From: Haloferula rosea
GTDB taxonomy: Bacteria > Verrucomicrobiota > Verrucomicrobiia > Verrucomicrobiales > Akkermansiaceae
Reading direction: 5' to 3'
Assembly (NCBI RefSeq): GCF_016595525.1
Contig: NZ_JAENII010000001.1
Span: forward strand, 186,001 to 250,000
Length of the DNA stretch: 64,000 nucleotides
Shown here: in pieces, positions 1-64,000 of the stretch
Numbering within the stretch: position 1 is the stretch's first letter
Layout of the letters: each line of letters opens with the position of its first letter
The notes under the pieces: model-generated
What the model saw: the letters and a program-made list of their open reading frames with translations, nothing else
Told to the model about the DNA's origin: nothing
Databases searched by the model: none
Made by a program: the position numbers and the translations under genes

Positions 1-228
1 TCCGGCAAGCAGTTGCAGGCGGGACAGGGCGAGTTGCAGAGAAAGTTTCGCGTTGGCCTGCGCGATCCTCTTGTTGCTCTCCGCATTCGAACCACGTAGG
101 GCAACACTGCTGAGACTCAGGAGACCGACCGCGAGCAGCGTCAGCAGCACCAACAAGGAAATGGTCACGAGGAGCGCAAAGCCTTGGGCTCTCGATCCAC
201 GCTTGATGGGTTTGGTGGGTTTCAACAT
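1..228 (-). CDS. Verru_Chthon cassette protein A-like pilin-type protein (5' part, runs off the edge)
   Basis: An open frame of 76 codons begins at the ATG on the minus strand at 228 and stays open to base 1. The product starts with a short basic stretch, then QGFALLVTISLLVLLTLLAVG, i.e. a type IV pilin/PilX-like N-terminal hydrophobic helix, then a helical region rich in Ala, Leu and Gln. This matches what I know of the N-terminus of the Verru_Chthon cassette protein A family, which is found in multi-gene pseudopilin-like cassettes of Verrucomicrobia. The role is unknown but probably membrane or surface assembly. It is codirectional with the polysaccharide cluster but separated from it by over 500 nt, so probably a separate unit. 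Only the N-terminus is visible, so the family call rests on that motif. Confidence 0.75.
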   Translation of the reverse strand, partial: MLKPTKPIKRGSRAQGFALLVTISLLVLLTLLAVGLLSLSSVALRGSNAESNKRIAQANAKLSLQLALSRLQLLAG

Positions 229-745
229 GGGTCTGTGGTGCACCCGGGTGGTGCGGTTGTCGTCGACTGGGAGATTCTGGGTTTGGCGACGGCCGGAAAG
301 CCTTGCCGAGCCTAAGATTCCGCACTTCAGGGTAGCTCGGAAACCGGGCGCAGGCAAGTTCCCGGAAATTCACTTTGTCATTACATAAATAAGGAGGATT
401 CGAGCGAATCGTTAACGAGTTTCTTCAAAGAAAATGCAATAAGTGCGGAGGTGTGCCGAATTTCCCCGGAAATGGGGAAATTCTGGTGGATGAATGCTCT
501 CGGTGCTGGGCAATCACGCGTTGAAGTTCCACTTGATTCCGCTCGATTTCAAATGGGTCGGCGTCACGTGCTCTCGCTGATTCGCCCTTGGTGCATCAAG
601 CGCTTCGAGGCCTTCCTCGAGCGCATGAAGAGCATTCTGTCCAACCTCCATGCAGGAACAGACCAGGGGTTCCTGCACCCCGGCCGTCACGTCCATGGGA
701 GCTCACCACCGCCAACCGGGCGGGCGCAGGTCCAGGCTAGTTCGT
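229..745. other. Gene-poor gap between GH95 gene and pilin-like gene
   Basis: No convincing gene. A minus-strand frame at 514-696 (60 codons) has no recognisable motif, no ribosome site I can see and no signal peptide; I do not call it. The gap contains a perfect inverted repeat at 458-483 and the palindrome-containing CGTTAACGAG at 410-419. It is likely to hold the 3' end of the large transcript and the promoter of the pilin-like gene. Confidence 0.5.
458..483. repeat. Perfect 10-bp-stem inverted repeat (candidate terminator or operator)
   Basis: GAATTTCCCC at 458-467 and GGGGAAATTC at 474-483 are exact reverse complements around a 6-nt loop. No T-run follows on either strand, so it is not a classical intrinsic terminator. 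Its position, about 260 nt beyond the last gene of the large minus-strand cluster and 230 nt before the pilin-like gene, fits either a terminator of another kind or a regulatory site. Confidence 0.45.
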
Positions 746-3235
746 TTATTTCGCTCCCGGCCACTCCATGGCTTCGCCCTTCTTCAGCGAGGTCAGCGCA
801 CCGAGCTTGCCATCGGCATAGACACGGAATGATCCATCGCGTGTGGCACGAATCGTCGCTGTCGCCAACTTACCGTTCTTCCACTCCAGATCGACTTCGA
901 ACCCACCACGAGCCCGCAGGCCGTGCACCTTGCCATTCGCCCACTCGGAAGGAAGGGCTGGCAGCAGATGCAGGATGTAGGGGGCGTCGACAAGAGACTC
1001 GCCCGGAACGGTGGGCACGAAGTGCTTCGGGTTGTCCGGGCTCTTCCGGTAGGCAACGAAAGCCGCATCTCCGATGTTCTCGGCATCGTGGTCGACACTG
1101 CGAAGGTGGCTTTGGAGAAGCATTTCGCACACACCCGCGCCGCCGCCGAAGTTGCCGTCGATCTGGAAGGGTGGGTGGAAGTCGAAGAGGTTTGCGTAGG
1201 CCCGCTTCGAGGTCAGGAACTTGTAGATCTTGTGGGCTCGGTCGCCGTTGTGCAGGCGGGCCCAGAAGTTGGTCTTCCAGCCGGTGCTCCAACCGGTCGA
1301 TTCGTCGCCGCGGTGAGCCATCGTCACGAGAGCCGCTTCGTAGAGCTCCTTGGTGGTGAGCGGTGAGATGTCGCGTCCCGGATGCAGGGCGATCAGGTGG
1401 GAGATGTGGCGGTGCTTGTTCTTCGGGTCATCCCAGTCCTCCGGCCACTCCTGGAGCTGGCCGTGCTTGCCGATCTTCTGCGGGCTGAGCCGGGGAATCA
1501 TCTCCTGCAGGGTCTTGCGGAACTCCTCATCGCGATCGAGGAGGTAGGAGGCCTCGATGCAGTCGGTGAAGAGTCCGAGAATCAACTGCTGGTCCCAGGC
1601 GGCGCCGTAGGCCTGCTTGTTGAGCTTGCCCTTGAGGTAGTTGTTCTCCGGAGACCAGGTCGGATAGACGACCAGCGTGCCATCCTTCCACGGGGCGAGG
1701 TGGCCGACGAAGAACTCCGCCGCGCCCTTCATGATCGGGTAGGCTTCCTCAAGGAATTTCCGGTCGCCACCGAAGGCGTAGTGCTCGAACAAGTGCTGGG
1801 CGAGCCAGTGGCCCGACTGCTGGGCGCGGCGGCCGTGCTCGTTTTGGGCGGTGAAGCCGAAGACGTTGCCGTTGAGCCCCATGCTCCATCCCTTGTCGAC
1901 ACCGAAGGTTTCGCGGGCGGTGTGTTTGCCGGATTCCGAGACCACCTTCATGTATTCAAAGTAAGGGCTGAAGGACTCCGGCAGGTTGGCGGTTTCGACC
2001 ATCCAGTAGTTCATCGCGAGGTTGATGTCGGTGTGGTAGTCGCAATTCCACGCCGGCTTGAGGCTGGCATTCCAGAGGCCCTGGAGGTTGGAGGGCACGG
2101 GGGCTCCCCGTGAACAACTCATCTGCAGGTAGCGGGAATAGTTGAAGTAAAGGTTCTCCAGTTCGATGCTCGGCTGCTTGACGAGTTGATCGGTGGTCTT
2201 GCCGGATGGCTTGAAATCGAGCTCAAGCCGACAGCGATCCATCTGCGCGGTGAAGTCCTCGACATGCGCCTTCTTCAGAGCGTCGTAGCCGAGCTTTCCG
2301 GCAGCGGTGACCGCCTCCTCGCTGTCGCTCCGGAAGTCGCGTCCCTTGAACACCGGGTAGTTCGGCAGGTAGTCGGTGTAGCCGGCAAGATAGATCCGGA
2401 CATCCGTGGCGCCGGTGATCTTGAGCGACCCGTCCTTCTGTGGCGTCACCTTGCCGTCGGTGGCATCGACATCGATGATCTGGGCGAAGTGCATGTTGTC
2501 CCGGACCATCTTCGCTTCGGCGGCCAGGGTGATGCGGTTGCCGGTGGCGCTGAGTTCGTTCACCTTGTGGTAGGTGATGGTCTTGATCGTCAGGTCCAGC
2601 TTCGCGCCTTCCGCCGTGTAGCGCATGCCGACGACGTCGTGTGGGTAGCTGCAGAAGTATTCACGTGTGAACTTGCCGCCCTTGGCCGAGTAGCTGACGC
2701 GGCCGAGACCGGTGCGCGAGTCGAGCGAACGCCGGTAGTCCTTCGCCGAAGCGGGATCATGCCCGGTGGCAATCACCACGTTGGTAAAAGGCCCGTAGTT
2801 GCCGAGTGGCTCCTTGGCGGCCAGGAACTTCGTGGAGATGCTCTCCATGCTGTCCGGGCCGCTTCCCATTTTCTCATCCCGATAGGCCTGCCTGACCTTC
2901 TCAAAATCCTCCGGGCTCACCTTGCGGGCCGACGACTGGGCCACTTCGTCCTGCCCACGCTTGGTGTTCATCCAAAGCGTGATGTCATTGATGCAAAGAT
3001 GCTCCTCCGCGATGCCGCCGGAGAACATGGCACCAAGACGGCCGTTGCCGAGCGGCAGGGCGGTCTTGATGAACTTGGGTTCCCGGTTCTTGCCCTGCGA
3101 CTTGATCAGGTCAGTAGCGGCAGGGCTGGTGTACTGCAGGACGAAGCGTTCGTCTGCGAGCGCCGGACCTCCGGCATGGAAGGCGAATCCTCCAAGGATG
3201 GAGACTGCGAGTTGCTTGTTCAGAAGGCTCTTCAT
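746..3235 (-). CDS. Secreted GH95 alpha-L-fucosidase
   Basis: This 829-residue protein has a signal peptide (about residues 1-27), an N-terminal beta-domain starting with the GH95 hallmark [11 protein letters not shown] (61-70), and an (alpha/alpha)6 barrel. Visible active-site motifs are [11 protein letters not shown] (401-411), WSPE with Glu530 and QIDGNFGG with Asp693, corresponding to the Asn-pair, acid and Asp base region of Bifidobacterium AfcA. GH95 enzymes invert and release terminal, often alpha-1,2-linked, L-fucose (a few act on L-galactose). The first residue of the usual N-I-N motif is Asp403 here, a variant I believe occurs in the family. It is the last gene of the minus-strand cluster, 27 nt after the propeller gene, and probably trims desulfated fuco-oligosaccharides in the periplasm. 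Confidence 0.92.
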
Positions 3236-3262
3236 GGGTGTGTGCTTGGAAAGGGGTGGGCT

Positions 3263-4810
3263 TCAAGGTTCGAAACGGAGCTCGACCCGATCGAGGATGG
3301 GCTTGGATTTGTTCTCCGTGGTGTCGGTCAGCCGCAGTTCGAATTGAAATCCATACCCCTCCGGTAGATCGGAGAGACTCATTTCGGCGGGCTTTCTGGC
3401 CACTTGTTTGGCGAAACCGGGGATGTGGTCGTAGTGCTCCTTCACCGTCTGCCAGTCGGTCCACTGGTCGACCTTGCCGTCGTTGTCGGAGTCGACACCG
3501 ACACGGACTTCCACGCCCTCCACCCACGGGCCCGGGCTGATGAAGTCTTCGTTCTGCGTCACCAGATAGAAACGTCCCTTGGCGAACATGACATCGGGAT
3601 CCGGATGGCCCTTTCCGACGTTGCCGCAGAACTTGAACGGTTTGTTGATGTCCGAGGACGTGAACCAGACCACACTCATGTTCTTGGGGCCATGGGCACC
3701 GGCAGGATCAAAATCCCCGAAGAGATAATACTGCCCGCCGATCGAAATCGCGGCCCAGTCGCCATAGGCGTCCTGCTCGGGTTCGTGGATCTCGTATTTC
3801 GCCTTGTTCGTTTTGTAGTTCTTCGGGTCCTCCTTGACCCAGTGGGGGTGAGTGTAGGTTCCGAACCTGCCGGTGGGGTTCGTGCGATAGTCCACCGCGG
3901 GATCGAGAAGCTTGAAACCATCGATGCCATTATTGCTGACGGCGTGGCTGGCAAGCGGCGAGTCCCAGGACCGTTTGTTGGCCGAGATCGGGTCCCAGTT
4001 CTCGATGATGAGGTGAAACCTGCCATCCAGATCGCGGATGATGGCGCTGTCCGATCCGTGTGAAGGATCCTTGAACGCCATGCCCATCTTCTTGCCCACC
4101 TTGCCGTCGGTCAGGTCCTCATCGATGATGAGGTGCGGATCCTGATCATTCGGGAAGTCATAGTAGAAGTAGGCCTTTCCATCGACGGCTTCCGCCGTGG
4201 TCATCCATTTGCCCTCGCTGTCGGTGATCGGGCCATGGTGGACCCAGTTGACCATGTCGCGGCTCTGCCAGGCGTGGTAGCCGCCGACCTTCTTCTCGAA
4301 TGCGCCGGGCGCATCGAACTGATTCGGGAACCGGGTCGTCTTGAGCGGCATGTCGAAGCCCTCGAGTTCGGCGGGCTCGGCCTTGAAACCTTCTCCTGCC
4401 TGCTTGGTCCCTTTCTTGGCTCCGCCGTAGCGGCCGAAGATCCAGTAGTTGTCAGGTCCGAGGCTGAGGAACACGGGGGCATCTCCGAGGTTCACGGGCC
4501 CGAGATGTTCGGTGGGTTCCCAGTTCTCCCAGACCGGGGACTGAGCGATGGTGATGGTTGATGCACTCCGCTTCTCGGGAAACGACTTCAAGGTGCTCTG
4601 ATAGGTCGCCGACTTGCCCGTCGGTGCGGCCATTCCGTCTTTCACTTCCAGACCGGTCTGAGCGGACTGAGTCGCCGTCCATTCGTCCTGGGTGTCGACG
4701 GTCCAGTCGGCTCCGAAGCTGAGTAGGGGAGAAAGAAGTGCACATGCGGTGATCAAGGGCATGGGGGCGGCAATGGGGTGCTCGCGCCGGAGGGAGTTGC
4801 GTGTCGTCAT
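3263..4810 (-). CDS. Secreted beta-propeller protein, GH43/GH117-like, copy 1
   Basis: 515 residues from the ATG at 4810, chosen over an earlier in-frame start because a clear signal peptide (ending near LLSFGA) follows and the gene then sits 29 nt after the sulfatase stop. Propeller-like blade motifs recur: DNYWIFGRYGG, YHAWQSRDMVNWVHHG, GKAYFYYDFPND, HGSDSAIIRDLDGRFHLI, GQYYLFGDFDPAG and GRFYLVTQ. Such blades are typical of five-bladed propeller glycosidases of the GH43/GH117 clan; the exact family is not certain. A C-terminal segment repeats acidic DSDNDGK, possibly a calcium site. A second copy is at 51337-52899, also beside a close sulfatase paralogue. I infer an exo-glycosidase or lyase acting on the same substrate as that sulfatase; the activity is unproven. 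Confidence 0.6.
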   Translation of the reverse strand: MTTRNSLRREHPIAAPMPLITACALLSPLLSFGADWTVDTQDEWTATQSAQTGLEVKDGMAAPTGKSATYQSTLKSFPEKRSASTITIAQSPVWENWEPTEHLGPVNLGDAPVFLSLGPDNYWIFGRYGGAKKGTKQAGEGFKAEPAELEGFDMPLKTTRFPNQFDAPGAFEKKVGGYHAWQSRDMVNWVHHGPITDSEGKWMTTAEAVDGKAYFYYDFPNDQDPHLIIDEDLTDGKVGKKMGMAFKDPSHGSDSAIIRDLDGRFHLIIENWDPISANKRSWDSPLASHAVSNNGIDGFKLLDPAVDYRTNPTGRFGTYTHPHWVKEDPKNYKTNKAKYEIHEPEQDAYGDWAAISIGGQYYLFGDFDPAGAHGPKNMSVVWFTSSDINKPFKFCGNVGKGHPDPDVMFAKGRFYLVTQNEDFISPGPWVEGVEVRVGVDSDNDGKVDQWTDWQTVKEHYDHIPGFAKQVARKPAEMSLSDLPEGYGFQFELRLTDTTENKSKPILDRVELRFEP

Positions 4811-4839
4811 GATGGGTTCGTGTCGTTTGATGAATCGCT

Positions 4840-6390
4840 CTACTTCTCGCTCTTCCACAGTTTGATGTCTTCGACATCATTGCTGGATTTCTTGCCTTCG
4901 ACCGAGGAGCCGGCGTTGACGTATTCGGTCAGTTGGGCGAGCAAACGCTCGGCGGTTTCCGCGTTCGACTTGTAGAGGTTCTTCTTCTCTCCGGGGTCGG
5001 ACTCGAGGTCGTAGAGCTGGGCTTTCGGCAGGCCCTGCTTCTTGGCCGCCGCCTCGTTCGGAGACATCCAGCCGCCGGAGCCATAGGCGAGGATCAACTT
5101 GTATTTCCCTTCGCGGTAGGCGAAGTGCCCACTCACACTGTGATGGATGATTCCCTTTCGTGAGAAGTCGGGTTCTTCTCCCTTGAAGACCGGGAGGATA
5201 CTCTCGCTGTCTTCACCCGCATTCTGCGGCAGGTCCTCGCCGACAAGTTCGGCACACGTCGCCATGAGATCGATCTGGCAGGTGAGTTCGTCGGACACGC
5301 TGCCCGCCTTGATCACCTTCGGCCACTTGACGAGGAATGGGACCCGATGCCCACCCTCCCAGATGTCGGCCTTGGCGCCGCGATACTGGGCGCTGGCGAA
5401 GTGCCCATGGCTCTCAAGGTTCTTGAAGTCGCCTCTCGGAGAGCAGCCGTTGTCGCTGGTGACGATGACGATGGTGTTTTCCGACAAGCCGCGATCATCG
5501 AGGGCCTTCACGACCTGACCGACGACGTCATCCGTCTGCATGACAAAATCCGCATACTCACCGATGCCGCTCTTGCCCTGCCACTTCTTGGTCGGAACGA
5601 TCGGCGTGTGCGGCGAAGGAAGCGGCATGTAGATGAAGAATGGCTTCTCGCTCTTGTAGTCGGTGATGAACTTGACGGTTTCATCGGTCAGCTTGTCCAG
5701 CACCTCGATCGCTTCGAAGTCCTCACTCGCCGGACCATCCCGGTGGAAGGCCTTGGCATGAGTCCCTTCGCCGACCCAGTTCCGGTCGCGGATCCAGACG
5801 TATGGAGGGAAGTCGAGGGACGCGGGAATACCAAACCAGGAATCGAAGCCGAGGTCGACGGGCCCGCCCTTGATGGTTCCCTTCCAGTCGATGTTCGATA
5901 GCTCGGCCGGTGGGAAGGCACCCTTGCCCTTTTTCCCCTTCAGGCCGTTCTTCGGGCTCGCCTTTTTCCCATCGATGGTCGCGATGTCGAGGCCGAGGTG
6001 CCACTTGCCGATCATGGCGGTGGTGTAGCCGTTCTCCTTGAGGAAGCCGGGCACCGTCAGGCGGTCCGCCGCGATCAAGGTTTCTCCGTAGCCGTTGAGG
6101 ACGCTCTTCTGGAGCTTGGTCCTCCAGTTGTAGCGCCCGGTCATGATGCTGTAGCGCGTCGGAGTGCACACCGATGAGGTGGTGTGGGCGTCCGTGAAGG
6201 TCATGCCCTCCGCCGCGACCTTGTCCATGTGAGGAGTCGGGATCTTGCCGCGCTCCGGGTTGAGGCACTGGACATCGCCATAGCCGAGGTCGTCGGCGAG
6301 GATGTAGACGATGTTGGGTTTCGGTGCCGCAACGGCTTGGGCAAGGGTGGCCAGAATGAGGGCCAAGAGGGGGCGAGCTAGTGGTTTCAT
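4840..6390 (-). CDS. S1 family sulfatase (group A)
   Basis: 516 residues with signal peptide (about 1-21), then PNIVYILADDLGYGD with the metal-binding Asp pair and the formylglycine motif C75-T-P-T-R79. MIGKWHLG, the DNG motif and [10 protein letters not shown] complete the S1 fold. The Cys should be oxidised to formylglycine, so activity depends on a maturation enzyme not in this window. It ends DIKLWKSEK, and with genes at 49849, 52896 and 55712 it forms a paralogous group sharing LNPERGKIPTP-type text (LNPEHGKIPTP in the 55712 member). The start overlaps the upstream GH29 stop by 4 nt (ATGA), and the propeller gene follows after 29 nt. The substrate is probably an exo-sulfate ester on fucose-rich oligosaccharide; position specificity cannot be read from sequence. 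Confidence 0.93.
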   Translation of the reverse strand: MKPLARPLLALILATLAQAVAAPKPNIVYILADDLGYGDVQCLNPERGKIPTPHMDKVAAEGMTFTDAHTTSSVCTPTRYSIMTGRYNWRTKLQKSVLNGYGETLIAADRLTVPGFLKENGYTTAMIGKWHLGLDIATIDGKKASPKNGLKGKKGKGAFPPAELSNIDWKGTIKGGPVDLGFDSWFGIPASLDFPPYVWIRDRNWVGEGTHAKAFHRDGPASEDFEAIEVLDKLTDETVKFITDYKSEKPFFIYMPLPSPHTPIVPTKKWQGKSGIGEYADFVMQTDDVVGQVVKALDDRGLSENTIVIVTSDNGCSPRGDFKNLESHGHFASAQYRGAKADIWEGGHRVPFLVKWPKVIKAGSVSDELTCQIDLMATCAELVGEDLPQNAGEDSESILPVFKGEEPDFSRKGIIHHSVSGHFAYREGKYKLILAYGSGGWMSPNEAAAKKQGLPKAQLYDLESDPGEKKNLYKSNAETAERLLAQLTEYVNAGSSVEGKKSSNDVEDIKLWKSEK

Positions 6391-7793
6391 TGAGTTTGAG
6401 GTCGTTTGAATTCTACGCCTTCGAGTTGCAGGACGACCGCATTCGGCCAGCGACGATTGTTGTAGAGACGCTGGGCCCGCTTGACCGAGACCTCCAGCCC
6501 GTCCTCCGTCTGCCTGAAACGGGTGCCGAGGTCGTGTCTTCCGGTGAATTTCTCGACCCGGTCTTCCTGACCGAGAACCGAGATCTTCGTCTCAGGCGTG
6601 GCCTTGAGCTCCTTGAGCAGCACCTCCTTGCGGACCGATCGCCCCCACTGGGTGCTTCCCTTCGGATCGTCGTCGGTGAACTGGGTGAGGAAGGCATAGA
6701 CATATTTTCCGTCTTTCGACTGCGTGTAGTAGCCACCACTCCGGGAGCCCGCCACCACACAGCTCTTAATGTCGTAGATGGCCTTGTCGTTAACGAACAT
6801 CCAAAGGGCGAGCTCGCGAAAGCGCTCTTCTTGCTCCAGCGGCACCTTGCCTGAGGGCATGGGCCCCATGTTGATCAGCAGATTGCCGCCTTTCGCACGG
6901 GTCTCGATCAGCATGTTGATGAGCTTCGTGCCGGACTTGTAGTCCTCGTTGGTCGGCTTGTACTGCCACTGGTTCCCCAGAGTGAAACAAGTTTCCCATG
7001 GGCCAGGAATCGGTTCTTTCGGCAGCTTCTGCTCGGGGGTCACCATTTCGCCGCGGGTGACGATCACCTTCGGCCATTTCTGGTGGATGTATTCAGCCAG
7101 TTCCGCTTTGTGGCCTCCGTCCAGGAAGACCACATCGATCTCACCGTAGTTGTCGAAAAGCTCGTCGAGATGCTTCTTGGTGTAGGCAACCAATTCATCG
7201 TGGTGCTTGCCGGCATCCTTCCCGCCGCGCGCTGGGATATCGCGCTCATAGTGGAATGCAAAATCTTCCGGCGAATAGTAGAAACCGACTTTCATGCCGT
7301 GGCGGCGACAGGCATCCACGTAGCTCTTCACGATGTCCTTCTTGTAAGGTGTATTCATGATGTCGAACTCCGTGGTCTTGGAATCCCACATGCAGAAACC
7401 GCTGTGGTGTTTGGTCGTGAAAACCATGTACTTGGCGCCTGCCAGCTTCGCGATCTCCATCCACTCGTCCGGATCATATTCCGTCGGGTTGAAGGTCTTC
7501 GGCAGCTCGTTGACATAGCGGTCGAGGTAGTCGCGCGAGGCATAGTCCATGGAATGACTGATCACCGACCCCAACTGTGAGTCGAACGACCAGTGGACGA
7601 ACATGCCCAAACCCCAGTCCTTGAATTCCTCCTCACGCTCGGGTTGGTTGCGGAGTGTTCCTGACATCCGTGGACGCTCGTATCCCTGCCCATGAACGAG
7701 GGTGGTCGCGGGATGGATCACGAAGAGCAGGATGCATGTGGTTCTGACAACAACGCGGATGAATCCTGATAATCGAAGGGGTCTCATTCTCAT
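6387..7793 (-). CDS. GH29 alpha-L-fucosidase
   Basis: 468 residues from the ATG at 7793, chosen because GGGAG lies about 9 nt upstream and a signal segment (about 11-36) follows; an in-frame frame extends further upstream without these features. The N-terminal barrel shows DWGLGMFVHWS, YMVFTTKHHSGFCMWDS, KVGFYYS and, in IDVVFLDGG, the predicted nucleophile Asp225 (FLD in place of the more usual WFD). The GGNLLINMGP motif ends the barrel. GH29 enzymes hydrolyse terminal alpha-L-fucose with retention. The stop overlaps the downstream sulfatase start (ATGA), suggesting coupled translation of fucosidase and sulfatase. Confidence 0.9.
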   Translation of the reverse strand: MRMRPLRLSGFIRVVVRTTCILLFVIHPATTLVHGQGYERPRMSGTLRNQPEREEEFKDWGLGMFVHWSFDSQLGSVISHSMDYASRDYLDRYVNELPKTFNPTEYDPDEWMEIAKLAGAKYMVFTTKHHSGFCMWDSKTTEFDIMNTPYKKDIVKSYVDACRRHGMKVGFYYSPEDFAFHYERDIPARGGKDAGKHHDELVAYTKKHLDELFDNYGEIDVVFLDGGHKAELAEYIHQKWPKVIVTRGEMVTPEQKLPKEPIPGPWETCFTLGNQWQYKPTNEDYKSGTKLINMLIETRAKGGNLLINMGPMPSGKVPLEQEERFRELALWMFVNDKAIYDIKSCVVAGSRSGGYYTQSKDGKYVYAFLTQFTDDDPKGSTQWGRSVRKEVLLKELKATPETKISVLGQEDRVEKFTGRHDLGTRFRQTEDGLEVSVKRAQRLYNNRRWPNAVVLQLEGVEFKRPQTQ

Positions 7794-7950
7794 GATTTCA
7801 TACTCCCTTCGCATCGCCCGCCTTTCGATGCAGGGTGACATCGAGCAGGAAAGGAAAGAGGTTTTTGAGGTGAACCATTCGATCCGGTCAAAGATCCCTG
7901 TGTGGGGGGGAGATTGTCTGCCGTCGCACAATTCATCTCATCTCAGCTCA

Positions 7951-10017
7951 TCACCTCGACAGCATGATCTTTCGAGAGCCTTTCTGGATCGGAAGGTCGG
8001 CCAGGTAGAGCTTGTCGCTGACTTCCTTGAATTCGATGCCGTTCATTCTCGGAACTCCCTTCGCACTCCAGACGAGGAAGGGTCCGGATTCATGCAGCAT
8101 GAAGTGAATCTCCCGGTCCGAAGACGACTCGACCGCGACCGATGCTGCTGGAAGATACTTGTCGGCACGGCCGATCACCGCCCATCCGTTCGAATTCGGG
8201 TAAAGCAGGAACAGCTTGCCATCGAAAGTCGTGACTTCTGAGCTGAATCCTTCGCTCAACTCGATGACGGACCGCTTCTCACGATCGTAGACCAGCAGGC
8301 TATCCTTTGGAACCGGCCACGCTGGTGATCCGGGTGCCAGCAACTCTCCGGCATGGGCATAGTCCGCGGCGCTGAAGCCGCTCTTCAGTGTCTTGCCACT
8401 CTCGGCGAAGTTGAACAAGGCGATGGCGGCCACGCCGTCCTCGAGTGGTGCGACCACCCGGAAGACCTCGTCGTCGCGGAAGGGGTGAACGAAGAAACTC
8501 TCCGGCAGAAGGGTCGCCGGAGCCGCGGTGCGCAGCAGCTTGCCGTCCTCGTAGGCGAAGGGCGTCAGAACCTCCGGCACGATCTTCGAAGGTTCGTCGG
8601 AAATGTAGACCGGTCCGCCGGAGATCGCGCGTGCGATGGCCATCGGCTTCACATCCCGCTCGTCGTGCGTGTGGAACATGTCGAGGTCGCCCCACACGGT
8701 TTGCCCCATCCACAGGTGGTTGGCAAAGCTCTGGTAGGTGTTGCACTTGTTCTTGTCCTTGTCCTTCTGGTTGTAGTCCGGACTCGATCGGGTCAGCGCG
8801 CTGTATTTGGTCTGCAGCGAATTGATGTTGGGCTGCGCGATGCAGTTGAGCAGCGGGATACCCATGGCGTGGGTGGCGTTCTCGAGCGCCTCGTTGTTCA
8901 GGCGCATGGCACCCACAGGATCGGATGTTCCCGCGTAGTGCTCGAAGGTGCGGAAGTGGAAGTCGACCTTGATGAAGTCGAAGCCATTCTCCTTCGAGTC
9001 GCCAACCATCTTGTCATAGAAAGCCTTCGACCCCTCGGGAGTGCCGTTCGGCAACACGATGCGCGGGTTCTTCATCTTGCTGAGGTGAGGCTTCAGGTCG
9101 TTCATCCGGTGCTTGGCCGACACGCCATTCATGTAGCCGCCGAAGTTCCGCCAAATGCCGAGCCACTTGATCTTTTCCTCATCCTTCAGCGCCGCGATGG
9201 GGCCCCAGCCATTGGGAAACTTCTTCTTGTCGACCCCAAAGCTCATCAGCATCCGGCCCTGCTGGTCCAGGTAACCGTCGTCCACCATGACCCAGCGAAT
9301 CGGTGCGCCGCAGCCCTCGATGGTATGGAAAGCATTGGTGATGACCTTCTCGGAAATCTTCGTCTTGTAGTGCTCCCACGAGCACCAGCCCAAGTAACCA
9401 TAGGGCTTCTCGGGGAATTGCTTCTTCGATCGAGGTTGTGCCGCGACGTAGCCGGATTCGAACACCTGACTCCAGACCGCCGCGGTTGCGGCGTAGGGGG
9501 ACTTTCCATACGCCCAGCAGACCAAGGGGATCTCACCATTGATCTCGCTGGTGCCATAGTTCCCCGACTTGAGGAGCAGCTTGCCATCCTCAACAAAGAA
9601 AAGACCGTGTGTCTTCTCGGAGGTCATCGGCAATATGGCCAGATAGCTACCCCCGGAAAGCTGCAGCAGGATGAACTGTCCCTCCTGCACATGATTGTGG
9701 TCCTTGCGGGTCTTGGACGGTTCGTAATTCTCCAACTGGGCCAGGGAGTCGAAGGCGACCGCCTCCACCCGGTTGCCACGTGCGATGCTTCCACCCGGAC
9801 CACCCCGCCGGGTGAAGGGCCGGTACCACACACCCTTCTCGTATTCAGGCAGCCTCACCTCGCGGGTCAGCACGATGCCCGCCTTGTCGGGCTTGGTCGG
9901 GCTTAGGCTTTCGGCCATCATGCGGGATGCGTCCTGCGTGATCACGATGGGGTTCTTGGCGAGTGCTGAGCCCGTGAGTGCGATCAGCCCGAGCAATGCG
10001 GTCGGAATCAGTTTCAT
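7951..10017 (-). CDS. Secreted GH36-type alpha-galactosidase / raffinose-synthase (Sip1) family protein
   Basis: 688 residues from the ATG at 10017, picked because MKLIPTALLGLIALTGSALA is a clear signal peptide. Motifs of the raffinose synthase/seed imbibition branch of GH36 are YLGWCSWEHY (near 208), WVMVDDGY (near 243), FDFIKVDF with the predicted nucleophile Asp352 and WGDLDMFHTH (442-451) with the predicted acid/base Asp. Bacterial members are usually alpha-galactosidase-like hydrolases rather than true raffinose synthases. In this context I infer removal of alpha-galactosyl branches from a sulfated heteropolysaccharide. Gaps of 275 nt upstream and 157 nt downstream may separate it into its own transcript. 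Confidence 0.82.
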   Translation of the reverse strand: MKLIPTALLGLIALTGSALAKNPIVITQDASRMMAESLSPTKPDKAGIVLTREVRLPEYEKGVWYRPFTRRGGPGGSIARGNRVEAVAFDSLAQLENYEPSKTRKDHNHVQEGQFILLQLSGGSYLAILPMTSEKTHGLFFVEDGKLLLKSGNYGTSEINGEIPLVCWAYGKSPYAATAAVWSQVFESGYVAAQPRSKKQFPEKPYGYLGWCSWEHYKTKISEKVITNAFHTIEGCGAPIRWVMVDDGYLDQQGRMLMSFGVDKKKFPNGWGPIAALKDEEKIKWLGIWRNFGGYMNGVSAKHRMNDLKPHLSKMKNPRIVLPNGTPEGSKAFYDKMVGDSKENGFDFIKVDFHFRTFEHYAGTSDPVGAMRLNNEALENATHAMGIPLLNCIAQPNINSLQTKYSALTRSSPDYNQKDKDKNKCNTYQSFANHLWMGQTVWGDLDMFHTHDERDVKPMAIARAISGGPVYISDEPSKIVPEVLTPFAYEDGKLLRTAAPATLLPESFFVHPFRDDEVFRVVAPLEDGVAAIALFNFAESGKTLKSGFSAADYAHAGELLAPGSPAWPVPKDSLLVYDREKRSVIELSEGFSSEVTTFDGKLFLLYPNSNGWAVIGRADKYLPAASVAVESSSDREIHFMLHESGPFLVWSAKGVPRMNGIEFKEVSDKLYLADLPIQKGSRKIMLSR

Positions 10018-10292
10018 GAATGGTGATGGGGTATTTCTGGGCTGGCTTGTTTCGCGATTCGCTCTGCGTGGCAACCTCACAATCTTTGCCAAGGCCAGTG
10101 AAGTCGAAGTCGCAGGGGGGGCGCCCGATATGAACTTAGCAATCGGGTGGGCTCCAAGAAAACTCTAAGGCATCATTGCGGCTGCGAAAGGGGAGGAGGG
10201 CGATGGTGAGACGGCGGCCGGGTAGGGATTGCTGACCCGCTGGGTTCCATCCGGGACGTTGCCAGGTTCATGGGAGCATCAAAGCCAAGACT

Positions 10293-13200
10293 TCATGGTT
10301 CTCCGAACCGATAGCGGAAGAAAAGTTGATCCGTGCTCCTGGGGAGGATGCTGTCTTCCGCCAGCATCCACGTGCCGGAGACTCCACCCTGAGAACCGGT
10401 GGAACGCAGGTCGATCAGCCCCGGCGGATTGTTGTGCCAGGTGAACAGGTCGTAGCTGAACTGGGGGACCAGGGCGTCACCGGGTGAGGCAGGGAGCAGG
10501 TAGTCGCCAAAGATCGCACCGGGCCCGTTCCACAGCCTGATCGAACCGGTCGCCCGTGATCCAAGGCTCCATTTCGGACGGCTGCTCTCCATGGTGGTGG
10601 ACTCCACCTCGTAGCCCCAGAATTGCAGCGGAGCGATGGCGGCTCCGACGTTGAAGGGAAGCGAGAAACCTCCAAGCCGGACCTCGCCCGTTCCACTGAC
10701 GGGATCGATCTCAAGGGTCAGTTCGGCCCGGTTTCCAGGGAAGTCGCCTGCAGCGAAGTTACCACTGGCAAGGGCGCCGGTCTGGTTGCGCACTTCGATG
10801 AGCAGCGCATCGGAGTCGACGCGGACAGCGAGGGCTTGGGTGCGGTTTGTCGTGGAACCAAGAAGGAAGGAACCGGCCCCACCCGTGGGGAACTGAAGGA
10901 TCGAAGTGAAACTTGCACGCTCACCCACGCCGTTTTCGAAAGGCAGATAGTTGAAGCCGTATCCCGTGCTACCCGACGTGAGACTGTAGCCATTCGAAGC
11001 CCCGGAGCCGTCAATCGGACCGATCTGGAAGGCCGATGGGGTGAGATTGCTCAAGGTGAAGAACTCGTCGTCGGTTCGGAAATAGGTTGAGTCGCGCACC
11101 TCGTGGGTCCCCTCGACAAGCGGAATCAGCCGGTTGAAAATCGTAGTTTCCGTTCCTGATAGGTCCGTCGTCTCGTAAGGGTCGGAAGCGAGATTGAACA
11201 ATTCGTAGGTCGGTGGGCTGCCGTCGGTGGCCCGATCGCGCACGATCTTCCAGTCGCCCTGCCTCACCGCCCGCCACCGCAGCGATCCCAGATTGAAATA
11301 CCAGTAGTGGTAATCCCGGGGCTGCAGATCCGCCTCGGAACCGCCGAGAAGGACCGGGAGGATCGAGCGCCCGGTAACTTCAACCGGGGTCGAGAGCCCG
11401 GCCATGTCCGCAAAGGTTGGCAGCATGTCGGAAAAGGTGCCGATCACATCCGAGGTGCTGCCGGCCGGAACCGCGCCCGGCCACCAGGCCACGAAGGGCG
11501 AGCGGATGCCTCCCTCGTAGCAGTCCCGTTTCAGGCCGCGGAGGTCCTGATAGCCCGGCTTCAGGTGGGCGGATGTTAGAAAAGTGGGTTCATCCTCGCC
11601 ATTGTCGGAGCAAAAAATCACCAGGGTCTTGTCGTCGATATCGAGTTCGACGAGCTTGTCCATGATGCGGCCGACATCACGATCCGCCGCGGAGACCATG
11701 GTGGCGTAGACGTGAGGAATGAACTGGGGGCGCCCTTGACCATCGGTGCCGAATGGCGCGCCCGGATAGAGTTCTTCCAACAGGGTCTGATCCGGATCGG
11801 TGTGATCGTAGACCAGGCCGTCGGCATCGGTCAGCGCCTCCACCGTGGCCGCATTGTAGAAGTAAGCGTGCGGCGGGGTCCAGGCACAGTAGAGGAAGAA
11901 GGGCTTGTCGGCGTTGTCCTCGATGAACTGGAGTCCTTCGGCGACAACCACATCGTGGGAACAAACATTCCCAACCGGGTCATCCCAATCATCCGTGACT
12001 GCATTGAAGTTCTGCGCCCCCGGAAGATAGAGCGAGCCACCTTCCGAAGTGGCGAGAGCCTGATCGAAGTAGATCTTTTCGTTATTCTTCCACAGGAACT
12101 TTGGAAAGAAGCGGTGGGCGTTGACCTGATTGAGATATCCGCAAAAGAAGTCGAACCCCTGATTCCATGGCGCACCCACCGTATTCGCCTCTCCCAGCCC
12201 CCACTTGCCCACGCAGCCGGTGGTGTAGCCGGCTTGCTTGAGCACCTCGGCGATGGTTGTCCGCTCGGCGGCCAGCGGCATGTTGCTGTTGGTCGTGTCC
12301 TGGGCGCGGCGCGAATCCTGACCGGTCATCAGGCATGAGCGGGCGGAGTGGCAGACGGGACTCGCCGTGTAGTAGTCGGTGAACATCATGCCTTGGTCGG
12401 CCATGGTGTCGATACGCGGGGTCTTCAGCGTGGCCTGGCCGTAAACGCCGATCTCACGAGTATCGAGATCGTCGATCATGATGAAAACGATGTTTGGCCG
12501 CTCTGCGGGTTCGTGGGTGATGTCGAAGGGGTCAGACCCAAGGGTGATCTCCAAGCCGTCAGGAGAACCATCGCCGTCCGAATCGGCGAGAAGCGGATCC
12601 GTTCCGGTATCCTCGTGGGAAACGAAGGTTCCTGTGTTGCTTTCCACACCGTCGAGCAAGCCGTCATCATCACTGTCTGGATCAATAGGGTCGGTCACAC
12701 CTGCCACTTCGACATCGTCATCGAGTCCGTCGCCATCGGTGTCGGCCAGGTTGGGGCTGGTGCCGTTGGTCTCCTCGGCGGCGTTGTTGAGCCCGTCGCC
12801 ATCAGGGTTTCCTGCACCGGTCTGGTCGAGATTTCCGAAGTGGACCATTTCCCAAGCGTCGGCGAGCCCGTCCATGTCGCTGTCCGTGTCCGGGAAGCCA
12901 CCCTCAAAGGCGTCGCCGAGGACAAAGTGCCTCATGTGGCGGGTGTCGGCGGTGCTGTGCTCGGTGGTGGTGATCTGGATCCGCCCGTTCGTTTCGCCCT
13001 CGTTGTACTGGAAATAGTCCGGGCTCGAGGGTGCCGATTCATCGTAGGTCAGCAGAAAACCGAGATCCGAATCGTCCGCCACCACGAGCGGGGCAGCAAA
13101 CTCGAATGTCACGTAGTTGCCGTCGCCAACCAGTCCGTTCAAAGTGAAAGTCTCTGCATGCAGTTCCGTGACGGTGGTGTCGACGAAGTAGTTGTCTCCG

Positions 13201-14369
13201 TCGGTGGCGGTGTCGTGCCCGGCTCCGGTGTCCCAGTCGGCCTGAGCACCTTCAAACATCCGCACCGTCACGGTGTCGTAGGAGAAGGTCTGATTGCTGT
13301 TCTTGTGAATGGTGACGCCGGTGATCTGGTAGCCGCCGCTTGGGACGACGGGCAGGTGGAACAATTGGCCACGCGCGTGGTTGGTGTTCCTGTCCTCGTC
13401 GAAGATCCTCGAAAATGTGGTGCCGGAATTGTTCGACGTGATGATTCCAGTGCTTGGAGCCACAGGGGAGATGATGACGGATGGAGACGCTCCCGCTACC
13501 AGACTGATCACCCCGCTGTTGTTCTGGAAGTAGGTTTCGAAATCGCCGGCGCCGAGTTCGACACCGTCGATGCTCACATCGCCTGCTTCAAAGACATCGC
13601 CCCAGGCAGTTGCGGAGTTGAGAGTGATTGAGCCTGTCCAGTCGGAGGTGAAATTGATCGTGGAACTGTTGTTGTGAAGACCACTTCCGAACAAGTTGAC
13701 CGCTCCAGGCAAGGTTGCAGTAAAACTGCCTCCGATGGTGGCAGAGATCCCGGTATGCTGAATCAGTGAATTGTTGTTGCCACTGCCGGCGGTGACGTTT
13801 CCCCCTGTAAGGTTGATCGTATTGTCCGTGTTCGCCCGATTGAAGACCGGCCCAGCATGGTCGGAGGTGACCGTGCCGCCGGTCATCTCAAACGTGCCCC
13901 CTCGCAGGGATATGATGCTTGCGGTAAAGCTTCCACTGCCCACTGCCATGGTACCTCCACCCTGAAGACGGAAGTCCAATGCGGTCAGGGCACCGCCCCC
14001 GACGTTGAAGGTGTTGCCGTTGACAAAGAATGTGCCACTCGTGTTGGTGAGCGTGCCGCCGTTGAGATTGAACGTGTAGTTCGCATTGCTGTGGTAGTTC
14101 CATTGACCACCAGTGCCATTGCCGGCGGTCTGCGTCACACTGGTCGTTCCCACGGCGCTCATGTTGATGTTGCCACCGTTGGTGTAGTCATCCGCGATGA
14201 TGCCGGGATCGACAGCGCTTGGGATGCCGTTGTCCCAACTGCCGACATCAAGGTTGAAGGTGGCACCTCCATCGAGCGTGGTTTGGGCCGAAGCACCGGC
14301 GGAGGAAAGCGCCAGAGCAGCAAGTGCCCATGAACAGGCCGGTCCAAATAGAGGATGAATCTTTGACAT
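10293..14369 (-). CDS. Giant repeat-TSP3-sulfatase fusion protein (S1-type, CHSAR active-site motif)
   Basis: 1358 residues from the ATG at 14369 (an upstream in-frame TTG exists but the signal peptide starts here). Order: signal peptide (about 1-28); glycine/asparagine-rich beta-strand repeat module (about 30-290) homologous to the proteins at 14518 and 17463; a beta-sandwich-like region (about 295-485); an Asp-rich thrombospondin type-3/EF-like calcium stretch (about 493-620, e.g. DTDGDGLDDD); an S1 sulfatase domain (about 622-1090) with RPNIVFIMIDDLD, VGKWGLG and FCSDNG; and a C-terminal beta-rich domain (about 1091-1358). The site that should become formylglycine reads C673-H-S-A-R677, off the C-x-P/A-x-R consensus, and GKWHLG reads GKWGLG. 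It may be an extracellular, surface-associated sulfatase or a non-hydrolytic relative. Confidence 0.85.
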   Translation of the reverse strand: MSKIHPLFGPACSWALAALALSSAGASAQTTLDGGATFNLDVGSWDNGIPSAVDPGIIADDYTNGGNINMSAVGTTSVTQTAGNGTGGQWNYHSNANYTFNLNGGTLTNTSGTFFVNGNTFNVGGGALTALDFRLQGGGTMAVGSGSFTASIISLRGGTFEMTGGTVTSDHAGPVFNRANTDNTINLTGGNVTAGSGNNNSLIQHTGISATIGGSFTATLPGAVNLFGSGLHNNSSTINFTSDWTGSITLNSATAWGDVFEAGDVSIDGVELGAGDFETYFQNNSGVISLVAGASPSVIISPVAPSTGIITSNNSGTTFSRIFDEDRNTNHARGQLFHLPVVPSGGYQITGVTIHKNSNQTFSYDTVTVRMFEGAQADWDTGAGHDTATDGDNYFVDTTVTELHAETFTLNGLVGDGNYVTFEFAAPLVVADDSDLGFLLTYDESAPSSPDYFQYNEGETNGRIQITTTEHSTADTRHMRHFVLGDAFEGGFPDTDSDMDGLADAWEMVHFGNLDQTGAGNPDGDGLNNAAEETNGTSPNLADTDGDGLDDDVEVAGVTDPIDPDSDDDGLLDGVESNTGTFVSHEDTGTDPLLADSDGDGSPDGLEITLGSDPFDITHEPAERPNIVFIMIDDLDTREIGVYGQATLKTPRIDTMADQGMMFTDYYTASPVCHSARSCLMTGQDSRRAQDTTNSNMPLAAERTTIAEVLKQAGYTTGCVGKWGLGEANTVGAPWNQGFDFFCGYLNQVNAHRFFPKFLWKNNEKIYFDQALATSEGGSLYLPGAQNFNAVTDDWDDPVGNVCSHDVVVAEGLQFIEDNADKPFFLYCAWTPPHAYFYNAATVEALTDADGLVYDHTDPDQTLLEELYPGAPFGTDGQGRPQFIPHVYATMVSAADRDVGRIMDKLVELDIDDKTLVIFCSDNGEDEPTFLTSAHLKPGYQDLRGLKRDCYEGGIRSPFVAWWPGAVPAGSTSDVIGTFSDMLPTFADMAGLSTPVEVTGRSILPVLLGGSEADLQPRDYHYWYFNLGSLRWRAVRQGDWKIVRDRATDGSPPTYELFNLASDPYETTDLSGTETTIFNRLIPLVEGTHEVRDSTYFRTDDEFFTLSNLTPSAFQIGPIDGSGASNGYSLTSGSTGYGFNYLPFENGVGERASFTSILQFPTGGAGSFLLGSTTNRTQALAVRVDSDALLIEVRNQTGALASGNFAAGDFPGNRAELTLEIDPVSGTGEVRLGGFSLPFNVGAAIAPLQFWGYEVESTTMESSRPKWSLGSRATGSIRLWNGPGAIFGDYLLPASPGDALVPQFSYDLFTWHNNPPGLIDLRSTGSQGGVSGTWMLAEDSILPRSTDQLFFRYRFGEP

Positions 14370-14517
14370 GAGAGCAGGGGTGAAGCCCGCAAGATGCGGG
14401 TCGGTAGATGAATCGAGATGTGCCAAACGAGAGATATCCCCCGAACAATTGGCGTAGTTCGGGGGAGTGGGTCCGGACTTGTTGCGTCGGAGCTCCGGCA
14501 GGCTCCCGTAGATTGAA

Positions 14518-17349
14518 TCACTCGTTGAGCGTCGCAGTCAGCCTGCCAAACAGCTTTCCATCCACTGCGAGGGACTTGCTGATGGTGACCGTCACGGTCT
14601 GCAAACCATCGGCGGGTGTGCCGAGGGTGACTTCGGTCGCGGTTGGAGGCGTGATGTTGAGATCGGTCCAGCCCATCAGATCGGAACCATACTGGAACAC
14701 CTGCGTGGTGTCGTTTGCGGATTCCTCGCGTCGGGTGAAGGTGAAGACAAAGTCGGCACCGGAGGTGTCGAGAGTCGGGAGAATCGAGGGATCCGAAACC
14801 TCGGGATTGCCATTGAGGACATATTCCAAGGTGTTCTCGATACCGTCCTTCTCCGGGTCACCGGTCGGGCTGGTGTCGCTCAAGGTTGGATAGAGGCCAA
14901 GCCAGGTGGCATAGCCGCTGTCCGGGGCGACCAGGCTCAGGATGCCAGTGGCCTCGGTGAAGGTCCACTCATTGTCTCCATCCATCAGCGTCCAGACGCC
15001 TGCCGTTTCAGTGAAGAGTCCAAGCGGGCTACTGACACTGAAAGTTGCGCCATAGTTGACGCTCAGATCGGTGTCATCCACCAGCAGCCAGCTGTTTCCA
15101 TTCGTGATATCAGCGCCGATGAGTTCCAGGTAAAGCGCACCATCAAGCTGGATGACCCCACTTCCAGCGGCCGCGCCGGCAATCACGTTGCAGACCCCAT
15201 TGGCTTCTGGTGCCATCGTGAGTTCGCCACCACTGGCGAGTGTGAGCGTGCCCTCCGTGACGGTCGTATTGCCGGTGTAGAGGTTGATCCCGGTGAGCGT
15301 TTGCGTTCCGCTACCTACCTTGGTGAAGTTCCCCAGGAGGGTTCCATTGTTGTCCAGAACACCATCAAAGGTCCCGCTTCCGTCATCAACACCGAAGGTG
15401 AACCCGGTGTAGCCGGTCGTTGCTGGATTTCCACCCGATGCAATGGTGCCTCCACCCGTAAGAACGTTCACCCTGATATTCCCTTCGGAACCGTTGAACG
15501 TCGCATCCGATTCGACATGAAGGTCCGAGAGATTGTTGGTCCACTCCTCCGCCCTGCTGGCCACATTGCCGTGGGAGGCACCGACAAAGAGTCCGTTCTG
15601 AACATCGATCAGGGCACCTGAGCCGAGTTCAAACACCGCCTTGGCCTCCCCCCAGCGAAGGGTACCCATGCCAGTGCTGATCAGCGTGCCCGTTCCGGTG
15701 AAGGTGGTATCAAATCCGGCTCCAATATTGAAGCCTCCGGCCGAGTTGAGCTCGAGCACGGTCGAGCTGGCGATGCTGTGGGAAGATGCGCGCGGGACAC
15801 CTTGGAAGACAAGGTCGCCGCCGGTAAGTGTGACGCTTCCACCATTCAGATAGTTGGCGGCAAGAGTCAGTGTTCCAGCTCCCAGCTTTTCGAAAGACCC
15901 GTTGCCGTTGATGATGGCGTTGTGGGTGATGCTCCCCGTATTATGGACGATCAATGCCGAATCATTGGTGATGGCACTGTCGACGATGGAGCCATCGGTC
16001 GAGCCGTCCCCGAGGTTCAGCGTGCCTGCCTCGATCATGGTCGCGCCCGTGTAGGCGTGCGTCCCCAGGAGGGTGACCGTGGATGCGCCGGATGTGGTGA
16101 CCGACGTGGTCCCCGAGATGCCGTTTGCGTCCGGGCTGCTGACCACATACGCATTCGAATCGTTGGAGAACGTGACTGCTGTGTCGGAGATGCCCCCAGA
16201 AGCCACATCCACAGCGAAGCTCCCTACACCGGTGCTGCCTCCGTTGAACTCATAGGTGTCATCGAAGATCACGGCATTCACGACTGAGGTGGCGACGTCG
16301 AAGGTCGTGTTGTTCAGTGGATCAGCTGGCTCGTTCGAGGCGAAATTGGCCGTCGAGTCGAAATCCCAGGTTGAACCTCCGAGGCCAGTCCATTTCGCCG
16401 TGGCGGGCTGGGGGGCGATGGAGAGGGTGATGACGCCGCTGGTGTTTTGGAAGAAAAACTCAAACTCTCCTGGATTGAGCACGGCGCCGTCGACGCTAAC
16501 ACGACCTTCTGCCTCAAATACATCGTCCCATGCCGTGCTTGAATCCAGAATCAGGGAACCTGTCCAATCAGATGCAAAATCAATAGTCGATGTTCCACTA
16601 ATGCTATTGAAGAGACCGGTTGCCGAAGTGGCATCAAACACGAAGTCCCCTCCAATATTCACAGTCACGTTCGAAGATGCGACAAGTGCAGTTGCCGTGT
16701 CATTGACAAAAGTGCCACCCTCCAAGTTCGCAATCTTACCACCTGCAACAGACTGGGCGATCGCAAGAGTTGCATGAGTTGTCGTGACCGTGCCGCCCGT
16801 TTGGGTGAACGTCCCACCTTCAAGATCAAGAGTATCACTGGAGAAGGTTCCACCACTCACCGTAATCGATCCGCCGATCAGTCTTGTGTTTGTCGCAGAA
16901 TAGCTCCCGCTGGCAAGATTGAACTCGGCACCGTTCGCTATGCGACTTTCACCCCCGGTTTTGGTGAGCGATCCGCCGTCAATTTTGTAAGTATATCCAT
17001 TGACGAAAAAGGTCCCGCCATCGCTCGTCTTCGTTCCACCATTCAAATTGAAAGTGAAGTCGGAATTGCCGTTCAAGTTCCATTGATCTCCCAATCCGTC
17101 GCCTGCGGTTTGGGTCAAACTATAGGTGCCTGGCACCAGGGTGAAATTGCCGTTCGTATTCCCACTACCCATGTCGTCGAAATTGTAGTTGGCATTGATA
17201 ATGCCGTCGTTGCCAGGACCTGGGAGTCCGCTATCCCATGTGGCATCAGCGTCCAGGTCGAAATTGGCACTCGTAAGCGTGGTGGTTGCCGAAGAGTTGG
17301 CTGTGGCGAGAGCGAGGGCAGCAAGTGCCAGTGAGGATGTGTAGTTCAT
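14518..17349 (-). CDS. Autotransporter-type beta-strand repeat protein (secreted or surface)
   Basis: 943 residues with signal peptide (about 1-22). Residues about 24-310 match the repeat module of the neighbouring fusion sulfatase and the PEP-CTERM protein (shared landmarks TQTAGDGLGDQWN, GGTFFVNG, STIDFASDWTGSL, FFFQNTSGVITL). The centre carries autotransporter-associated beta-strand repeats such as GSGTQTLTGINLYTGNTTVTEGTLTL, and the C-terminus has the YATWLGLYP/LEYVLNGNP region common in verrucomicrobial secreted repeat proteins, followed by a small beta-domain. No transmembrane barrel and no PEP-CTERM tail are seen. The role is unknown; a surface adhesin or glycan-binding scaffold is my inference. 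Composition is rich in Gly, Thr, Ser and Asn, unlike the enzymes around it. Confidence 0.8.
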   Translation of the reverse strand: MNYTSSLALAALALATANSSATTTLTSANFDLDADATWDSGLPGPGNDGIINANYNFDDMGSGNTNGNFTLVPGTYSLTQTAGDGLGDQWNLNGNSDFTFNLNGGTKTSDGGTFFVNGYTYKIDGGSLTKTGGESRIANGAEFNLASGSYSATNTRLIGGSITVSGGTFSSDTLDLEGGTFTQTGGTVTTTHATLAIAQSVAGGKIANLEGGTFVNDTATALVASSNVTVNIGGDFVFDATSATGLFNSISGTSTIDFASDWTGSLILDSSTAWDDVFEAEGRVSVDGAVLNPGEFEFFFQNTSGVITLSIAPQPATAKWTGLGGSTWDFDSTANFASNEPADPLNNTTFDVATSVVNAVIFDDTYEFNGGSTGVGSFAVDVASGGISDTAVTFSNDSNAYVVSSPDANGISGTTSVTTSGASTVTLLGTHAYTGATMIEAGTLNLGDGSTDGSIVDSAITNDSALIVHNTGSITHNAIINGNGSFEKLGAGTLTLAANYLNGGSVTLTGGDLVFQGVPRASSHSIASSTVLELNSAGGFNIGAGFDTTFTGTGTLISTGMGTLRWGEAKAVFELGSGALIDVQNGLFVGASHGNVASRAEEWTNNLSDLHVESDATFNGSEGNIRVNVLTGGGTIASGGNPATTGYTGFTFGVDDGSGTFDGVLDNNGTLLGNFTKVGSGTQTLTGINLYTGNTTVTEGTLTLASGGELTMAPEANGVCNVIAGAAAGSGVIQLDGALYLELIGADITNGNSWLLVDDTDLSVNYGATFSVSSPLGLFTETAGVWTLMDGDNEWTFTEATGILSLVAPDSGYATWLGLYPTLSDTSPTGDPEKDGIENTLEYVLNGNPEVSDPSILPTLDTSGADFVFTFTRREESANDTTQVFQYGSDLMGWTDLNITPPTATEVTLGTPADGLQTVTVTISKSLAVDGKLFGRLTATLNE

Positions 17350-17462
17350 GGGTTTGTGTGTTTCGTGATGGGTAGGGTTTCGAAAATCGACGAATGCAGA
17401 GCCCTGTCGCCACTCCTGCCCTGGGCAGTTCGGGGCAGATTTCGGTAGGTTGGGGGGGAGCC

Positions 17463-18449
17463 TCAGGCCCGCTGACGGCGACGCAGCAGGAATCCGGCGC
17501 CAAGCATCCCGAGAAGAGCCGTGGATGGCTCTGGAATAAAGGTGATGACGCCGCTGTTGTTCTGGAAATACGATTCGAAGTCGCCGGCGCCGAGTTCGGT
17601 GCCGTTGTAGCTGACGTCACCAGCCTCGAAGATGTCGGCCCATGCCGTTCCCGGATCGAGAGTCAAAGAACCGACCCAGTCGGAGGTGAAGTTGATGGTG
17701 GAGCTGTTGCCATGAACACCAGCGTTGAACAAGTTGACGATGCTGGTTCCATTGAGCACAAAGTCGCCTCCAATGGTCGTGATCTGACCGGAGTTGTTGA
17801 GGAAATTGCTGGCACTGAGGATTGCAGTCCCTCCCGTCAAATTCACGGTGTGATTTGACGAGCCACTGTTGCGATTGAAACCAATGGCGGCATTGGTATT
17901 CGTGAAGGTTCCTCCAGAGATGGTTGTTGTGCCACCTCGGTTGAGGAACTGAGTGACGTTCACAGTCCCACCGCCAATCGTCATCGAGCTTCCACCTTCT
18001 ACAAGAAAGTCATTACTTGTAATGCTGCCGGAACTAACGGTTAGACTGGCGGAACTCACCAACCGGAACTGCCCTCCGGTTTTGGTGATGCTGCCACCGC
18101 CCACATTCAGGGTGTTTCCGTTGACAAAAAAGGTGCCAGACGTGCTGCTGATACTGCCACCATTGAGATTGAATGTGTAGTTGGTATTGGAGTGGTAATT
18201 CCATTGTCCTCCCGTGCCGTTACCAGCGGTCTGGGTCACGCTGGTCGTTCCAACCGAGCTCATGTTGACGTTGCCGCCTATCGAATAGTTGCCCGATATG
18301 AAGCCGGGGTCGGATGCGGTTGGAGTGCCGTTGTCCCAGTTGGTTCCAGTGAGGTCGAAGGTGGCGTCAGTGTTGAGCGTGGTGACTGCCGAAGCACTCG
18401 GTGCGGATAGAGCAAAGGCGAGCAGGGTCAGGGAGGAGAGAGCTTTCAT
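17463..18449 (-). CDS. PEP-CTERM sorting domain protein with beta-strand repeats
   Basis: 328 residues: signal peptide (about 1-21), a repeat module (about 24-300) nearly co-linear with the first 300 residues of the fusion sulfatase at 10293 (shared SVTQTAGNGTGGQWNYHS and TYTFNLNGG-type text), and a C-terminal sorting signal: IPEPSTALLGMLGAGF followed by LLRRRQRA. PEP-CTERM proteins are processed by exosortase and usually end up on the cell surface or in exopolysaccharide. No catalytic motif is visible. Its function is unknown. It is 113 nt upstream of the 943-residue repeat protein and 162 nt downstream of the response regulator. Confidence 0.88.
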   Translation of the reverse strand: MKALSSLTLLAFALSAPSASAVTTLNTDATFDLTGTNWDNGTPTASDPGFISGNYSIGGNVNMSSVGTTSVTQTAGNGTGGQWNYHSNTNYTFNLNGGSISSTSGTFFVNGNTLNVGGGSITKTGGQFRLVSSASLTVSSGSITSNDFLVEGGSSMTIGGGTVNVTQFLNRGGTTTISGGTFTNTNAAIGFNRNSGSSNHTVNLTGGTAILSASNFLNNSGQITTIGGDFVLNGTSIVNLFNAGVHGNSSTINFTSDWVGSLTLDPGTAWADIFEAGDVSYNGTELGAGDFESYFQNNSGVITFIPEPSTALLGMLGAGFLLRRRQRA

Positions 18450-18544
18450 GGGTTTTCGAGAGTCTGTGGATGGAGGCTCAGCAAGTAATGAGGCATGCTG
18501 ATGGATCTACCGCAAGAGTCGGTGGCTTCCGCTCCTGGCGTCTA

Positions 18545-18560
18545 CTGGCCAAATGGCCAG
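18545..18560. repeat. Short inverted repeat upstream of the PEP-CTERM gene
   Basis: CTGGCCA and TGGCCAG surround a 2-nt spacer, a perfect 16-nt palindrome-like element in the 162-nt gap between the response regulator stop (18612) and the PEP-CTERM start (18449). No T-run follows on the minus strand. It could be an operator for the PEP-CTERM/repeat genes or part of a terminator; the evidence is only the symmetry. Confidence 0.25.
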
Positions 18561-18611
18561 TTCTTCCGGTTGGCAAGCGCGCTTCCGGCGGCGCATCCCC
18601 CTGTGAAGGGG

Positions 18612-19247
18612 TCAGATAATCCCCGAGCGCAGGGCCTTGGCGACCGCCCCCGACTGCGACTGGACGTGCAGCTTGCGGTAGATGTTCTCGAGGTGGAAGG
18701 CGGCGGTCCGCCGGCTGATCCCCAGATGATCGGCGATTTCCTTGACGGAATGGTCCATGGCCAGTTGCTCAAGTACCTCGATCTCGCGCCCGGACAGACC
18801 GAAGGTCTCGCCCGATGAGGGCTTCCTCACTTCAGTGAGAACGATTTTGGCCACCTCGGGGCTCAAGGCCGCTCCTCCCTGGAAGACCTGTTCGATTCCC
18901 TCGAGAATCTCCCGTCCCGTGGCCGTCTTCAGCAGATACCCCGAGGCACCGGCGTTCAGGGCCTCGAGCACCTTCTCCTTCTCCCGGAAAACCGTAATCA
19001 CGAGCACCGCCACGTCGGGCGCCCTGGCCGCCAACTCGCGGATCCCTTCCACGCCGTCCATGCCGGGCAGTCCCAGGTCCATCATCAGGAGGTCCGGAGG
19101 TTCGTCGGTTTCGAGCGCGGCAAAGAGTTCGGCACAGGAGGGGAAGACCCGGCGACAGGTGATCGCCTCCTCGCCATTGAGCAAATCTCTCAAGGTTCGG
19201 CGGAAGCCAGCGTCATCCTCCACGACCCATACGGTTATCGGTATCAT
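18612..19247 (-). CDS. NarL/LuxR-family response regulator
   Basis: 211 residues starting MIPITVWVVEDD. The start at 19247 is chosen because the receiver domain begins immediately and the longer in-frame extension runs inside the kinase gene. The receiver domain (about 5-120) has the acidic pair at 10-11, phospho-acceptor Asp57 in LLMMDLGLPG and the conserved Lys in GYLLKT. The C-terminal GerE/LuxR helix-turn-helix (about 145-205) contains LSGREIEVLEQLA and KEIADHLGISRRTAAFHLENIYRKL. It lies 2 nt after the histidine kinase stop, so the two form a cognate pair. I infer that it activates transcription within the sulfatase/fucosidase cluster or of the downstream repeat-protein genes. Confidence 0.94.
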   Translation of the reverse strand: MIPITVWVVEDDAGFRRTLRDLLNGEEAITCRRVFPSCAELFAALETDEPPDLLMMDLGLPGMDGVEGIRELAARAPDVAVLVITVFREKEKVLEALNAGASGYLLKTATGREILEGIEQVFQGGAALSPEVAKIVLTEVRKPSSGETFGLSGREIEVLEQLAMDHSVKEIADHLGISRRTAAFHLENIYRKLHVQSQSGAVAKALRSGII

Positions 19248-19249
19248 CC

Positions 19250-21322
19250 CTAATTCGAAGTCTTGTAGGCTTTGCTGGGCTCCTTGGAAAGCGAGGAGAG
19301 GGGAAGCCGCAGGGCAATCGTGGTTCCCTCGCCCGGCGCCGACCGCAGTTCCATTCCTCCTCCCATTTCGCTCGCGCGCTGCTTCATGCTGCCAAGGCCC
19401 CAGCCTTCCGTCGGCAAGGAGGTGTCGAACCCACAGCCGTTGTCGCGCAGTTCGATCCCCAGTTGTCGCTCCACCACGGACACCCTCAGGCTCACCTTGG
19501 TGGCCCGCGCGTGTCGGGCGCAGTTGTGCACCGCCTCTTTGAAGAACATCATCAGGTGCCGCTTGGTGGTTAGAGAAACGGCTTCGTCGGGACAATCGAC
19601 CGGCGTTTCGGAGGAAAACTCGACCTCTCCCAGAACCCTCTCCGCCCGCTCACCGAGCTTCTGAATCAAGGCGGGCAGCCGGATGGTTCTCTGATCGGCC
19701 ACCCAGACCACTTCCCTCAACGAGACGCAGGCTTCGCGCGCCATCAGCGACAGGTTGAACATGCCTTCCTTCATGCGGTCGCTTCTGGCGATCTCCGCAA
19801 GTTGCCCGACCAGCAGTGAAACGCTGCCCAGGTTGCTTCCGACCTCATCATGGAGATCCGAGTAAATCTGTCTTCGCAAGCGGGCTTCCGCCTGCCTCCG
19901 ACTCCTCAGCAGGTAAAAGACAAATCCCAGAACACCTGCCAATCCGGCGATCGTCACTCCCGCTAGCGCCCGTCCACGAAACCGCCTCCATCGCTCCGTC
20001 AGCATCTGCTGCTCGGCTTTGAGTCCCGCGAGCCGGGCCTCGTGCGGCTTGCCCTCCGCCAACTGCCGCAGCCATTCGGGCAAATGCAGGATGTCCCGCC
20101 CGCCGACCTTGCCGTCCACCAGCGTTCTCAATCCGGATTCCTCCGCCATCTCGAAGCCGCGGATGGATACAGGACGGTCCCGCGACAGATTGCCACCCGA
20201 GCGGATGATCTCGATCTCGCCGAGAGAGAACACCGGCTGTCCCTGATAGGCCGGGAAATCATTGCACTCGAACTCCAGCGCATCCGCCATGCTGCCGACT
20301 CCGCGGATGCGCAGCATGTTGTTGCCCGGATTCTTCAGCAATTCCTGATCAGGGAGGAGATGCCGCGACTCTTTTCCATCCGCCTTCCTCTCAATGCGAA
20401 AGATCCTCATCGATCCAGGGAATCCATAACCCGGAACGTCGATACCCGAAGGGCTGCGACCCGGAAATAGGTTGACCCAACCGAGGACACTCGTTTCATC
20501 CAGCTCCACCCGGATCACCAGCGGCCAATTCAGTCTCTCGGCCGGCAGCTTCAGGACAAGGTTGCCACCGGCGCCATCCTTCGCCGAAAGGGGCATCCCG
20601 AGGGTGTTTCTCTGGGAGGCCAGATAGTCCTTACTCCAGTAAGGAGCGGATTCAAAACTGGATGAAACCGCGGCGACGCCCGTTTTCTGCAGTTCCCCCT
20701 GCCGGATCGGATGAACGCGGCCGAGCGCGAAAAACTCGAGCCCCTTCTCCTCGTGCCCGGCAAAGACCTCCACCCGCAAGGGACCCGTCGGCGCATCCTC
20801 CTCAGGAAAGGAAAAGTAGACCGGGCGCAGACCGGGGTCAGGGAAATCCCGTGTCGTCCAGTCGACAAGAATCTTGCCCGGAACTCCCTTGCCATCGACC
20901 GCGCGGATCCGGAAGCGTTTCGGAAAGGCATAGCTCTGTAGATCGGACGACCGCTGGTCGAGGGCCGGCACCAACACAAAGGCCTGGGTCGGGAAAAGCC
21001 CGGCCCCGAAATCCATGGTCCACAATGGCTCTTCCGGCACCCCTTCCACCGCAGCGATGTAGTCGCTGTGATAGCCGAACTCATCGAACTGCATCCCGAT
21101 CTGCAGCGGTGCCAGTGCCGCAAGAATGCGGGTTTCCTCTTCAATCTCCTCCTCGATCTGCCTCAAGCGGGCGGGGACTTGGAAAATGAAAACTTCCGGA
21201 GGTTGATGATCCGCGCCCTCCGATGGCGGCCTCAGGGGGTCCGAGTAGCCTTCGGTCGCACCCGCCATGGCGCTGGGAAGAAGCAGAGCCGCCGCGAGGC
21301 CACGGCACCCGATTCGACGCAT
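19250..21322 (-). CDS. Membrane sensor histidine kinase (HisKA_3 / NarX type)
   Basis: 690 residues from the ATG at 21322, before a signal segment (LAAALLLPSAMAGA); an upstream TTG in the same frame is less likely. A large extracytoplasmic sensor region (about 25-440) contains beta-rich, discoidin-like stretches, e.g. PVSIRGFEMAEESGLRTLVDG. A single transmembrane helix (about 452-473) is followed by a HisKA_3 dimerisation box with His491 in DLHDEVGSN, then the HATPase motifs EAVHNCARHA, DNGCGFD and GWGLGSMKQRA. It pairs with the response regulator 2 nt downstream. The sensor has no domain I can name; an oligosaccharide ligand is an inference from position inside the catabolic cluster. Confidence 0.9.
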   Translation of the reverse strand: MRRIGCRGLAAALLLPSAMAGATEGYSDPLRPPSEGADHQPPEVFIFQVPARLRQIEEEIEEETRILAALAPLQIGMQFDEFGYHSDYIAAVEGVPEEPLWTMDFGAGLFPTQAFVLVPALDQRSSDLQSYAFPKRFRIRAVDGKGVPGKILVDWTTRDFPDPGLRPVYFSFPEEDAPTGPLRVEVFAGHEEKGLEFFALGRVHPIRQGELQKTGVAAVSSSFESAPYWSKDYLASQRNTLGMPLSAKDGAGGNLVLKLPAERLNWPLVIRVELDETSVLGWVNLFPGRSPSGIDVPGYGFPGSMRIFRIERKADGKESRHLLPDQELLKNPGNNMLRIRGVGSMADALEFECNDFPAYQGQPVFSLGEIEIIRSGGNLSRDRPVSIRGFEMAEESGLRTLVDGKVGGRDILHLPEWLRQLAEGKPHEARLAGLKAEQQMLTERWRRFRGRALAGVTIAGLAGVLGFVFYLLRSRRQAEARLRRQIYSDLHDEVGSNLGSVSLLVGQLAEIARSDRMKEGMFNLSLMAREACVSLREVVWVADQRTIRLPALIQKLGERAERVLGEVEFSSETPVDCPDEAVSLTTKRHLMMFFKEAVHNCARHARATKVSLRVSVVERQLGIELRDNGCGFDTSLPTEGWGLGSMKQRASEMGGGMELRSAPGEGTTIALRLPLSSLSKEPSKAYKTSN

Positions 21323-21385
21323 CAACCCGCGATTCTGCTTCACATTGCCAGCATCCACCGAATCTCCCTTCGCCACCAAGCTCAA

Positions 21386-21577
21386 TTAGCAAACATCACT
21401 CTGCGAACCAGGCTGGACCCTCTCGGCGACCGTCTTCCCGCCCAAGTCCATCCAATCGCAAGGCAAGTTCGTCTGGAGCACCCCGACCTTGAAGGGGTGA
21501 GCGTGACACGCTGGGTCGCCGTTGCCTCGATCATCGATCATCACGACAACGATCGCTGTGGGGGCTGTCGATTTCAT
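21386..21577 (-). pseudogene. Truncated sulfatase N-terminal remnant (63 codons)
   Basis: The predicted peptide carries IVVVMIDDRGNGD and PACHAHPF, which lines up with the metal-binding start of S1 sulfatases (compare IIFIMTDDQGYGD and LSCHGHPF in the gene at 44851). It lacks a signal peptide, the CxPxR motif and everything after, so it cannot be an active sulfatase. Its ATG overlaps the stop of the full-length sulfatase at 21574 by 4 nt (ATGA), so it may still be translated. Most likely a decayed duplicate left after internal deletion. Confidence 0.65.
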
Positions 21578-23013
21578 CTCGATCCGTAGTCATCCCCTCG
21601 ATCGCTGCGAGCGCAGGACTCCTGCCAGGCCGAGAATTCCTTGGCGAGCTTGGCGACCACTTCCGGGTGCTGCATGGCGAGATCCTTCTTCTCGGACGGA
21701 TCCTCGATCAGGTCGTAGAGTTGCCACGGCTGTCCCTTCTTCGCACGGAAGAGCTTGTAGCGCTGCGTCGACCACGCCGCCGAGCCACGTGATTCAAAAC
21801 CAATCCCTTGCTGGCGCTCGCTCTGGTCACCGGCGATCACCGGTAGCAGCGAAATGCCATCCAAGGGTCGTTCACCGGCATACTCCGTCTTCACCGCCTC
21901 GAGAATTGTGGGCAGGTAGTCACTGGTCACCGCCGGGAAATCGGTGACTGTTCCCATTTTTACCTGCGCAGGCCATTCGAGAATCCCCGGCACCCGCACA
22001 CCGCCTTCGTTCAGACTGCGCTTGCGGCCCTTGAAGTGGGCGGCCGAGCCGGGGCTGGTCTTGCTTCCCTCCGGCCCATTGTCCGAGCAGAACCAAAGCA
22101 TGGTGTTCTCCGCCACGCCCGCCTTCTTCAACGTCGTGCGCAGGCGACCGATCTGATCATCCATCGCTGTAATGCAGCCGTAGTAGTTCTTCTCGAAGTC
22201 GCTCACCCCCGGATACATCGCGGCATACTCCGGACCCGCCACCACCGGCAGATGCGGCGTATGGAACCATACCACCGCGAAGAACGGCTTCTTCTCCTTT
22301 GCCGCCTCTTCCACAAAGGGCACGACCCGGTCCATGATCACGCGGGAATCGTCACCCTCAAGATTGTCGCGGACGATCTCGCCCTTCTCATTCCAGTAGT
22401 GGGTCCCGTAGCTCTCTGCGCTCGCACGATCCTTGATGGCGTCCCACCCCTTCTTGCCGTCTTTCCAACCCTCCGCCTTGCCGGGCAACAACATCGGATC
22501 CCAGGTCGGCACCTTGGATTCGGTCGAGAAGCAATGGTCGAAGCCATTCTTCCAGGGTGGACTGAAGTCCTTCGTATTCCCCGGCATGCCGCGATTGGCA
22601 TCCTTGATCTCGGTCGTCAGCGTGCCGAGATGCCACTTGCCGAAATGCCCGGTCGCGTAGCCCTTTGCCTTGAGCAGTTCGGCCAGGGTCAGCTCCTCGG
22701 GCTTCATGTGCCCGGTATTCGCATAGGGAATCCCGTAGCGGTAGGGGTGTCGACCCGTGAGAGAGGATCCGCGGGTCGGACTGCACACCGGTGACGAGGC
22801 ATAGAAGCGGTTGAATTGTATGCCGGCCCCCGCCATCGCATCGAGATACGGCGTCTTGATCGGCGATTTCGGGTTGAAACACTTCACATCACCCCAGCCC
22901 AGGTCATCGGCCATCATCAAGATGATGTTCGGAGGCGTTTCAGCATGAACCGAACGCCCCCAGAGCGACAACAGGCAGACGAGCCCGAACTTGATGATCG
23001 GTAGGTTCTTCAT
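21574..23013 (-). CDS. S1 family sulfatase
   Basis: 479 residues with signal peptide (about 1-24), NIILMMADDLGWGD, formylglycine motif C77-S-P-T-R81, HFGKWHLGT and WFCSDNGPE, with EGGVRVPGI. Length and motifs are typical of a complete S1 sulfatase. It overlaps the upstream SGNH esterase stop by 4 nt and its own stop overlaps the start of the sulfatase remnant, also by 4 nt. It is not especially close to any other sulfatase here, suggesting a distinct sulfate position or linkage. The substrate is inferred only from the locus. Confidence 0.93.
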   Translation of the reverse strand: MKNLPIIKFGLVCLLSLWGRSVHAETPPNIILMMADDLGWGDVKCFNPKSPIKTPYLDAMAGAGIQFNRFYASSPVCSPTRGSSLTGRHPYRYGIPYANTGHMKPEELTLAELLKAKGYATGHFGKWHLGTLTTEIKDANRGMPGNTKDFSPPWKNGFDHCFSTESKVPTWDPMLLPGKAEGWKDGKKGWDAIKDRASAESYGTHYWNEKGEIVRDNLEGDDSRVIMDRVVPFVEEAAKEKKPFFAVVWFHTPHLPVVAGPEYAAMYPGVSDFEKNYYGCITAMDDQIGRLRTTLKKAGVAENTMLWFCSDNGPEGSKTSPGSAAHFKGRKRSLNEGGVRVPGILEWPAQVKMGTVTDFPAVTSDYLPTILEAVKTEYAGERPLDGISLLPVIAGDQSERQQGIGFESRGSAAWSTQRYKLFRAKKGQPWQLYDLIEDPSEKKDLAMQHPEVVAKLAKEFSAWQESCARSDRGDDYGSR

Positions 23014-23792
23014 GGCTGGGTCTCCTTCTTTTTCGAGATGACTTGGGCGATCTCGCTGGCGACTTTGCCGGCAAGGTAGCGAGACCCTTCCTTGGTGAAA
23101 TGGACGTCGCCCTCTTTGATCTTGATCTCAGGCAACGCCAACAGGGCGTGGGCATGCAAGTCATTGATCTGGATGTCATTGGCCCTCATGATCTCCTCGG
23201 CAATCCGGTTGTATTTCAGGTCATCACCCAGCTTCCTTCCCGCCTCACCTTCCGGAACCGGGGTGATCGTGCACCAGATCAAGGTGGCATCCGTTTTCTT
23301 CAGTCGCGCGACGATCTTCTCCAGGTTGCTCCTGAATTCCTCGGGAGTCGCGGTGATGGTGCCATGGACCTTGTCGCGGTAGCCTTGCACTTTGGATTCA
23401 GGGTTCCGGTAGCAAAGGTCCCACAGGCCCCAGTTGAAGTGGATGACATCCCACTTGCCGGGCTTCATCGACAGCCACTTGTTCAAGTTGGCCAATCCAT
23501 ACGCGGAGTTCTTTCCGTTTCCAGGAATCCGGAAAACATCGGCCTGCCCATGGAGCTTCTTGCGGACATCCACGGTGTAGGCATTCGAGATCGAATCGCC
23601 GATCAGCAGGACATTGGGCCGGGATGGATCATCCTGCGGGTTTTGAAACGCTTCCCGGTATTCCTTTCCGGTGTAGAGCTCCTCTTTGCTCGCCAGATCC
23701 TCCGCGGCAGATGCCGATGGTGAAAGGCCGGGAAGAAAGAGGCCGCCAAGCACCAGCAGGGCGGTCGTTATCAAGATTTTGGTAATTCTCAT
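23010..23792 (-). CDS. SGNH/GDSL-type esterase, probable carbohydrate O-acyl esterase
   Basis: 260 residues from the ATG at 23792 (signal peptide about 1-30 follows; an upstream in-frame start lies inside the preceding sulfatase gene). Blocks: NVLLIGDSISN with Ser67, RIPGNGKNS, FNWGLWDL in place of the usual GxND, and GDVHFTKEG with Asp229 and His231 of the catalytic triad. These hydrolases often remove acetyl groups from polysaccharides. Its stop overlaps the next sulfatase start by 4 nt, so deacylation and desulfation enzymes are made together. The acetyl specificity is an inference. Confidence 0.85.
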   Translation of the reverse strand: MRITKILITTALLVLGGLFLPGLSPSASAAEDLASKEELYTGKEYREAFQNPQDDPSRPNVLLIGDSISNAYTVDVRKKLHGQADVFRIPGNGKNSAYGLANLNKWLSMKPGKWDVIHFNWGLWDLCYRNPESKVQGYRDKVHGTITATPEEFRSNLEKIVARLKKTDATLIWCTITPVPEGEAGRKLGDDLKYNRIAEEIMRANDIQINDLHAHALLALPEIKIKEGDVHFTKEGSRYLAGKVASEIAQVISKKKETQP

Positions 23793-23803
23793 TGTGGTTG
23801 TTC

Positions 23804-25177
23804 TCAGTAGCTCAGCTTGTTGCCCTTCTTGGGTTTGCGTGAGCCATCCTCCCACCATTCGCGGGGGCCTTCGGCTTCGATCTCCTTCCAGAGCTTCAGC
23901 AAGATGCCTTTCATTTCCTCGGTCTTCTCGGGCATCTTTTCCGAAAGTTCGTTCTCTTCCTTCCAGTCTTTCTGCACGTTGAAGAGCTGGAACTTCGTTA
24001 GGGTCTCGTTGCCGACGAGCTTCCAGTCGCCGATCCGCATCGCGACTCGGTCATCGGGGCCGGAGACGTGGGTGCGCCAGAATAACGGCACCTTGCGTTC
24101 CACCGGCTTTCCCGCGAAGGCGGGCACCATGCTGACGCCGTCGATCACCCGGTCCTCCGGCAAAGGGACACCGCACACCTCCAGCACGGTGGCGAAGATG
24201 TCGGAGCCGATCACCGGCACATCACTTTTGCTGCCGGCCTCGATATGACCCGGCCAGCGCGCCAGGCCGGGCACTCGAATGCCTCCTTCGTAATCGTTCC
24301 GCTTGCGCCCACGCAGGCCGCCAGTGGAGCCTCCCTTCACGCCACCTTTGCCCTCGGGCCCGTTGTCCGATGTGAAGATCAACAGCGTGTTGTCGGCGAC
24401 ACCCTGCTCGTCCAAAGCGTCCATCACCATGCCCAAAGCGTGATCCAGCTGAGTGATGTTCCCCATGTAGGTGCGGTTCGGATCATTCCCATACGGCTCT
24501 TGAAAGCGGGGATCGGTCGCGATCGGCAGGTGTGGCTCATGCAGCCAGACCGACAAGGCGAAAGGTTTAGAAGGATCCCGAATTTCCTTCAGCCATTTCC
24601 GTGCCTCCGCGGCCACCAAGGGTGCGGAGTATCCCTCCATCACTCCGACTTCCTTGCCATTGCGGACGAAGTTCTTCGGGTTCTTGTGGCTGGGGCTGGC
24701 ATTATTGTGGGTCGCCATCCAGTAGTCGTAGCCATGGTCGCCCGGCTGCGGGAACTCCCGGTTGTTGAACATCTGCCTGGAGTTCAGGTGCCACTTCCCC
24801 ACGTGACAGGTTTCGTAGCCCGCTTCCTTGAGCAACTCGGGATAGGTGATCTCACTGGTCCGCAGGTGGGTTGGCCCATTGCCTGACACGTGACACCACA
24901 CACCGTTCCTAAACGGGGTGCGACCGGTGAGGATGGCCGATCGAGAGGGGGAACAGACCCCGCAGGCCGAGTAGGCCTGGCTGAAGGTGACGCCCTGCTT
25001 TGCCAGTTTCTCCAAGTTCGGCGTCTTGATCAGCTCGTTACCGTAGACCGAGGAGTCGCCCCATCCCATGTCGTCGACCAGGAAGACCACGATGTTCGGG
25101 CGGGACTCCTCCGCATGGCTGACCAGTCCACCCATCCAGAGCAGAAGTGTAACCAGGAACATGGCCTTTGTTTTCAT
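23804..25177 (-). CDS. S1 family sulfatase (group B)
   Basis: 457 residues: signal peptide (about 1-22), PNIVVFLVDDMGWGD, ACGVC75-S-P-S-R79, CHVGKWHLNS and FTSDNGPEG, with EGGIRVPGLARWP. The closest relative in the window is the first gene of the cluster, 60333-61703; both share YGNELIKTPN, WMATHNNA, NFVRNG and a KLSY C-terminus. The two copies are therefore likely to act on the same or neighbouring sulfate esters. It sits 22 nt after GH97 and 11 nt before the SGNH esterase. Confidence 0.93.
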   Translation of the reverse strand: MKTKAMFLVTLLLWMGGLVSHAEESRPNIVVFLVDDMGWGDSSVYGNELIKTPNLEKLAKQGVTFSQAYSACGVCSPSRSAILTGRTPFRNGVWCHVSGNGPTHLRTSEITYPELLKEAGYETCHVGKWHLNSRQMFNNREFPQPGDHGYDYWMATHNNASPSHKNPKNFVRNGKEVGVMEGYSAPLVAAEARKWLKEIRDPSKPFALSVWLHEPHLPIATDPRFQEPYGNDPNRTYMGNITQLDHALGMVMDALDEQGVADNTLLIFTSDNGPEGKGGVKGGSTGGLRGRKRNDYEGGIRVPGLARWPGHIEAGSKSDVPVIGSDIFATVLEVCGVPLPEDRVIDGVSMVPAFAGKPVERKVPLFWRTHVSGPDDRVAMRIGDWKLVGNETLTKFQLFNVQKDWKEENELSEKMPEKTEEMKGILLKLWKEIEAEGPREWWEDGSRKPKKGNKLSY

Positions 25178-25199
25178 GATGCAGGGCAGGGGAGAGGGA

Positions 25200-27080
25200 C
25201 TATTTCGCCGGGCGAAGGATCATGGCATGACCGCCACCGACCGCCATTCTGGCCGGGATCACGTCGCCACGCTTCACGGACTTGGTCGTGATTTCATAGG
25301 CCTCCGGGTTCTTCACCCCATGGGAGTCCTCCGCATCCTGGTAGATCGTCGCCTCGTAGCTTTTCCCGGCCTCGAGGAAGTCGAGTTTCACTTCCAGCGT
25401 GCGCTCGTTCTGGTCGTTGACCGAGCCGACAAACCAGCTGTCGCCGCTTCGGCGGGCCGTGGTGATGTAGGTGCCTATCTTCGAATTCAAAACCCTGCTC
25501 TCGTCCCAGGTGGCGGGCATTTGCTTGAGGAATTCGAACAGGTCCGGCTTCTTCAGGTACTCCTCCGGCGCATCCGGTAGGGTGATCAAGCCGGAATAGA
25601 CGACCAACGTCCGCGCCACCTCGCTGGTCACGGTGGAAATGTAGCTGTTCTTTTTCTTGGGACCCTTCTGGCGCTCGCCGGCGTTGATGCTGCCGATCCC
25701 GAAATTGCCGTTGGCCATGTCGAGCGGGCCGATCAAGCCATTGACCATCACCATCTTCAGGAAGGTCTCGGGAGTGAAGGCTCGGCGGCTGTCTTGCTGG
25801 GCGTGGCAGTATTCCCGGGTGATCAGGTTCGGCAAGGTCCGCTCGACTCCCGCCATGGGCGCGGGGCCGTCATGGAAATTGATCACCATCCGGTGCTCCG
25901 CCGCCGCCTCCATCGCTGCCCGGGTGAAGCCGGCCCTCTTGCCCATGAAGCCGTATTTCATCCCTGAGGCACCCAGCCCCGCATAGTGGCTGAAGAGTGT
26001 CTCATCACCGAAGTTTCCCTTCTTGCGATCGTAGTAGAGCTTGATCCTCACGCCCTTCTCCTTGGCGTAGGCCATCACCTTCTCGATATCCACTTCGGGA
26101 GAGACCTCGATCTTCCCGTCCTTGGCGCTCAGGAACCAGTGATCGTCGACGGTGAAATACTCGATCCCTTGGTCGGCGCAGAAATCAATGAAGCGGAGGT
26201 AGCTTCTGGTATCGATGCCATAGACGAAGTCCCCGTTGTCGTAGCCGTGCACCCGCCAGTCCCACAAGCCCTTGCCCGGTTTGATCCAGCTGGTGTCCTC
26301 AAGCTTGCAGGGAGCGGCAAGATTGAGCGCCACCGTGTTCACCGCGAGGTTGCCGACCCGGTCGTCGAGCAGGATGACCCGCCACGGCGTCACCTGACCC
26401 CTGCCTGTGGAGGTGGCGGAGCTTGTCGAAGTGAACACCCCGGTCTTCTTGTCGTAGGTCGTGCGCATCGACTCGAAGCCGTCGGCCGAATAGATGTCCG
26501 ATTCGAACCACGCCCGGGCGCTGCCGTCGTCGCGTATTTGCACCAGCGGAACCGGCACGCCTTTCAACTCGTCACGGCGCAGCGGGCCGGAGACCCCTTG
26601 CTCGCCCCTTGGATGGTAGAACCCCTTTTCGTCGCTCAGGCGGAACTCGTTGGTGAAATTCAGCTTCTTGCCCTTGCTTTCCTCGGAAAGCACGAAGCGG
26701 AACCCAAGCCCATCGTCGAAGACCCGGCACAGCAGCGTCACCGGCATGCCATTCGCCGTCAGCGACAGATTCAGCTCCCGATGGTGGTCGCGGATCGTGC
26801 TGAACTGACCCCAGACCGGTTTCCAACTGGTGTCGTTCTCACGCAACGAGTGCTCCTTCAGCTCCATGCTGGCGTCCCTGAGGATTTCCACCTTCGAGGA
26901 TCCAACCACCGGCTTGTTGGCCTCGGACACCGAGTAGAAGAGCGCCCCGTCCTTGACCTCAAACGAGGCTGATAGGGTCCCATCCGGGGATTCCACCGTC
27001 AGCGGTTCCGCCATCGCATTCGACAGCGCGACGGCTGCCCCGAACCATAAAACTGTGTGTCTGGTCATTGTACTGATCAT
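25200..27080 (-). CDS. GH97-family glycoside hydrolase with atypical active site
   Basis: 626 residues (a second ATG lies four codons in). Signal peptide about 1-24, N-terminal beta-sandwich with SPDGTLSASF and DDGLGFRF, then a (beta/alpha)8 barrel: YFTVDDHW (308-315), KYGFMGKRAG, NFHDGPAP (401-408) and PNLITREY with Glu423. In retaining GH97 enzymes the strand before FMD-like text carries a nucleophilic Asp (VDF); here that residue is Gly377. SusB-type inverting members use Glu in the NSHE motif; here NFHD supplies Asp404. GH97 members are alpha-glucosidases or alpha-galactosidases, so this may be an inverting variant or a changed activity. It is 24 nt after one sulfatase and 22 nt before another. 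Confidence 0.88.
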   Translation of the reverse strand: MISTMTRHTVLWFGAAVALSNAMAEPLTVESPDGTLSASFEVKDGALFYSVSEANKPVVGSSKVEILRDASMELKEHSLRENDTSWKPVWGQFSTIRDHHRELNLSLTANGMPVTLLCRVFDDGLGFRFVLSEESKGKKLNFTNEFRLSDEKGFYHPRGEQGVSGPLRRDELKGVPVPLVQIRDDGSARAWFESDIYSADGFESMRTTYDKKTGVFTSTSSATSTGRGQVTPWRVILLDDRVGNLAVNTVALNLAAPCKLEDTSWIKPGKGLWDWRVHGYDNGDFVYGIDTRSYLRFIDFCADQGIEYFTVDDHWFLSAKDGKIEVSPEVDIEKVMAYAKEKGVRIKLYYDRKKGNFGDETLFSHYAGLGASGMKYGFMGKRAGFTRAAMEAAAEHRMVINFHDGPAPMAGVERTLPNLITREYCHAQQDSRRAFTPETFLKMVMVNGLIGPLDMANGNFGIGSINAGERQKGPKKKNSYISTVTSEVARTLVVYSGLITLPDAPEEYLKKPDLFEFLKQMPATWDESRVLNSKIGTYITTARRSGDSWFVGSVNDQNERTLEVKLDFLEAGKSYEATIYQDAEDSHGVKNPEAYEITTKSVKRGDVIPARMAVGGGHAMILRPAK

Positions 27081-27104
27081 GATTGAATTCTGTTTTACGG
27101 GTAG

Positions 27105-28883
27105 TTAGAGATCCTCCATCCATTCCACCTCGGTGAAGTAGGCGCCGCCGGCTCTGCCCTGCTTGTCGTAGAGATAAGTCACCAGTTCGGTTGGTCCTGC
27201 AGGTAATTCCAATTCGATGACGACCCCCTTGCTACCCGGCTCCACCGCAACCTCTTTCTCCTTTCCGGCGATTTCGACCTTCGCACGGACCGCCACGACC
27301 GGCTTGTCCGCCTCGGCCGGCCACTGGCGCAAGGTCAGCCGGTAGCGACCCGCCTGTTTCACATCGACCAGCCATGGTCCGGTCACCTTCGGCAGCTTCC
27401 TGATTGCCCCGAAGTTCCAAGGTGGGTTGCCCTTTTCCATCCGCCAATCCTGGGAACACAACGTGGTCCGTAACTCGTCGGGATTGCCGAGGTCGATGCG
27501 CACCGGCGTCATCCGTGGCGACACCCGTTCCCAGAAAGGATCATACAGCCCGCGCAGGCGCTCGACGACTTCCGGATGCTCGGCCGCGACATCCTTGCGC
27601 TGGGCCGGGTCGGCCTCGATGTCGAAAAGGAACTGGCCATTGGAATTCACCAACCGCCAGCGTTCGGTCAGCACGGTCGAGAAGGCGAGCGGTCCGGGTG
27701 GCATCGCCTTGCCATGAGCACCCCCGTGGTACTGCACCACATGATGCTTCCGATCCAGAGATTTGCCGTCGAGCAGCGGCTTCAATGAGATGCCATCTTC
27801 ATCGTAGACATCCGGAACCGGGATCCCACACAGCTCCGCAAGTGTTGGCAGCACGTCGATGTGCGCCGCAATCGTATCGATTTCCTTGCCGGCCTTGAGT
27901 CCGCCTTTCGGCCAGTGGATGAAGAAAGGCACGCGGTGGCCGCCGTCGTAGACCGACGACTTCTTGCCGCGCATCCCGGCGTTGTAACCGACCACGGCCT
28001 CGGAATCCAATCCCTTGAACTTCGCTCCCGCGGAGGTGCCGTTGTCAGTCATGAAAATCAGGATCGTGTTCTCAGCCAGACCGAGTTCGTCCAAGCGCTT
28101 GCGCAGGATCCCCATGTTGTGGTCGATGTTGGCGATCATCCCGTAGAAGTTGGGATTGGGGACGTCCTTGTTGCCTTCGTAGGGCTTCACCCATTCCGGC
28201 GGGACGTGATAGGGGCCGTGTGGCGCATTGAGCGCGAGGTAAAGGAAGAAGGGCTTCTCCCGATGGCTCTCGATGAAACGAATCCCTTCGCGAAACCAGA
28301 CATCGGTGCAGTAACCCTCGAACTTCTCGAAGGCTCCCTGCTTGTTGTCTGCGGTGGCTCGCTCGTAGGTGTCGTCGAAGTAGTTGTTGCCCCAGTAGTC
28401 CGATGCCTGACCGATTCCACCGCAACGGTGCCAGAGCACCTCTTGAAAACCCCGATCCTGTGGGCGATGCGGTGCGTTGTCCCCGAGGTGCCACTTGCCC
28501 ACCATCCCGGTCGCGTATCCCGCGTCGGCGAAAAGATGAGCCACCGTCTTTTCGTCCGGGTGCATCATCGTCCGGCCCGAGCTGGTGCGGAAGGCACCGG
28601 TGACTCCCGGATGGTTCCCGGTCATCAAGGCAGCCCGTGTCGGCGTGCAGAACGGACTCACGTGGAAGTCGGTGAAACGAACCGATTCGGCGTGGAGCTT
28701 GTCGAGTTCCGGCGTCTTCAGGATCGGGTTGCCATGACAACCCAGGTCGCCATAGCCCTGGTCATCCGTCATCACCAGAACCACGTTCGGCTTGCCGGTA
28801 GCAGCTGATTCGGGAGTCGCTGCCACGGTGGTTGCCACAACGCAGAGTCCGACAAACGCCGTCGGGATCGATTTCATGCTCAT
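27105..28883 (-). CDS. S1 family sulfatase with C-terminal beta-domain
   Basis: 592 residues, signal peptide about 1-22 (a second ATG two codons in). PNVVLVMTDDQGYGD, formylglycine motif C79-T-P-T-R83, MVGKWHLGD, FMTDNGTS and DGGHRVPFFI. After about residue 460 an extra beta-rich domain of roughly 130 residues follows, with GPWLVDVKQAGRYRLTLRQWP; such tails occur on planctomycete and verrucomicrobial sulfatases and may bind carbohydrate. It shares HGNPILKTP/RGF-x-GGIGQ features with group C (37827 and 44851) but is more distant. The next gene, GH97, begins 24 nt later. Confidence 0.93.
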   Translation of the reverse strand: MSMKSIPTAFVGLCVVATTVAATPESAATGKPNVVLVMTDDQGYGDLGCHGNPILKTPELDKLHAESVRFTDFHVSPFCTPTRAALMTGNHPGVTGAFRTSSGRTMMHPDEKTVAHLFADAGYATGMVGKWHLGDNAPHRPQDRGFQEVLWHRCGGIGQASDYWGNNYFDDTYERATADNKQGAFEKFEGYCTDVWFREGIRFIESHREKPFFLYLALNAPHGPYHVPPEWVKPYEGNKDVPNPNFYGMIANIDHNMGILRKRLDELGLAENTILIFMTDNGTSAGAKFKGLDSEAVVGYNAGMRGKKSSVYDGGHRVPFFIHWPKGGLKAGKEIDTIAAHIDVLPTLAELCGIPVPDVYDEDGISLKPLLDGKSLDRKHHVVQYHGGAHGKAMPPGPLAFSTVLTERWRLVNSNGQFLFDIEADPAQRKDVAAEHPEVVERLRGLYDPFWERVSPRMTPVRIDLGNPDELRTTLCSQDWRMEKGNPPWNFGAIRKLPKVTGPWLVDVKQAGRYRLTLRQWPAEADKPVVAVRAKVEIAGKEKEVAVEPGSKGVVIELELPAGPTELVTYLYDKQGRAGGAYFTEVEWMEDL

Positions 28884-28907
28884 GGGTTTTCGGGAAGTTT
28901 TCCAGGA

Positions 28908-30767
28908 TCAGGGTTTTCGGGTGATGGGGGAGAAGTGGCAGAAGCGGTTCTCGTCCACGACGATGAACTGGACCCGGTCGACCTCTTTCGGAACGGGAGC
29001 CGTGATTTCGTGACCGCCGCCTCCCACCGATGCCGGAACCTTGACCTGATAGGCAATCTCAGGGTCGCCGATCTTGTTGAAGTCGGTCGACTTGGCGCCC
29101 TTGCCATGCCCGGCGTCTTCTTTCGCATGGTAGAGGACCCAGGCCTCTGATGCTTTCGGTCCATCAGGATCCAGTGGAAGCATCGCCGTGGTTCCGCCCG
29201 AACCGAAGGAGACCGTCTTGAGACGTGCACTCGGAAGGGTGGCACCGTTGAAGCCGGGGTTGCGATAGGGGAGCTCCGCTCGGGTTTCTTCCAGCATCCG
29301 GTTCAGCTCCTTTGAAAGTTCCTCCACCACACTCGCGAACTCCGGATTCCCGCTCAGATCCACCTTCTCCTCGAGATCGGCAAGCTCACCGTTCTTGTAG
29401 AGCCGATAGAGCGAGTATTGCTCCGTCTCGAAGTGGCGATAGAGCTTGAAGTCTCCCTTCCGAATCGCCGCCCGCTTCTTGTTGTGCGGAAAGTGCCAGA
29501 ACAGGCTGTTGCGCTTGTTGCCCTTCTCATCGGCCACCTCACTGGCCTCGCCCTTCAGGACCGGAGTGATATCCAAGCCGCTGAGCTTTGCCTGCGCTTC
29601 AGTCGGGATGGTCGTGGCGGTGAGATTCAGGATGGTGGGGAAGAAGTCCAGTTGGTTGACCATCGTCGCCGATTCCTTGCCGGCGGGGATGCCGGGACCT
29701 GCCACCACCAGCGGCACCCGGATGCCTCCCTCATCGGAGTACTTCTTGCCGTGCTTCAGCGGGAAGTTGTCCGAGATGATCTCGCGGCCTTTGATCTCCG
29801 CGCCACCATTGTCCGAGGTGAAGAAGATGTAGGTGGTTTCAATCAGCTTCTTGCCGGGATTGCGCGGGTCATCCGTCGCTTTCAGATGGTCCATCACCCG
29901 GCCGAGACTCCAGTCGACCGAAGTCACCATGGCGGCGAAGTACGGATTCTGCTGTCCCTCCAGCGTCATGTCCCCCTTCTTCGGAGGAAACGGTTGCCCG
30001 AGCTTCTTGCAGTAGTATTCGAGCAGCTCGCCATTCCGAGTGAGGACCGGCCAGTGCACCATCCAGTGGCAGAGGTTGAGGAAAAAGGGCTCGCCCTTGC
30101 TGTCACTGATGAAATTGAGCGCCTCCTCGGTCAGCTCGTCGTAGGGATACCGGATCCCTTTCGGGAAATCCTCCGAGACCGGTGGATACCGCTTCTTGCT
30201 GAGCGGGTAGGTCCTGTCGTCCGCCGTGGCAAAATCCTTCGTCCGGTCGCCCATGCCGCGATGGAACCCACGGGTCTGGTTGAAGAATTCGAAGCCATAG
30301 GCGGAGGCGTTCAAGCCCGTGTGCCACTTGCCGTAGTGTCCGGTCCGGTAGCCATTCTTCCTCAAGGCATCGGCCAGAGTCAGGTGATCCAGATCGAAGT
30401 AGGCACCGAGAAAAGGCTCCTGAAATTCCTGATCCTTCCTCGGCTTCGGAATGCTCGCCGCGGTCACATGGGTGTAGCGGGTCTGCGCCGGATGCTGGCC
30501 GCTGAGGATCGCCGCCCGGGATGGCGCGCAGGTCGGCGCCGGAGAATAGCCTTGGGAGAAGTTCATGCCCAGCTTCGCCAGCTCGATCAGGTTCGGCGTC
30601 TCATAGGGGCAGGGATCGTCGAGGTCGTTGAGCTTCTCGACATCCTGCCAGCCGAGATCATCGACGTAGAAGATGATGATGTTGGGCTGATCCGCCGAAA
30701 CGGCGGTGGCTCCTCCGAAGAATAGGGCCGCGCAGACGGACCATCCCCATCGTGACTTCATGATCAT
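28908..30767 (-). CDS. S1 family sulfatase with C-terminal extension
   Basis: 619 residues, signal peptide about 1-25. PNIIIFYVDDLGWQD, formylglycine motif C80-A-P-S-R84, HYGKWHTGL, FTSDNGGAE and DEGGIRVPLVVAGP. A long insertion around residues 160-210 and a C-terminal beta-rich tail of about 130 residues (after LPSARLKTVSFG) distinguish it from the other sulfatases of the window. The substrate position is not deducible. It is 85 nt downstream of a GH29 gene and 24 nt upstream of the next sulfatase. Confidence 0.92.
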   Translation of the reverse strand: MIMKSRWGWSVCAALFFGGATAVSADQPNIIIFYVDDLGWQDVEKLNDLDDPCPYETPNLIELAKLGMNFSQGYSPAPTCAPSRAAILSGQHPAQTRYTHVTAASIPKPRKDQEFQEPFLGAYFDLDHLTLADALRKNGYRTGHYGKWHTGLNASAYGFEFFNQTRGFHRGMGDRTKDFATADDRTYPLSKKRYPPVSEDFPKGIRYPYDELTEEALNFISDSKGEPFFLNLCHWMVHWPVLTRNGELLEYYCKKLGQPFPPKKGDMTLEGQQNPYFAAMVTSVDWSLGRVMDHLKATDDPRNPGKKLIETTYIFFTSDNGGAEIKGREIISDNFPLKHGKKYSDEGGIRVPLVVAGPGIPAGKESATMVNQLDFFPTILNLTATTIPTEAQAKLSGLDITPVLKGEASEVADEKGNKRNSLFWHFPHNKKRAAIRKGDFKLYRHFETEQYSLYRLYKNGELADLEEKVDLSGNPEFASVVEELSKELNRMLEETRAELPYRNPGFNGATLPSARLKTVSFGSGGTTAMLPLDPDGPKASEAWVLYHAKEDAGHGKGAKSTDFNKIGDPEIAYQVKVPASVGGGGHEITAPVPKEVDRVQFIVVDENRFCHFSPITRKP

Positions 30768-30852
30768 GAGTGTGATTCAGTTTTCGAGTTTTTTTGAGAT
30801 CTTGGTGTGGCCCCATCCTCCGGCTTCCCGCATGGAACGGGTTCCGGCGACG

Positions 30853-32454
30853 CTATTTCGAGGGTCCTCTCCTTTTCCGTTCCGAGTTCCCCTCAAGGTC
30901 CACGGCCTTCGTTCCCTTGAGTGCTGAAGACGCGTCATCGACGATCACATTGGGATGATGCTGTTCGCGATCCGTCCTAATCTCGAATGACCATGCATGC
31001 TGGCTTGCTCCAGGATTCGGGGGAGGGATGATCCGCAGACCCTTTGGGGTCATCAACCAGGAGACCTTCGCATCGCAACCCAAGAGCCGGACGCCATGCA
31101 CCTGGTTCTCACTCCAGCCAGCGGTGCCGGTGATCGTGAAGGGAGAGCCAGGTGGGGTCAGCTTGATCGCATACAGCTTCGTCCCCTTGGTGGTGAAAGC
31201 CAGAGCTTCGTCCTTCTGCTCGGACACCTTCCAGTAGCGTGAGCCGTAGATGGCATCGCCGTTGATCTTGAGCCAAGCGCCCATCGCTATGAGGCGCTCG
31301 ACCTGCGGTTCGGGAATCGTGCCGTCGGCCTTGGGACCGATGTTGATCAGGAAGTTGCCGTTGCGGCTGATCACCTCGACCATCTCGTGGATGATGCTTT
31401 CGACTGACTTGTATTTGTCGTTCGCCAGATAACCGAAAGAGGTGCCGAAGGTCGTGCAGCTCTGCCACTTCGGGCCGATCACCTTGAGCTTCAAATTGTC
31501 CTTCTCGAGGCAGCCGACACCATCCGGCCAGTTGCGGTTCGCTCCCTTGTTGTTGAGGTAAACCTCCGCGCCACGCGCAGCGCCATCATTCATGAAATCC
31601 GTGATCATCAGCCGCACCTGATCATCGAAATACCGCACCTCCGGCTTCGCCTTTCCTCCACGCACATTGTTGCCGTCCCGCGTGTAGATTGGAAAATCAT
31701 CCATCCACAGGAAGTCCGGTTGATACTTCGTCTGGATCTCCTTCCAGCGAGCGACGTAGTCATCGACGAATTGCTTGCTGGTACCGAAGGGTCCATAGAG
31801 CGAGGCGGCTTCCGGGACGCGCTTGATCTCCTCACTGATGTCATCCTGTGGCACGGCATCGACAACATACTGCTTCTTCGTGAAGAACGACTGGTGGCGT
31901 TCGCGATGGTAGGAAGGTGCATACTTCAAACCCCGCTTCTTCAGCGCCGTGCCCAGATCACCGACCAGATCGCGTTTCGGCCCCTTGTCGACCGCATTCC
32001 ATGGCGTGAGATCCGAGTCCCAGTTCGCCCAGCCGTCGTGGTGCTCAGCGGTCATCACCACATACTTCGCGCCGACCTCAGCAAACAGCTGCGCCCAGGC
32101 GTCCGGGTCCCACTTCTCGGCCTTGAACTCCGGAATGATGTCCTTGTAGCCGAACTCCGGCGGCGTCGCCCCCCAGCGCTTCTTCATGTAGGGGTAGTAG
32201 TGCTTGGAGTCGGTGTAGAACAACTTCGGGACGTGCTCCGAGTAGCCGCGCCCGCCCTTGCGGTAGCCGATCACGCTGTAGGGACCCCAGTGGATGAAGA
32301 TCCCGATCTTGCCGTCGTCGAACCACGCCGGCACCGGCATCTCCTGCAGCGACTCCCAAGAGCCGTCATAGGGGGTCTTCGATGTGTCGGCTTCGGCACA
32401 GATGGGAGCGAGCGCCACCAGAAGGGACGCTAGGATACATGGACGGTTTTTCAT
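30853..32454 (-). CDS. GH29 alpha-L-fucosidase
   Basis: 533 residues with signal peptide (about 1-22). IGIFIHWGPYS, YVVMTAEHHDGWANWDS, a long barrel insertion around 185-235 and YQPDFLWMDD with the predicted nucleophile Asp252. NGNFLINIGPKADG closes the barrel, then a C-terminal beta-sandwich. The TAEHHDGWA text differs from the TKHHxGFC text of the other three fucosidases, so it probably has a different linkage preference. Gaps of 117 nt upstream and 85 nt downstream leave room for its own promoter. Confidence 0.9.
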   Translation of the reverse strand: MKNRPCILASLLVALAPICAEADTSKTPYDGSWESLQEMPVPAWFDDGKIGIFIHWGPYSVIGYRKGGRGYSEHVPKLFYTDSKHYYPYMKKRWGATPPEFGYKDIIPEFKAEKWDPDAWAQLFAEVGAKYVVMTAEHHDGWANWDSDLTPWNAVDKGPKRDLVGDLGTALKKRGLKYAPSYHRERHQSFFTKKQYVVDAVPQDDISEEIKRVPEAASLYGPFGTSKQFVDDYVARWKEIQTKYQPDFLWMDDFPIYTRDGNNVRGGKAKPEVRYFDDQVRLMITDFMNDGAARGAEVYLNNKGANRNWPDGVGCLEKDNLKLKVIGPKWQSCTTFGTSFGYLANDKYKSVESIIHEMVEVISRNGNFLINIGPKADGTIPEPQVERLIAMGAWLKINGDAIYGSRYWKVSEQKDEALAFTTKGTKLYAIKLTPPGSPFTITGTAGWSENQVHGVRLLGCDAKVSWLMTPKGLRIIPPPNPGASQHAWSFEIRTDREQHHPNVIVDDASSALKGTKAVDLEGNSERKRRGPSK

Positions 32455-32571
32455 TCTCGGTCATTTTTTGGTGATTCACAGAACTTCAAATCGAGTCGCT
32501 TGGACTGCTCCATGAGTTTCGTGAAGACATTGTTGTGGCAGGGATAAAAAACTTATGAGGGAAGGTTAGGG

Positions 32572-34731
32572 CTACCGGGCGGTCTCAACCGAAAGCTCCT
32601 GAAAGGCGGTGTTCTCGCCACCACCGGCGGCGGTGACCGGCGAAACCGCCCAGACGATCCAGCGGAAGGTTCCGAGTGATCCTCCTTCGGCGGCACGCAG
32701 GGACGCAGCGGTGAACTCGGACTTGGCCCGATCGGTCGTGTCGATCGTGCCGAGGGCGGTGAACTTGCCTAGATCCCAGCCGGGATCGGTCGTGGCATTG
32801 CTGCCGTAGATGGCCAGCTTCTGCGTACCCCGCGCTCCCTTGTAATGGTGGGACCAGCTGGTCACGGCCTGCACCGCTTTGGCCGAGCCAAGATCGATGC
32901 GGTAGGCCCCGGTGCGGACGCCATTCGGGAACACCGGACCGATGCCCGTGGCAAGGCGACCGTCGCCGAGCGACTCGAGAGGGTCGTTGGCGGTCTTCTG
33001 GTTCGCCGTGAAACGACCATCGCTCTGAGTCGGCCTCAGCTTGCGAAAGCCATCGGCATCGTCAGCCGATTCGACAAGCACCGAGGCACCCTCCATGAGG
33101 AAGGGCTTCCAGCCCGGAACGTTTGCGGCAACCGGAGTCCGATCCCGCTTGCTGCCGTTCGCTGCGGGCGGAGCAGGCGTTTCCGTGGTGGCCACGGCGT
33201 GGTCGATGATGATCTCCTGATAGAACGCTTTTGTCCGCGCGCGCAATTTCCCCAGCACCTCGGCGTGCTCGGGATTGTCGGCGAGGTTGTTCATCTCGGA
33301 AGGATCCTTCTCCAGATCGTAGAGCTCCTCGATGACCGGATCGTGCTCGTAGTAGATCAGGTACTTGTAGCGCGCGTCGGTCACGCCCCGGCAGCGGTAG
33401 GATTGGTTCTCGGCGATGAACCTTTCATTCACCTCCGCGACCTTCGGGTTCTTGCGCTGTCCGTGGAGCTTCGAGAGGAACAGGCTCTCATTGTAAACTT
33501 CCGTCCTCCAATCCGCCATGTCCTCGGTCTGGTGGAGCACCTTGGAGTAATCCCGTCCCTGCATGCGCTCGGGCACCTCGACACCGGCGAGGGAAAGGAT
33601 CGTGGGTGCCGTGTCGACCATGGAGATCAGCGCGGTCTCACGGCGTCCCCGCTTCTCCCTTGCCAAACGACCGTCGAAGACCACCAGCGGCGCCTTCATC
33701 GACTCGTCGTAGTGGATCGCCTTGTCGTAAAGCCCGTGCGAGCCGTGGAAGCGACCGTTGTCGGAAGTGTAGATGATCACGGTGTTGTCGAGCTGCCCCA
33801 TCTCCTCAAGCTTCGCCACCAGCCGGCCGACCTGCTGGTCGACGCTGTAGCCCTGCGTCGCGAAGCGCCGCACCAACCTTTGATAGAGTGCCGGCGTGGA
33901 GGTGCGGGCCTTGTGCAGCCCGACGCCACGCCAGTTGTCGAGCACCTCGGGCAGCTTGGTGTTCTTTCCCTCCACCCAGTTTTCCGGCACGCTGAAGTCG
34001 ACATCGGCGAACTCCTTGACGTGCGGCGGATACATGTCGTGATCGCTGTCGTTCTTCACCGCATAGAAGCTGACCGAGAGGCAAAACGGCTGGTCCTTCG
34101 GCTGGGTCTCGAGGAAGCGGATCATCGCATCGCCGGTCTTGAGGGTTCGCTCGTTCTTCGGCCGCTTCGGATCGAAAATTTCCTTCAGCTTGTCGTCCTC
34201 CGGCCAAGACGCGAAGTCCCCCCTGAAGTGAACCCCGTTGCCGGCGAAGAAATCGAAGTAGGGAGACAGGTGTTCCTCGAGATCGTAGCCCCTCACCTGG
34301 TCGCGGGTGTGGTAAGCCTCGTCGGTCACGGGGAAGCCGAACTTCCCAACGAAGCCGGTGCGATAGCCGGCGCCCTTCAACTTCGCTGGATAGGTGTCCT
34401 CGAAGTCCTTCTTCGGAAAGGTCAGGTTGTTGGGGTAGGTGAAGCCAACCCGGTGGTTCGAGAAGTAGCGCCCGGAGAAGATCGTGGCGCGACTCGGCAT
34501 GCAGATGGCCACCGTGTGGTAGGCCTTGTCGAAGACGACACCCTGATCGGCGAGTCGGTCGATGTTCGCGGTCCGGAACTCCGGCCGGCCATAGCAGCCG
34601 AAGCAGTCCCAACGCTGATCGTCGGTCATCAGGAAGACGATGTTCGGCTGCGACGGTCCCGCCGCCTGCGCCAGCTGCACATGGGCAGACAGACCGAGGA
34701 CGGCGAGGAAGGGGACAAGGAGGATATTCAT
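32572..34731 (-). CDS. S1 family sulfatase of a distinct subtype with discoidin-like C-terminal module
   Basis: 719 residues from the ATG at 34731, placed just before the signal peptide. PNIVFLMTDDQRWDC, formylglycine motif C77-M-P-S-R81, FVGKFGFP replacing GKWHLG, YTSDNGRF and HGLYDKAIHYDES replacing the EGGxRVP motif. The latter features recall the GlcNAc-6-sulfatase/choline-sulfatase-like branches of S1 and suggest another sulfate position. The last 165 residues form a beta-sandwich (SLGDGRL, IDLGSAKAV, FRWIVWAVSP) that is clearly homologous to the tail of the beta-helix enzyme at 34818, 86 nt upstream. The module may bind the substrate. Confidence 0.92.
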   Translation of the reverse strand: MNILLVPFLAVLGLSAHVQLAQAAGPSQPNIVFLMTDDQRWDCFGCYGRPEFRTANIDRLADQGVVFDKAYHTVAICMPSRATIFSGRYFSNHRVGFTYPNNLTFPKKDFEDTYPAKLKGAGYRTGFVGKFGFPVTDEAYHTRDQVRGYDLEEHLSPYFDFFAGNGVHFRGDFASWPEDDKLKEIFDPKRPKNERTLKTGDAMIRFLETQPKDQPFCLSVSFYAVKNDSDHDMYPPHVKEFADVDFSVPENWVEGKNTKLPEVLDNWRGVGLHKARTSTPALYQRLVRRFATQGYSVDQQVGRLVAKLEEMGQLDNTVIIYTSDNGRFHGSHGLYDKAIHYDESMKAPLVVFDGRLAREKRGRRETALISMVDTAPTILSLAGVEVPERMQGRDYSKVLHQTEDMADWRTEVYNESLFLSKLHGQRKNPKVAEVNERFIAENQSYRCRGVTDARYKYLIYYEHDPVIEELYDLEKDPSEMNNLADNPEHAEVLGKLRARTKAFYQEIIIDHAVATTETPAPPAANGSKRDRTPVAANVPGWKPFLMEGASVLVESADDADGFRKLRPTQSDGRFTANQKTANDPLESLGDGRLATGIGPVFPNGVRTGAYRIDLGSAKAVQAVTSWSHHYKGARGTQKLAIYGSNATTDPGWDLGKFTALGTIDTTDRAKSEFTAASLRAAEGGSLGTFRWIVWAVSPVTAAGGGENTAFQELSVETAR

Positions 34732-34817
34732 TCGATCATCGATGGGGCGTTCGGAGCTTCGCCACGGCTTCACGCCGCGGCGGATCGGGGTTGGTTCACG
34801 TATTTCCGGAAACCACT

Positions 34818-37727
34818 TTATGGCTTGGTTTCGACGGCAAGTTCCTGAAAGGCCGTATTCTCACCTCCGCCATTTGAAGAGACCGGTGACACGGCCCAGA
34901 CAATCCAGCGGAAATCGCCGAGCGATTCTCCATCCAGCGCTTGCAAGGAAGCAGCCGTGAACTTCGCCTTGCTGGCACCGGTGTCGATCGAGCCGAGCGG
35001 GGTGAAATTCTCGAGCTTGAAGCCGGGATCCGCTTCAGAGTTGCTGCCGTAGATCGTGAGTTTTTGAGGTCCTCGGTTATTTCCCATGCGGAACGACCAG
35101 CTCGTGATGGCGGTGACCGGCTTCACGGCACCGAGGTCCACCTTGTAGGCACCATTGTGGACGCCGTTGCCGAAGACCGGGCCGAAGTTCTCGGCAAGTT
35201 TGCCATCGGTCAGGGTGCTCAGTGATTCATTGTTCGTCTTGGGCGCAGCGCTGATCGAGAGCTTGGATTCGGCAGGCAAGGGGAGACGCTTGAAGCCATC
35301 CTCGGTCGAGGCCGACTCGATCTCCACAATGGACTTCCTTGTCACCGTGAGTTCGGTGGCTTTCTGATCACGGACCACCTTCAACTCGAGCGTCTTGGAT
35401 TTCTCCGCGGAAAGTGCGCGAAGCAGTTGGGCGATGTTCTTTACCGCCTTGCCATTGACTCCCTGGATCAGATCACCCGACTTCAATCCCTCCTTGGCTG
35501 CCGCGCTGTCCGCGGGGACTTTGGTCAAGGCCACGCCACCGTCTTCCTTGCTGACACCGTAGGCGGAGAACTCGACACCGCTCAGCTCACCGAGCTCAGC
35601 ACCCATCCACCGGGCGGTTCGAGGTTCGGATCTCCTTGTAGGCTTGGTTGATTGGCCTCCAATCTCGGGAATCACCGGAGTGCGGGCGATCGCCTTCAAG
35701 GAGGCCTTCTTCACGCCGAACTGGTCCATCGGGAAGTTCTTGAAGCCGATCTCAAATGCCGGCGACCCTTCCTTGACCTGGAAGTCACAATTGGCGGGGT
35801 CGACAAACATCGGATCACCGAAGACCGAGTTTTTGTCCCAGCCGAGCTTGTTGGAAATCTTCATCACGCTGGACTCGTCCGCCGCATAGAGGTTGCGGTC
35901 CACCATCGTGCCGTCCTTCGTGTACGGCGTGCTCATGCGCGCCGGCTTGTGGGGAGACATGAAGATGTTCGAAAAAACCTCGTCCTTGCTGCTTTCATAC
36001 CAAACGTGGGGGTGGAGCCCGTTGTTCACGGTGATGTTGTTCCAGGCCCGACGTCGGAAGCCTTCGCGGAGCTTCAGGCCGTTGTTGAGCATCAGGTTAT
36101 TGTAGATGTCGTAGTTGGACGATCCATCATCGAGGTCGATGTCCCAACCATGATCACAACGCCAGCGGCTGTCGCGAATGACCGTGGTCTTCATCGCATC
36201 CAGGAAGGGTAGCTCGGGATCCTTGTCGATCTCCTTCTGGGAATACCCGCGGTCCTTGTGCCAGAAGCGATCGCGGCCCCATGAGTTGAACGATCCGTGG
36301 TCGTGAGTTTCGAGCACCGTGTCGAACACGTCGCAGCGTTCGATCAGGTGGCCACCCCAAGTGCCTTCGCTGATGTTGATGCCCGCGCGCGCGGTATCGT
36401 AGATGGAGGTGTCGCGCACGGTGATGCCCTGGGCCATGGAGATCTGCACTCCGGCCGGTTGGCGCTCGACGCGACCAATGCCGTGAATCAGGCAGTCTTC
36501 CACGGCGGATTCCGATGGGTAGTTGTTGGTCTTTGGTCCGACCGTGCGGTCGATCTTCGAAAGGTCATTGGTTTCCTGATACTCGAACAAGGGATCACGA
36601 ACCGCATCCGGATCACCCACGAAGCACACCCCGCTCGCGCCGGCGTCGTGGATGTGGCAGCCCTTCACCAGCACCTTGCGGTTGTAGTTGTTGACGAAGA
36701 CGGCGTTGCCTCCGACCTGGTCGAACTCGGTATCAAGAATCCGGATGTCTTCGGTGCCGGTGAGGAAATACGCACCGCCGCGGTAGATCGCCCAGTCCGA
36801 GCGCAGCAGGGGTTCCTTGCAGTCCATGAAGGTGCGGGCCGCATGCCGGACGACGAAACCCTGAAGCGTGATGTGCTTCACCGGCTGCGCTTCTGATCCC
36901 TTGAACTCGATCAGATGGCGCAGGCGCACCACCTCGACCTTGGCGGCATTGAGATCTGTGCCTGCCACGGGCATGTAGTAGAGCGTGTTCGTCTTGGCGT
37001 CGTGGAACCATTCGCCTTCCGCATCCAGTTCCTCAAAGATGTTTTCCACCATGCGGTAGTCCTTGTGCATGCCCATCTGGCGGTTGTTCTGCCAACCGCC
37101 CTCGTAGGTCACCTCACCCTTCGCATTCTTGCCGGTGATCCGGTAGTGGTAGCCGCCCCAGCGAGCCTTGTGCAGGGAATGAATGTAGCCGCCCGTGGGG
37201 TCGGCCCAGGTTGCCGCACGTTCCTTCGAGAAGGCATCGGCAGCGTATCCCTGATAGGGTTCCGCCTTCTTCGCTGGGTCGTAGTTCGGGTAGCGAGCCA
37301 TGCGCTGGTTCTTCCCATCGATGAATACCTGATCGATCACCAGTCCGTCCGGCGTGGCCGCTTTGAAAACTCCGCCTTGGTGTGGTTCCCACGACAACTC
37401 GAGCTGTGACCCGCCGCTGAGCACGGCGCCGCCCTCGTTGACCGACTTGTAGATGACCGGATGCTCGGCCGAACCCGAGTCCTCTGGCGTGAAGACTAGC
37501 GTCTCAGGCAGGTAGTAGATGCCATCCGCGAGGTGAACCGTGACGGCCTCCTTGCCGGCGAAGGTTCTGGCCCGTTGCTGGGCGGAGGCGAGTGAAGCCA
37601 GCGGTTGGTCCTTGCTGCCGGAGGCCGTGTCGGCTCCGTCTGGGCTGACGTAGATGTCCGCGGCATGGACCACGGAGAGTAGTGTGCCGAAAAGGATGCA
37701 GGAGAGGGGTCGAGTGGGCGTCTTCAT
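34818..37727 (-). CDS. GH141-like parallel beta-helix enzyme fused to PDZ and discoidin-like domains
   Basis: 969 residues from the ATG at 37727, followed by a signal peptide (to about 22). Residues about 23-690 begin IYVSPDGADTASGSKDQPLASL, the typical opening of right-handed beta-helix glycan-active proteins, and contain helix rungs such as ITLQGFVVRHAA, DIRILDTEFDQVGGNAVFV and DIYNNLMLNNG. Length and style resemble GH141 (fucosidases/xylanases); the assignment is probable, not proven. Residues about 714-797 are a PDZ domain (GVALTKVPADSAA, GLKSGDLIQGVNG). Residues about 798-969 are a discoidin-like module shared with the neighbouring sulfatase. A PDZ inside a secreted CAZyme is unusual and suggests peptide docking. 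Confidence 0.75.
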   Translation of the reverse strand: MKTPTRPLSCILFGTLLSVVHAADIYVSPDGADTASGSKDQPLASLASAQQRARTFAGKEAVTVHLADGIYYLPETLVFTPEDSGSAEHPVIYKSVNEGGAVLSGGSQLELSWEPHQGGVFKAATPDGLVIDQVFIDGKNQRMARYPNYDPAKKAEPYQGYAADAFSKERAATWADPTGGYIHSLHKARWGGYHYRITGKNAKGEVTYEGGWQNNRQMGMHKDYRMVENIFEELDAEGEWFHDAKTNTLYYMPVAGTDLNAAKVEVVRLRHLIEFKGSEAQPVKHITLQGFVVRHAARTFMDCKEPLLRSDWAIYRGGAYFLTGTEDIRILDTEFDQVGGNAVFVNNYNRKVLVKGCHIHDAGASGVCFVGDPDAVRDPLFEYQETNDLSKIDRTVGPKTNNYPSESAVEDCLIHGIGRVERQPAGVQISMAQGITVRDTSIYDTARAGINISEGTWGGHLIERCDVFDTVLETHDHGSFNSWGRDRFWHKDRGYSQKEIDKDPELPFLDAMKTTVIRDSRWRCDHGWDIDLDDGSSNYDIYNNLMLNNGLKLREGFRRRAWNNITVNNGLHPHVWYESSKDEVFSNIFMSPHKPARMSTPYTKDGTMVDRNLYAADESSVMKISNKLGWDKNSVFGDPMFVDPANCDFQVKEGSPAFEIGFKNFPMDQFGVKKASLKAIARTPVIPEIGGQSTKPTRRSEPRTARWMGAELGELSGVEFSAYGVSKEDGGVALTKVPADSAAAKEGLKSGDLIQGVNGKAVKNIAQLLRALSAEKSKTLELKVVRDQKATELTVTRKSIVEIESASTEDGFKRLPLPAESKLSISAAPKTNNESLSTLTDGKLAENFGPVFGNGVHNGAYKVDLGAVKPVTAITSWSFRMGNNRGPQKLTIYGSNSEADPGFKLENFTPLGSIDTGASKAKFTAASLQALDGESLGDFRWIVWAVSPVSSNGGGENTAFQELAVETKP

Positions 37728-37826
37728 GGATGGGTTGATGCGAATGAAATGATTGAAGGAGGTGTTTTTCGGTGTGCCTGACAAGACGGGCGCAGGGTGG
37801 GGAAATGTTGGGGAATGTCGGGTGTT

Positions 37827-39323
37827 TCAGTTCTTCCAGAGGGGAATGCCGATGGTGTTTTTCTGTCGGTTGTAGTCGACATGAAAGGGTCTCTCCTTCG
37901 CCAAGGGGACCCCGTCGTTGATCATCAGGGGGCGGGACTCGTCCCAGAACGCTTCGTATGCCTTCTTCATCTCCGTCACGACCTCGGGGAACACGGCGGA
38001 CACGTCCTTGGTCTGTCCGGGGTCCTTCTCCATGTCGTAGAGTGCATCCTCGACCAGTCTGAACCGCTGGTTGCGCACCGAGTAGTTCTTCCACTTCCAC
38101 TTGTCGGGATTGTCACCACGGTTCCAGCGGGTGACGTGCTGGAAGTGAAGCCGGTCTTCCCAGGCCGGATTGCTTTCCATGAGTAGAGGCTTCAGGCTCC
38201 TGCCTTCGAACTCCTGGGTGCCCTTGAGTTCGGCACCCGCCAACTCCGCCAGCGTCGGCAGGATGTCCAGATAGCTCACCACGGTGTCGACCGTACGACC
38301 TTCCTTGATCTTTCCATCCCAACGAACAAAGAACGGAACCCGGACACCGCCTTCGTCCACGGTGCCCTTCAGGCCCTTCATGCCCGCGTTGTAGGTCATC
38401 ATGGCATTCCCCTCGGCATCCGTGCCAAGCTTCACCTGGGGTCGCCCTTCCTTTCCTCTCAATCCGCATCCGGAAGTCGTCATCCCGTTGTCGGATGTGA
38501 AGATGATGACGGTGTTCTCAAGCAGGCCCCATTTGCCGAGCTGTGCGAACATCCGTCCGAGGTTGTCATCGATGTTCTCGATCATTCCGAAGAACCCGGC
38601 CGGTTTCGCGGGGAATCCAAGGTCGGTGTAACGTTTCTGATATTTCGGCGGCGCGACGAATGGGCTGTGCGGGGCGTTGGTGGAGAGATACGCAAAGAAG
38701 GGTTGGTCGGAGTCCTTGACCTCCTCGATCCAGCCCAAGGTGGCCTCGAAGAGCACGTCCGTGCAAAAGCCCTTGGTCTTCACGAAGGTGCCTTTGTGCT
38801 TGAAGACGGGATCGAAGTATTTGTTCCCCGGAACATCGGCACAGGATCCGGGATACTTCTGACCAATCCCACCCGCACCGTGGATGAAGGACTCGTCGAA
38901 ACCCCGGTTCTCCGGTTGATAGGGAGCCTCGTCACCCAAGTGCCACTTGCCGAAATATCCCGACGCGTAGCCCGCCGACTTCAGGACCTGCGGAATCGTG
39001 GTGGCCTTCAGATTCAGTCTCTCACGTTCGTAGATCGTGTGCGTGACTCCGTTCTTGATCGAGTGGACTCCCGCCATGATTCCCGCGCGACTCGGTGCGC
39101 AGGTCGACCCCATCATGAAGCGATCGAAGCGGATGGATTGGGAGTGCATCTGGTCCATGTGCGGCGTCTTGAGCCATGGATGCCCGTGCGCCCCGACGGC
39201 CGGGTAACCCTGGTCGTCCGTCATGACGAAGATGATGTTGGGCTTTGCGGAATCGCCCGATGCTGCTCCGAGTAGCCCAAGGCCGATCGCAAGGACGGCG
39301 TGCCGAAATGGAAGTTCGTTCAT
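37827..39323 (-). CDS. S1 family sulfatase (group C)
   Basis: 498 residues from the ATG at 39323, chosen since the longer frame overlaps the upstream sulfatase while this start gives an 11-nt gap and a signal peptide (about 1-24). PNIIFVMTDDQGYP, formylglycine motif C75-A-P-S-R79, YFGKWHLGD, FTSDNGMT and EGGVRVPFFV. It shares GVTHTIYERER, RGFDESFIHGAGGIGQ and a C-terminus ending GIPLWKN with the group C partner at 44851. Close relatives so near suggest sulfate removal from the same motif, or a duplication with changed specificity. Confidence 0.93.
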   Translation of the reverse strand: MNELPFRHAVLAIGLGLLGAASGDSAKPNIIFVMTDDQGYPAVGAHGHPWLKTPHMDQMHSQSIRFDRFMMGSTCAPSRAGIMAGVHSIKNGVTHTIYERERLNLKATTIPQVLKSAGYASGYFGKWHLGDEAPYQPENRGFDESFIHGAGGIGQKYPGSCADVPGNKYFDPVFKHKGTFVKTKGFCTDVLFEATLGWIEEVKDSDQPFFAYLSTNAPHSPFVAPPKYQKRYTDLGFPAKPAGFFGMIENIDDNLGRMFAQLGKWGLLENTVIIFTSDNGMTTSGCGLRGKEGRPQVKLGTDAEGNAMMTYNAGMKGLKGTVDEGGVRVPFFVRWDGKIKEGRTVDTVVSYLDILPTLAELAGAELKGTQEFEGRSLKPLLMESNPAWEDRLHFQHVTRWNRGDNPDKWKWKNYSVRNQRFRLVEDALYDMEKDPGQTKDVSAVFPEVVTEMKKAYEAFWDESRPLMINDGVPLAKERPFHVDYNRQKNTIGIPLWKN

Positions 39324-39334
39324 GATTCGTTGCC

Positions 39335-40843
39335 TCAGTTTCTCTTCGGTGCGCAGCGCTCGCCTGCGACGTAGCGCTTCAGAAGCTGGCGCATGGCGGT
39401 GACTTTCTCCGGGTGCTCCTGATAGAGGTTCTTCGATTGCCGGGGATCCTCCTTCAGATTGAAAAGAAGTCCGGGGGTGTCCTTCGGGTAGGTTTCCAGG
39501 CCGAAGTGTTCGAGGTAGGCCGCAGGCTCGCCGGAATGGGATCCGCTGGGTGCATCGATCAACACCCAATCCCCCTGACGCAGGGCATAGGCGCCCTTGT
39601 TGGTGTTTTGCACCGTGGCCACGCGTAGCGGGCTCTCATGATCCTCACCCTTCAGGACCGGTAGGAGGTTGTAGCTGTCGATCGCCACATCATTGGCGAG
39701 ATCATAGCCGATGATCTCGGCAAAGGTCGCGGCGAAGTCCACCTGGCTGACGACCTCGTCCGAGCTGGAACCGGCGGCAACCTTGCCCGGCCAACTGATG
39801 ATGAAGGGGACCCGGTGGCCACCCTCGTAGAGGTCCCGCTTCAGACCGCGGAGATCGCCGGAGCTCCACTGGTCGTACTTCTCAAGACGCTCAAAGGCAT
39901 GTTTCTCCGTCCCGTTGTCCGCGGTGAAGATGACGATGGTGTTGTCGGCGAGTCCCGCGATCTTCAACGCCGCCATGACCTTGCCGACCATGGCATCGGT
40001 CTCAATGACGAAGTCGCCGTAGTAGCCGGCTTTCGACTTTCCGTGGAATTCCTTGTTGGGAACGATCGGGTAGTGGGGTGAGTTGAAGGCGAGGTAGGCG
40101 AAGAAGGGTTGGTCCGTCTTCTGCTCGCTGATCCACTCGATGGTTTTCTTCGTGATCGTTGGCAGGATGTCGTAGGGATTCCACCCTTCCGCCATCGGTC
40201 CCGGGCGGAAGCTGCCACCACCGGCAAGCGGCCTGGACTTGATCACCGGCTTGGTCGGAATGGTGGCGAAGCGGTCGCCCTCAATCCAGCAGTAGGGCGG
40301 AAAGTTGATCGTGCCGTCGCCGAAATAGTGGTCGAAGCCCTGATCGAGCGGGCCACCCGGAAAGCGCTTCGTCCAGTCGTAGGACGAGGCCAACTTCATG
40401 TCCTTCTTCGCGGCATCCGGTTTGCGAATGGCATCCCAGTCCCAGCCGAGGTGCCACTTGCCGAAACAGGCGGTGCGATACCCCTGTTCCTTGAACATCC
40501 GCGCGATGGTGAACTCATCGGGTTTGAAAACGGATTTTCCGAACGCATTGACGATGCCGTGGAAGCGACGCCAATGGTGCTGGCCGGTGAGCATCGCGAA
40601 ACGACTCGGCGTGCAGACCCCCGATGAACTATGTCCGTCGGAGAAGGTCATTCCCAGACTTGCAAGGCGATCGATGTTGGGTGTTTGGATCTTCGCCTCG
40701 GGGTCCCCGTAGGAAACGTCGGCCACTCCCATATCGTCGGCGTAAAGGATGACGACGTTGGGCGGATTCTGTTTTGCCTGCAAAGACGCACATGCAAGCA
40801 CTTGCAGTGTGACGATGAGTGCCGGTTTCAATAGTTCATTCAT
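39335..40843 (-). CDS. S1 family sulfatase
   Basis: 502 residues, signal peptide about 1-23. [15 protein letters not shown], formylglycine motif C77-T-P-S-R81, [18 protein letters not shown] and [10 protein letters not shown]. The region around [22 protein letters not shown] and [11 protein letters not shown] is reminiscent of group A but longer. It ends with a basic CAPKRN. Eleven nucleotides separate it from the next sulfatase and 15 nt from the upstream GH29. Substrate unknown beyond the locus context. Confidence 0.93.
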
Positions 40844-40858
40844 GGGAGTTTCGTAGTG

Positions 40859-42604
40859 CTAGCGTTCGGTGGGCTCGAGGATGAGCATCTTGAGGTTGAA
40901 TAGGGCCGATTTCCGTGTCTTCCCGAAACCAAGGGTGCAGTCGGTCACGCCCACCTGGTTCAGCTTGATCTCTCCGAAGTCGAGCAACTGGTAGTCCTTC
41001 CATCCCTGGGTCGGCTTGACGCTCGCCTCGAGTGTCTGTCCGCCGATGCTCAAGCGTGCATCGCTTCCGGCGTAGCGTCTGTCGCAGGCGTACAGGGCCT
41101 TCACCCGGAATACGTCCGGAGCAGGCACGTTCAGGGCCCACGATGCAGTCGCGTCCGGCTCGGTCCAGTATCCGATCTGGGTGCCATTCTCCAGTTTGAT
41201 CTCCGGCCCGGAAAGCTTCGCATCACGGGCTTGGAGGACCAGTTCGTCTCCTGAGAATTGATGGTCGGCGGTGGAAACGGGCTGGGGCGACATGGTCTTG
41301 TAATCCACCCGCAGGACAGTGGCGTAGTCGTTTGCCTCGACCGAGGAAAGATCGATGCTGATGCCTTCCTTCGTGTGGCTCGCTGCGAGCACCTTGCCTG
41401 CAAATGTCGAAACATCCGCTTGCCCGAGTCGGATTCCATTCAAGCCCAGCTTCCCGGACTTTGGCCAATCGAACACGTAGAGGAAAAGGCTGCCCTTCTC
41501 CGGCTTGGAGCCTTTTGCCTGAGCCACGCGCCCCCACGGTTGTTCGGGCAATGCAATGAACTCGGCCTCACGGAGCGCTTCGGCATGAGCGGAGGTCCAT
41601 CTGCCCATGTCCTCCAGTTGTTGGATCGACATTTCCGGCCAGGATCCATCGGCACGGGGTCCCACATTCAGCAGGAGGTTTCCGCCTTTCACCACGATAT
41701 CGACGAGTTTCTGAATCAGCACCTCGGTGCTCTTCCACTTGGTGTCACTCTTCTTGAATCCCCATGAGTGGTTCACCGTCCAGCAGGACTCCCACGCGTG
41801 GTCCATGGCCGCGCCCGGCGTGAAATTCTCTGGAGTTCCGAAGTCCTTCTTGAACTGCTTCCGCTTGGCAACCCGGTTGTTGATGACCATGTCGGGGCTG
41901 AGTTCGCGAAGGTAGTTGTACAGGTCGACCCCATCCTCCATGGTCCACCAGTTGGCCCAGTCTCCATCGAACCACATGACGGCGGGATCGTATTGCTCGA
42001 TCAATTCCTTGAGCTGCGCCTTCATGTAATTGACGTAGCCCTCCTTGTCATGCATCGGGGTTTGATTCGATGCCTGCCTGGCGCGCTGGGAGGGGTGGTG
42101 CCAGTCGATGATCGAATAATAAGTGCCGAACCCGAGGCCATGCTTGTCGCATGCCGCTTTCAGCTCACCCAGAATATCGCGGTCGAATTCCGTTCCCTCC
42201 CCGAGATCAAATTCCGTCTGGTCACTGTCCCAGAGGCAGAATCCTTCATGGTGCTTGGTCGTGATGACCATGTACTTCATGCCGGCTTCTTTCGCTCGTT
42301 TCACCCACGCGTCGGCATCCAGCGCATCAGGTCTGAAGTCCGCCGACAACGGAATGTATTCCTCCGGGGTGATCTTTCCCCAGCGCTGGATCCACTCGGC
42401 ATACTTCGGAACCGGCTTGCCTTTCCATTCTCCCCCGAGGGTCGAGTAGACCCCGTAGTGGATGAAGAGGCCGAACTTGGCGTCCGTGAACCACTGCATC
42501 CGTTGCTGGTGAGCCACGTCGCTTTCGGGGAGCAACTCCGCTGCGTGACCCGGCGATTGGCCCATCAACAGACCAGCCAGAACGTAAGACAGTTGTTTCT
42601 TCAT
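40859..42604 (-). CDS. GH29 alpha-L-fucosidase with C-terminal carbohydrate-binding-like domain
   Basis: 581 residues from the ATG at 42604 with signal peptide (about 1-21). FGLFIHYGVYS, YMVITTKHHEGFCLWDS, GFGTYYSIIDWHHPS and AVMWFDGDW with the predicted nucleophile Asp213. GGNLLLNVGPRADG precedes a C-terminal beta-sandwich, and the last 140 residues (from YWTEPDATASWALNVP) look like the beta-domain often found on GH29 proteins of the A type. Translation may be reinitiated after the beta-helix gene stop 25 nt upstream. Confidence 0.92.
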   Translation of the reverse strand: MKKQLSYVLAGLLMGQSPGHAAELLPESDVAHQQRMQWFTDAKFGLFIHYGVYSTLGGEWKGKPVPKYAEWIQRWGKITPEEYIPLSADFRPDALDADAWVKRAKEAGMKYMVITTKHHEGFCLWDSDQTEFDLGEGTEFDRDILGELKAACDKHGLGFGTYYSIIDWHHPSQRARQASNQTPMHDKEGYVNYMKAQLKELIEQYDPAVMWFDGDWANWWTMEDGVDLYNYLRELSPDMVINNRVAKRKQFKKDFGTPENFTPGAAMDHAWESCWTVNHSWGFKKSDTKWKSTEVLIQKLVDIVVKGGNLLLNVGPRADGSWPEMSIQQLEDMGRWTSAHAEALREAEFIALPEQPWGRVAQAKGSKPEKGSLFLYVFDWPKSGKLGLNGIRLGQADVSTFAGKVLAASHTKEGISIDLSSVEANDYATVLRVDYKTMSPQPVSTADHQFSGDELVLQARDAKLSGPEIKLENGTQIGYWTEPDATASWALNVPAPDVFRVKALYACDRRYAGSDARLSIGGQTLEASVKPTQGWKDYQLLDFGEIKLNQVGVTDCTLGFGKTRKSALFNLKMLILEPTER

Positions 42605-42629
42605 GAGGGTATTCGATGGGTTTCGGATT

Positions 42630-44816
42630 CTAGTTGCTGCCATGCCCGGCTCCATCGCGTTCGATCTTCAAGGGCATGCCTGAGCCAAAACGTTTGAGGA
42701 AAGGATCTCTGGTCGTGCCCATCCTCGAGACGATTTCCTCAGACATGGGCTCAATGCCCAAGGCCATTGCCGGTGAGCCGGGTTTGTAGGAAAGGTCGCC
42801 ATGTGCGAGATCCACGAAGAGCGGGTCGCCGGCGACACTGTGAGCATCGACCTTTCCTCCCTTGTCCTTCTTCCGCTGGGCTGCGAGGAGCTTTCCCGCA
42901 CTCCCATCTTCATGATGATACAGGTTGTAGTCGACCCCGGCTCCGACACGCTCGAGCTTGCTGTGAAAGCTGCCGAGCTTGGCGCCGCTGGTGAAATAGA
43001 AGACATTCCGGCTCAATTCGCTATCCGGGTGCACGGTGTTTCCGGCGCCACCGGTTCCCATCACACAGTTGATGTATGCGTTGTGCTGGGAGGTATTCAG
43101 GCCCTTGATGGCGATTCCCTGGGGGCTGACCGTGCCGAACAGCAGGTTGTGGCTGACCGTCGAGCCATGGCTGTCGTCATCGGTGCGGATCATCGCCCCG
43201 CTGGTATGATTGTAGGTCACGTTGTAGCGGACGATGTTTCCATCCCCATTCCCTGATAGGTAGATGCAGTTCCCGTCGTGGAGCAGCTTGAGGCAGTCGT
43301 GAACCTCATTGAATTCAATCACGTTTTCACGCGCATGCATGTAGGGTTCATAGGCCGACCACTCCGTGGCCGAGGTCAGCTTGATCTCGTCCCACCGGAT
43401 CGTGGGAAGGTGCTCGCGGGTGCCTTCCGGACAGGACCATCTCGCGAAAGGGTTTTTCTTCACCCCCATTTCCTCGAAGAGCGTGGCGAAGAAACGGCGA
43501 CGCACGCCGGACACCACCAATCCGGTGTAGGCCTGGTCGTAAATGTGATTGTTTGAGATCCGGTTGTGGCCGCTCTGCCAGACGAACACGCCGGGCGAAT
43601 GCAGGAACAATCGTCCGACCCGGGTGATCTCGTTGTTGTGGATGATGTTGTGCCTGTTGACGTCCTTCTTGCCGGGGCCGTAGCCGCAGAGCAGGACACC
43701 CGTCCCGCCGAGATCCCTGAAGGTTGATCCTTCAATGGTGATCTTCTGGCAGAACAGATCGAGGCGCACGCCGTCGCTGCCGCTGTCCGAGAAGGTGCAA
43801 TCACGAACCATGCAGTTCCGTGCGCCGCGGAAACGCAGCAGCCCGTTGGCCTTGTCCCAGAGGTTCCAGTCGTGCTGGATCCCCTTGTCCTGAGGCAGCC
43901 ACTTCTGGCGATCCGCATGGGCGAAGCGAAGCCCTTCAAAGACGATGCCCTCCACGGGGTGGTCCTTCTTGCCGGCCAGGGTCGGATCGTTCACTCCCTC
44001 CACCCGGATCAATTCGTCCAGCACAGGCGCGATGATGTTGTCACCCGGCGTGCCTGACTCCGGCCAGTAGTAGAGCATTCCTTTCTGGGAATTCAGCGCC
44101 CACTCGCCCGGTTCATCCAGGTGCTCGATGCAGTTCTCCACCTGGAACGCGCCGAACATGTTGTAAGTGGCCGGTACTGATAGCTTTGCCGAACGGGTGG
44201 CCGGATCCACCGATTCGATGCCAAGGTAGTTGACGAGCCATGCGCGGGTCGGGCGTCCGTACAGCTCCAGGTCTTCAAGGTTCCCGACCGGTTTCAGCAG
44301 GTCCTTCGTGTAGGTGAAGTGGATCCGGTCCTTCACCTTTCCCGCATACATTTTGCGAACTCCCCCACACGAAACCGAAAAACCCTCGGACCTTGCACGC
44401 TGCAGAAGCTTGCTCCCGTCATAGAGGCAGTGGAAGAAGGCGTCACCCTTGGCCCATGGCACTTTCGCCATCCACACCTTGCCATCCTGGAGATCGGATT
44501 TCTCCCAATCGGTGATCACACGGCCGCCGCTGATCAGTGGGCTGGCCCCTTGAGCCGCCCTGTAGCGGGTCACCGCTCCCGCAGGAGCGGAATCCTGCAA
44601 GCCAAACACCAGTGGGTTCTTCAGTGCATAGACGCCTTGGTGAAGAACCACATCAATGTCGCCCATCTCACCACCGGCCCTCAACTTGCGCACAGCGTCG
44701 CGAGCCGCGACCAGATCACGGATCTCTCCGCCGGGTTCAACGATGATCTCACGCGCCGTCAGGCAGCCGATCATGGCTACGAGACCGAGCCCTAAACGAA
44801 GTGCTTCCTTTTTCAT
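42630..44816 (-). CDS. GH141-like parallel beta-helix protein
   Basis: 728 residues, signal peptide about 1-20. Opens IIVEPGGEIRDLVAARDAVRKL, then LISGGRVITDWEKSD and many beta-helix rungs: CMVRDCTFSDSGSDGVRL, KITIEGSTFRDLGGTGVLL, NIIHNNEITRVGRL and NVIEFNEVHDC. These fit right-handed parallel beta-helix carbohydrate-active proteins; the arrangement resembles GH141. It is related in fold to the protein at 34818 but has no PDZ or discoidin tail. A fucosidase or xylosidase-like exo-activity is a guess from the locus. GH29 follows after 25 nt. Confidence 0.7.
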   Translation of the reverse strand: MKKEALRLGLGLVAMIGCLTAREIIVEPGGEIRDLVAARDAVRKLRAGGEMGDIDVVLHQGVYALKNPLVFGLQDSAPAGAVTRYRAAQGASPLISGGRVITDWEKSDLQDGKVWMAKVPWAKGDAFFHCLYDGSKLLQRARSEGFSVSCGGVRKMYAGKVKDRIHFTYTKDLLKPVGNLEDLELYGRPTRAWLVNYLGIESVDPATRSAKLSVPATYNMFGAFQVENCIEHLDEPGEWALNSQKGMLYYWPESGTPGDNIIAPVLDELIRVEGVNDPTLAGKKDHPVEGIVFEGLRFAHADRQKWLPQDKGIQHDWNLWDKANGLLRFRGARNCMVRDCTFSDSGSDGVRLDLFCQKITIEGSTFRDLGGTGVLLCGYGPGKKDVNRHNIIHNNEITRVGRLFLHSPGVFVWQSGHNRISNNHIYDQAYTGLVVSGVRRRFFATLFEEMGVKKNPFARWSCPEGTREHLPTIRWDEIKLTSATEWSAYEPYMHARENVIEFNEVHDCLKLLHDGNCIYLSGNGDGNIVRYNVTYNHTSGAMIRTDDDSHGSTVSHNLLFGTVSPQGIAIKGLNTSQHNAYINCVMGTGGAGNTVHPDSELSRNVFYFTSGAKLGSFHSKLERVGAGVDYNLYHHEDGSAGKLLAAQRKKDKGGKVDAHSVAGDPLFVDLAHGDLSYKPGSPAMALGIEPMSEEIVSRMGTTRDPFLKRFGSGMPLKIERDGAGHGSN

Positions 44817-44850
44817 GGGTTCCTGGTGTCGGTCCGAACGGGAGGCGGGA

Positions 44851-46308
44851 TCATAGGGAAGGAGGGTCCCAGGTTGGGATGCCTTCGGTTTCCTTTTGCT
44901 TCAGGTAGTTGGCCTTGAACGGCTTCTCAACATCGAGAGGGGCATCCTCATTCACCATGAGTGGCCGGGCGTGCGACCAGAACCCTTCGTAGGACTTGAG
45001 CAGCTTCGCCGCGACTTCAGGATGTTCGTCGATGACGTTGTTGGACTCGCCTGGGTCGGCCTTGAGATCATAGAGCGCATCCTTGCCGACGAGACGCCAG
45101 CGTTCGGTGCGCACAGCGAACTTCCGGTATTTGTAGTTTTCCGGATCGGGGTTGCCCTTGCCGAAGTTCCCGGGAGCCCCCGTTTTCGGCCAGCGGCCGC
45201 CATGGAAGAAGAGCGTGCGGTCAGGCCAATCCATGGAGTCGTCGGCAAGGAGTTTGGCAAGGCTGCGGCCTTCGAGTCCAAGATCTGAGATGTCCGCTCC
45301 AGCGATGTCGGCGAGTGTCGGGAACATGTCGATATGCCGGGCGAGTTGGCCGAGGTCCTTGCCTGGCGTGGTTTTTCCGGGCAGGCGGAAGAAGAGTGGC
45401 ACGCGGCTGCCTCCTTCATTCACGGATCCCTTGCCGCCCTTCATCCCGGCGTTGAAGATCTTCGACCCTTTGGCGGAGCCATTGTCGGTGGTGAAGATCA
45501 GCAAGGTGTTGTCCGCCAGGTCCCACTCATCGAGCTTCTTCATGAGCAGCCCGACGTTGTCGTCGATATTGCTGATCATGCCGAAGAATGCCTGGTTGGC
45601 GTCACCGCTGGCGTGCTTGGCATACATTTCCTTGTATTCATCGGGCGCGATGAAGGGGCCGTGGGGAGCGTTGGTCGGAATGTAGGCGAAGAAGGGTTTG
45701 TCCTTCTGGTTCTTCATCCATCGCAGTGCCTCCTGGAAGAACACATCGGTGCAGAAGCCCTTCGTCTTCACGAACTTTCCGTTGTGGCGAATGGTGGGAT
45801 CGAAGTAGCCGTTGCCGGGCACGTCGCCCTGTGAGCCTGCGAAATTCTGACCGATGCCGCCCGCTCCGTGAATGAAGACCTCGTCGAATCCCCGGCTGCC
45901 TGGTTGATACTGGTCCTCCTCGCCAAGGTGCCACTTCCCGAAGATGCCGGTGGTGTAGCCTGCCTTGCGCAGTACCTCGGCGACCGTTGGGACGCCGAGA
46001 GCCATCCGCTCACGTTCGAGGATCGTGTGAGTGACGCCGACCTCGAACGGATTGCGGCCCGACATCAAACCGGCGCGAGTCGGGGCGCAGGTCGGACTGG
46101 CGTGGTAGTTGGTGAAGCGGGTGCTCTCCGCGTGGAGTTTGTCCAGATTCGGAGTCTTGATGAAAGGATGCCCATGACAGGACAGGTCACCATAACCCTG
46201 ATCGTCGGTCATGATGAAGATGATGTTCGGCTTGTCGCCGGCAAACGCACCGATGGCGGAAACAACGAGCGACAAGGCGCCCGCGAGGAGGGTGGGGTAT
46301 GATTTCAT
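44851..46308 (-). CDS. S1 family sulfatase (group C)
   Basis: 485 residues, signal peptide about 1-23. PNIIFIMTDDQGYGD, SCHGHPFIKTPNLDKLH, formylglycine motif C74-A-P-T-R78, IFGKWHLGE, FTTDNGSAK and EGGSRVPLFF. It is a paralogue of the 37827 gene (GVTHTILERER, RGFDEVFIHGAGGIGQ, EGIPTW). A sulfatase precedes it by 21 nt and the beta-helix gene follows by 34 nt. A standard full-length enzyme with no visible defect. Confidence 0.94.
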   Translation of the reverse strand: MKSYPTLLAGALSLVVSAIGAFAGDKPNIIFIMTDDQGYGDLSCHGHPFIKTPNLDKLHAESTRFTNYHASPTCAPTRAGLMSGRNPFEVGVTHTILERERMALGVPTVAEVLRKAGYTTGIFGKWHLGEEDQYQPGSRGFDEVFIHGAGGIGQNFAGSQGDVPGNGYFDPTIRHNGKFVKTKGFCTDVFFQEALRWMKNQKDKPFFAYIPTNAPHGPFIAPDEYKEMYAKHASGDANQAFFGMISNIDDNVGLLMKKLDEWDLADNTLLIFTTDNGSAKGSKIFNAGMKGGKGSVNEGGSRVPLFFRLPGKTTPGKDLGQLARHIDMFPTLADIAGADISDLGLEGRSLAKLLADDSMDWPDRTLFFHGGRWPKTGAPGNFGKGNPDPENYKYRKFAVRTERWRLVGKDALYDLKADPGESNNVIDEHPEVAAKLLKSYEGFWSHARPLMVNEDAPLDVEKPFKANYLKQKETEGIPTWDPPSL

Positions 46309-46329
46309 GAGTTAACGGGGTGGGTCATT

Positions 46330-47778
46330 TTACTTCGGGGTGGCCTTGTAATGCGGACTGCCTTGGAGCCAGTCGTAGTCGGCGAATTGGATGTTTCGAT
46401 CGCCCTTCCACAGGGGAGGGGCCTTGTCCTTGTCCCACTCCATCCAGCGGGCTTTCATCGCCTGCACTTTTTCCGGATGGTTTTTGGCCAGATTGGTCGT
46501 CTCTCCGAGGTCATCCCTCAAGTTGTAGAGCTCCAGGCCATGCTTGCCGATGATCAGCTTGAAATCTCCCTCGCGAATGACTCCCTGGGAATCCATGCTG
46601 CGAGCCGTGTGCCAGTAGAGGGTCGCGTGGGGTGGCTCCTCGGACTGCTGTGTCAGATAGGAGCGGATGTCCTTGCCATGGAGACCGGCGGATTTCGGAT
46701 CACCGCCGGCCATGGCCACCGAAGTCGCGGTGATGTCGAGCGAGGTGATCGGGTCATCGAGCGCCTTTCCGGCGGGCGTCTTGCCCGGCCAACGGACGAA
46801 CATCGGCACGCGGATCCCGCCTTCGTGGGGCGCGCCCTTTGTGCCCCTCAGCGGCCGGTTATCACTGGTCTTCCGCATGCCGCCATTGTCGCTCAGGAAC
46901 CAGACCACGGTGTTCTCGGTGAGACTCAGTTCGTCGAGCTTCATCAGCAGTTGGCCGATGCCTTGATCCATCTCCCAGACCATCGCGGCGTAGATCGAGC
47001 GATCCGCTGGCCTTACCCCGGGAATCTTCGTCATCGTTTCCGGAGGGAACTTCGCGATCGTTTCCTCCGGTGCCTCCAGATCGAGATGAGGAGCGTTGTA
47101 GGACATGAAGAGGAAGAAGGGTTCGTGAGAACTCTTCTCGAGGAACCGGATTCCCGCATCGGTCAGCTCGCGGGTCAGATACTGATTCCACTCCACCGGC
47201 TCCCGATTGTGGATCACCGGCATGGTGTGCTGGAGATACTTCATGTTCAGCGGCCGCTTGATCGGAGTGAAGCGTCCCTTGTAGGACGGATGATCGAGCG
47301 GGAAGTACATCAGCCCACCGCCGAGGAAGCCGAACCAGTCGTCGAATCCCATCGCATTCGGATGCTGATCGTCGGTGGTTCCCATGTGCCACTTGCCCAC
47401 GCCGCCGGTCACGTAGCCCTGCTTCTGGAGCAGGCTGGCAATCGTCTCGATCTTCGGCAGCCCCTGCTTGGGATCGAAGGGCGCTGAGACATTCTCATAG
47501 TAGCCGAATTTCGACTGGTGCTTTCCTGTCAGGAAGCCGGCACGCGACGGACCGCACATCGGCCAGGTCACGTAGCCCGAGGTGAATCGCACCCCGTCGT
47601 TGGCGAGCTTGTCGAGATGCGGCGTTGGGATGTCCTGGCAGCCGTAAACCCCGAGGTCCTTGTAGCCCAGATCATCCGCCATGATGACGATGATGTTGGG
47701 TTGGGGCACTGCCTGCACGGCGATACCCGATGCCATGAGAAGGCATGCGCTTGTCAGGAACTGGACCATGGACTTCAT
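46330..47778 (-). CDS. S1 family sulfatase
   Basis: 482 residues from the ATG at 47778, which overlaps the GH172 stop by one base (TGATG), a classic coupled start. Signal peptide about 1-23. PNIIVIMADDLGYKD, YGCQDIPTPHLDKLA, formylglycine motif C75-G-P-S-R79, GGVGKWHMG, FLSDNGGMR and EGGIRVPMFV. The WPMCGPSRAGFLTGK text places it near arylsulfatase/mucin-type desulfating branches, apart from groups A to C. The natural substrate is not deducible. Confidence 0.93.
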   Translation of the reverse strand: MKSMVQFLTSACLLMASGIAVQAVPQPNIIVIMADDLGYKDLGVYGCQDIPTPHLDKLANDGVRFTSGYVTWPMCGPSRAGFLTGKHQSKFGYYENVSAPFDPKQGLPKIETIASLLQKQGYVTGGVGKWHMGTTDDQHPNAMGFDDWFGFLGGGLMYFPLDHPSYKGRFTPIKRPLNMKYLQHTMPVIHNREPVEWNQYLTRELTDAGIRFLEKSSHEPFFLFMSYNAPHLDLEAPEETIAKFPPETMTKIPGVRPADRSIYAAMVWEMDQGIGQLLMKLDELSLTENTVVWFLSDNGGMRKTSDNRPLRGTKGAPHEGGIRVPMFVRWPGKTPAGKALDDPITSLDITATSVAMAGGDPKSAGLHGKDIRSYLTQQSEEPPHATLYWHTARSMDSQGVIREGDFKLIIGKHGLELYNLRDDLGETTNLAKNHPEKVQAMKARWMEWDKDKAPPLWKGDRNIQFADYDWLQGSPHYKATPK

Positions 47779-49478
47779 CACGGGTTCTTCCAATGGCTTC
47801 GGGTCCCTGAGTCAGGGTTGGAGGATCGGTGGTTCTTCAAACGCACCTCCATGTCCGGGAGGGGTGGAACGTTCAGAATCTCCTCGGGGTCGGGTTTGTG
47901 GTTCGAGGAGGAGTCCGCATCGCCATACCAATAGACCCCGACACCATAGCCCATTTCGTTTTTGAACCCCGCCCAGACTTCCATGTCCAACTTCAGGGAC
48001 TTGGAAAAGGGCATCGTATCGAGTGAGCGCGTCCGCGTCTCGGTGCTGTAGCCACGTGTCGTCTTGGGGTAGCCCGAAGGCTGCCGGTTCAGCTTGTTGA
48101 ACTTGTGTGAGCGGGGCTGCGCATGAAACGGGTGATCGTAGAAGTCCGTGCTCGCGCCGCCCCATGAGTAGCCGTAGTAGTCCTCGGTTCCGGTCCCGAA
48201 GTTGGATGGAAATTCCTCTCCGTCTGTCCAGATCTTCTCGTCACCCTCGCCCCACCAACCGTCTTCCGGATTCATGATCGTCAGGGTGTCCCCGACCAGA
48301 ATTCCGCGACCTTTTGTGGTGATGTAATTCCAGTCCGACTTTGGGTCGGTCGGCACGGGATATTGTCCACGCCACCCGGCATGGAAATACAGCGAGCCAT
48401 CGGTCCATCCGTAGTCACTGACCGTCGCGCTCATGGTTGCATCCACCGGTTTGTCACCATGGTTCACGATCGAGAGGGTCGCCGTTTCCCGATACGGCAT
48501 CACCCAGCGAGCCGACATCGTGCCATCCTCCGCCACCGTGCGATACCACCCTTGGAACGGATGGAGTCCGATGCCTGACCCGAAGAAGTCGCCAACCGGG
48601 CACCAGACCGTTTCTTTCCCATCGAAGCGCATCTTGAGCACGACCTTCCGCGTCACCTCCGCATCGGAGTAGTCACCGAGTTTGACCGACAAGTTGCGGA
48701 TCGCTGCAACACCTTCGGGAAGCTCGATCGATTTCTCCTCTCCCTTGGCCAGCTTGGATTCGAACGAAATGGTTTTTCCTTTGGCTTGGGCCTGCGGATT
48801 CAAAAGCTGTTCGCCGACCTGCTTGGTCCGGGGTAGAGCGGCTTGGAATGCATCCATGGTGAAGGTCTCCACCGGGGTGCCTTTCTCATAGTCGCGATAG
48901 TGGATCTGGTAGAAAAAGGGAGCCGCGGAAACGGTGATCTTGCAGCTCTTGGCGTAGGGGATCGGGAAGAAGGACACGGCGGAACGCAGCGACTCGTGCG
49001 CCAGCGGATAGGGAACCAAGTCTTTCCCTTGGAAGAGTTTGTGTTGATCGCCCTCAATGACGGGCTTCTCCGCGCCATCCAGATAGACCCGCCAGATGAT
49101 GGGTTTGCCTCGCCCCTGGCTGCCGATGTTCCGCCAGGGAATCCAGGTTCGGACGACGGCGCCGGGACCTTCCTCGTCCATCATCACGATCTCCTTGCGT
49201 CCGTTGTTCTCCTCGATCCGGACGAAGTTTCCGGACTCCTCGCCCCTGTTGAGATCTGCATTGCGAAACCACCCGTTCTCGTCCTCAGGGGTCTTGGACA
49301 TCCGGTTGTAGCTGCTTGCCAGCTTCAGGCGGAAATCCTGTTCCGGGAATTTCGTCACGGCGTCACGGTCCACCATCTCACCCAGCAGGGAGTCGATGCT
49401 GACCACGCGGGGAGTCGCTTCTGCACAAGCGGTTGCGGTGAGAAACAGGAAGAGTGGGAGGGTCAGGTCGGGTTTCAT
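47778..49478 (-). CDS. GH172 (DUF2961) family protein
   Basis: 566 residues from the ATG at 49478, which overlaps the sulfatase remnant stop (ATGA) and is followed by a signal peptide (about 1-20). Family features are PGAVVRTWIPW near the N-terminus, DGWWGEGDEKIW with Glu411 and NFGTGTEDYYGYSW with Glu432; these two Glu lie 21 residues apart, as in characterised GH172 enzymes. Known members act on alpha-D-fructofuranosides or D-arabinan-type furanosides. Here I infer a furanoside or other unusual side residue on the polysaccharide. The stop is coupled to the downstream sulfatase. Confidence 0.88.
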   Translation of the reverse strand: MKPDLTLPLFLFLTATACAEATPRVVSIDSLLGEMVDRDAVTKFPEQDFRLKLASSYNRMSKTPEDENGWFRNADLNRGEESGNFVRIEENNGRKEIVMMDEEGPGAVVRTWIPWRNIGSQGRGKPIIWRVYLDGAEKPVIEGDQHKLFQGKDLVPYPLAHESLRSAVSFFPIPYAKSCKITVSAAPFFYQIHYRDYEKGTPVETFTMDAFQAALPRTKQVGEQLLNPQAQAKGKTISFESKLAKGEEKSIELPEGVAAIRNLSVKLGDYSDAEVTRKVVLKMRFDGKETVWCPVGDFFGSGIGLHPFQGWYRTVAEDGTMSARWVMPYRETATLSIVNHGDKPVDATMSATVSDYGWTDGSLYFHAGWRGQYPVPTDPKSDWNYITTKGRGILVGDTLTIMNPEDGWWGEGDEKIWTDGEEFPSNFGTGTEDYYGYSWGGASTDFYDHPFHAQPRSHKFNKLNRQPSGYPKTTRGYSTETRTRSLDTMPFSKSLKLDMEVWAGFKNEMGYGVGVYWYGDADSSSNHKPDPEEILNVPPLPDMEVRLKNHRSSNPDSGTRSHWKNP

Positions 49479-49822
49479 CGGGAAAGGTTCTTCGACGGTT
49501 TGATGGCTCGCTTGAGCTTTCCTTGGTCGCTTCCGGGAACGCTCGGGAAGGGGTGGTCCAGTGATGTCATCGCCGCGGTCAGCCATCTCGCATGGCTGCG
49601 GTGGATCTCGGTGGAGGCGATCATTGCCGCATCGTTCTGCTCACTGCACTTGGACTCGTCCGCGGTGGGTAGATTCTCCTCGAGTGTCCATCCGGGTTGC
49701 CGATCACCAATGTCGTTGATCATCACGAAGACGATGTTCGGGCGCTCCACTGCCGGAAGCGGCATTGCGGAAACCATTCCGACGGCGAGGATCGCAAGGA
49801 GGTTGGAGGGTAGTGGATTCAT
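49475..49822 (-). pseudogene. Truncated sulfatase remnant with intact signal peptide
   Basis: 115 codons from the ATG at 49822. A signal peptide (about 1-25) precedes ERPNIVFVMINDIGD, the opening of an S1 sulfatase, but the metal-binding pair is degraded (IND) and there is no CxPxR motif. The remaining 75 residues show no sulfatase similarity I can see and may be a fused or frameshifted tail. The stop overlaps the GH172 start by 4 nt, so reading continues to couple to that gene. Most likely a deletion remnant. Confidence 0.65.
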
Positions 49823-49848
49823 CAGTGAATCAGAGGATCTCCAGTGTC

Positions 49849-51321
49849 TTACTTGCCGCTCTTCCAAAGTTTGATCTCCGCGATGTCGTTCTTCGCTGGG
49901 GGACCCTTCGTGCTGCGGCCGTTGGCGACGTCCGCTTCCAGTTGGGCAAGCAGGCGGGCCGCGACTTCAGGATGGGATTCGTAGAGGTTGGTCGTTTCGC
50001 CCGGATCCTTCTCCATGTCGTAGAGCTGGGCTTTCGGAGCGCCGCTCTTCTTCGCCTCGGGCTCCTTTGGACTGGTCCAACCGCCGGACCCATAGGCCAG
50101 CAGCAGCTTCCACGGTCCCTGGCGATAGGCGAAGTGCCCGGAGATGGAATGATGAATGACACCGGCTCTTGTCGACTCGATGGGGGCGCCGGACAAGGCA
50201 GGGAGGAAGCTTACGCTGTCCTCGGCGGCATTCGCGGGTATCGGTTGATCAAGGATGTCCGCGCAGGTCGCGAACAGGTCGGTGTGGCAAATCAGTTCAT
50301 CCGATATCGAACCCGGCTTGATCTTCGCAGGCCAGCGAACGAGGAAAGGCACGCGGTGTCCGCCATCCCAAAGGTCGGCCTTGGAGCCGCGCAGATGGGC
50401 GCTCACGTGGTGACCCTTCTTCTGGAGCTCGGGAATTCCGGCACCTTTCGAGGTTCCGTTGTCAGCGGTGAACACCACCAGCGTGTTCTCGGCAAATCCG
50501 TTCCGATCCAGCGCCTCAAGGATCCGGCGCACCCCATCATCGGTTTCCATCACGAAGTCCGCATGCTTGTTGAGGCCGCTTCGTCCCTGCCATTCCTTGG
50601 TGGGCACAATCGGGGCATGGGGTGACCCGTAGGGCACATAGAGAAAGAAGGGCTGTCCCTTGCTAGCCTTGGCACGGCCGTCGATGTATTCCACCGCCGC
50701 GCGGGTCAGGCGGGGAAGCATGTGGATTTCCTCCTCGTGGGCGATGACGGTATCGTTCTCGATGACGCCCTTCATGTCGCCGGCATGATGGAAACCGTGG
50801 AAGTGGTCGAAGCCGCGGTTGACCGGGCCGTCAGGGATCTTGCTGCCGACGGGGGCCAGCATCTTCTTGCTCTTGCGCTTCAGAATCTTGCCACTTTCCG
50901 GATCGCTGTACTGAAAATTCAGGTGCCACTTTCCGACGATGCCCGTGTGATAGCCTTGCTGCTTGAGGAAGGAGGCTACGGTCGGACGATCTTCGGCGAT
51001 CAAGCACGGTGCGAATCCCTGAACGACGCCGCTCTGGAGTTTTGTCCGCCAGGCGTAGCGACCGGTCAGCAAGCCGTAGCGCGTCGGCGTGCAGACCGCC
51101 GACCCGGAGTGGGCATCCGTGAAGATCATCCCTTCCTTTGCGATGCGATCCATGGCAGGCGTGGGGATCTTTCCTCGCTCAGGGTTCAGGATCGATACAT
51201 CACCGTAGCCCTGATCATCGGTCATGATGTAGACGATGTTCGGTTTCGACGCGGCATCCTCGGCCGCCGCTGCAGGAACGAGGGCAGCGAGAAGGAACAG
51301 GGCGCGAATTCTTGAGATCAT
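49849..51321 (-). CDS. S1 family sulfatase (group A)
   Basis: 490 residues, signal peptide about 1-20. PNIVYIMTDDQGYGD, LNPERGKIPTP, formylglycine motif C77-T-P-T-R81, IVGKWHLNF, FTADNGTSK and DGGHRVPFLV. The C-terminus ends IKLWKSGK, as in the other group A proteins at 4840 and 52896. The central region (FDHFHGFHHAGDMKGVI) differs from its paralogues, which suggests altered specificity. It follows the propeller gene by 15 nt and precedes the sulfatase remnant by 26 nt. Confidence 0.93.
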   Translation of the reverse strand: MISRIRALFLLAALVPAAAAEDAASKPNIVYIMTDDQGYGDVSILNPERGKIPTPAMDRIAKEGMIFTDAHSGSAVCTPTRYGLLTGRYAWRTKLQSGVVQGFAPCLIAEDRPTVASFLKQQGYHTGIVGKWHLNFQYSDPESGKILKRKSKKMLAPVGSKIPDGPVNRGFDHFHGFHHAGDMKGVIENDTVIAHEEEIHMLPRLTRAAVEYIDGRAKASKGQPFFLYVPYGSPHAPIVPTKEWQGRSGLNKHADFVMETDDGVRRILEALDRNGFAENTLVVFTADNGTSKGAGIPELQKKGHHVSAHLRGSKADLWDGGHRVPFLVRWPAKIKPGSISDELICHTDLFATCADILDQPIPANAAEDSVSFLPALSGAPIESTRAGVIHHSISGHFAYRQGPWKLLLAYGSGGWTSPKEPEAKKSGAPKAQLYDMEKDPGETTNLYESHPEVAARLLAQLEADVANGRSTKGPPAKNDIAEIKLWKSGK

Positions 51322-51336
51322 GGGATTCTTAAGGGA

Positions 51337-52899
51337 TCAGGGTTCAAAGTGGAGTTGCACCTGATCGAGGATCGGCTTGGACTCGTTTTCGGTCGTGTCT
51401 GTCAGGCGAAGCTCGAACTGAAATCCGTATCCTTCCGGTAGGTCATCCAAATCCAGCTGTGCCGGGGTCTTGGCGACCTGTTTGGCAAATCCGGGAATGG
51501 CCTCGTAGCGCTCGCTCACCGACTGCCATTCTGTCCACTTGTCGACAGATCCGTCCTTGTCGGTATCCACGCCGACGCGGACCTCCACGCCATCGACCCA
51601 AGGTCCGGGGCTGACAAAATCCTGATTCGTCTGGGTGATCAGGTAGAACATCCCTTCGGCGAACATGATATCCGGGTCGGGGTGGCCTTGGCCGATGTTG
51701 CCGCAGAAGGTGAAGGGCTTGTTGATGTCGGAGGAGGTGAACCAGGCCACGCTCATGGCCTGCTTGCCGTGGCCACCGGCAGGATCGAAATCGCAGAACA
51801 GGTAGTACTGCCCGCCGATCGAAATCGCCGACCAGTCGCCGTAGGCGTTCTGCTCCGGTTCGTGGATTTCATACTCCGCCACGGACCTGACCTCGCCTTC
51901 CTTGATCCGGTGCTGGGGAATGCTCTGCGTTACCACCTTGCCGGGGAATTTCTCCGGAGCCGTCCGATACCAGTGGGGATGAAAGTATTCACCGAACTTG
52001 CCGGTTGGGTTCGTGCGCTCGTCCACTGCCGGTTCCACAATCCTGAAGCCGCCCTTGCCATCCTCGCTCACGGCGTGGCCCGCGAGAGGCGAGTCCCAAG
52101 CGTGCTTGCTGGCGTCGATCGGGCTCCAGTCCTCGTAGATCAAATGGAACCTGCCCTCAAGATCGCGGATCACGGCGCAGTCGGAACCGTGTGATGGATC
52201 CGCGAAAGCCATGCCCATGTCCTTCCCGGCCACTCCATCGATCAGGTCCTCCTCAATCACGAGGTGAGGATCCTGGTCGTTGGGGTAGTCATAGTAGATG
52301 TAGGCCTTCCCATCAACGAGTTCGGCCGTGGTCACACAGCCTCGCGCCGTCACCTGGCCGTGATAGACCCAGTTGAGCATGTCACGGCTTTGCCAACCGT
52401 GGTAGCCGGCTTTGCGCTTCGTGAGGCCTCCCGGAGCGATGAATTGATTCGGGTAGGATGAGGTCAGAAGGGGCATGTCGAATCCCTCAAGGGTCGCCGG
52501 CAATCCCGCACCCTTGGTCTGCTTTTCCCGCCCGTAGGCTGCGAAGATCCAATAGTTCTGCGGTCCCATCCGGAGGAAGACCGGCGCATTGCTTGCATTG
52601 GCCGGTCCGATGTTCCCGGCATCCTCCCAGTTCTGCCAGGCTGGCGACTGGCTGAGCGTGATCTTCCCGGCCTGACGCTTCTCGGAAAAAATCCTCAGCT
52701 TGCTCTGATAGACGGCCTTCTCCCCGCTGGGCGATGCCTGACCATCGGCAATCTCCAAACCCTCCTGATGCGACAGGTTCGCCTTCCACTCGTCCTGGCT
52801 GGCAATCGTCCAGGTCTTCGCTTCGTCCTCAGCGAAACAGGCTCCCGGGAGCCCGAGAACCAGCAGCGCCAAGGTAGGGGATTTTGACGTCTTCATCAT
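51337..52899 (-). CDS. Secreted beta-propeller protein, GH43/GH117-like, copy 2
   Basis: 520 residues (ATG at 52899, a second at 52896), signal peptide about 1-23. Same architecture as the 3263-4810 protein: QNYWIFAAYG, YHGWQSRDMLNWVYHG, HGSDCAVIRDLEGRFHLI, GQYYLFCDFDPAGGHG, DIMFAEGMFYLITQ, and a DTDKDG acidic site near the C-terminus; both end LPEGYGFQFELRLTDTTEN-type text. Relative to copy 1 it has an insertion near VVTQSIPQHRIKEGE. The start overlaps the upstream sulfatase stop by 4 nt. I infer a conserved enzyme pair with a group A sulfatase. The family assignment is tentative. Confidence 0.6.
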   Translation of the reverse strand: MMKTSKSPTLALLVLGLPGACFAEDEAKTWTIASQDEWKANLSHQEGLEIADGQASPSGEKAVYQSKLRIFSEKRQAGKITLSQSPAWQNWEDAGNIGPANASNAPVFLRMGPQNYWIFAAYGREKQTKGAGLPATLEGFDMPLLTSSYPNQFIAPGGLTKRKAGYHGWQSRDMLNWVYHGQVTARGCVTTAELVDGKAYIYYDYPNDQDPHLVIEEDLIDGVAGKDMGMAFADPSHGSDCAVIRDLEGRFHLIYEDWSPIDASKHAWDSPLAGHAVSEDGKGGFRIVEPAVDERTNPTGKFGEYFHPHWYRTAPEKFPGKVVTQSIPQHRIKEGEVRSVAEYEIHEPEQNAYGDWSAISIGGQYYLFCDFDPAGGHGKQAMSVAWFTSSDINKPFTFCGNIGQGHPDPDIMFAEGMFYLITQTNQDFVSPGPWVDGVEVRVGVDTDKDGSVDKWTEWQSVSERYEAIPGFAKQVAKTPAQLDLDDLPEGYGFQFELRLTDTTENESKPILDQVQLHFEP

Positions 52900-54398
52900 T
52901 TCCCGCTCTTCCAGAGTTCAATCTCAGCCACATCGTTCTTGGCGGCAGCACCATCCGTGCTGCGCCCGCGACTCACGTCCGACTCCAGCTGTTTCAAGAG
53001 GCGTTCCGCGACTTCCGGGTGCGACTCGTAGAGGTTCTTCGTTTCGCCCGGATCCGCCTCAAGGTCGTAGAGTTGGGCCACCGGAGCACCCTTCTTCACC
53101 TGCTTCTCGGTCGGCGAGGTCCACCCACCGGAACCCTTTGCCAGCAGCAGCTTCCATTTCCCCTGACGGTAGGCGAAGTGGCCGCTGATCGAATGATGGA
53201 TCACGCCCTTGCGCGTCGATTCGATGGTTTCACCCTTCAGTGCCGGAGCGAAGCTGATGCTGTCCTCGCCAGCATTGTCGGGCAGAGTTGCACCACTCAA
53301 CTCGGCACAGGTCGCCATCAGATCGGTCAGGCCGATCGTCTGGTCACTGGTCGAGCCCGCCTTCACCACTTTCGGCCAGCGGACGATGAATGGCACGCGG
53401 TGGCCGCCGTCCCACAGGTCGGCCTTCGATCCCCGAAGGTGAGCGCTCGGGAAGTGGCCCTGCGCCTCGAGCCGGTCGATCCTTGCCGCCTTCGAACAGC
53501 CATTGTCCGCGGTGACGATGACCAGCGTGTTGTCGGCGAAGTCCGAAGCATCCACCGCCTTCATGATCTCACCGATCACGTGGTCGGTTTGCATCTGGAA
53601 ATCTCCGTAGCTGCCGAGCCCGCTCTTGCCCTTCCATTCCTCGGTCGGAACGATGGGGGTGTGTGGCGAGGTCAGCGGCACGTAGATGAAGAATGGCTTC
53701 GAACCGTCCTGCTTCTCGATGTATTCGACGGTCTTGCGTCCGATCTCCGGCAGCACCTGGTCCTTCTTGAATCCTGGTGCGGGTTTGGTCGGCTGGCTGT
53801 TGTCCGCGGTGCCGACGAAGCGATCGTTCTCGATCCAGATGTAGGGAGCCATGTCGAGCGAGGCCGAAATCCCATAAAGGTAGTCGAAGCCGCGATCCAC
53901 GGGGCCGTCCTTGATTTCACCCTTCCAATCGATGTGCGTTCGCTTGGGCTTCCGTGAATCCGGAGGTCCATCCATGATGGGCTTTCCTTCAAGCACGGGC
54001 AGGTTCATCCCGAGGTGCCACTTGCCGACCATTGCGGTTTTGTATCCCTGCTGCTTGAGCAAGGCGGGGACGGTCAACCGATCGGCGTCGATCAGTGGCT
54101 CGCTGTAGCCCCAGAGCACGCCCTTCTGCAAATGGGTGCGCCAGTTGTAGCGGCCGGTCAGTACGCCATAGCGGGTCGGTGTGCAGACCGAGGAACTCGA
54201 GTGCGCATCGGTGAAAATCATCCCTTCCGCTGCCAGGCGATCCATGTGGGGGGTGGGGATCTTGCCCCGCTCGGGATTGAGGCACTGCACGTCGCCGTAG
54301 CCCATGTCATCCGCAAAGATGTAGATGATGTTGGGTTTCGGTGCGGCTCGCAGCGTGACGAGCGAGACGAAGAGCAGGAGAATGAGTCGGTTCTTCAT
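52896..54398 (-). CDS. S1 family sulfatase (group A)
   Basis: 500 residues, signal peptide about 1-18. PNIIYIFADDMGYGD, QCLNPERGKIPTPHMDR, formylglycine motif C72-T-P-T-R76, MVGKWHLGM, VTADNGCSK and [10 protein letters not shown], ending IELWKSGK. Very similar to 4840 and 55712 over the whole length. The stop overlaps the propeller gene start (ATGA), giving the same sulfatase-then-propeller order as the cassette at 3263-6390. The esterase gene precedes it by 42 nt. Confidence 0.94.
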   Translation of the reverse strand: MKNRLILLLFVSLVTLRAAPKPNIIYIFADDMGYGDVQCLNPERGKIPTPHMDRLAAEGMIFTDAHSSSSVCTPTRYGVLTGRYNWRTHLQKGVLWGYSEPLIDADRLTVPALLKQQGYKTAMVGKWHLGMNLPVLEGKPIMDGPPDSRKPKRTHIDWKGEIKDGPVDRGFDYLYGISASLDMAPYIWIENDRFVGTADNSQPTKPAPGFKKDQVLPEIGRKTVEYIEKQDGSKPFFIYVPLTSPHTPIVPTEEWKGKSGLGSYGDFQMQTDHVIGEIMKAVDASDFADNTLVIVTADNGCSKAARIDRLEAQGHFPSAHLRGSKADLWDGGHRVPFIVRWPKVVKAGSTSDQTIGLTDLMATCAELSGATLPDNAGEDSISFAPALKGETIESTRKGVIHHSISGHFAYRQGKWKLLLAKGSGGWTSPTEKQVKKGAPVAQLYDLEADPGETKNLYESHPEVAERLLKQLESDVSRGRSTDGAAAKNDVAEIELWKSGK

Positions 54399-54440
54399 GG
54401 GAAAATCAATGCGTTTGGAGTGCTGAGGTTGGTTGGGAAA

Positions 54441-55715
54441 CTAGGGTGCATGACTCGGTTTCAAGCTGGATGGTTCAGGCTTCTCCAACTCGACCAGCCG
54501 GGACGATATGAGGAGTCCCCGGGCGTCTTCCAGATTCACGTAGTAAGTCATGCCGGTATCCGGCAGCCGTGCCTTGACCGTGCGAGTCATGGCATCCACT
54601 TCTGCCTCCATGGACATCCACGGACCCGGTCGGGAATGCTTCGCCTTGGGATCATCCTTGGGCTTCCGGTAGGTCAAAGGCTCATTCAGGTAGTGAACCG
54701 TCGCTTTCTCGATGGGACTTTCGGATTCATACTCAAGCTCGATGGCCCGGCCGACTGGCTGGGTGACGATCCTCGCCAGGGCTGGCCCGTTTCCCTTCAG
54801 TTGGTGATCCGCAAAGGCATAGATCTCCGGGACGCGCACAGGATCCCAACCCGCGCCGTGACCGTGAGGCAATCCCGGGTGGATGCTCAGCCATGCATGA
54901 TCGCTCGTGACATCAAAACTCTTCGAGGTCGTGTTGACCGAGAAGTGGCCGTCTCCATCACCATTGACCCAGAGGGTGGGGACGGTTCCGTTTGCGAAAT
55001 GCCGGGCCGGATCCCAGAACTTCTCGGCTTCGGTCCGCACGCTGCTGAAGTGTCCATGCGACTCGTAGAGGTAGCCGCAACCGTAGACCGGGATCGCGCA
55101 TTTGTAGCGGGCATCGATCCCGGAGACGAGGCTGCTCAGGATGCCACCCCAGGAGATCCCGGTCATCCCGATCCGGTCTGCGTCGACTTCTGGTAGGGAG
55201 GCCAGAAGTGTGTGGGCGACGAAGATGTCGGACACGGCATGGTACATCCATTGTGCTTCGAGAGGTCGTTCCGCATCACCGAAGCGTCCGACACGGGAGG
55301 GACCACTGTGATCATGGCTCAGCCGTCCGCGTCCGGTCGCAGCATCCTTCGGGAGATGCCCTTCGAGATCCATGGCGATTGCCGCATAGCCGCGGTCGTT
55401 CCAGAGTTTCACCCACTCGTAGAAAGCAGTGCCTCCACCGCCATGAACCAGCACCATTCCCGGCACCGGCTTGTCGCTTTCGGGGATCCCCAGATAGGCG
55501 AATACCCGCTTCTTCTTCCCGTCGTGGGGGACGCTGTCAAAGAACACCGCCTTGACGCTTCCTCGGTCATGGGACGAATGCGAATGAACCGCAGGAACCT
55601 CAAACACCAAAGGATCGAGCCGCTCGAGCAATGACGGGTCGGGAGCTTCCGCCGCGGGAGCGGCCAAAGGTCCGATCGCCCAGGCGATTCCAAGTTGGAT
55701 GCATCTCCGGATCAT
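54441..55715 (-). CDS. Secreted alpha/beta-hydrolase, probable carbohydrate acyl esterase
   Basis: 424 residues with signal peptide (about 1-22). The oxyanion motif VHGGGG (90-95), nucleophile elbow GISWGG with Ser188, an acid candidate in NGDGDGHF (Asp253/255) and a His candidate in HGHGAGW (284-290) fit an alpha/beta-hydrolase resembling acetyl-xylan esterases or the PhoPQ-regulated/prolyl oligopeptidase-like group. A beta-rich C-terminal domain follows (about 320-410). The start overlaps the sulfatase stop upstream by 4 nt. I infer O-acetyl or other acyl removal from polysaccharide; a peptidase is less likely. Confidence 0.8.
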   Translation of the reverse strand: MIRRCIQLGIAWAIGPLAAPAAEAPDPSLLERLDPLVFEVPAVHSHSSHDRGSVKAVFFDSVPHDGKKKRVFAYLGIPESDKPVPGMVLVHGGGGTAFYEWVKLWNDRGYAAIAMDLEGHLPKDAATGRGRLSHDHSGPSRVGRFGDAERPLEAQWMYHAVSDIFVAHTLLASLPEVDADRIGMTGISWGGILSSLVSGIDARYKCAIPVYGCGYLYESHGHFSSVRTEAEKFWDPARHFANGTVPTLWVNGDGDGHFSVNTTSKSFDVTSDHAWLSIHPGLPHGHGAGWDPVRVPEIYAFADHQLKGNGPALARIVTQPVGRAIELEYESESPIEKATVHYLNEPLTYRKPKDDPKAKHSRPGPWMSMEAEVDAMTRTVKARLPDTGMTYYVNLEDARGLLISSRLVELEKPEPSSLKPSHAP

Positions 55716-57214
55716 TGTCGAACCCCTCTGCGGATGTTGATCTTGCCGGTATCGTTCTTCTGATCCGGCCCCGCGGTGCTTCGTCCGCGCTTTACGTCAG
55801 ATTCAAGTTGGGTGATCAGTCGCTCAACGATCTCGGGATGGGAGTGGTAGAGGTTGTTCTGTTCCTCAGGGTCGACCTCCATGTTGTAGAGCTGCATTGG
55901 TGCATCGACTCCCATCTTCTCCCGGGTCCAGCCGCCGGAACCTTTGGCCAGAAGCAGTTTCCATTTTCCCTCGCGATAGGCGAACTGCCCGCTGACCGAA
56001 TGGTGCACGACACCCTTGCGGGCCGACTCGATCGGCTTGCCCTTCAGCGCTGGCGCGAAGCTGACGCTATCCTCGCCGGCATTGGCAGGCAGGGTGGCTC
56101 CACTCAGCTCGGCGCTGGTGGCCATCAGATCGGTCAGGCAGATCACTTCATCGCTGGAAGATCCGGCTTTCACCCCGGCCGGCCAACGGACGATGAAGGG
56201 GACCCGGTGGCCGCCGTCCCAGATGTCGGACTTCGAGCCACGGTATTTCCCGTTGGGGAAATGGCCCATTTCTTTCAAGGCGGGGATGTCCGCCACCTTT
56301 GAACAGCCGTTGTCGCTGGTGACGATGATCATCGTGTTCTCGGCAAGCCCCGCCTTGTCGACCGCCTCGGTGATCCGGGCGACCACGGCATCGGTATGCA
56401 TGACGAAGTCGCCGTAGAGTCCGAGCTTGCTCTTACCCTTCCACTCGTCGGTGGGAATGATGGGGGCGTGCGGGGAAGTCAGCGGCACGTAGAGGAAGAA
56501 CGGCTGGTCCGCGGATTGCGTTTGAATGAACTGGGCCGACTTGTTGCCGATCTCGTCGAGCACATCGATGGCCTCGAAGTCGGCATGCGCCGGTCCCTTG
56601 CGATGGAAGGCCTTGGTGGTCGTGCACTTGCCGACGAATTGGTCATCCTTGATCCAGATATACGGCGGCATGTCCAGGGAGGCGGAAATGCCATACCACG
56701 AGTCGAAGCCGAGATCGACCGGACCTCCGGTGATGCGGGCGCTCCAGTCGACTCCATCGACCGCCGCACGCTGGCCGCGCGTCGGTTTGCCCTTCGGGTC
56801 GACGAGGCCAAGTCCCAAGTGCCACTTGCCGACGATGGCCGTGTTGTAGCCCTGCTTCTTGAGAAGCCCGGCGACGGTCAGGCGATCGGGGGCGATCAAT
56901 GGCTGGTCGAAGCCGAAGAGCACTCCGCTCTGCTTGTAGGTGCGCCAGTTGTAGCGGCCGGTGAGCACGCCATAGCGGGTCGGTGTGCAGACCGATGAGC
57001 TGGAGTGGGCATCGGTGAAGACCATGCCTTCCTTCGCCAGGCGGTCCATGCCGGGCGTCGGGATCTTGCCGTGCTCGGGATTGAGCGCCTGGACATCGCC
57101 GTAGCCGAGGTCGTCGGCGAGGATGTAGATGATGTTCGGCTTCTCGGCGGCAAAGGCCGCTGAACCGATCAGGCAGGCCAGCGTGAGTCCGATGGATTTC
57201 AGATGGGTCATCAT
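55712..57214 (-). CDS. S1 family sulfatase (group A)
   Basis: 500 residues from the ATG at 57214, chosen because AGGAGG lies about 10 nt upstream and a signal peptide follows (about 1-23); the longer frame runs inside GH29. PNIIYILADDLGYGD, ALNPEHGKIPTP, formylglycine motif C76-T-P-T-R80, IVGKWHLGL, VTSDNGCSK and [10 protein letters not shown]. Its C-terminus INIRRGVRQ departs from the LWKSGK ending of its relatives. Coupled by 4 nt to the esterase and 2 nt after the GH29 stop. Confidence 0.94.
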   Translation of the reverse strand: MMTHLKSIGLTLACLIGSAAFAAEKPNIIYILADDLGYGDVQALNPEHGKIPTPGMDRLAKEGMVFTDAHSSSSVCTPTRYGVLTGRYNWRTYKQSGVLFGFDQPLIAPDRLTVAGLLKKQGYNTAIVGKWHLGLGLVDPKGKPTRGQRAAVDGVDWSARITGGPVDLGFDSWYGISASLDMPPYIWIKDDQFVGKCTTTKAFHRKGPAHADFEAIDVLDEIGNKSAQFIQTQSADQPFFLYVPLTSPHAPIIPTDEWKGKSKLGLYGDFVMHTDAVVARITEAVDKAGLAENTMIIVTSDNGCSKVADIPALKEMGHFPNGKYRGSKSDIWDGGHRVPFIVRWPAGVKAGSSSDEVICLTDLMATSAELSGATLPANAGEDSVSFAPALKGKPIESARKGVVHHSVSGQFAYREGKWKLLLAKGSGGWTREKMGVDAPMQLYNMEVDPEEQNNLYHSHPEIVERLITQLESDVKRGRSTAGPDQKNDTGKINIRRGVRQ

Positions 57215-57216
57215 GT

Positions 57217-58659
57217 CTATCGAGCCTCCTTGACCGCTCCGGGCAGCTTGTGCTCGCCCGCACCGCGGCTTTTCCGGATGTCGGTGTGGCGCTTGGCGCG
57301 CGTGGTGTACCAGTGATACTTGCCCTTGGCCTCGGGGTCGGCCGCGATGGCATCGGCGTATTCCACGGCGATCACCGTATTTCGCGCATCCGGTGCCTCC
57401 TCGGGCACCTCGATGGTGGTGACGTGACCGTCGGCCTTGTAGGAAATGGTCAGCGGCTTCTTTTCGGAGTCCGAGAGGAAGTAGGCTTTGACCGGCTTGC
57501 CGATCAGGCCGTTGAACTCGATGCCCTCCGGCTTCCACTCGAGGACGTGCAGGTAGACCGTCTTGTCCTTCTGGGTCATGGCGCCCCACCAGAAATCGAA
57601 GTCGACGGGGGATGAAGTGGTGCCATAGATCGACTCACCATTGACCGCCATCCATGCTCCGGCGGCTTTGAGGCGTTCGGATTCCTCGGGTAGGATGTTG
57701 CCTTTGGGATCGGGGCCGACGTTGAGCAGGAGGTTCACGCCGCGGGCTGCGCAAAGGGCCAGGAACTCGACGATGTCCTTCTCGCTCTTCCAAGCGTCAT
57801 CGGTGCGGTCGTAGCCCCAGTTGTGACGCATGGTCATGCAGGTCTCGCTGTCTTCGGTCATGCGTGTTGCGGGAAGCATGCGGTCGGGAAGGGAGTTGAA
57901 GTCGGCAAACTTCTGTTTCTCTGCCGGGACCTTGCGGCTGTAGAGGCGACTGCAGATCACCGCGTTGGGCTGGAGCTCGCGGACCCGTGCGCCCTGCGCG
58001 TCGGCCTCGACCAGGTCGTTGCCGCCGGTATCGAACCAGAGCACGGACATCTCACCGTAGTTGCTGAGTAGTTCGTCCAGATTCTTTTCCACCAGTTTGA
58101 GGTATTCCTCGGTGGTGAGGGTTCCTTTTTCCCGGGCCCGGCTGCGGTGATACCAGTCCTTGAACTGGGAATAGTAGACACCGAACTTGATGCCCTGCTT
58201 CGCGCATTCGTCCGACAGCTCCTTGATGATGTCGCGCTTGAACGGCGTCGCGTCCATCACGTTGTAGTCGGTGGCATCGGTATCGAAGAGGCAGAAGCCG
58301 TCGTGATGTTTGGAGGTGATGACCATGTACTTCATGCCGGCTTCCTTCGCGAGGGAGACCCATTTCTTGGCATCGAAGTCGGTCGGATTGAACTGGGGTG
58401 CGAGGGTCTCGCGGTATTCCTTGCCGGGGATTTTGGCGCTGTTCATCACCCACTCGGCGCTGGCGCCGCCCTGTTCCTTGCCGTAGTCCTTGCCTTTCCA
58501 TTCGCCACCGGCGATGGAGTAGAGGCCCCAGTGGATGAACATGCCGTAGCGCGCGTCGCGCCACCATTCCATGTGGGAGTCGTCCTGCTGGTCGCAGCGG
58601 GCGGTGGAGGGGATCAGGAGAAGGGATGCGAAGCAGGAGATGAGGGTTTTACGTTTCAT
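57217..58659 (-). CDS. GH29 alpha-L-fucosidase
   Basis: 480 residues with signal peptide (about 1-22). YGMFIHWGLYS, YMVITSKHHDGFCLFDT, KFGVYYSQFKDWYH and MSVLWFDTGG with the predicted nucleophile Asp210; GVNLLLNVGPDPKG follows. This is the canonical fucosidase signature, with a short C-terminal beta-domain. The downstream sulfatase starts 2 nt after its stop. A 166-nt gap upstream to the previous sulfatase may hold a promoter. Confidence 0.93.
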   Translation of the reverse strand: MKRKTLISCFASLLLIPSTARCDQQDDSHMEWWRDARYGMFIHWGLYSIAGGEWKGKDYGKEQGGASAEWVMNSAKIPGKEYRETLAPQFNPTDFDAKKWVSLAKEAGMKYMVITSKHHDGFCLFDTDATDYNVMDATPFKRDIIKELSDECAKQGIKFGVYYSQFKDWYHRSRAREKGTLTTEEYLKLVEKNLDELLSNYGEMSVLWFDTGGNDLVEADAQGARVRELQPNAVICSRLYSRKVPAEKQKFADFNSLPDRMLPATRMTEDSETCMTMRHNWGYDRTDDAWKSEKDIVEFLALCAARGVNLLLNVGPDPKGNILPEESERLKAAGAWMAVNGESIYGTTSSPVDFDFWWGAMTQKDKTVYLHVLEWKPEGIEFNGLIGKPVKAYFLSDSEKKPLTISYKADGHVTTIEVPEEAPDARNTVIAVEYADAIAADPEAKGKYHWYTTRAKRHTDIRKSRGAGEHKLPGAVKEAR

Positions 58660-58825
58660 GATTCGGTTCTGGATGGATTGGATGATGGATGGCTGAGCAC
58701 CAGTCTCTCCCTCTGGTTTGAGCGCTCTGATCCGCTCTCAGGAGAGGTGCCGAGGTCGTTCGGGAGACCCCGCGGCTTATCGAGGTGAGGAGGGTCACAT
58801 TGCGGTTGGGGGTGGCCATGGACGG

Positions 58826-60328
58826 TCAATTCCTGAGTTCCGAGCTGGGAGGCAATGGCACCTCGTTCTTCGTGCGCCACTCCACGAGCTGCTTCAGCAT
58901 TTGCTGCGCGATTTCGGGGTGGCTCTTGGCCAGGTTCTTCTTCTCTGCCTGGTCGTCGTTGGTGTTGTAGAGTTCGATGTCCCCCTTCTTCAGATACTGG
59001 ATCAGCTTCCACTCGCCCTTGCGGATGATCGAGCACGGCGGGTCCTTGTAGGTGCTGGCGATGTGCCAGAAGAGGGCTCGCTCATTGAGCTCCCGCCCCT
59101 GCATGAGAGGAAGCCAGCTGTCGCCGTCGAGGGTGGCGGTGTAGTCATCGACCCCGGCCAGATCGAGGAAAGTGGGGAAGAGATCGAGACCGTGAACCGG
59201 GGTGGCATTGCGTGAAGCTCTCACCACGGAGGGCCAGTGGACCAGTGCGGGAACGCGCAAGCCACCGTCATACACGTTGCCCTTCGCGCCCCTCAGGTTC
59301 TTGTTGGCGCTCTGCAGCCCGTTGAAGCCGTTGTCGGAGGTGAAGACGATCACGGTGTTGTCGCGCAGACCCGCCTGGTCGAGGTAGTCGGTGAGGCGTT
59401 TCACGTTGTCGTCGATCGACTTGATCATGGTCGCGTAGTCGGCGACTTCCTTCTTCTTTTTCGCCGGCCCCATGCCCTGTCCGGTCGACGGGTCGCCCTT
59501 CTTCTTCAGGAAGTGTGTGCGCAGTGCTTCGCTCCGTGGAACCGACGGTCGATGGGGGGCGTAGTAGTGAAGATTGACAAAGAAGGGGCCATCCTTGTGA
59601 CGTTCGATGAAGTCGATCGCGTCGCTGGTGAGACGGTCGGTCAGCCATCCGTCGTCCGGCTTGTCCTCGATGAACGGATTCTTGAAGGGGGCGACGTAGC
59701 CGCCACCGGGCGCGTTGTAGCCCTTGTCGTAGCCGCGCGCCGGGTCACCCCACCAAGTGCCGCCGACGTTCTCATCGAAGCCCCGGCCGGTGGGGTAGTA
59801 CTTGCGAATCTCCGGCGTCTTGTGCGCTGCGACCCAGCTGAGGTCGCCATTTCCCGGTTGGGTCAGCTTCTTTTGCAAGGAACCCGGTGTTTCCGCAGCG
59901 GGGTTCGGCCCGACGATGTGCCACTTGCCGAGGTGGATCAGTTGGTAGCCCGCCTTCTTCAATGGCTGCGAGAACACCGGGTGTTCCTCACCGACCGTCC
60001 AGCGCGAGAAGATGTTGTCGCTGCTGTTTCCCTTCTCCAGCACCGGCACGGTGTAGCAGCCGGTGCGGAAGGATTGCCTGCCGGTCAGGATGGCCGCGCG
60101 CGATGGCGAGCAGGTGGGATACATGAAGGCGTTCTCGAGCACCAGACTGTGCTTCGCCAGAGCATCGAGATGCGGGGTCTCGAAGTATTTGCTCCCCATG
60201 AAGCCCACGTCCTGCCAGCCAAGGTCATCCGCCAGAATGAAGATGATGTTGGGCCGTCCCTGATCCGCGCCCGGGGAAGGGGAGATCAGGGTGATCGCGA
60301 AGATCAGCAGAGAGGTGAGGTGCTTCAC
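58826..60328 (-). CDS. S1 family sulfatase
   Basis: 500 residues, signal peptide about 1-20. PNIIFILADDLGWQD, formylglycine motif C73-S-P-S-R77, LGKWHIVGPN (GKWHL variant), FTSDNGFNG and DGGLRVPALV. A long internal loop around RKYYPTGRGFDENVGGTWWGDP and an insertion near KKKGDPSTGQGMGPAKKKK set it apart. It begins 4 nt after the previous sulfatase stop, so both should be translated together. Substrate uncertain. Confidence 0.93.
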   Translation of the reverse strand: MKHLTSLLIFAITLISPSPGADQGRPNIIFILADDLGWQDVGFMGSKYFETPHLDALAKHSLVLENAFMYPTCSPSRAAILTGRQSFRTGCYTVPVLEKGNSSDNIFSRWTVGEEHPVFSQPLKKAGYQLIHLGKWHIVGPNPAAETPGSLQKKLTQPGNGDLSWVAAHKTPEIRKYYPTGRGFDENVGGTWWGDPARGYDKGYNAPGGGYVAPFKNPFIEDKPDDGWLTDRLTSDAIDFIERHKDGPFFVNLHYYAPHRPSVPRSEALRTHFLKKKGDPSTGQGMGPAKKKKEVADYATMIKSIDDNVKRLTDYLDQAGLRDNTVIVFTSDNGFNGLQSANKNLRGAKGNVYDGGLRVPALVHWPSVVRASRNATPVHGLDLFPTFLDLAGVDDYTATLDGDSWLPLMQGRELNERALFWHIASTYKDPPCSIIRKGEWKLIQYLKKGDIELYNTNDDQAEKKNLAKSHPEIAQQMLKQLVEWRTKNEVPLPPSSELRN

Positions 60329-60332
60329 GGTC

Positions 60333-61703
60333 TTAGTAGCTCAACTTGCCGCCGAACTTTGATTTCTGCCGCTCACTCTCCCACCATTCGTTGGGGCCTT
60401 CCTTCACGATGTCCTCCCACAGCTTGAGCAGGGTTTTCTTCATCTCCTCGGTCTTCTCGGGCATCTCGGTGGAGAGGTCGTTGGCTTCCGCCATGTCCTT
60501 GGGGATGTTGTAGAGCTGGAACTTCGTCAGCGTTTCATCGCCGACGATCTTCCAGTCGCCGATGCGCATCGCGACGCGTTGGTCGGGAGGTGAGACATGC
60601 GTGCGCCAGAACAGCGGCTGCTTGCGCTCCACTGGTTCACCCTTCAGGGCGGGCAGCATGTTCGCGCCGTCGATGGTGCGGTCGTCGGGCAGTGGGATCC
60701 CGACGATGTCGAGCACGGTGGTGAAGACATCGGTGCCGATCACCGGGACGTCGCTGGTGGTTCCGGGTTTGATGTGCTTGGGCCAGCGCACCAGGCCGGG
60801 GACGCGGATGCCCCCCTCGTACTCGCTGCGCTTGTTGCCGCGCAGTCCGCCACTGGAACCTCCGAAACCCGGGACGGGTCCGTTGTCGGACGTGAAGAAC
60901 AGGAAGGTGTTGTCGCTCACTCCCTGTTCCTCCAGGGCGTCCATCACCATGCCCAGCGCGTGGTCGAGCTGGGTGATGTTGCCCATGTATTTGGCGTTCT
61001 TGTGGTCCTTGTAGAGCGCCTGGAACTTGGAATCGGTGGCGATTGGCGAATGCGGTTCGTGGATCCACACCGAAAGCGCGAACGGCTTGTCAGGGTTGCG
61101 GATGTCCTTGAGCCAGCGACCGGCTTCGGCGGCCACCAATTGGGCCGAGTAGCCTTCCATCTCACCGACGGGCTCGCCGTTGCGGACGAAGTTGTTCGGG
61201 TTCTTGTGGCTCGGCGCCGCATTGTTGTGCGTCGCCATCCAGTAGTCGTAGCCGTGGTCGCCGGGTTGGGGGAATTTCTCGTTGTTGAACTGCTGCTTCG
61301 AGAGCAGGTGCCACTTGCCGACGTGGCAGGTCTCGTAGCCTGCCTTCTTGAGGAGCTCCGGATAGGTGATCTCACTCGCCCGCAAGTGGGCCTCATGGTT
61401 CCCGGAAAGGTGACGATACACGCCGTTCCGGTAGGGAGTGCGGCCCGTCAGGATGGCCGATCGGGATGGTGAGCAGACGCCGCAGGCCGAGTAACACTGC
61501 GTGAGTTTCACGCCCTGCGAAGCCAGCTTGTTCATGTTCGGCGTTTTGATCAGCTCGTTCCCGTAGGTCTCTGAGTCGCCCCAGCCCATGTCGTCGGCGA
61601 CGAAGACCACGATGTTGGGAGGTTTCTCCGCGGCAGCGGCGGAGAGCCCGACGACGCTCGCTGCCAAGGCAGAGAGCATGAATATATTTGATTTTTTGAT
61701 CAT
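60333..61703 (-). CDS. S1 family sulfatase (group B), first gene of the cluster
   Basis: 456 residues from the ATG at 61703, followed by a signal peptide (about 1-25). PNIVVFVADDMGWGD, ACGVC77-S-P-S-R81, CHVGKWHLLS, FTSDNGPVP and EGGIRVPGLVRWP. Paralogue of 23804-25177 (shared WMATHNNA, NFVRNGEP, KLSY end). Being the first gene downstream of the divergent region, its expression marks the promoter of the large cluster. The stop is 4 nt from the next sulfatase start. Confidence 0.94.
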   Translation of the reverse strand: MIKKSNIFMLSALAASVVGLSAAAAEKPPNIVVFVADDMGWGDSETYGNELIKTPNMNKLASQGVKLTQCYSACGVCSPSRSAILTGRTPYRNGVYRHLSGNHEAHLRASEITYPELLKKAGYETCHVGKWHLLSKQQFNNEKFPQPGDHGYDYWMATHNNAAPSHKNPNNFVRNGEPVGEMEGYSAQLVAAEAGRWLKDIRNPDKPFALSVWIHEPHSPIATDSKFQALYKDHKNAKYMGNITQLDHALGMVMDALEEQGVSDNTFLFFTSDNGPVPGFGGSSGGLRGNKRSEYEGGIRVPGLVRWPKHIKPGTTSDVPVIGTDVFTTVLDIVGIPLPDDRTIDGANMLPALKGEPVERKQPLFWRTHVSPPDQRVAMRIGDWKIVGDETLTKFQLYNIPKDMAEANDLSTEMPEKTEEMKKTLLKLWEDIVKEGPNEWWESERQKSKFGGKLSY

Positions 61704-62073
61704 GGGTTGGTCGATATACTCAAAACGCGGTTTTGCGGTGGGTCTTTCGAAAGATGCGACGCGGTTCGATAAGTCCATGGCTGTCAGACGCCAATAAGAC
61801 CGTTGTTTGGAGAATTGCCGGGATCTTTCGCGGCTTGCAGACAGGAGGGGTGAAACGGAGCTTTCCATCCCTCGAAACAAGCCAAGACTATCTAAAATAT
61901 GCCAAAATGACGAAAAGTGTTAACGAGATTCACGGTGTGCTGACGCCAAAGGGTCCTCCCAGCTGGCTGGCTGATCCGAAGTTGCGGCCCGCGTCGAGGA
62001 CGGGAAGATCCGCAGTCTGGAGTGAAAGAATTCGAGGGCTCCGTCCAGAAACTCGTTAACGTCGTGGCGCCCT
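61704..62073. promoter_or_regulatory. Divergent intergenic region between the sulfatase cluster and the sigma factor gene
   Basis: About 370 nt carry the start sites of both transcripts. On the minus side, CAAAAC-GCG-GTTTTG (61721-61735) is a perfect 6-bp inverted repeat 18 nt before the sulfatase ATG. GTTAACGAG at 61919-61927 and its reverse complement CTCGTTAAC at 62054-62062 lie in inverted orientation, about 125 nt apart. The same 10-mer CGTTAACGAG also occurs at 410-419. No clear -35/-10 pair can be set with confidence. I read this as a candidate shared control region. Confidence 0.4.
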
Positions 62074-62634
62074 ATGGCTTATTTGGATTGGATGAGTTCC
62101 GCCTCCAACGTTTCTCCGCAATTTGTGACCCTCCTGACTGACCACCAGGAAGTGTTGCGGTCCTACATCATTTCCCAGATCCCCAATCACGCCGATGTGC
62201 GGGATATTCTGCAGGAGGTGAATGTGGTCCTGTGTGAGAAGATGAACGATTTCAAGCTCGGCACCAATTTCGGAGCCTGGGCGTGCACCGTCGCCTACTA
62301 CACGATTCTCGACTACCGGAAGAAGCAGAAGCGGGAGGGCTTCCTGGTCTTCAACGAGGACCTCTGCCAATCCCTGGCCACGCAGTCCGAAAAACGCGAA
62401 CCCGCGATCCTGGAGGCCAAGAGGCGCGCCCTGCAGTTCTGCCTGGGCAAATTGTCGCCGGCTCACCGTGAGTTGATCGAGGCACGCTACGATGACGAGC
62501 GTGGCGGCATGGAACAGATCGCTGCGGAAACCGGGCGGACCCGGGCGTCGCTGCGGGTCACACTTTCTCGACTGAGAACGACCCTGCGGCGCTGCATCCA
62601 CAATACCCTCGCGGTGGAAGGAGGTCGGCTTTGA
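62074..62634 (+). CDS. Sigma-70 family RNA polymerase sigma factor (Rhodopirellula/Verrucomicrobium type)
   Basis: 186 residues (an alternative ATG lies six codons in). Region 2 (about 15-90): DVRDILQEVNVVLCEKMNDF and TNFGAWACTVAYYTILDYRKKQKR. Region 4 (about 115-175): LGKLSPAHRELIEARYDDE and IAAETGRTRASLRVTLSRLRTTLRRC. The text matches the sigma-70 subfamily that is expanded in Planctomycetes and Verrucomicrobia and often coupled to a FecR-like protein. Its stop codon overlaps the TTG start of the membrane partner. I infer that it activates genes for the polysaccharide response, perhaps this cluster. Confidence 0.92.
   Translation: MAYLDWMSSASNVSPQFVTLLTDHQEVLRSYIISQIPNHADVRDILQEVNVVLCEKMNDFKLGTNFGAWACTVAYYTILDYRKKQKREGFLVFNEDLCQSLATQSEKREPAILEAKRRALQFCLGKLSPAHRELIEARYDDERGGMEQIAAETGRTRASLRVTLSRLRTTLRRCIHNTLAVEGGRL
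62620..62624 (+). promoter_or_regulatory. Ribosome binding site deciding the TTG start of the FecR/LamG gene
   Basis: GGAGG inside AAGGAGGT lies 6 nt before a TTG at 62631, and this TTG overlaps the sigma factor stop (TTGA). This strong site supports the rare start codon; no ATG of the frame occurs until far downstream. Confidence 0.7.
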
Positions 62635-64000
62635 AGAGTGGAGAATTTGAACTCGCGATTTCGCGATACCTGGATGGGACGATTTCACCTGAAGAGTTCG
62701 CGGAACTCGAGGAATACCTCGCGAACTCCGAGGAGGCACGAGAGCTCTATCTTGATTACGTGGATGTCCACAATGTGCTCGACCTGGAGATCTCGATGCC
62801 GCGAGTGATCCATCCTGCGTTCTCAAACGTCGTGCCTGTCGAGCAGATCAGGGAGCGTCAGCAGCGTCGTTCCATGATTCAGGCCACAATGGTTGCGGCG
62901 GCCGTGCTGATGTTGCTCGCGGTGGTGTTCAAGTTTGTGATCGTGCCCGATCGCCCACCGCTCCTCACCTTCGAGGTCGCGCCGGATACCATTTTTGCGG
63001 TGACCCATTCCAAGGCACGGGCGGACGGGAGTGAACCTGAAGCAGGCACACTGGACAAAGGTTCCCAGCTGAAACTCCGGCAAGGAACCGTCAAGCTCAC
63101 TCTCTCCAATGGCGTCACTTCGGTGGTTCAGGCTCCTGCCAATCTCACCCTTGTCAACGAAGACCGGATGGCCATTCGGGAGGGGGTGGCGTGGTTCCAT
63201 GTCCCTGCGAATGCTGTCGGCTTTCAAGTCACTACGCCTCGCCTGCAGATTGTCGATCTCGGGACCGAATTCGGTGTGACCTGTGCCCCGCACGCTCTGG
63301 ATCAGGTCCATCTTCTGCAAGGCAGGATCGAGGTCAGCCACCGTGTCGGGCTCAAGAACAAGGAGGTTCTCAGTGGGACCACCGCACGGATCGCAGGACC
63401 TGCCGGCCGACTCAATCCCACCCCGGTCCGTGCGGAGGATTTCATCAAGACTCTCCCGAGTTCGCTGCCTTATGTTCACATGTCTTTCGATGAGCTTGAG
63501 GGTGGAGGGCTCACTGTGGAGGGAACCCACCCCAGCGTCCCCGACATCAGGGCCCTTCTTGTGCGCCCCAAGGCGCTGGTCGGGCCATCGCTGAGCCCCG
63601 GAAAATACGGTAACGCCCTGAAACTTCATGGGGTCGGGGATTTCGTGCGCACCAACTGGCCGGGGATCTCAGGGAGCCGGCCCCGGACGGTATCCTGTTG
63701 GGTCAGGCTGCCCAAGGAGGGGGATTTCAACCCTGCCATTCCTCTCCTCGGCTGGGGGTCCATGCGCAACAACGGCAAGTGGAAGCTCCATGCCGTGCCG
63801 GATCCGGAAGTGGGTGGACGAGTGGCCCGCATTTCCCTCGGGAAAACCTGGTATTCCACGGATGACATCCGCATCGACGACGGTGGCTGGCACCATTTGG
63901 TGGCCGTTTACTACGGTGACATGCTCGAAGACGGCCGGCCCAACCTCGCCATCTACGTCGATGGGCTGCACCGAGCACTCATTCACCGTGGTGAAAGTGG
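62631..64000 (+). CDS. FecR-like anti-sigma/sensor protein with LamG domain (3' end off the window)
   Basis: 456 codons visible, open to the right edge. Residues 1-80 are cytoplasmic, with YLDGTISPEEFAELEEYL resembling anti-sigma N-termini but without a zinc motif. A transmembrane helix spans about 86-105 (ATMVAAAVLMLLAVVF). A FecR domain (about 115-262) contains GSQLKLRQGTVKLTLSNG and IVDLGTEFGV. From about 283 a LamG/concanavalin-like domain begins (NALKLHGVGDFV, GGWHHLVAVYYGD). It is translationally coupled to the sigma factor. I infer that it holds or releases that factor in response to an extracytoplasmic glycan, which the LamG domain could bind. Confidence 0.9.
   Translation, partial: MKSGEFELAISRYLDGTISPEEFAELEEYLANSEEARELYLDYVDVHNVLDLEISMPRVIHPAFSNVVPVEQIRERQQRRSMIQATMVAAAVLMLLAVVFKFVIVPDRPPLLTFEVAPDTIFAVTHSKARADGSEPEAGTLDKGSQLKLRQGTVKLTLSNGVTSVVQAPANLTLVNEDRMAIREGVAWFHVPANAVGFQVTTPRLQIVDLGTEFGVTCAPHALDQVHLLQGRIEVSHRVGLKNKEVLSGTTARIAGPAGRLNPTPVRAEDFIKTLPSSLPYVHMSFDELEGGGLTVEGTHPSVPDIRALLVRPKALVGPSLSPGKYGNALKLHGVGDFVRTNWPGISGSRPRTVSCWVRLPKEGDFNPAIPLLGWGSMRNNGKWKLHAVPDPEVGGRVARISLGKTWYSTDDIRIDDGGWHHLVAVYYGDMLEDGRPNLAIYVDGLHRALIHRGES

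Follow-up and report, generated by a model that had tools for sequence, protein, structure and literature searches.

A probable GH141 endo-fucanase of Haloferula rosea with a PDZ domain that nearly all of its collected relatives share

Fucoidan, the sulfated sugar of brown seaweeds, is hard to break down and acts as a carbon store in the sea. In 2025 four GH141 enzymes of Wenyingzhuangia fucanilytica, Wf141_3 included, were reported to be endo-fucanases, with xRxDx as the signature of GH141 endo-fucanases (PMC12786026). Wf141_3 is described there as a separate, new branch, for which 250 homologues sharing 50-85% identity are given, and its active site is unlike that of the other enzymes. It was produced as the construct L23-K687 and purified by Ni only, the preparation containing minor bands; the detailed work concerns Wf141_1 and Wf141_2, and the activity of Wf141_3 is stated in the abstract, introduction and conclusions. 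GH141 is a multifunctional family, also holding the alpha-L-fucosidase BT1002 and the xylanase Xyn141E (PMC12786026). The word PDZ is absent from the main text of that paper.

The published forward primer of Wf141_3 has an exact match in one of seven genomes of the genus Wenyingzhuangia. The gene so identified (WP_068825880.1) encodes 790 residues, with LDIYVSPNG starting at 23 and GVSEELKK ending at 687, and thus corresponds exactly to the reported construct. The PDZ domain of this protein occupies about 696-790, so that the construct stops about ten residues short of it. Among the four published reverse primers, the one for Wf141_3 alone omits the stop codon of its gene, indicating that the enzyme was cut ahead of the PDZ by design. 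Wf141_3 was thus made without its PDZ, yet is reported active, and because of this the PDZ is most likely not needed for catalysis. The same locus contains open reading frames (ORFs) ending as Wf141_2 and Wf141_4 do, and is therefore the fucoidan cluster; two sulfatases lie there as well.

A protein of this kind is encoded in the window, that is, the whole 64,000-nucleotide stretch of Haloferula rosea DNA that was analysed (contig NZ_JAENII010000001.1, positions 186,001 to 250,000). Its features are collected in Table 1. With a probability of roughly 0.72 we take it to be an exported GH141 endo-alpha-L-fucanase that belongs to the Wf141_3 branch, is encoded in a cluster for the degradation of fucoidan-type glycans and is equipped with an accessory, non-catalytic PDZ domain. 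The two proteins are 66% identical over 801 columns, PDZ included, which lies within the 50-85% range of the Wf141_3 branch. They are alike in beta-helix, PDZ and a fucoidan cluster with sulfatases, but Wf141_3 has no CBM32-like tail. The enzyme branch itself is thus already published. In contrast, a search of the literature on PDZ domains together with GH141, fucoidan, fucanases or CAZymes found no description of the PDZ of this branch, nearly universal though it is among the relatives collected.

Table 1. Features of the beta-helix, PDZ and tail protein and of selected genes around it (positions of the window).
Feature	Position	Strand	Basis or remark
ORF, 969 aa, ATG start	34818-37727	(-)	beta-helix + PDZ + tail protein
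Sec signal peptide, residues 1-22 (predicted)	37662..37727	(-)	basic N-terminus, hydrophobic core, small residues ahead of the cleavage site
GH141-type right-handed parallel beta-helix, catalytic domain, residues 23-686	35670..37661	(-)	fold match and hhalign
Candidate catalytic aspartate D533	36129..36131	(-)	aligned with the invariant Asp of the xRxDx signature
Variable linker, residues 687-702	35622..35669	(-)	pLDDT <50 at 693-700; low conservation
PDZ domain, residues 703-797	35337..35621	(-)	Pfam PDZ_2 2e-9; DegP/DegQ PDZ matches; models
CBM32/discoidin-like tail, residues 806-967	34827..35312	(-)	Foldseek; 58-59% identity to the tail of the adjoining sulfatase
Sulfatase, next gene downstream, 44-bp gap, tail like that of the beta-helix protein	32572..34773	(-)	Pfam Sulfatase 3.8e-43
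GH29 alpha-L-fucosidase	30853..32454	(-)	Pfam Alpha_L_fucos 1.6e-91
GH29 alpha-L-fucosidase	40859..42655	(-)	Pfam Alpha_L_fucos 2.1e-89
Second GH141-like beta-helix protein, no PDZ match	42630..44816	(-)	Pfam, tree, profile

The layout of beta-helix, PDZ and discoidin-like tail, proposed with its coordinates in an earlier note on this DNA, was borne out by Pfam, fold matches and AlphaFold2 models, and the structure prediction that the note had called for likewise placed a PDZ at about 703-797. The model of the full protein, built from an alignment of 87 sequences, had a mean pLDDT of 93.1 and a pTM of 0.78, with stretches below 50 solely at residues 1-3 and in the linker ahead of the PDZ. The assignment of the signal peptide rests in addition on the Wf141_3 construct, which begins at L23. 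A TTG 57 bases upstream of the ATG is a possible alternative start.

The beta-helix belongs to GH141 by fold and profile. Residues 21-681 of the model superimposed on BT_1002 (5mqp), a GH141 alpha-L-fucosidase acting on rhamnogalacturonan II, with a Z of 36.8 (rmsd 2.8, 505 aligned residues; next row Z 28.0). Despite the similar fold, the identity is 19%, the 601-residue chain of BT1002 is covered by the beta-helix alone with no PDZ seen, and the active-site residues differ according to PMC12786026. By sequence, the nearest solved chains were 9rx2, a parallel beta-helix repeat protein (2.5e-28), and then BT_1002 (1.1e-18). When the family was aligned by hhalign with a GH141 alignment, whose ten members were window 42630-44816, Wf141_2, Wf141_4 and seven further GH141-type sequences, an E of 3.8e-68 over 617 columns was obtained; Wf141_2, Wf141_4 and window 42630-44816 resemble our protein in the beta-helix but form a separate group in the tree. 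Pfam Beta_helix was above cut-off in our protein, and GH141_M, an insertion domain, was below it (19.1 bits vs 27). We do not count a GH141_M match as required for membership, since the second GH141-like protein of the window falls just short as well (26.4 vs 27). D533 is invariant in the family alignments. BT1002 has two catalytic aspartates, D523 and D564. Besides the one matched by D533, the profile alignment was unreliable for the second; D476, within an invariant D-H-G, might at a guess be that aspartate here.

The tail (residues 806-967) had no Pfam match at E 1. Foldseek with the whole model returned CBM32/DOC-domain chains of about 150 columns (E about 1e-3), which, judging from their length, would lie on the tail, and the match between the tail and that of the next-door sulfatase had an E of 1.2e-54. 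The tail is optional in the family, being matched in 65 of 159 ORFs with fragments and repeats included.

The identity of the PDZ is clear from sequence comparisons. Pfam PDZ_2 scored 38.1 bits against a cut-off of 27 at residues 725-795 (E 5.2e-11 for the domain alone), PDZ_6 and PDZ were likewise above cut-off, and 46 of 47 PDZ segments of the family matched PDZ_2 at E 0.01. A Foldseek match to MamP (4jj0; 95 columns, E 2.1e-3) was assigned to the PDZ from its length. The DegP, DegQ and HtrA PDZs are alike by sequence but sit on proteases, whereas the PDZ here sits on a glycan enzyme and has S-A-x-G and R-x-Q as a signature peculiar to this enzyme family. In alignments of 116 rows, which hold the window sequence twice and no member of a diverged lineage described below, G724 and Q788 were kept in all 116 rows, R786 in 115, S721 in 114 and A722 in 113, and G731 and D752 had zero entropy. 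The loop W-[LM]-G-A, which we take to be a GLGF-like carboxylate-binding loop, was also conserved (W707 in 102 rows, G709 in 108, the A in 97). Mean column entropy was 1.77 bits for this loop and the first strand, 2.18 for the whole PDZ and 2.85 for the groove helix (764-774), the most variable of the PDZ segments compared. The PDZ has diverged more quickly than the beta-helix, the mean distances being 0.62 and 0.39, as fits a dispensable part. Distances of the two domains correlated with an r of 0.82 over 6670 pairs, as shared descent alone would give, and thus give no sign of frequent domain exchange. Taken as a whole, this is a true PDZ domain under selection and most likely accessory to catalysis.

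The same fusion was then looked for in other genomes, as the earlier note had suggested, and proved widespread. A scan of genome contigs found 484 relatives. Of 387 genomes in the window's phylum, 36 gave a match (E 1e-30); the phylum of a planctomycete gave 8 of 294 and that of a Polaribacter 9 of 395 (both E 1e-40), tail-only and distant matches included in all three. In the order of an Aliiglaciecola one of 148 genomes matched, namely the centre genome itself; the loci from the phylum scans are among the matches listed, up to 30 per scan. Of 134 distinct ORFs whose beta-helix match was substantial, the window ORF among them, 130 carried the PDZ as judged by a family profile (E 1e-3); ORFs were left out if they were duplicates, had fewer than 350 residues of the beta-helix aligned or stopped short of position 560 of the 664-residue query. 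By identity, the carriers were 91 of 91 at 60% or more, 21 of 22 at 50-60%, 14 of 14 at 43-50%, four of six at 30-43% (L151, L152, L161 and L117), and none of one below 30%. Thus the PDZ is kept by 126 of the 127 collected relatives at 43% identity or more, though one of the enzymes reported to open fucoidan was published without it. The earlier remark that a PDZ is unusual in carbohydrate enzymes does not hold within the GH141 family of the Wf141_3 type, where the domain is nearly universal, and a chance or single-genome fusion can be rejected by the same count.

L151, L152 and L161 had been candidates for PDZ-less members, but this was rejected, as the family profile finds a diverged C-terminal PDZ beyond the beta-helix in each (E 5.9e-6, 1.3e-7 and 3.8e-5); those of L151 and L152 fall below the Pfam cut-offs and have a Fn3-associated domain inserted ahead of them. 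The members without a PDZ are L154, L150, L155 and L140; in L154, which is 55% identical, an unrelated frame follows. PDZ-bearing members named by organism come from Verrucomicrobiota, Planctomycetota, Lentisphaerota, Kiritimatiellota and Bacteroidota, and from Pseudoalteromonas (L057) and Aliiglaciecola (L055), both Gammaproteobacteria. In a tree of 88 rows, in which L150, L154 and L155 are the only PDZ-less rows, the PDZ-bearing members formed one group with L154 inside (support 93), and L150, L151, L152 and L155 an adjacent group (support 94), both values being under the 95 mark. This would fit one early gain of the PDZ and at least two losses.

We propose that the beta-helix would cut the backbone of a sulfated fucan and that sulfatases and GH29/GH95 enzymes would finish the resulting fragments, while the CBM32-like tail, common to the enzyme and its partner sulfatase, would most likely hold both on the glycan. 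The PDZ would have been joined to the beta-helix in an ancestor and mostly retained since. Most likely it makes a protein contact, be it with its own beta-helix, with a second copy or with an exported partner, and this contact may involve the conserved carboxylate loop and the S-A-x-G and R-x-Q residues. One possible but doubtful version is an intramolecular clamp, in which S-A-x-G and R-x-Q would pack the PDZ against the C-terminal end of the beta-helix, peptide binding having been lost. The invariance of Q788, where DegP PDZ1 has a G, is in line with such a clamp, as are S721, A722, G724 and R786, conserved as strictly or nearly so, and the variability of the groove helix. The model without the tail had a pTM of 0.90, between rough expectations of about 0.83 for a floating and about 0.94 for a fixed PDZ, which is a weak test. 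On the other hand, the linker is variable and of low predicted confidence, the beta-helix alone, as the Wf141_3 construct, expresses and is reported active, the carboxylate loop is conserved too, and the diverged lineage has a Tyr at the position of Q788. The contact might instead make the PDZ an assembly module of fucoidan degradation, binding one conserved exported partner or glycan end by its conserved loop and the S-A-x-G and R-x-Q residues and holding the endo-fucanase in a complex, an idea that we consider unlikely; if true, such a module would be a PDZ-based counterpart of cohesin-dockerin that has spread across phyla with the enzyme.

The earlier note had the PDZ docking onto C-terminal peptides of the enzymes of the cluster, forming a periplasmic or surface complex. 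The conserved carboxylate loop and the occurrence of GH95 and sulfatases fused to or paired with the family gene (see below) speak for such docking, and so do the ends LWKS[EG]K and KLSY, common to three and two window sulfatases, respectively. However, when 149 non-redundant C-termini of sulfatase, GH29 and GH95 ORFs from 79 loci were compared, 21.5% had V/I/L/F/M/W/Y/C as the last residue, whereas these residues made up a mean of 30% at positions -13 to -39; no last-four motif occurred more than twice among them, and LWKSxK did not occur. In addition, 19 of the 23 C-termini listed for the window cluster do not end in one of these residues, the recurrent partner sulfatase has C-termini that differ between loci, and the helix lining the groove is variable. 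These results give no support to a simple docking onto the hydrophobic C-termini of neighbouring enzymes, and docking as proposed appears decidedly improbable, although an unusual ligand is conceivable. A further variant, which we regard as very unlikely, is self-association, in which the end of a tail-less chain, directly following the PDZ, would bind the PDZ of another copy. It was kept as a possibility since, of 33 distinct tail-less members from the 79 loci, 16 have L, I, M or F as their final residue (L in 11 cases), but the Haloferula protein carries a tail and its final residue is P, and in models the short forms finish within or beside the last PDZ strand, which may explain their hydrophobic ends. 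As for the catalytic domain, it is improbable that the beta-helix, rather than being an endo-fucanase, works as an exo-fucosidase or on a different sulfated glycan. The multifunctionality of GH141 noted above would allow for this, and some small genomes from another genus of the window's family contain relatives, fucoidan being, at a guess, perhaps not the food of that genus; against it stand the identity to Wf141_3 and a context rich in sulfatases and fucosidases.

A functional link to the neighbouring enzymes, as implied by the earlier note, agrees with the natural fusions and the gene surroundings. The 79 loci stem from the best 80 of the 484 relatives as ranked by the full-length query, a ranking that favours PDZ-bearing relatives. 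Sulfatases lay near the relatives in 53 of them, and at least one sulfatase, GH29 or GH95 enzyme in 59; among the 62 loci that span 12 kb or more, the figures are 46 and 51. These counts have no random-gene control. Relatives of the partner sulfatase (at least 50% identity in the best local alignment) adjoin or are fused to the family gene in at least 11 of the 79 loci (L011, L018, L053, L055, L057, L058, L059, L063, L064, L075 and L077). GH95 is fused ahead of the beta-helix in L013, L022 and L060, perhaps through one event, since L013 and L022 are sisters in the tree, and follows the PDZ in L139, where the beta-helix is split over two frames. In L018 a sulfatase is fused after the tail; this is the only one of the 79 loci in which the family's own ORF matches a window sulfatase, the match in L032 being to an ORF on the opposite strand. 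Among the 36 ORFs scanned in the window itself there were 16 sulfatases, four GH29, one GH95, one GH97 and the second GH141-like gene, whose product (42630-44816) grouped in the tree with Wf141_4 and Wf141_2, the latter a characterised endo-fucanase, at a point where long branches meet. The same ORFs also include a raffinose-synthase-like gene and a GDSL lipase.

The predicted endo-fucanase (tail at window 34827-35312) and the adjoining sulfatase (window 32572-34773) have a CBM32-like C-terminal tail in common, and the same tail was also found on further ORFs that adjoin relatives at loci L011, L012 and L019. Two other C-terminal ends recur among the sulfatases of the window. Three of them (4840-6390, 49849-51321 and 52896-54398) end in LWKS[EG]K, and two (23804-25177 and 60333-61880) in KLSY. 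The LWKSxK end was not found among the C-termini of 149 neighbours at other loci.

Some relatives are fused or extended. In Neorhodopirellula pilleata (L018:7965-12371) the beta-helix, the PDZ domain and a sulfatase form a single chain of 1469 residues. Two other relatives continue beyond the tail with C-terminal extensions of 772 (L016:6738-9053) and 790 residues (L017:10914-13283), in which a Pfam scan at 0.001 gave no matches.

Window ORFs without a Pfam assignment
Feature	Length (aa)	Window position	Location	Pfam at 1e-6
ORF	531	3263-4858	in cluster	no match
ORF	520	51337-52899	in cluster	no match

Within the window's own family, relatives were observed in a different genus, g2 (4 of 20 genomes, among the genomes listed by the phylum scan); these relatives (L112-L114 and L116) come from small genomes of 2.7-3.5 Mb. 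The Haloferula rosea genome itself encodes, on contig C68, another beta-helix-PDZ protein (L156:6509-8905), which exhibits 49% identity to the window protein (34818-37727) and is followed by an ORF matching the window's GH29.
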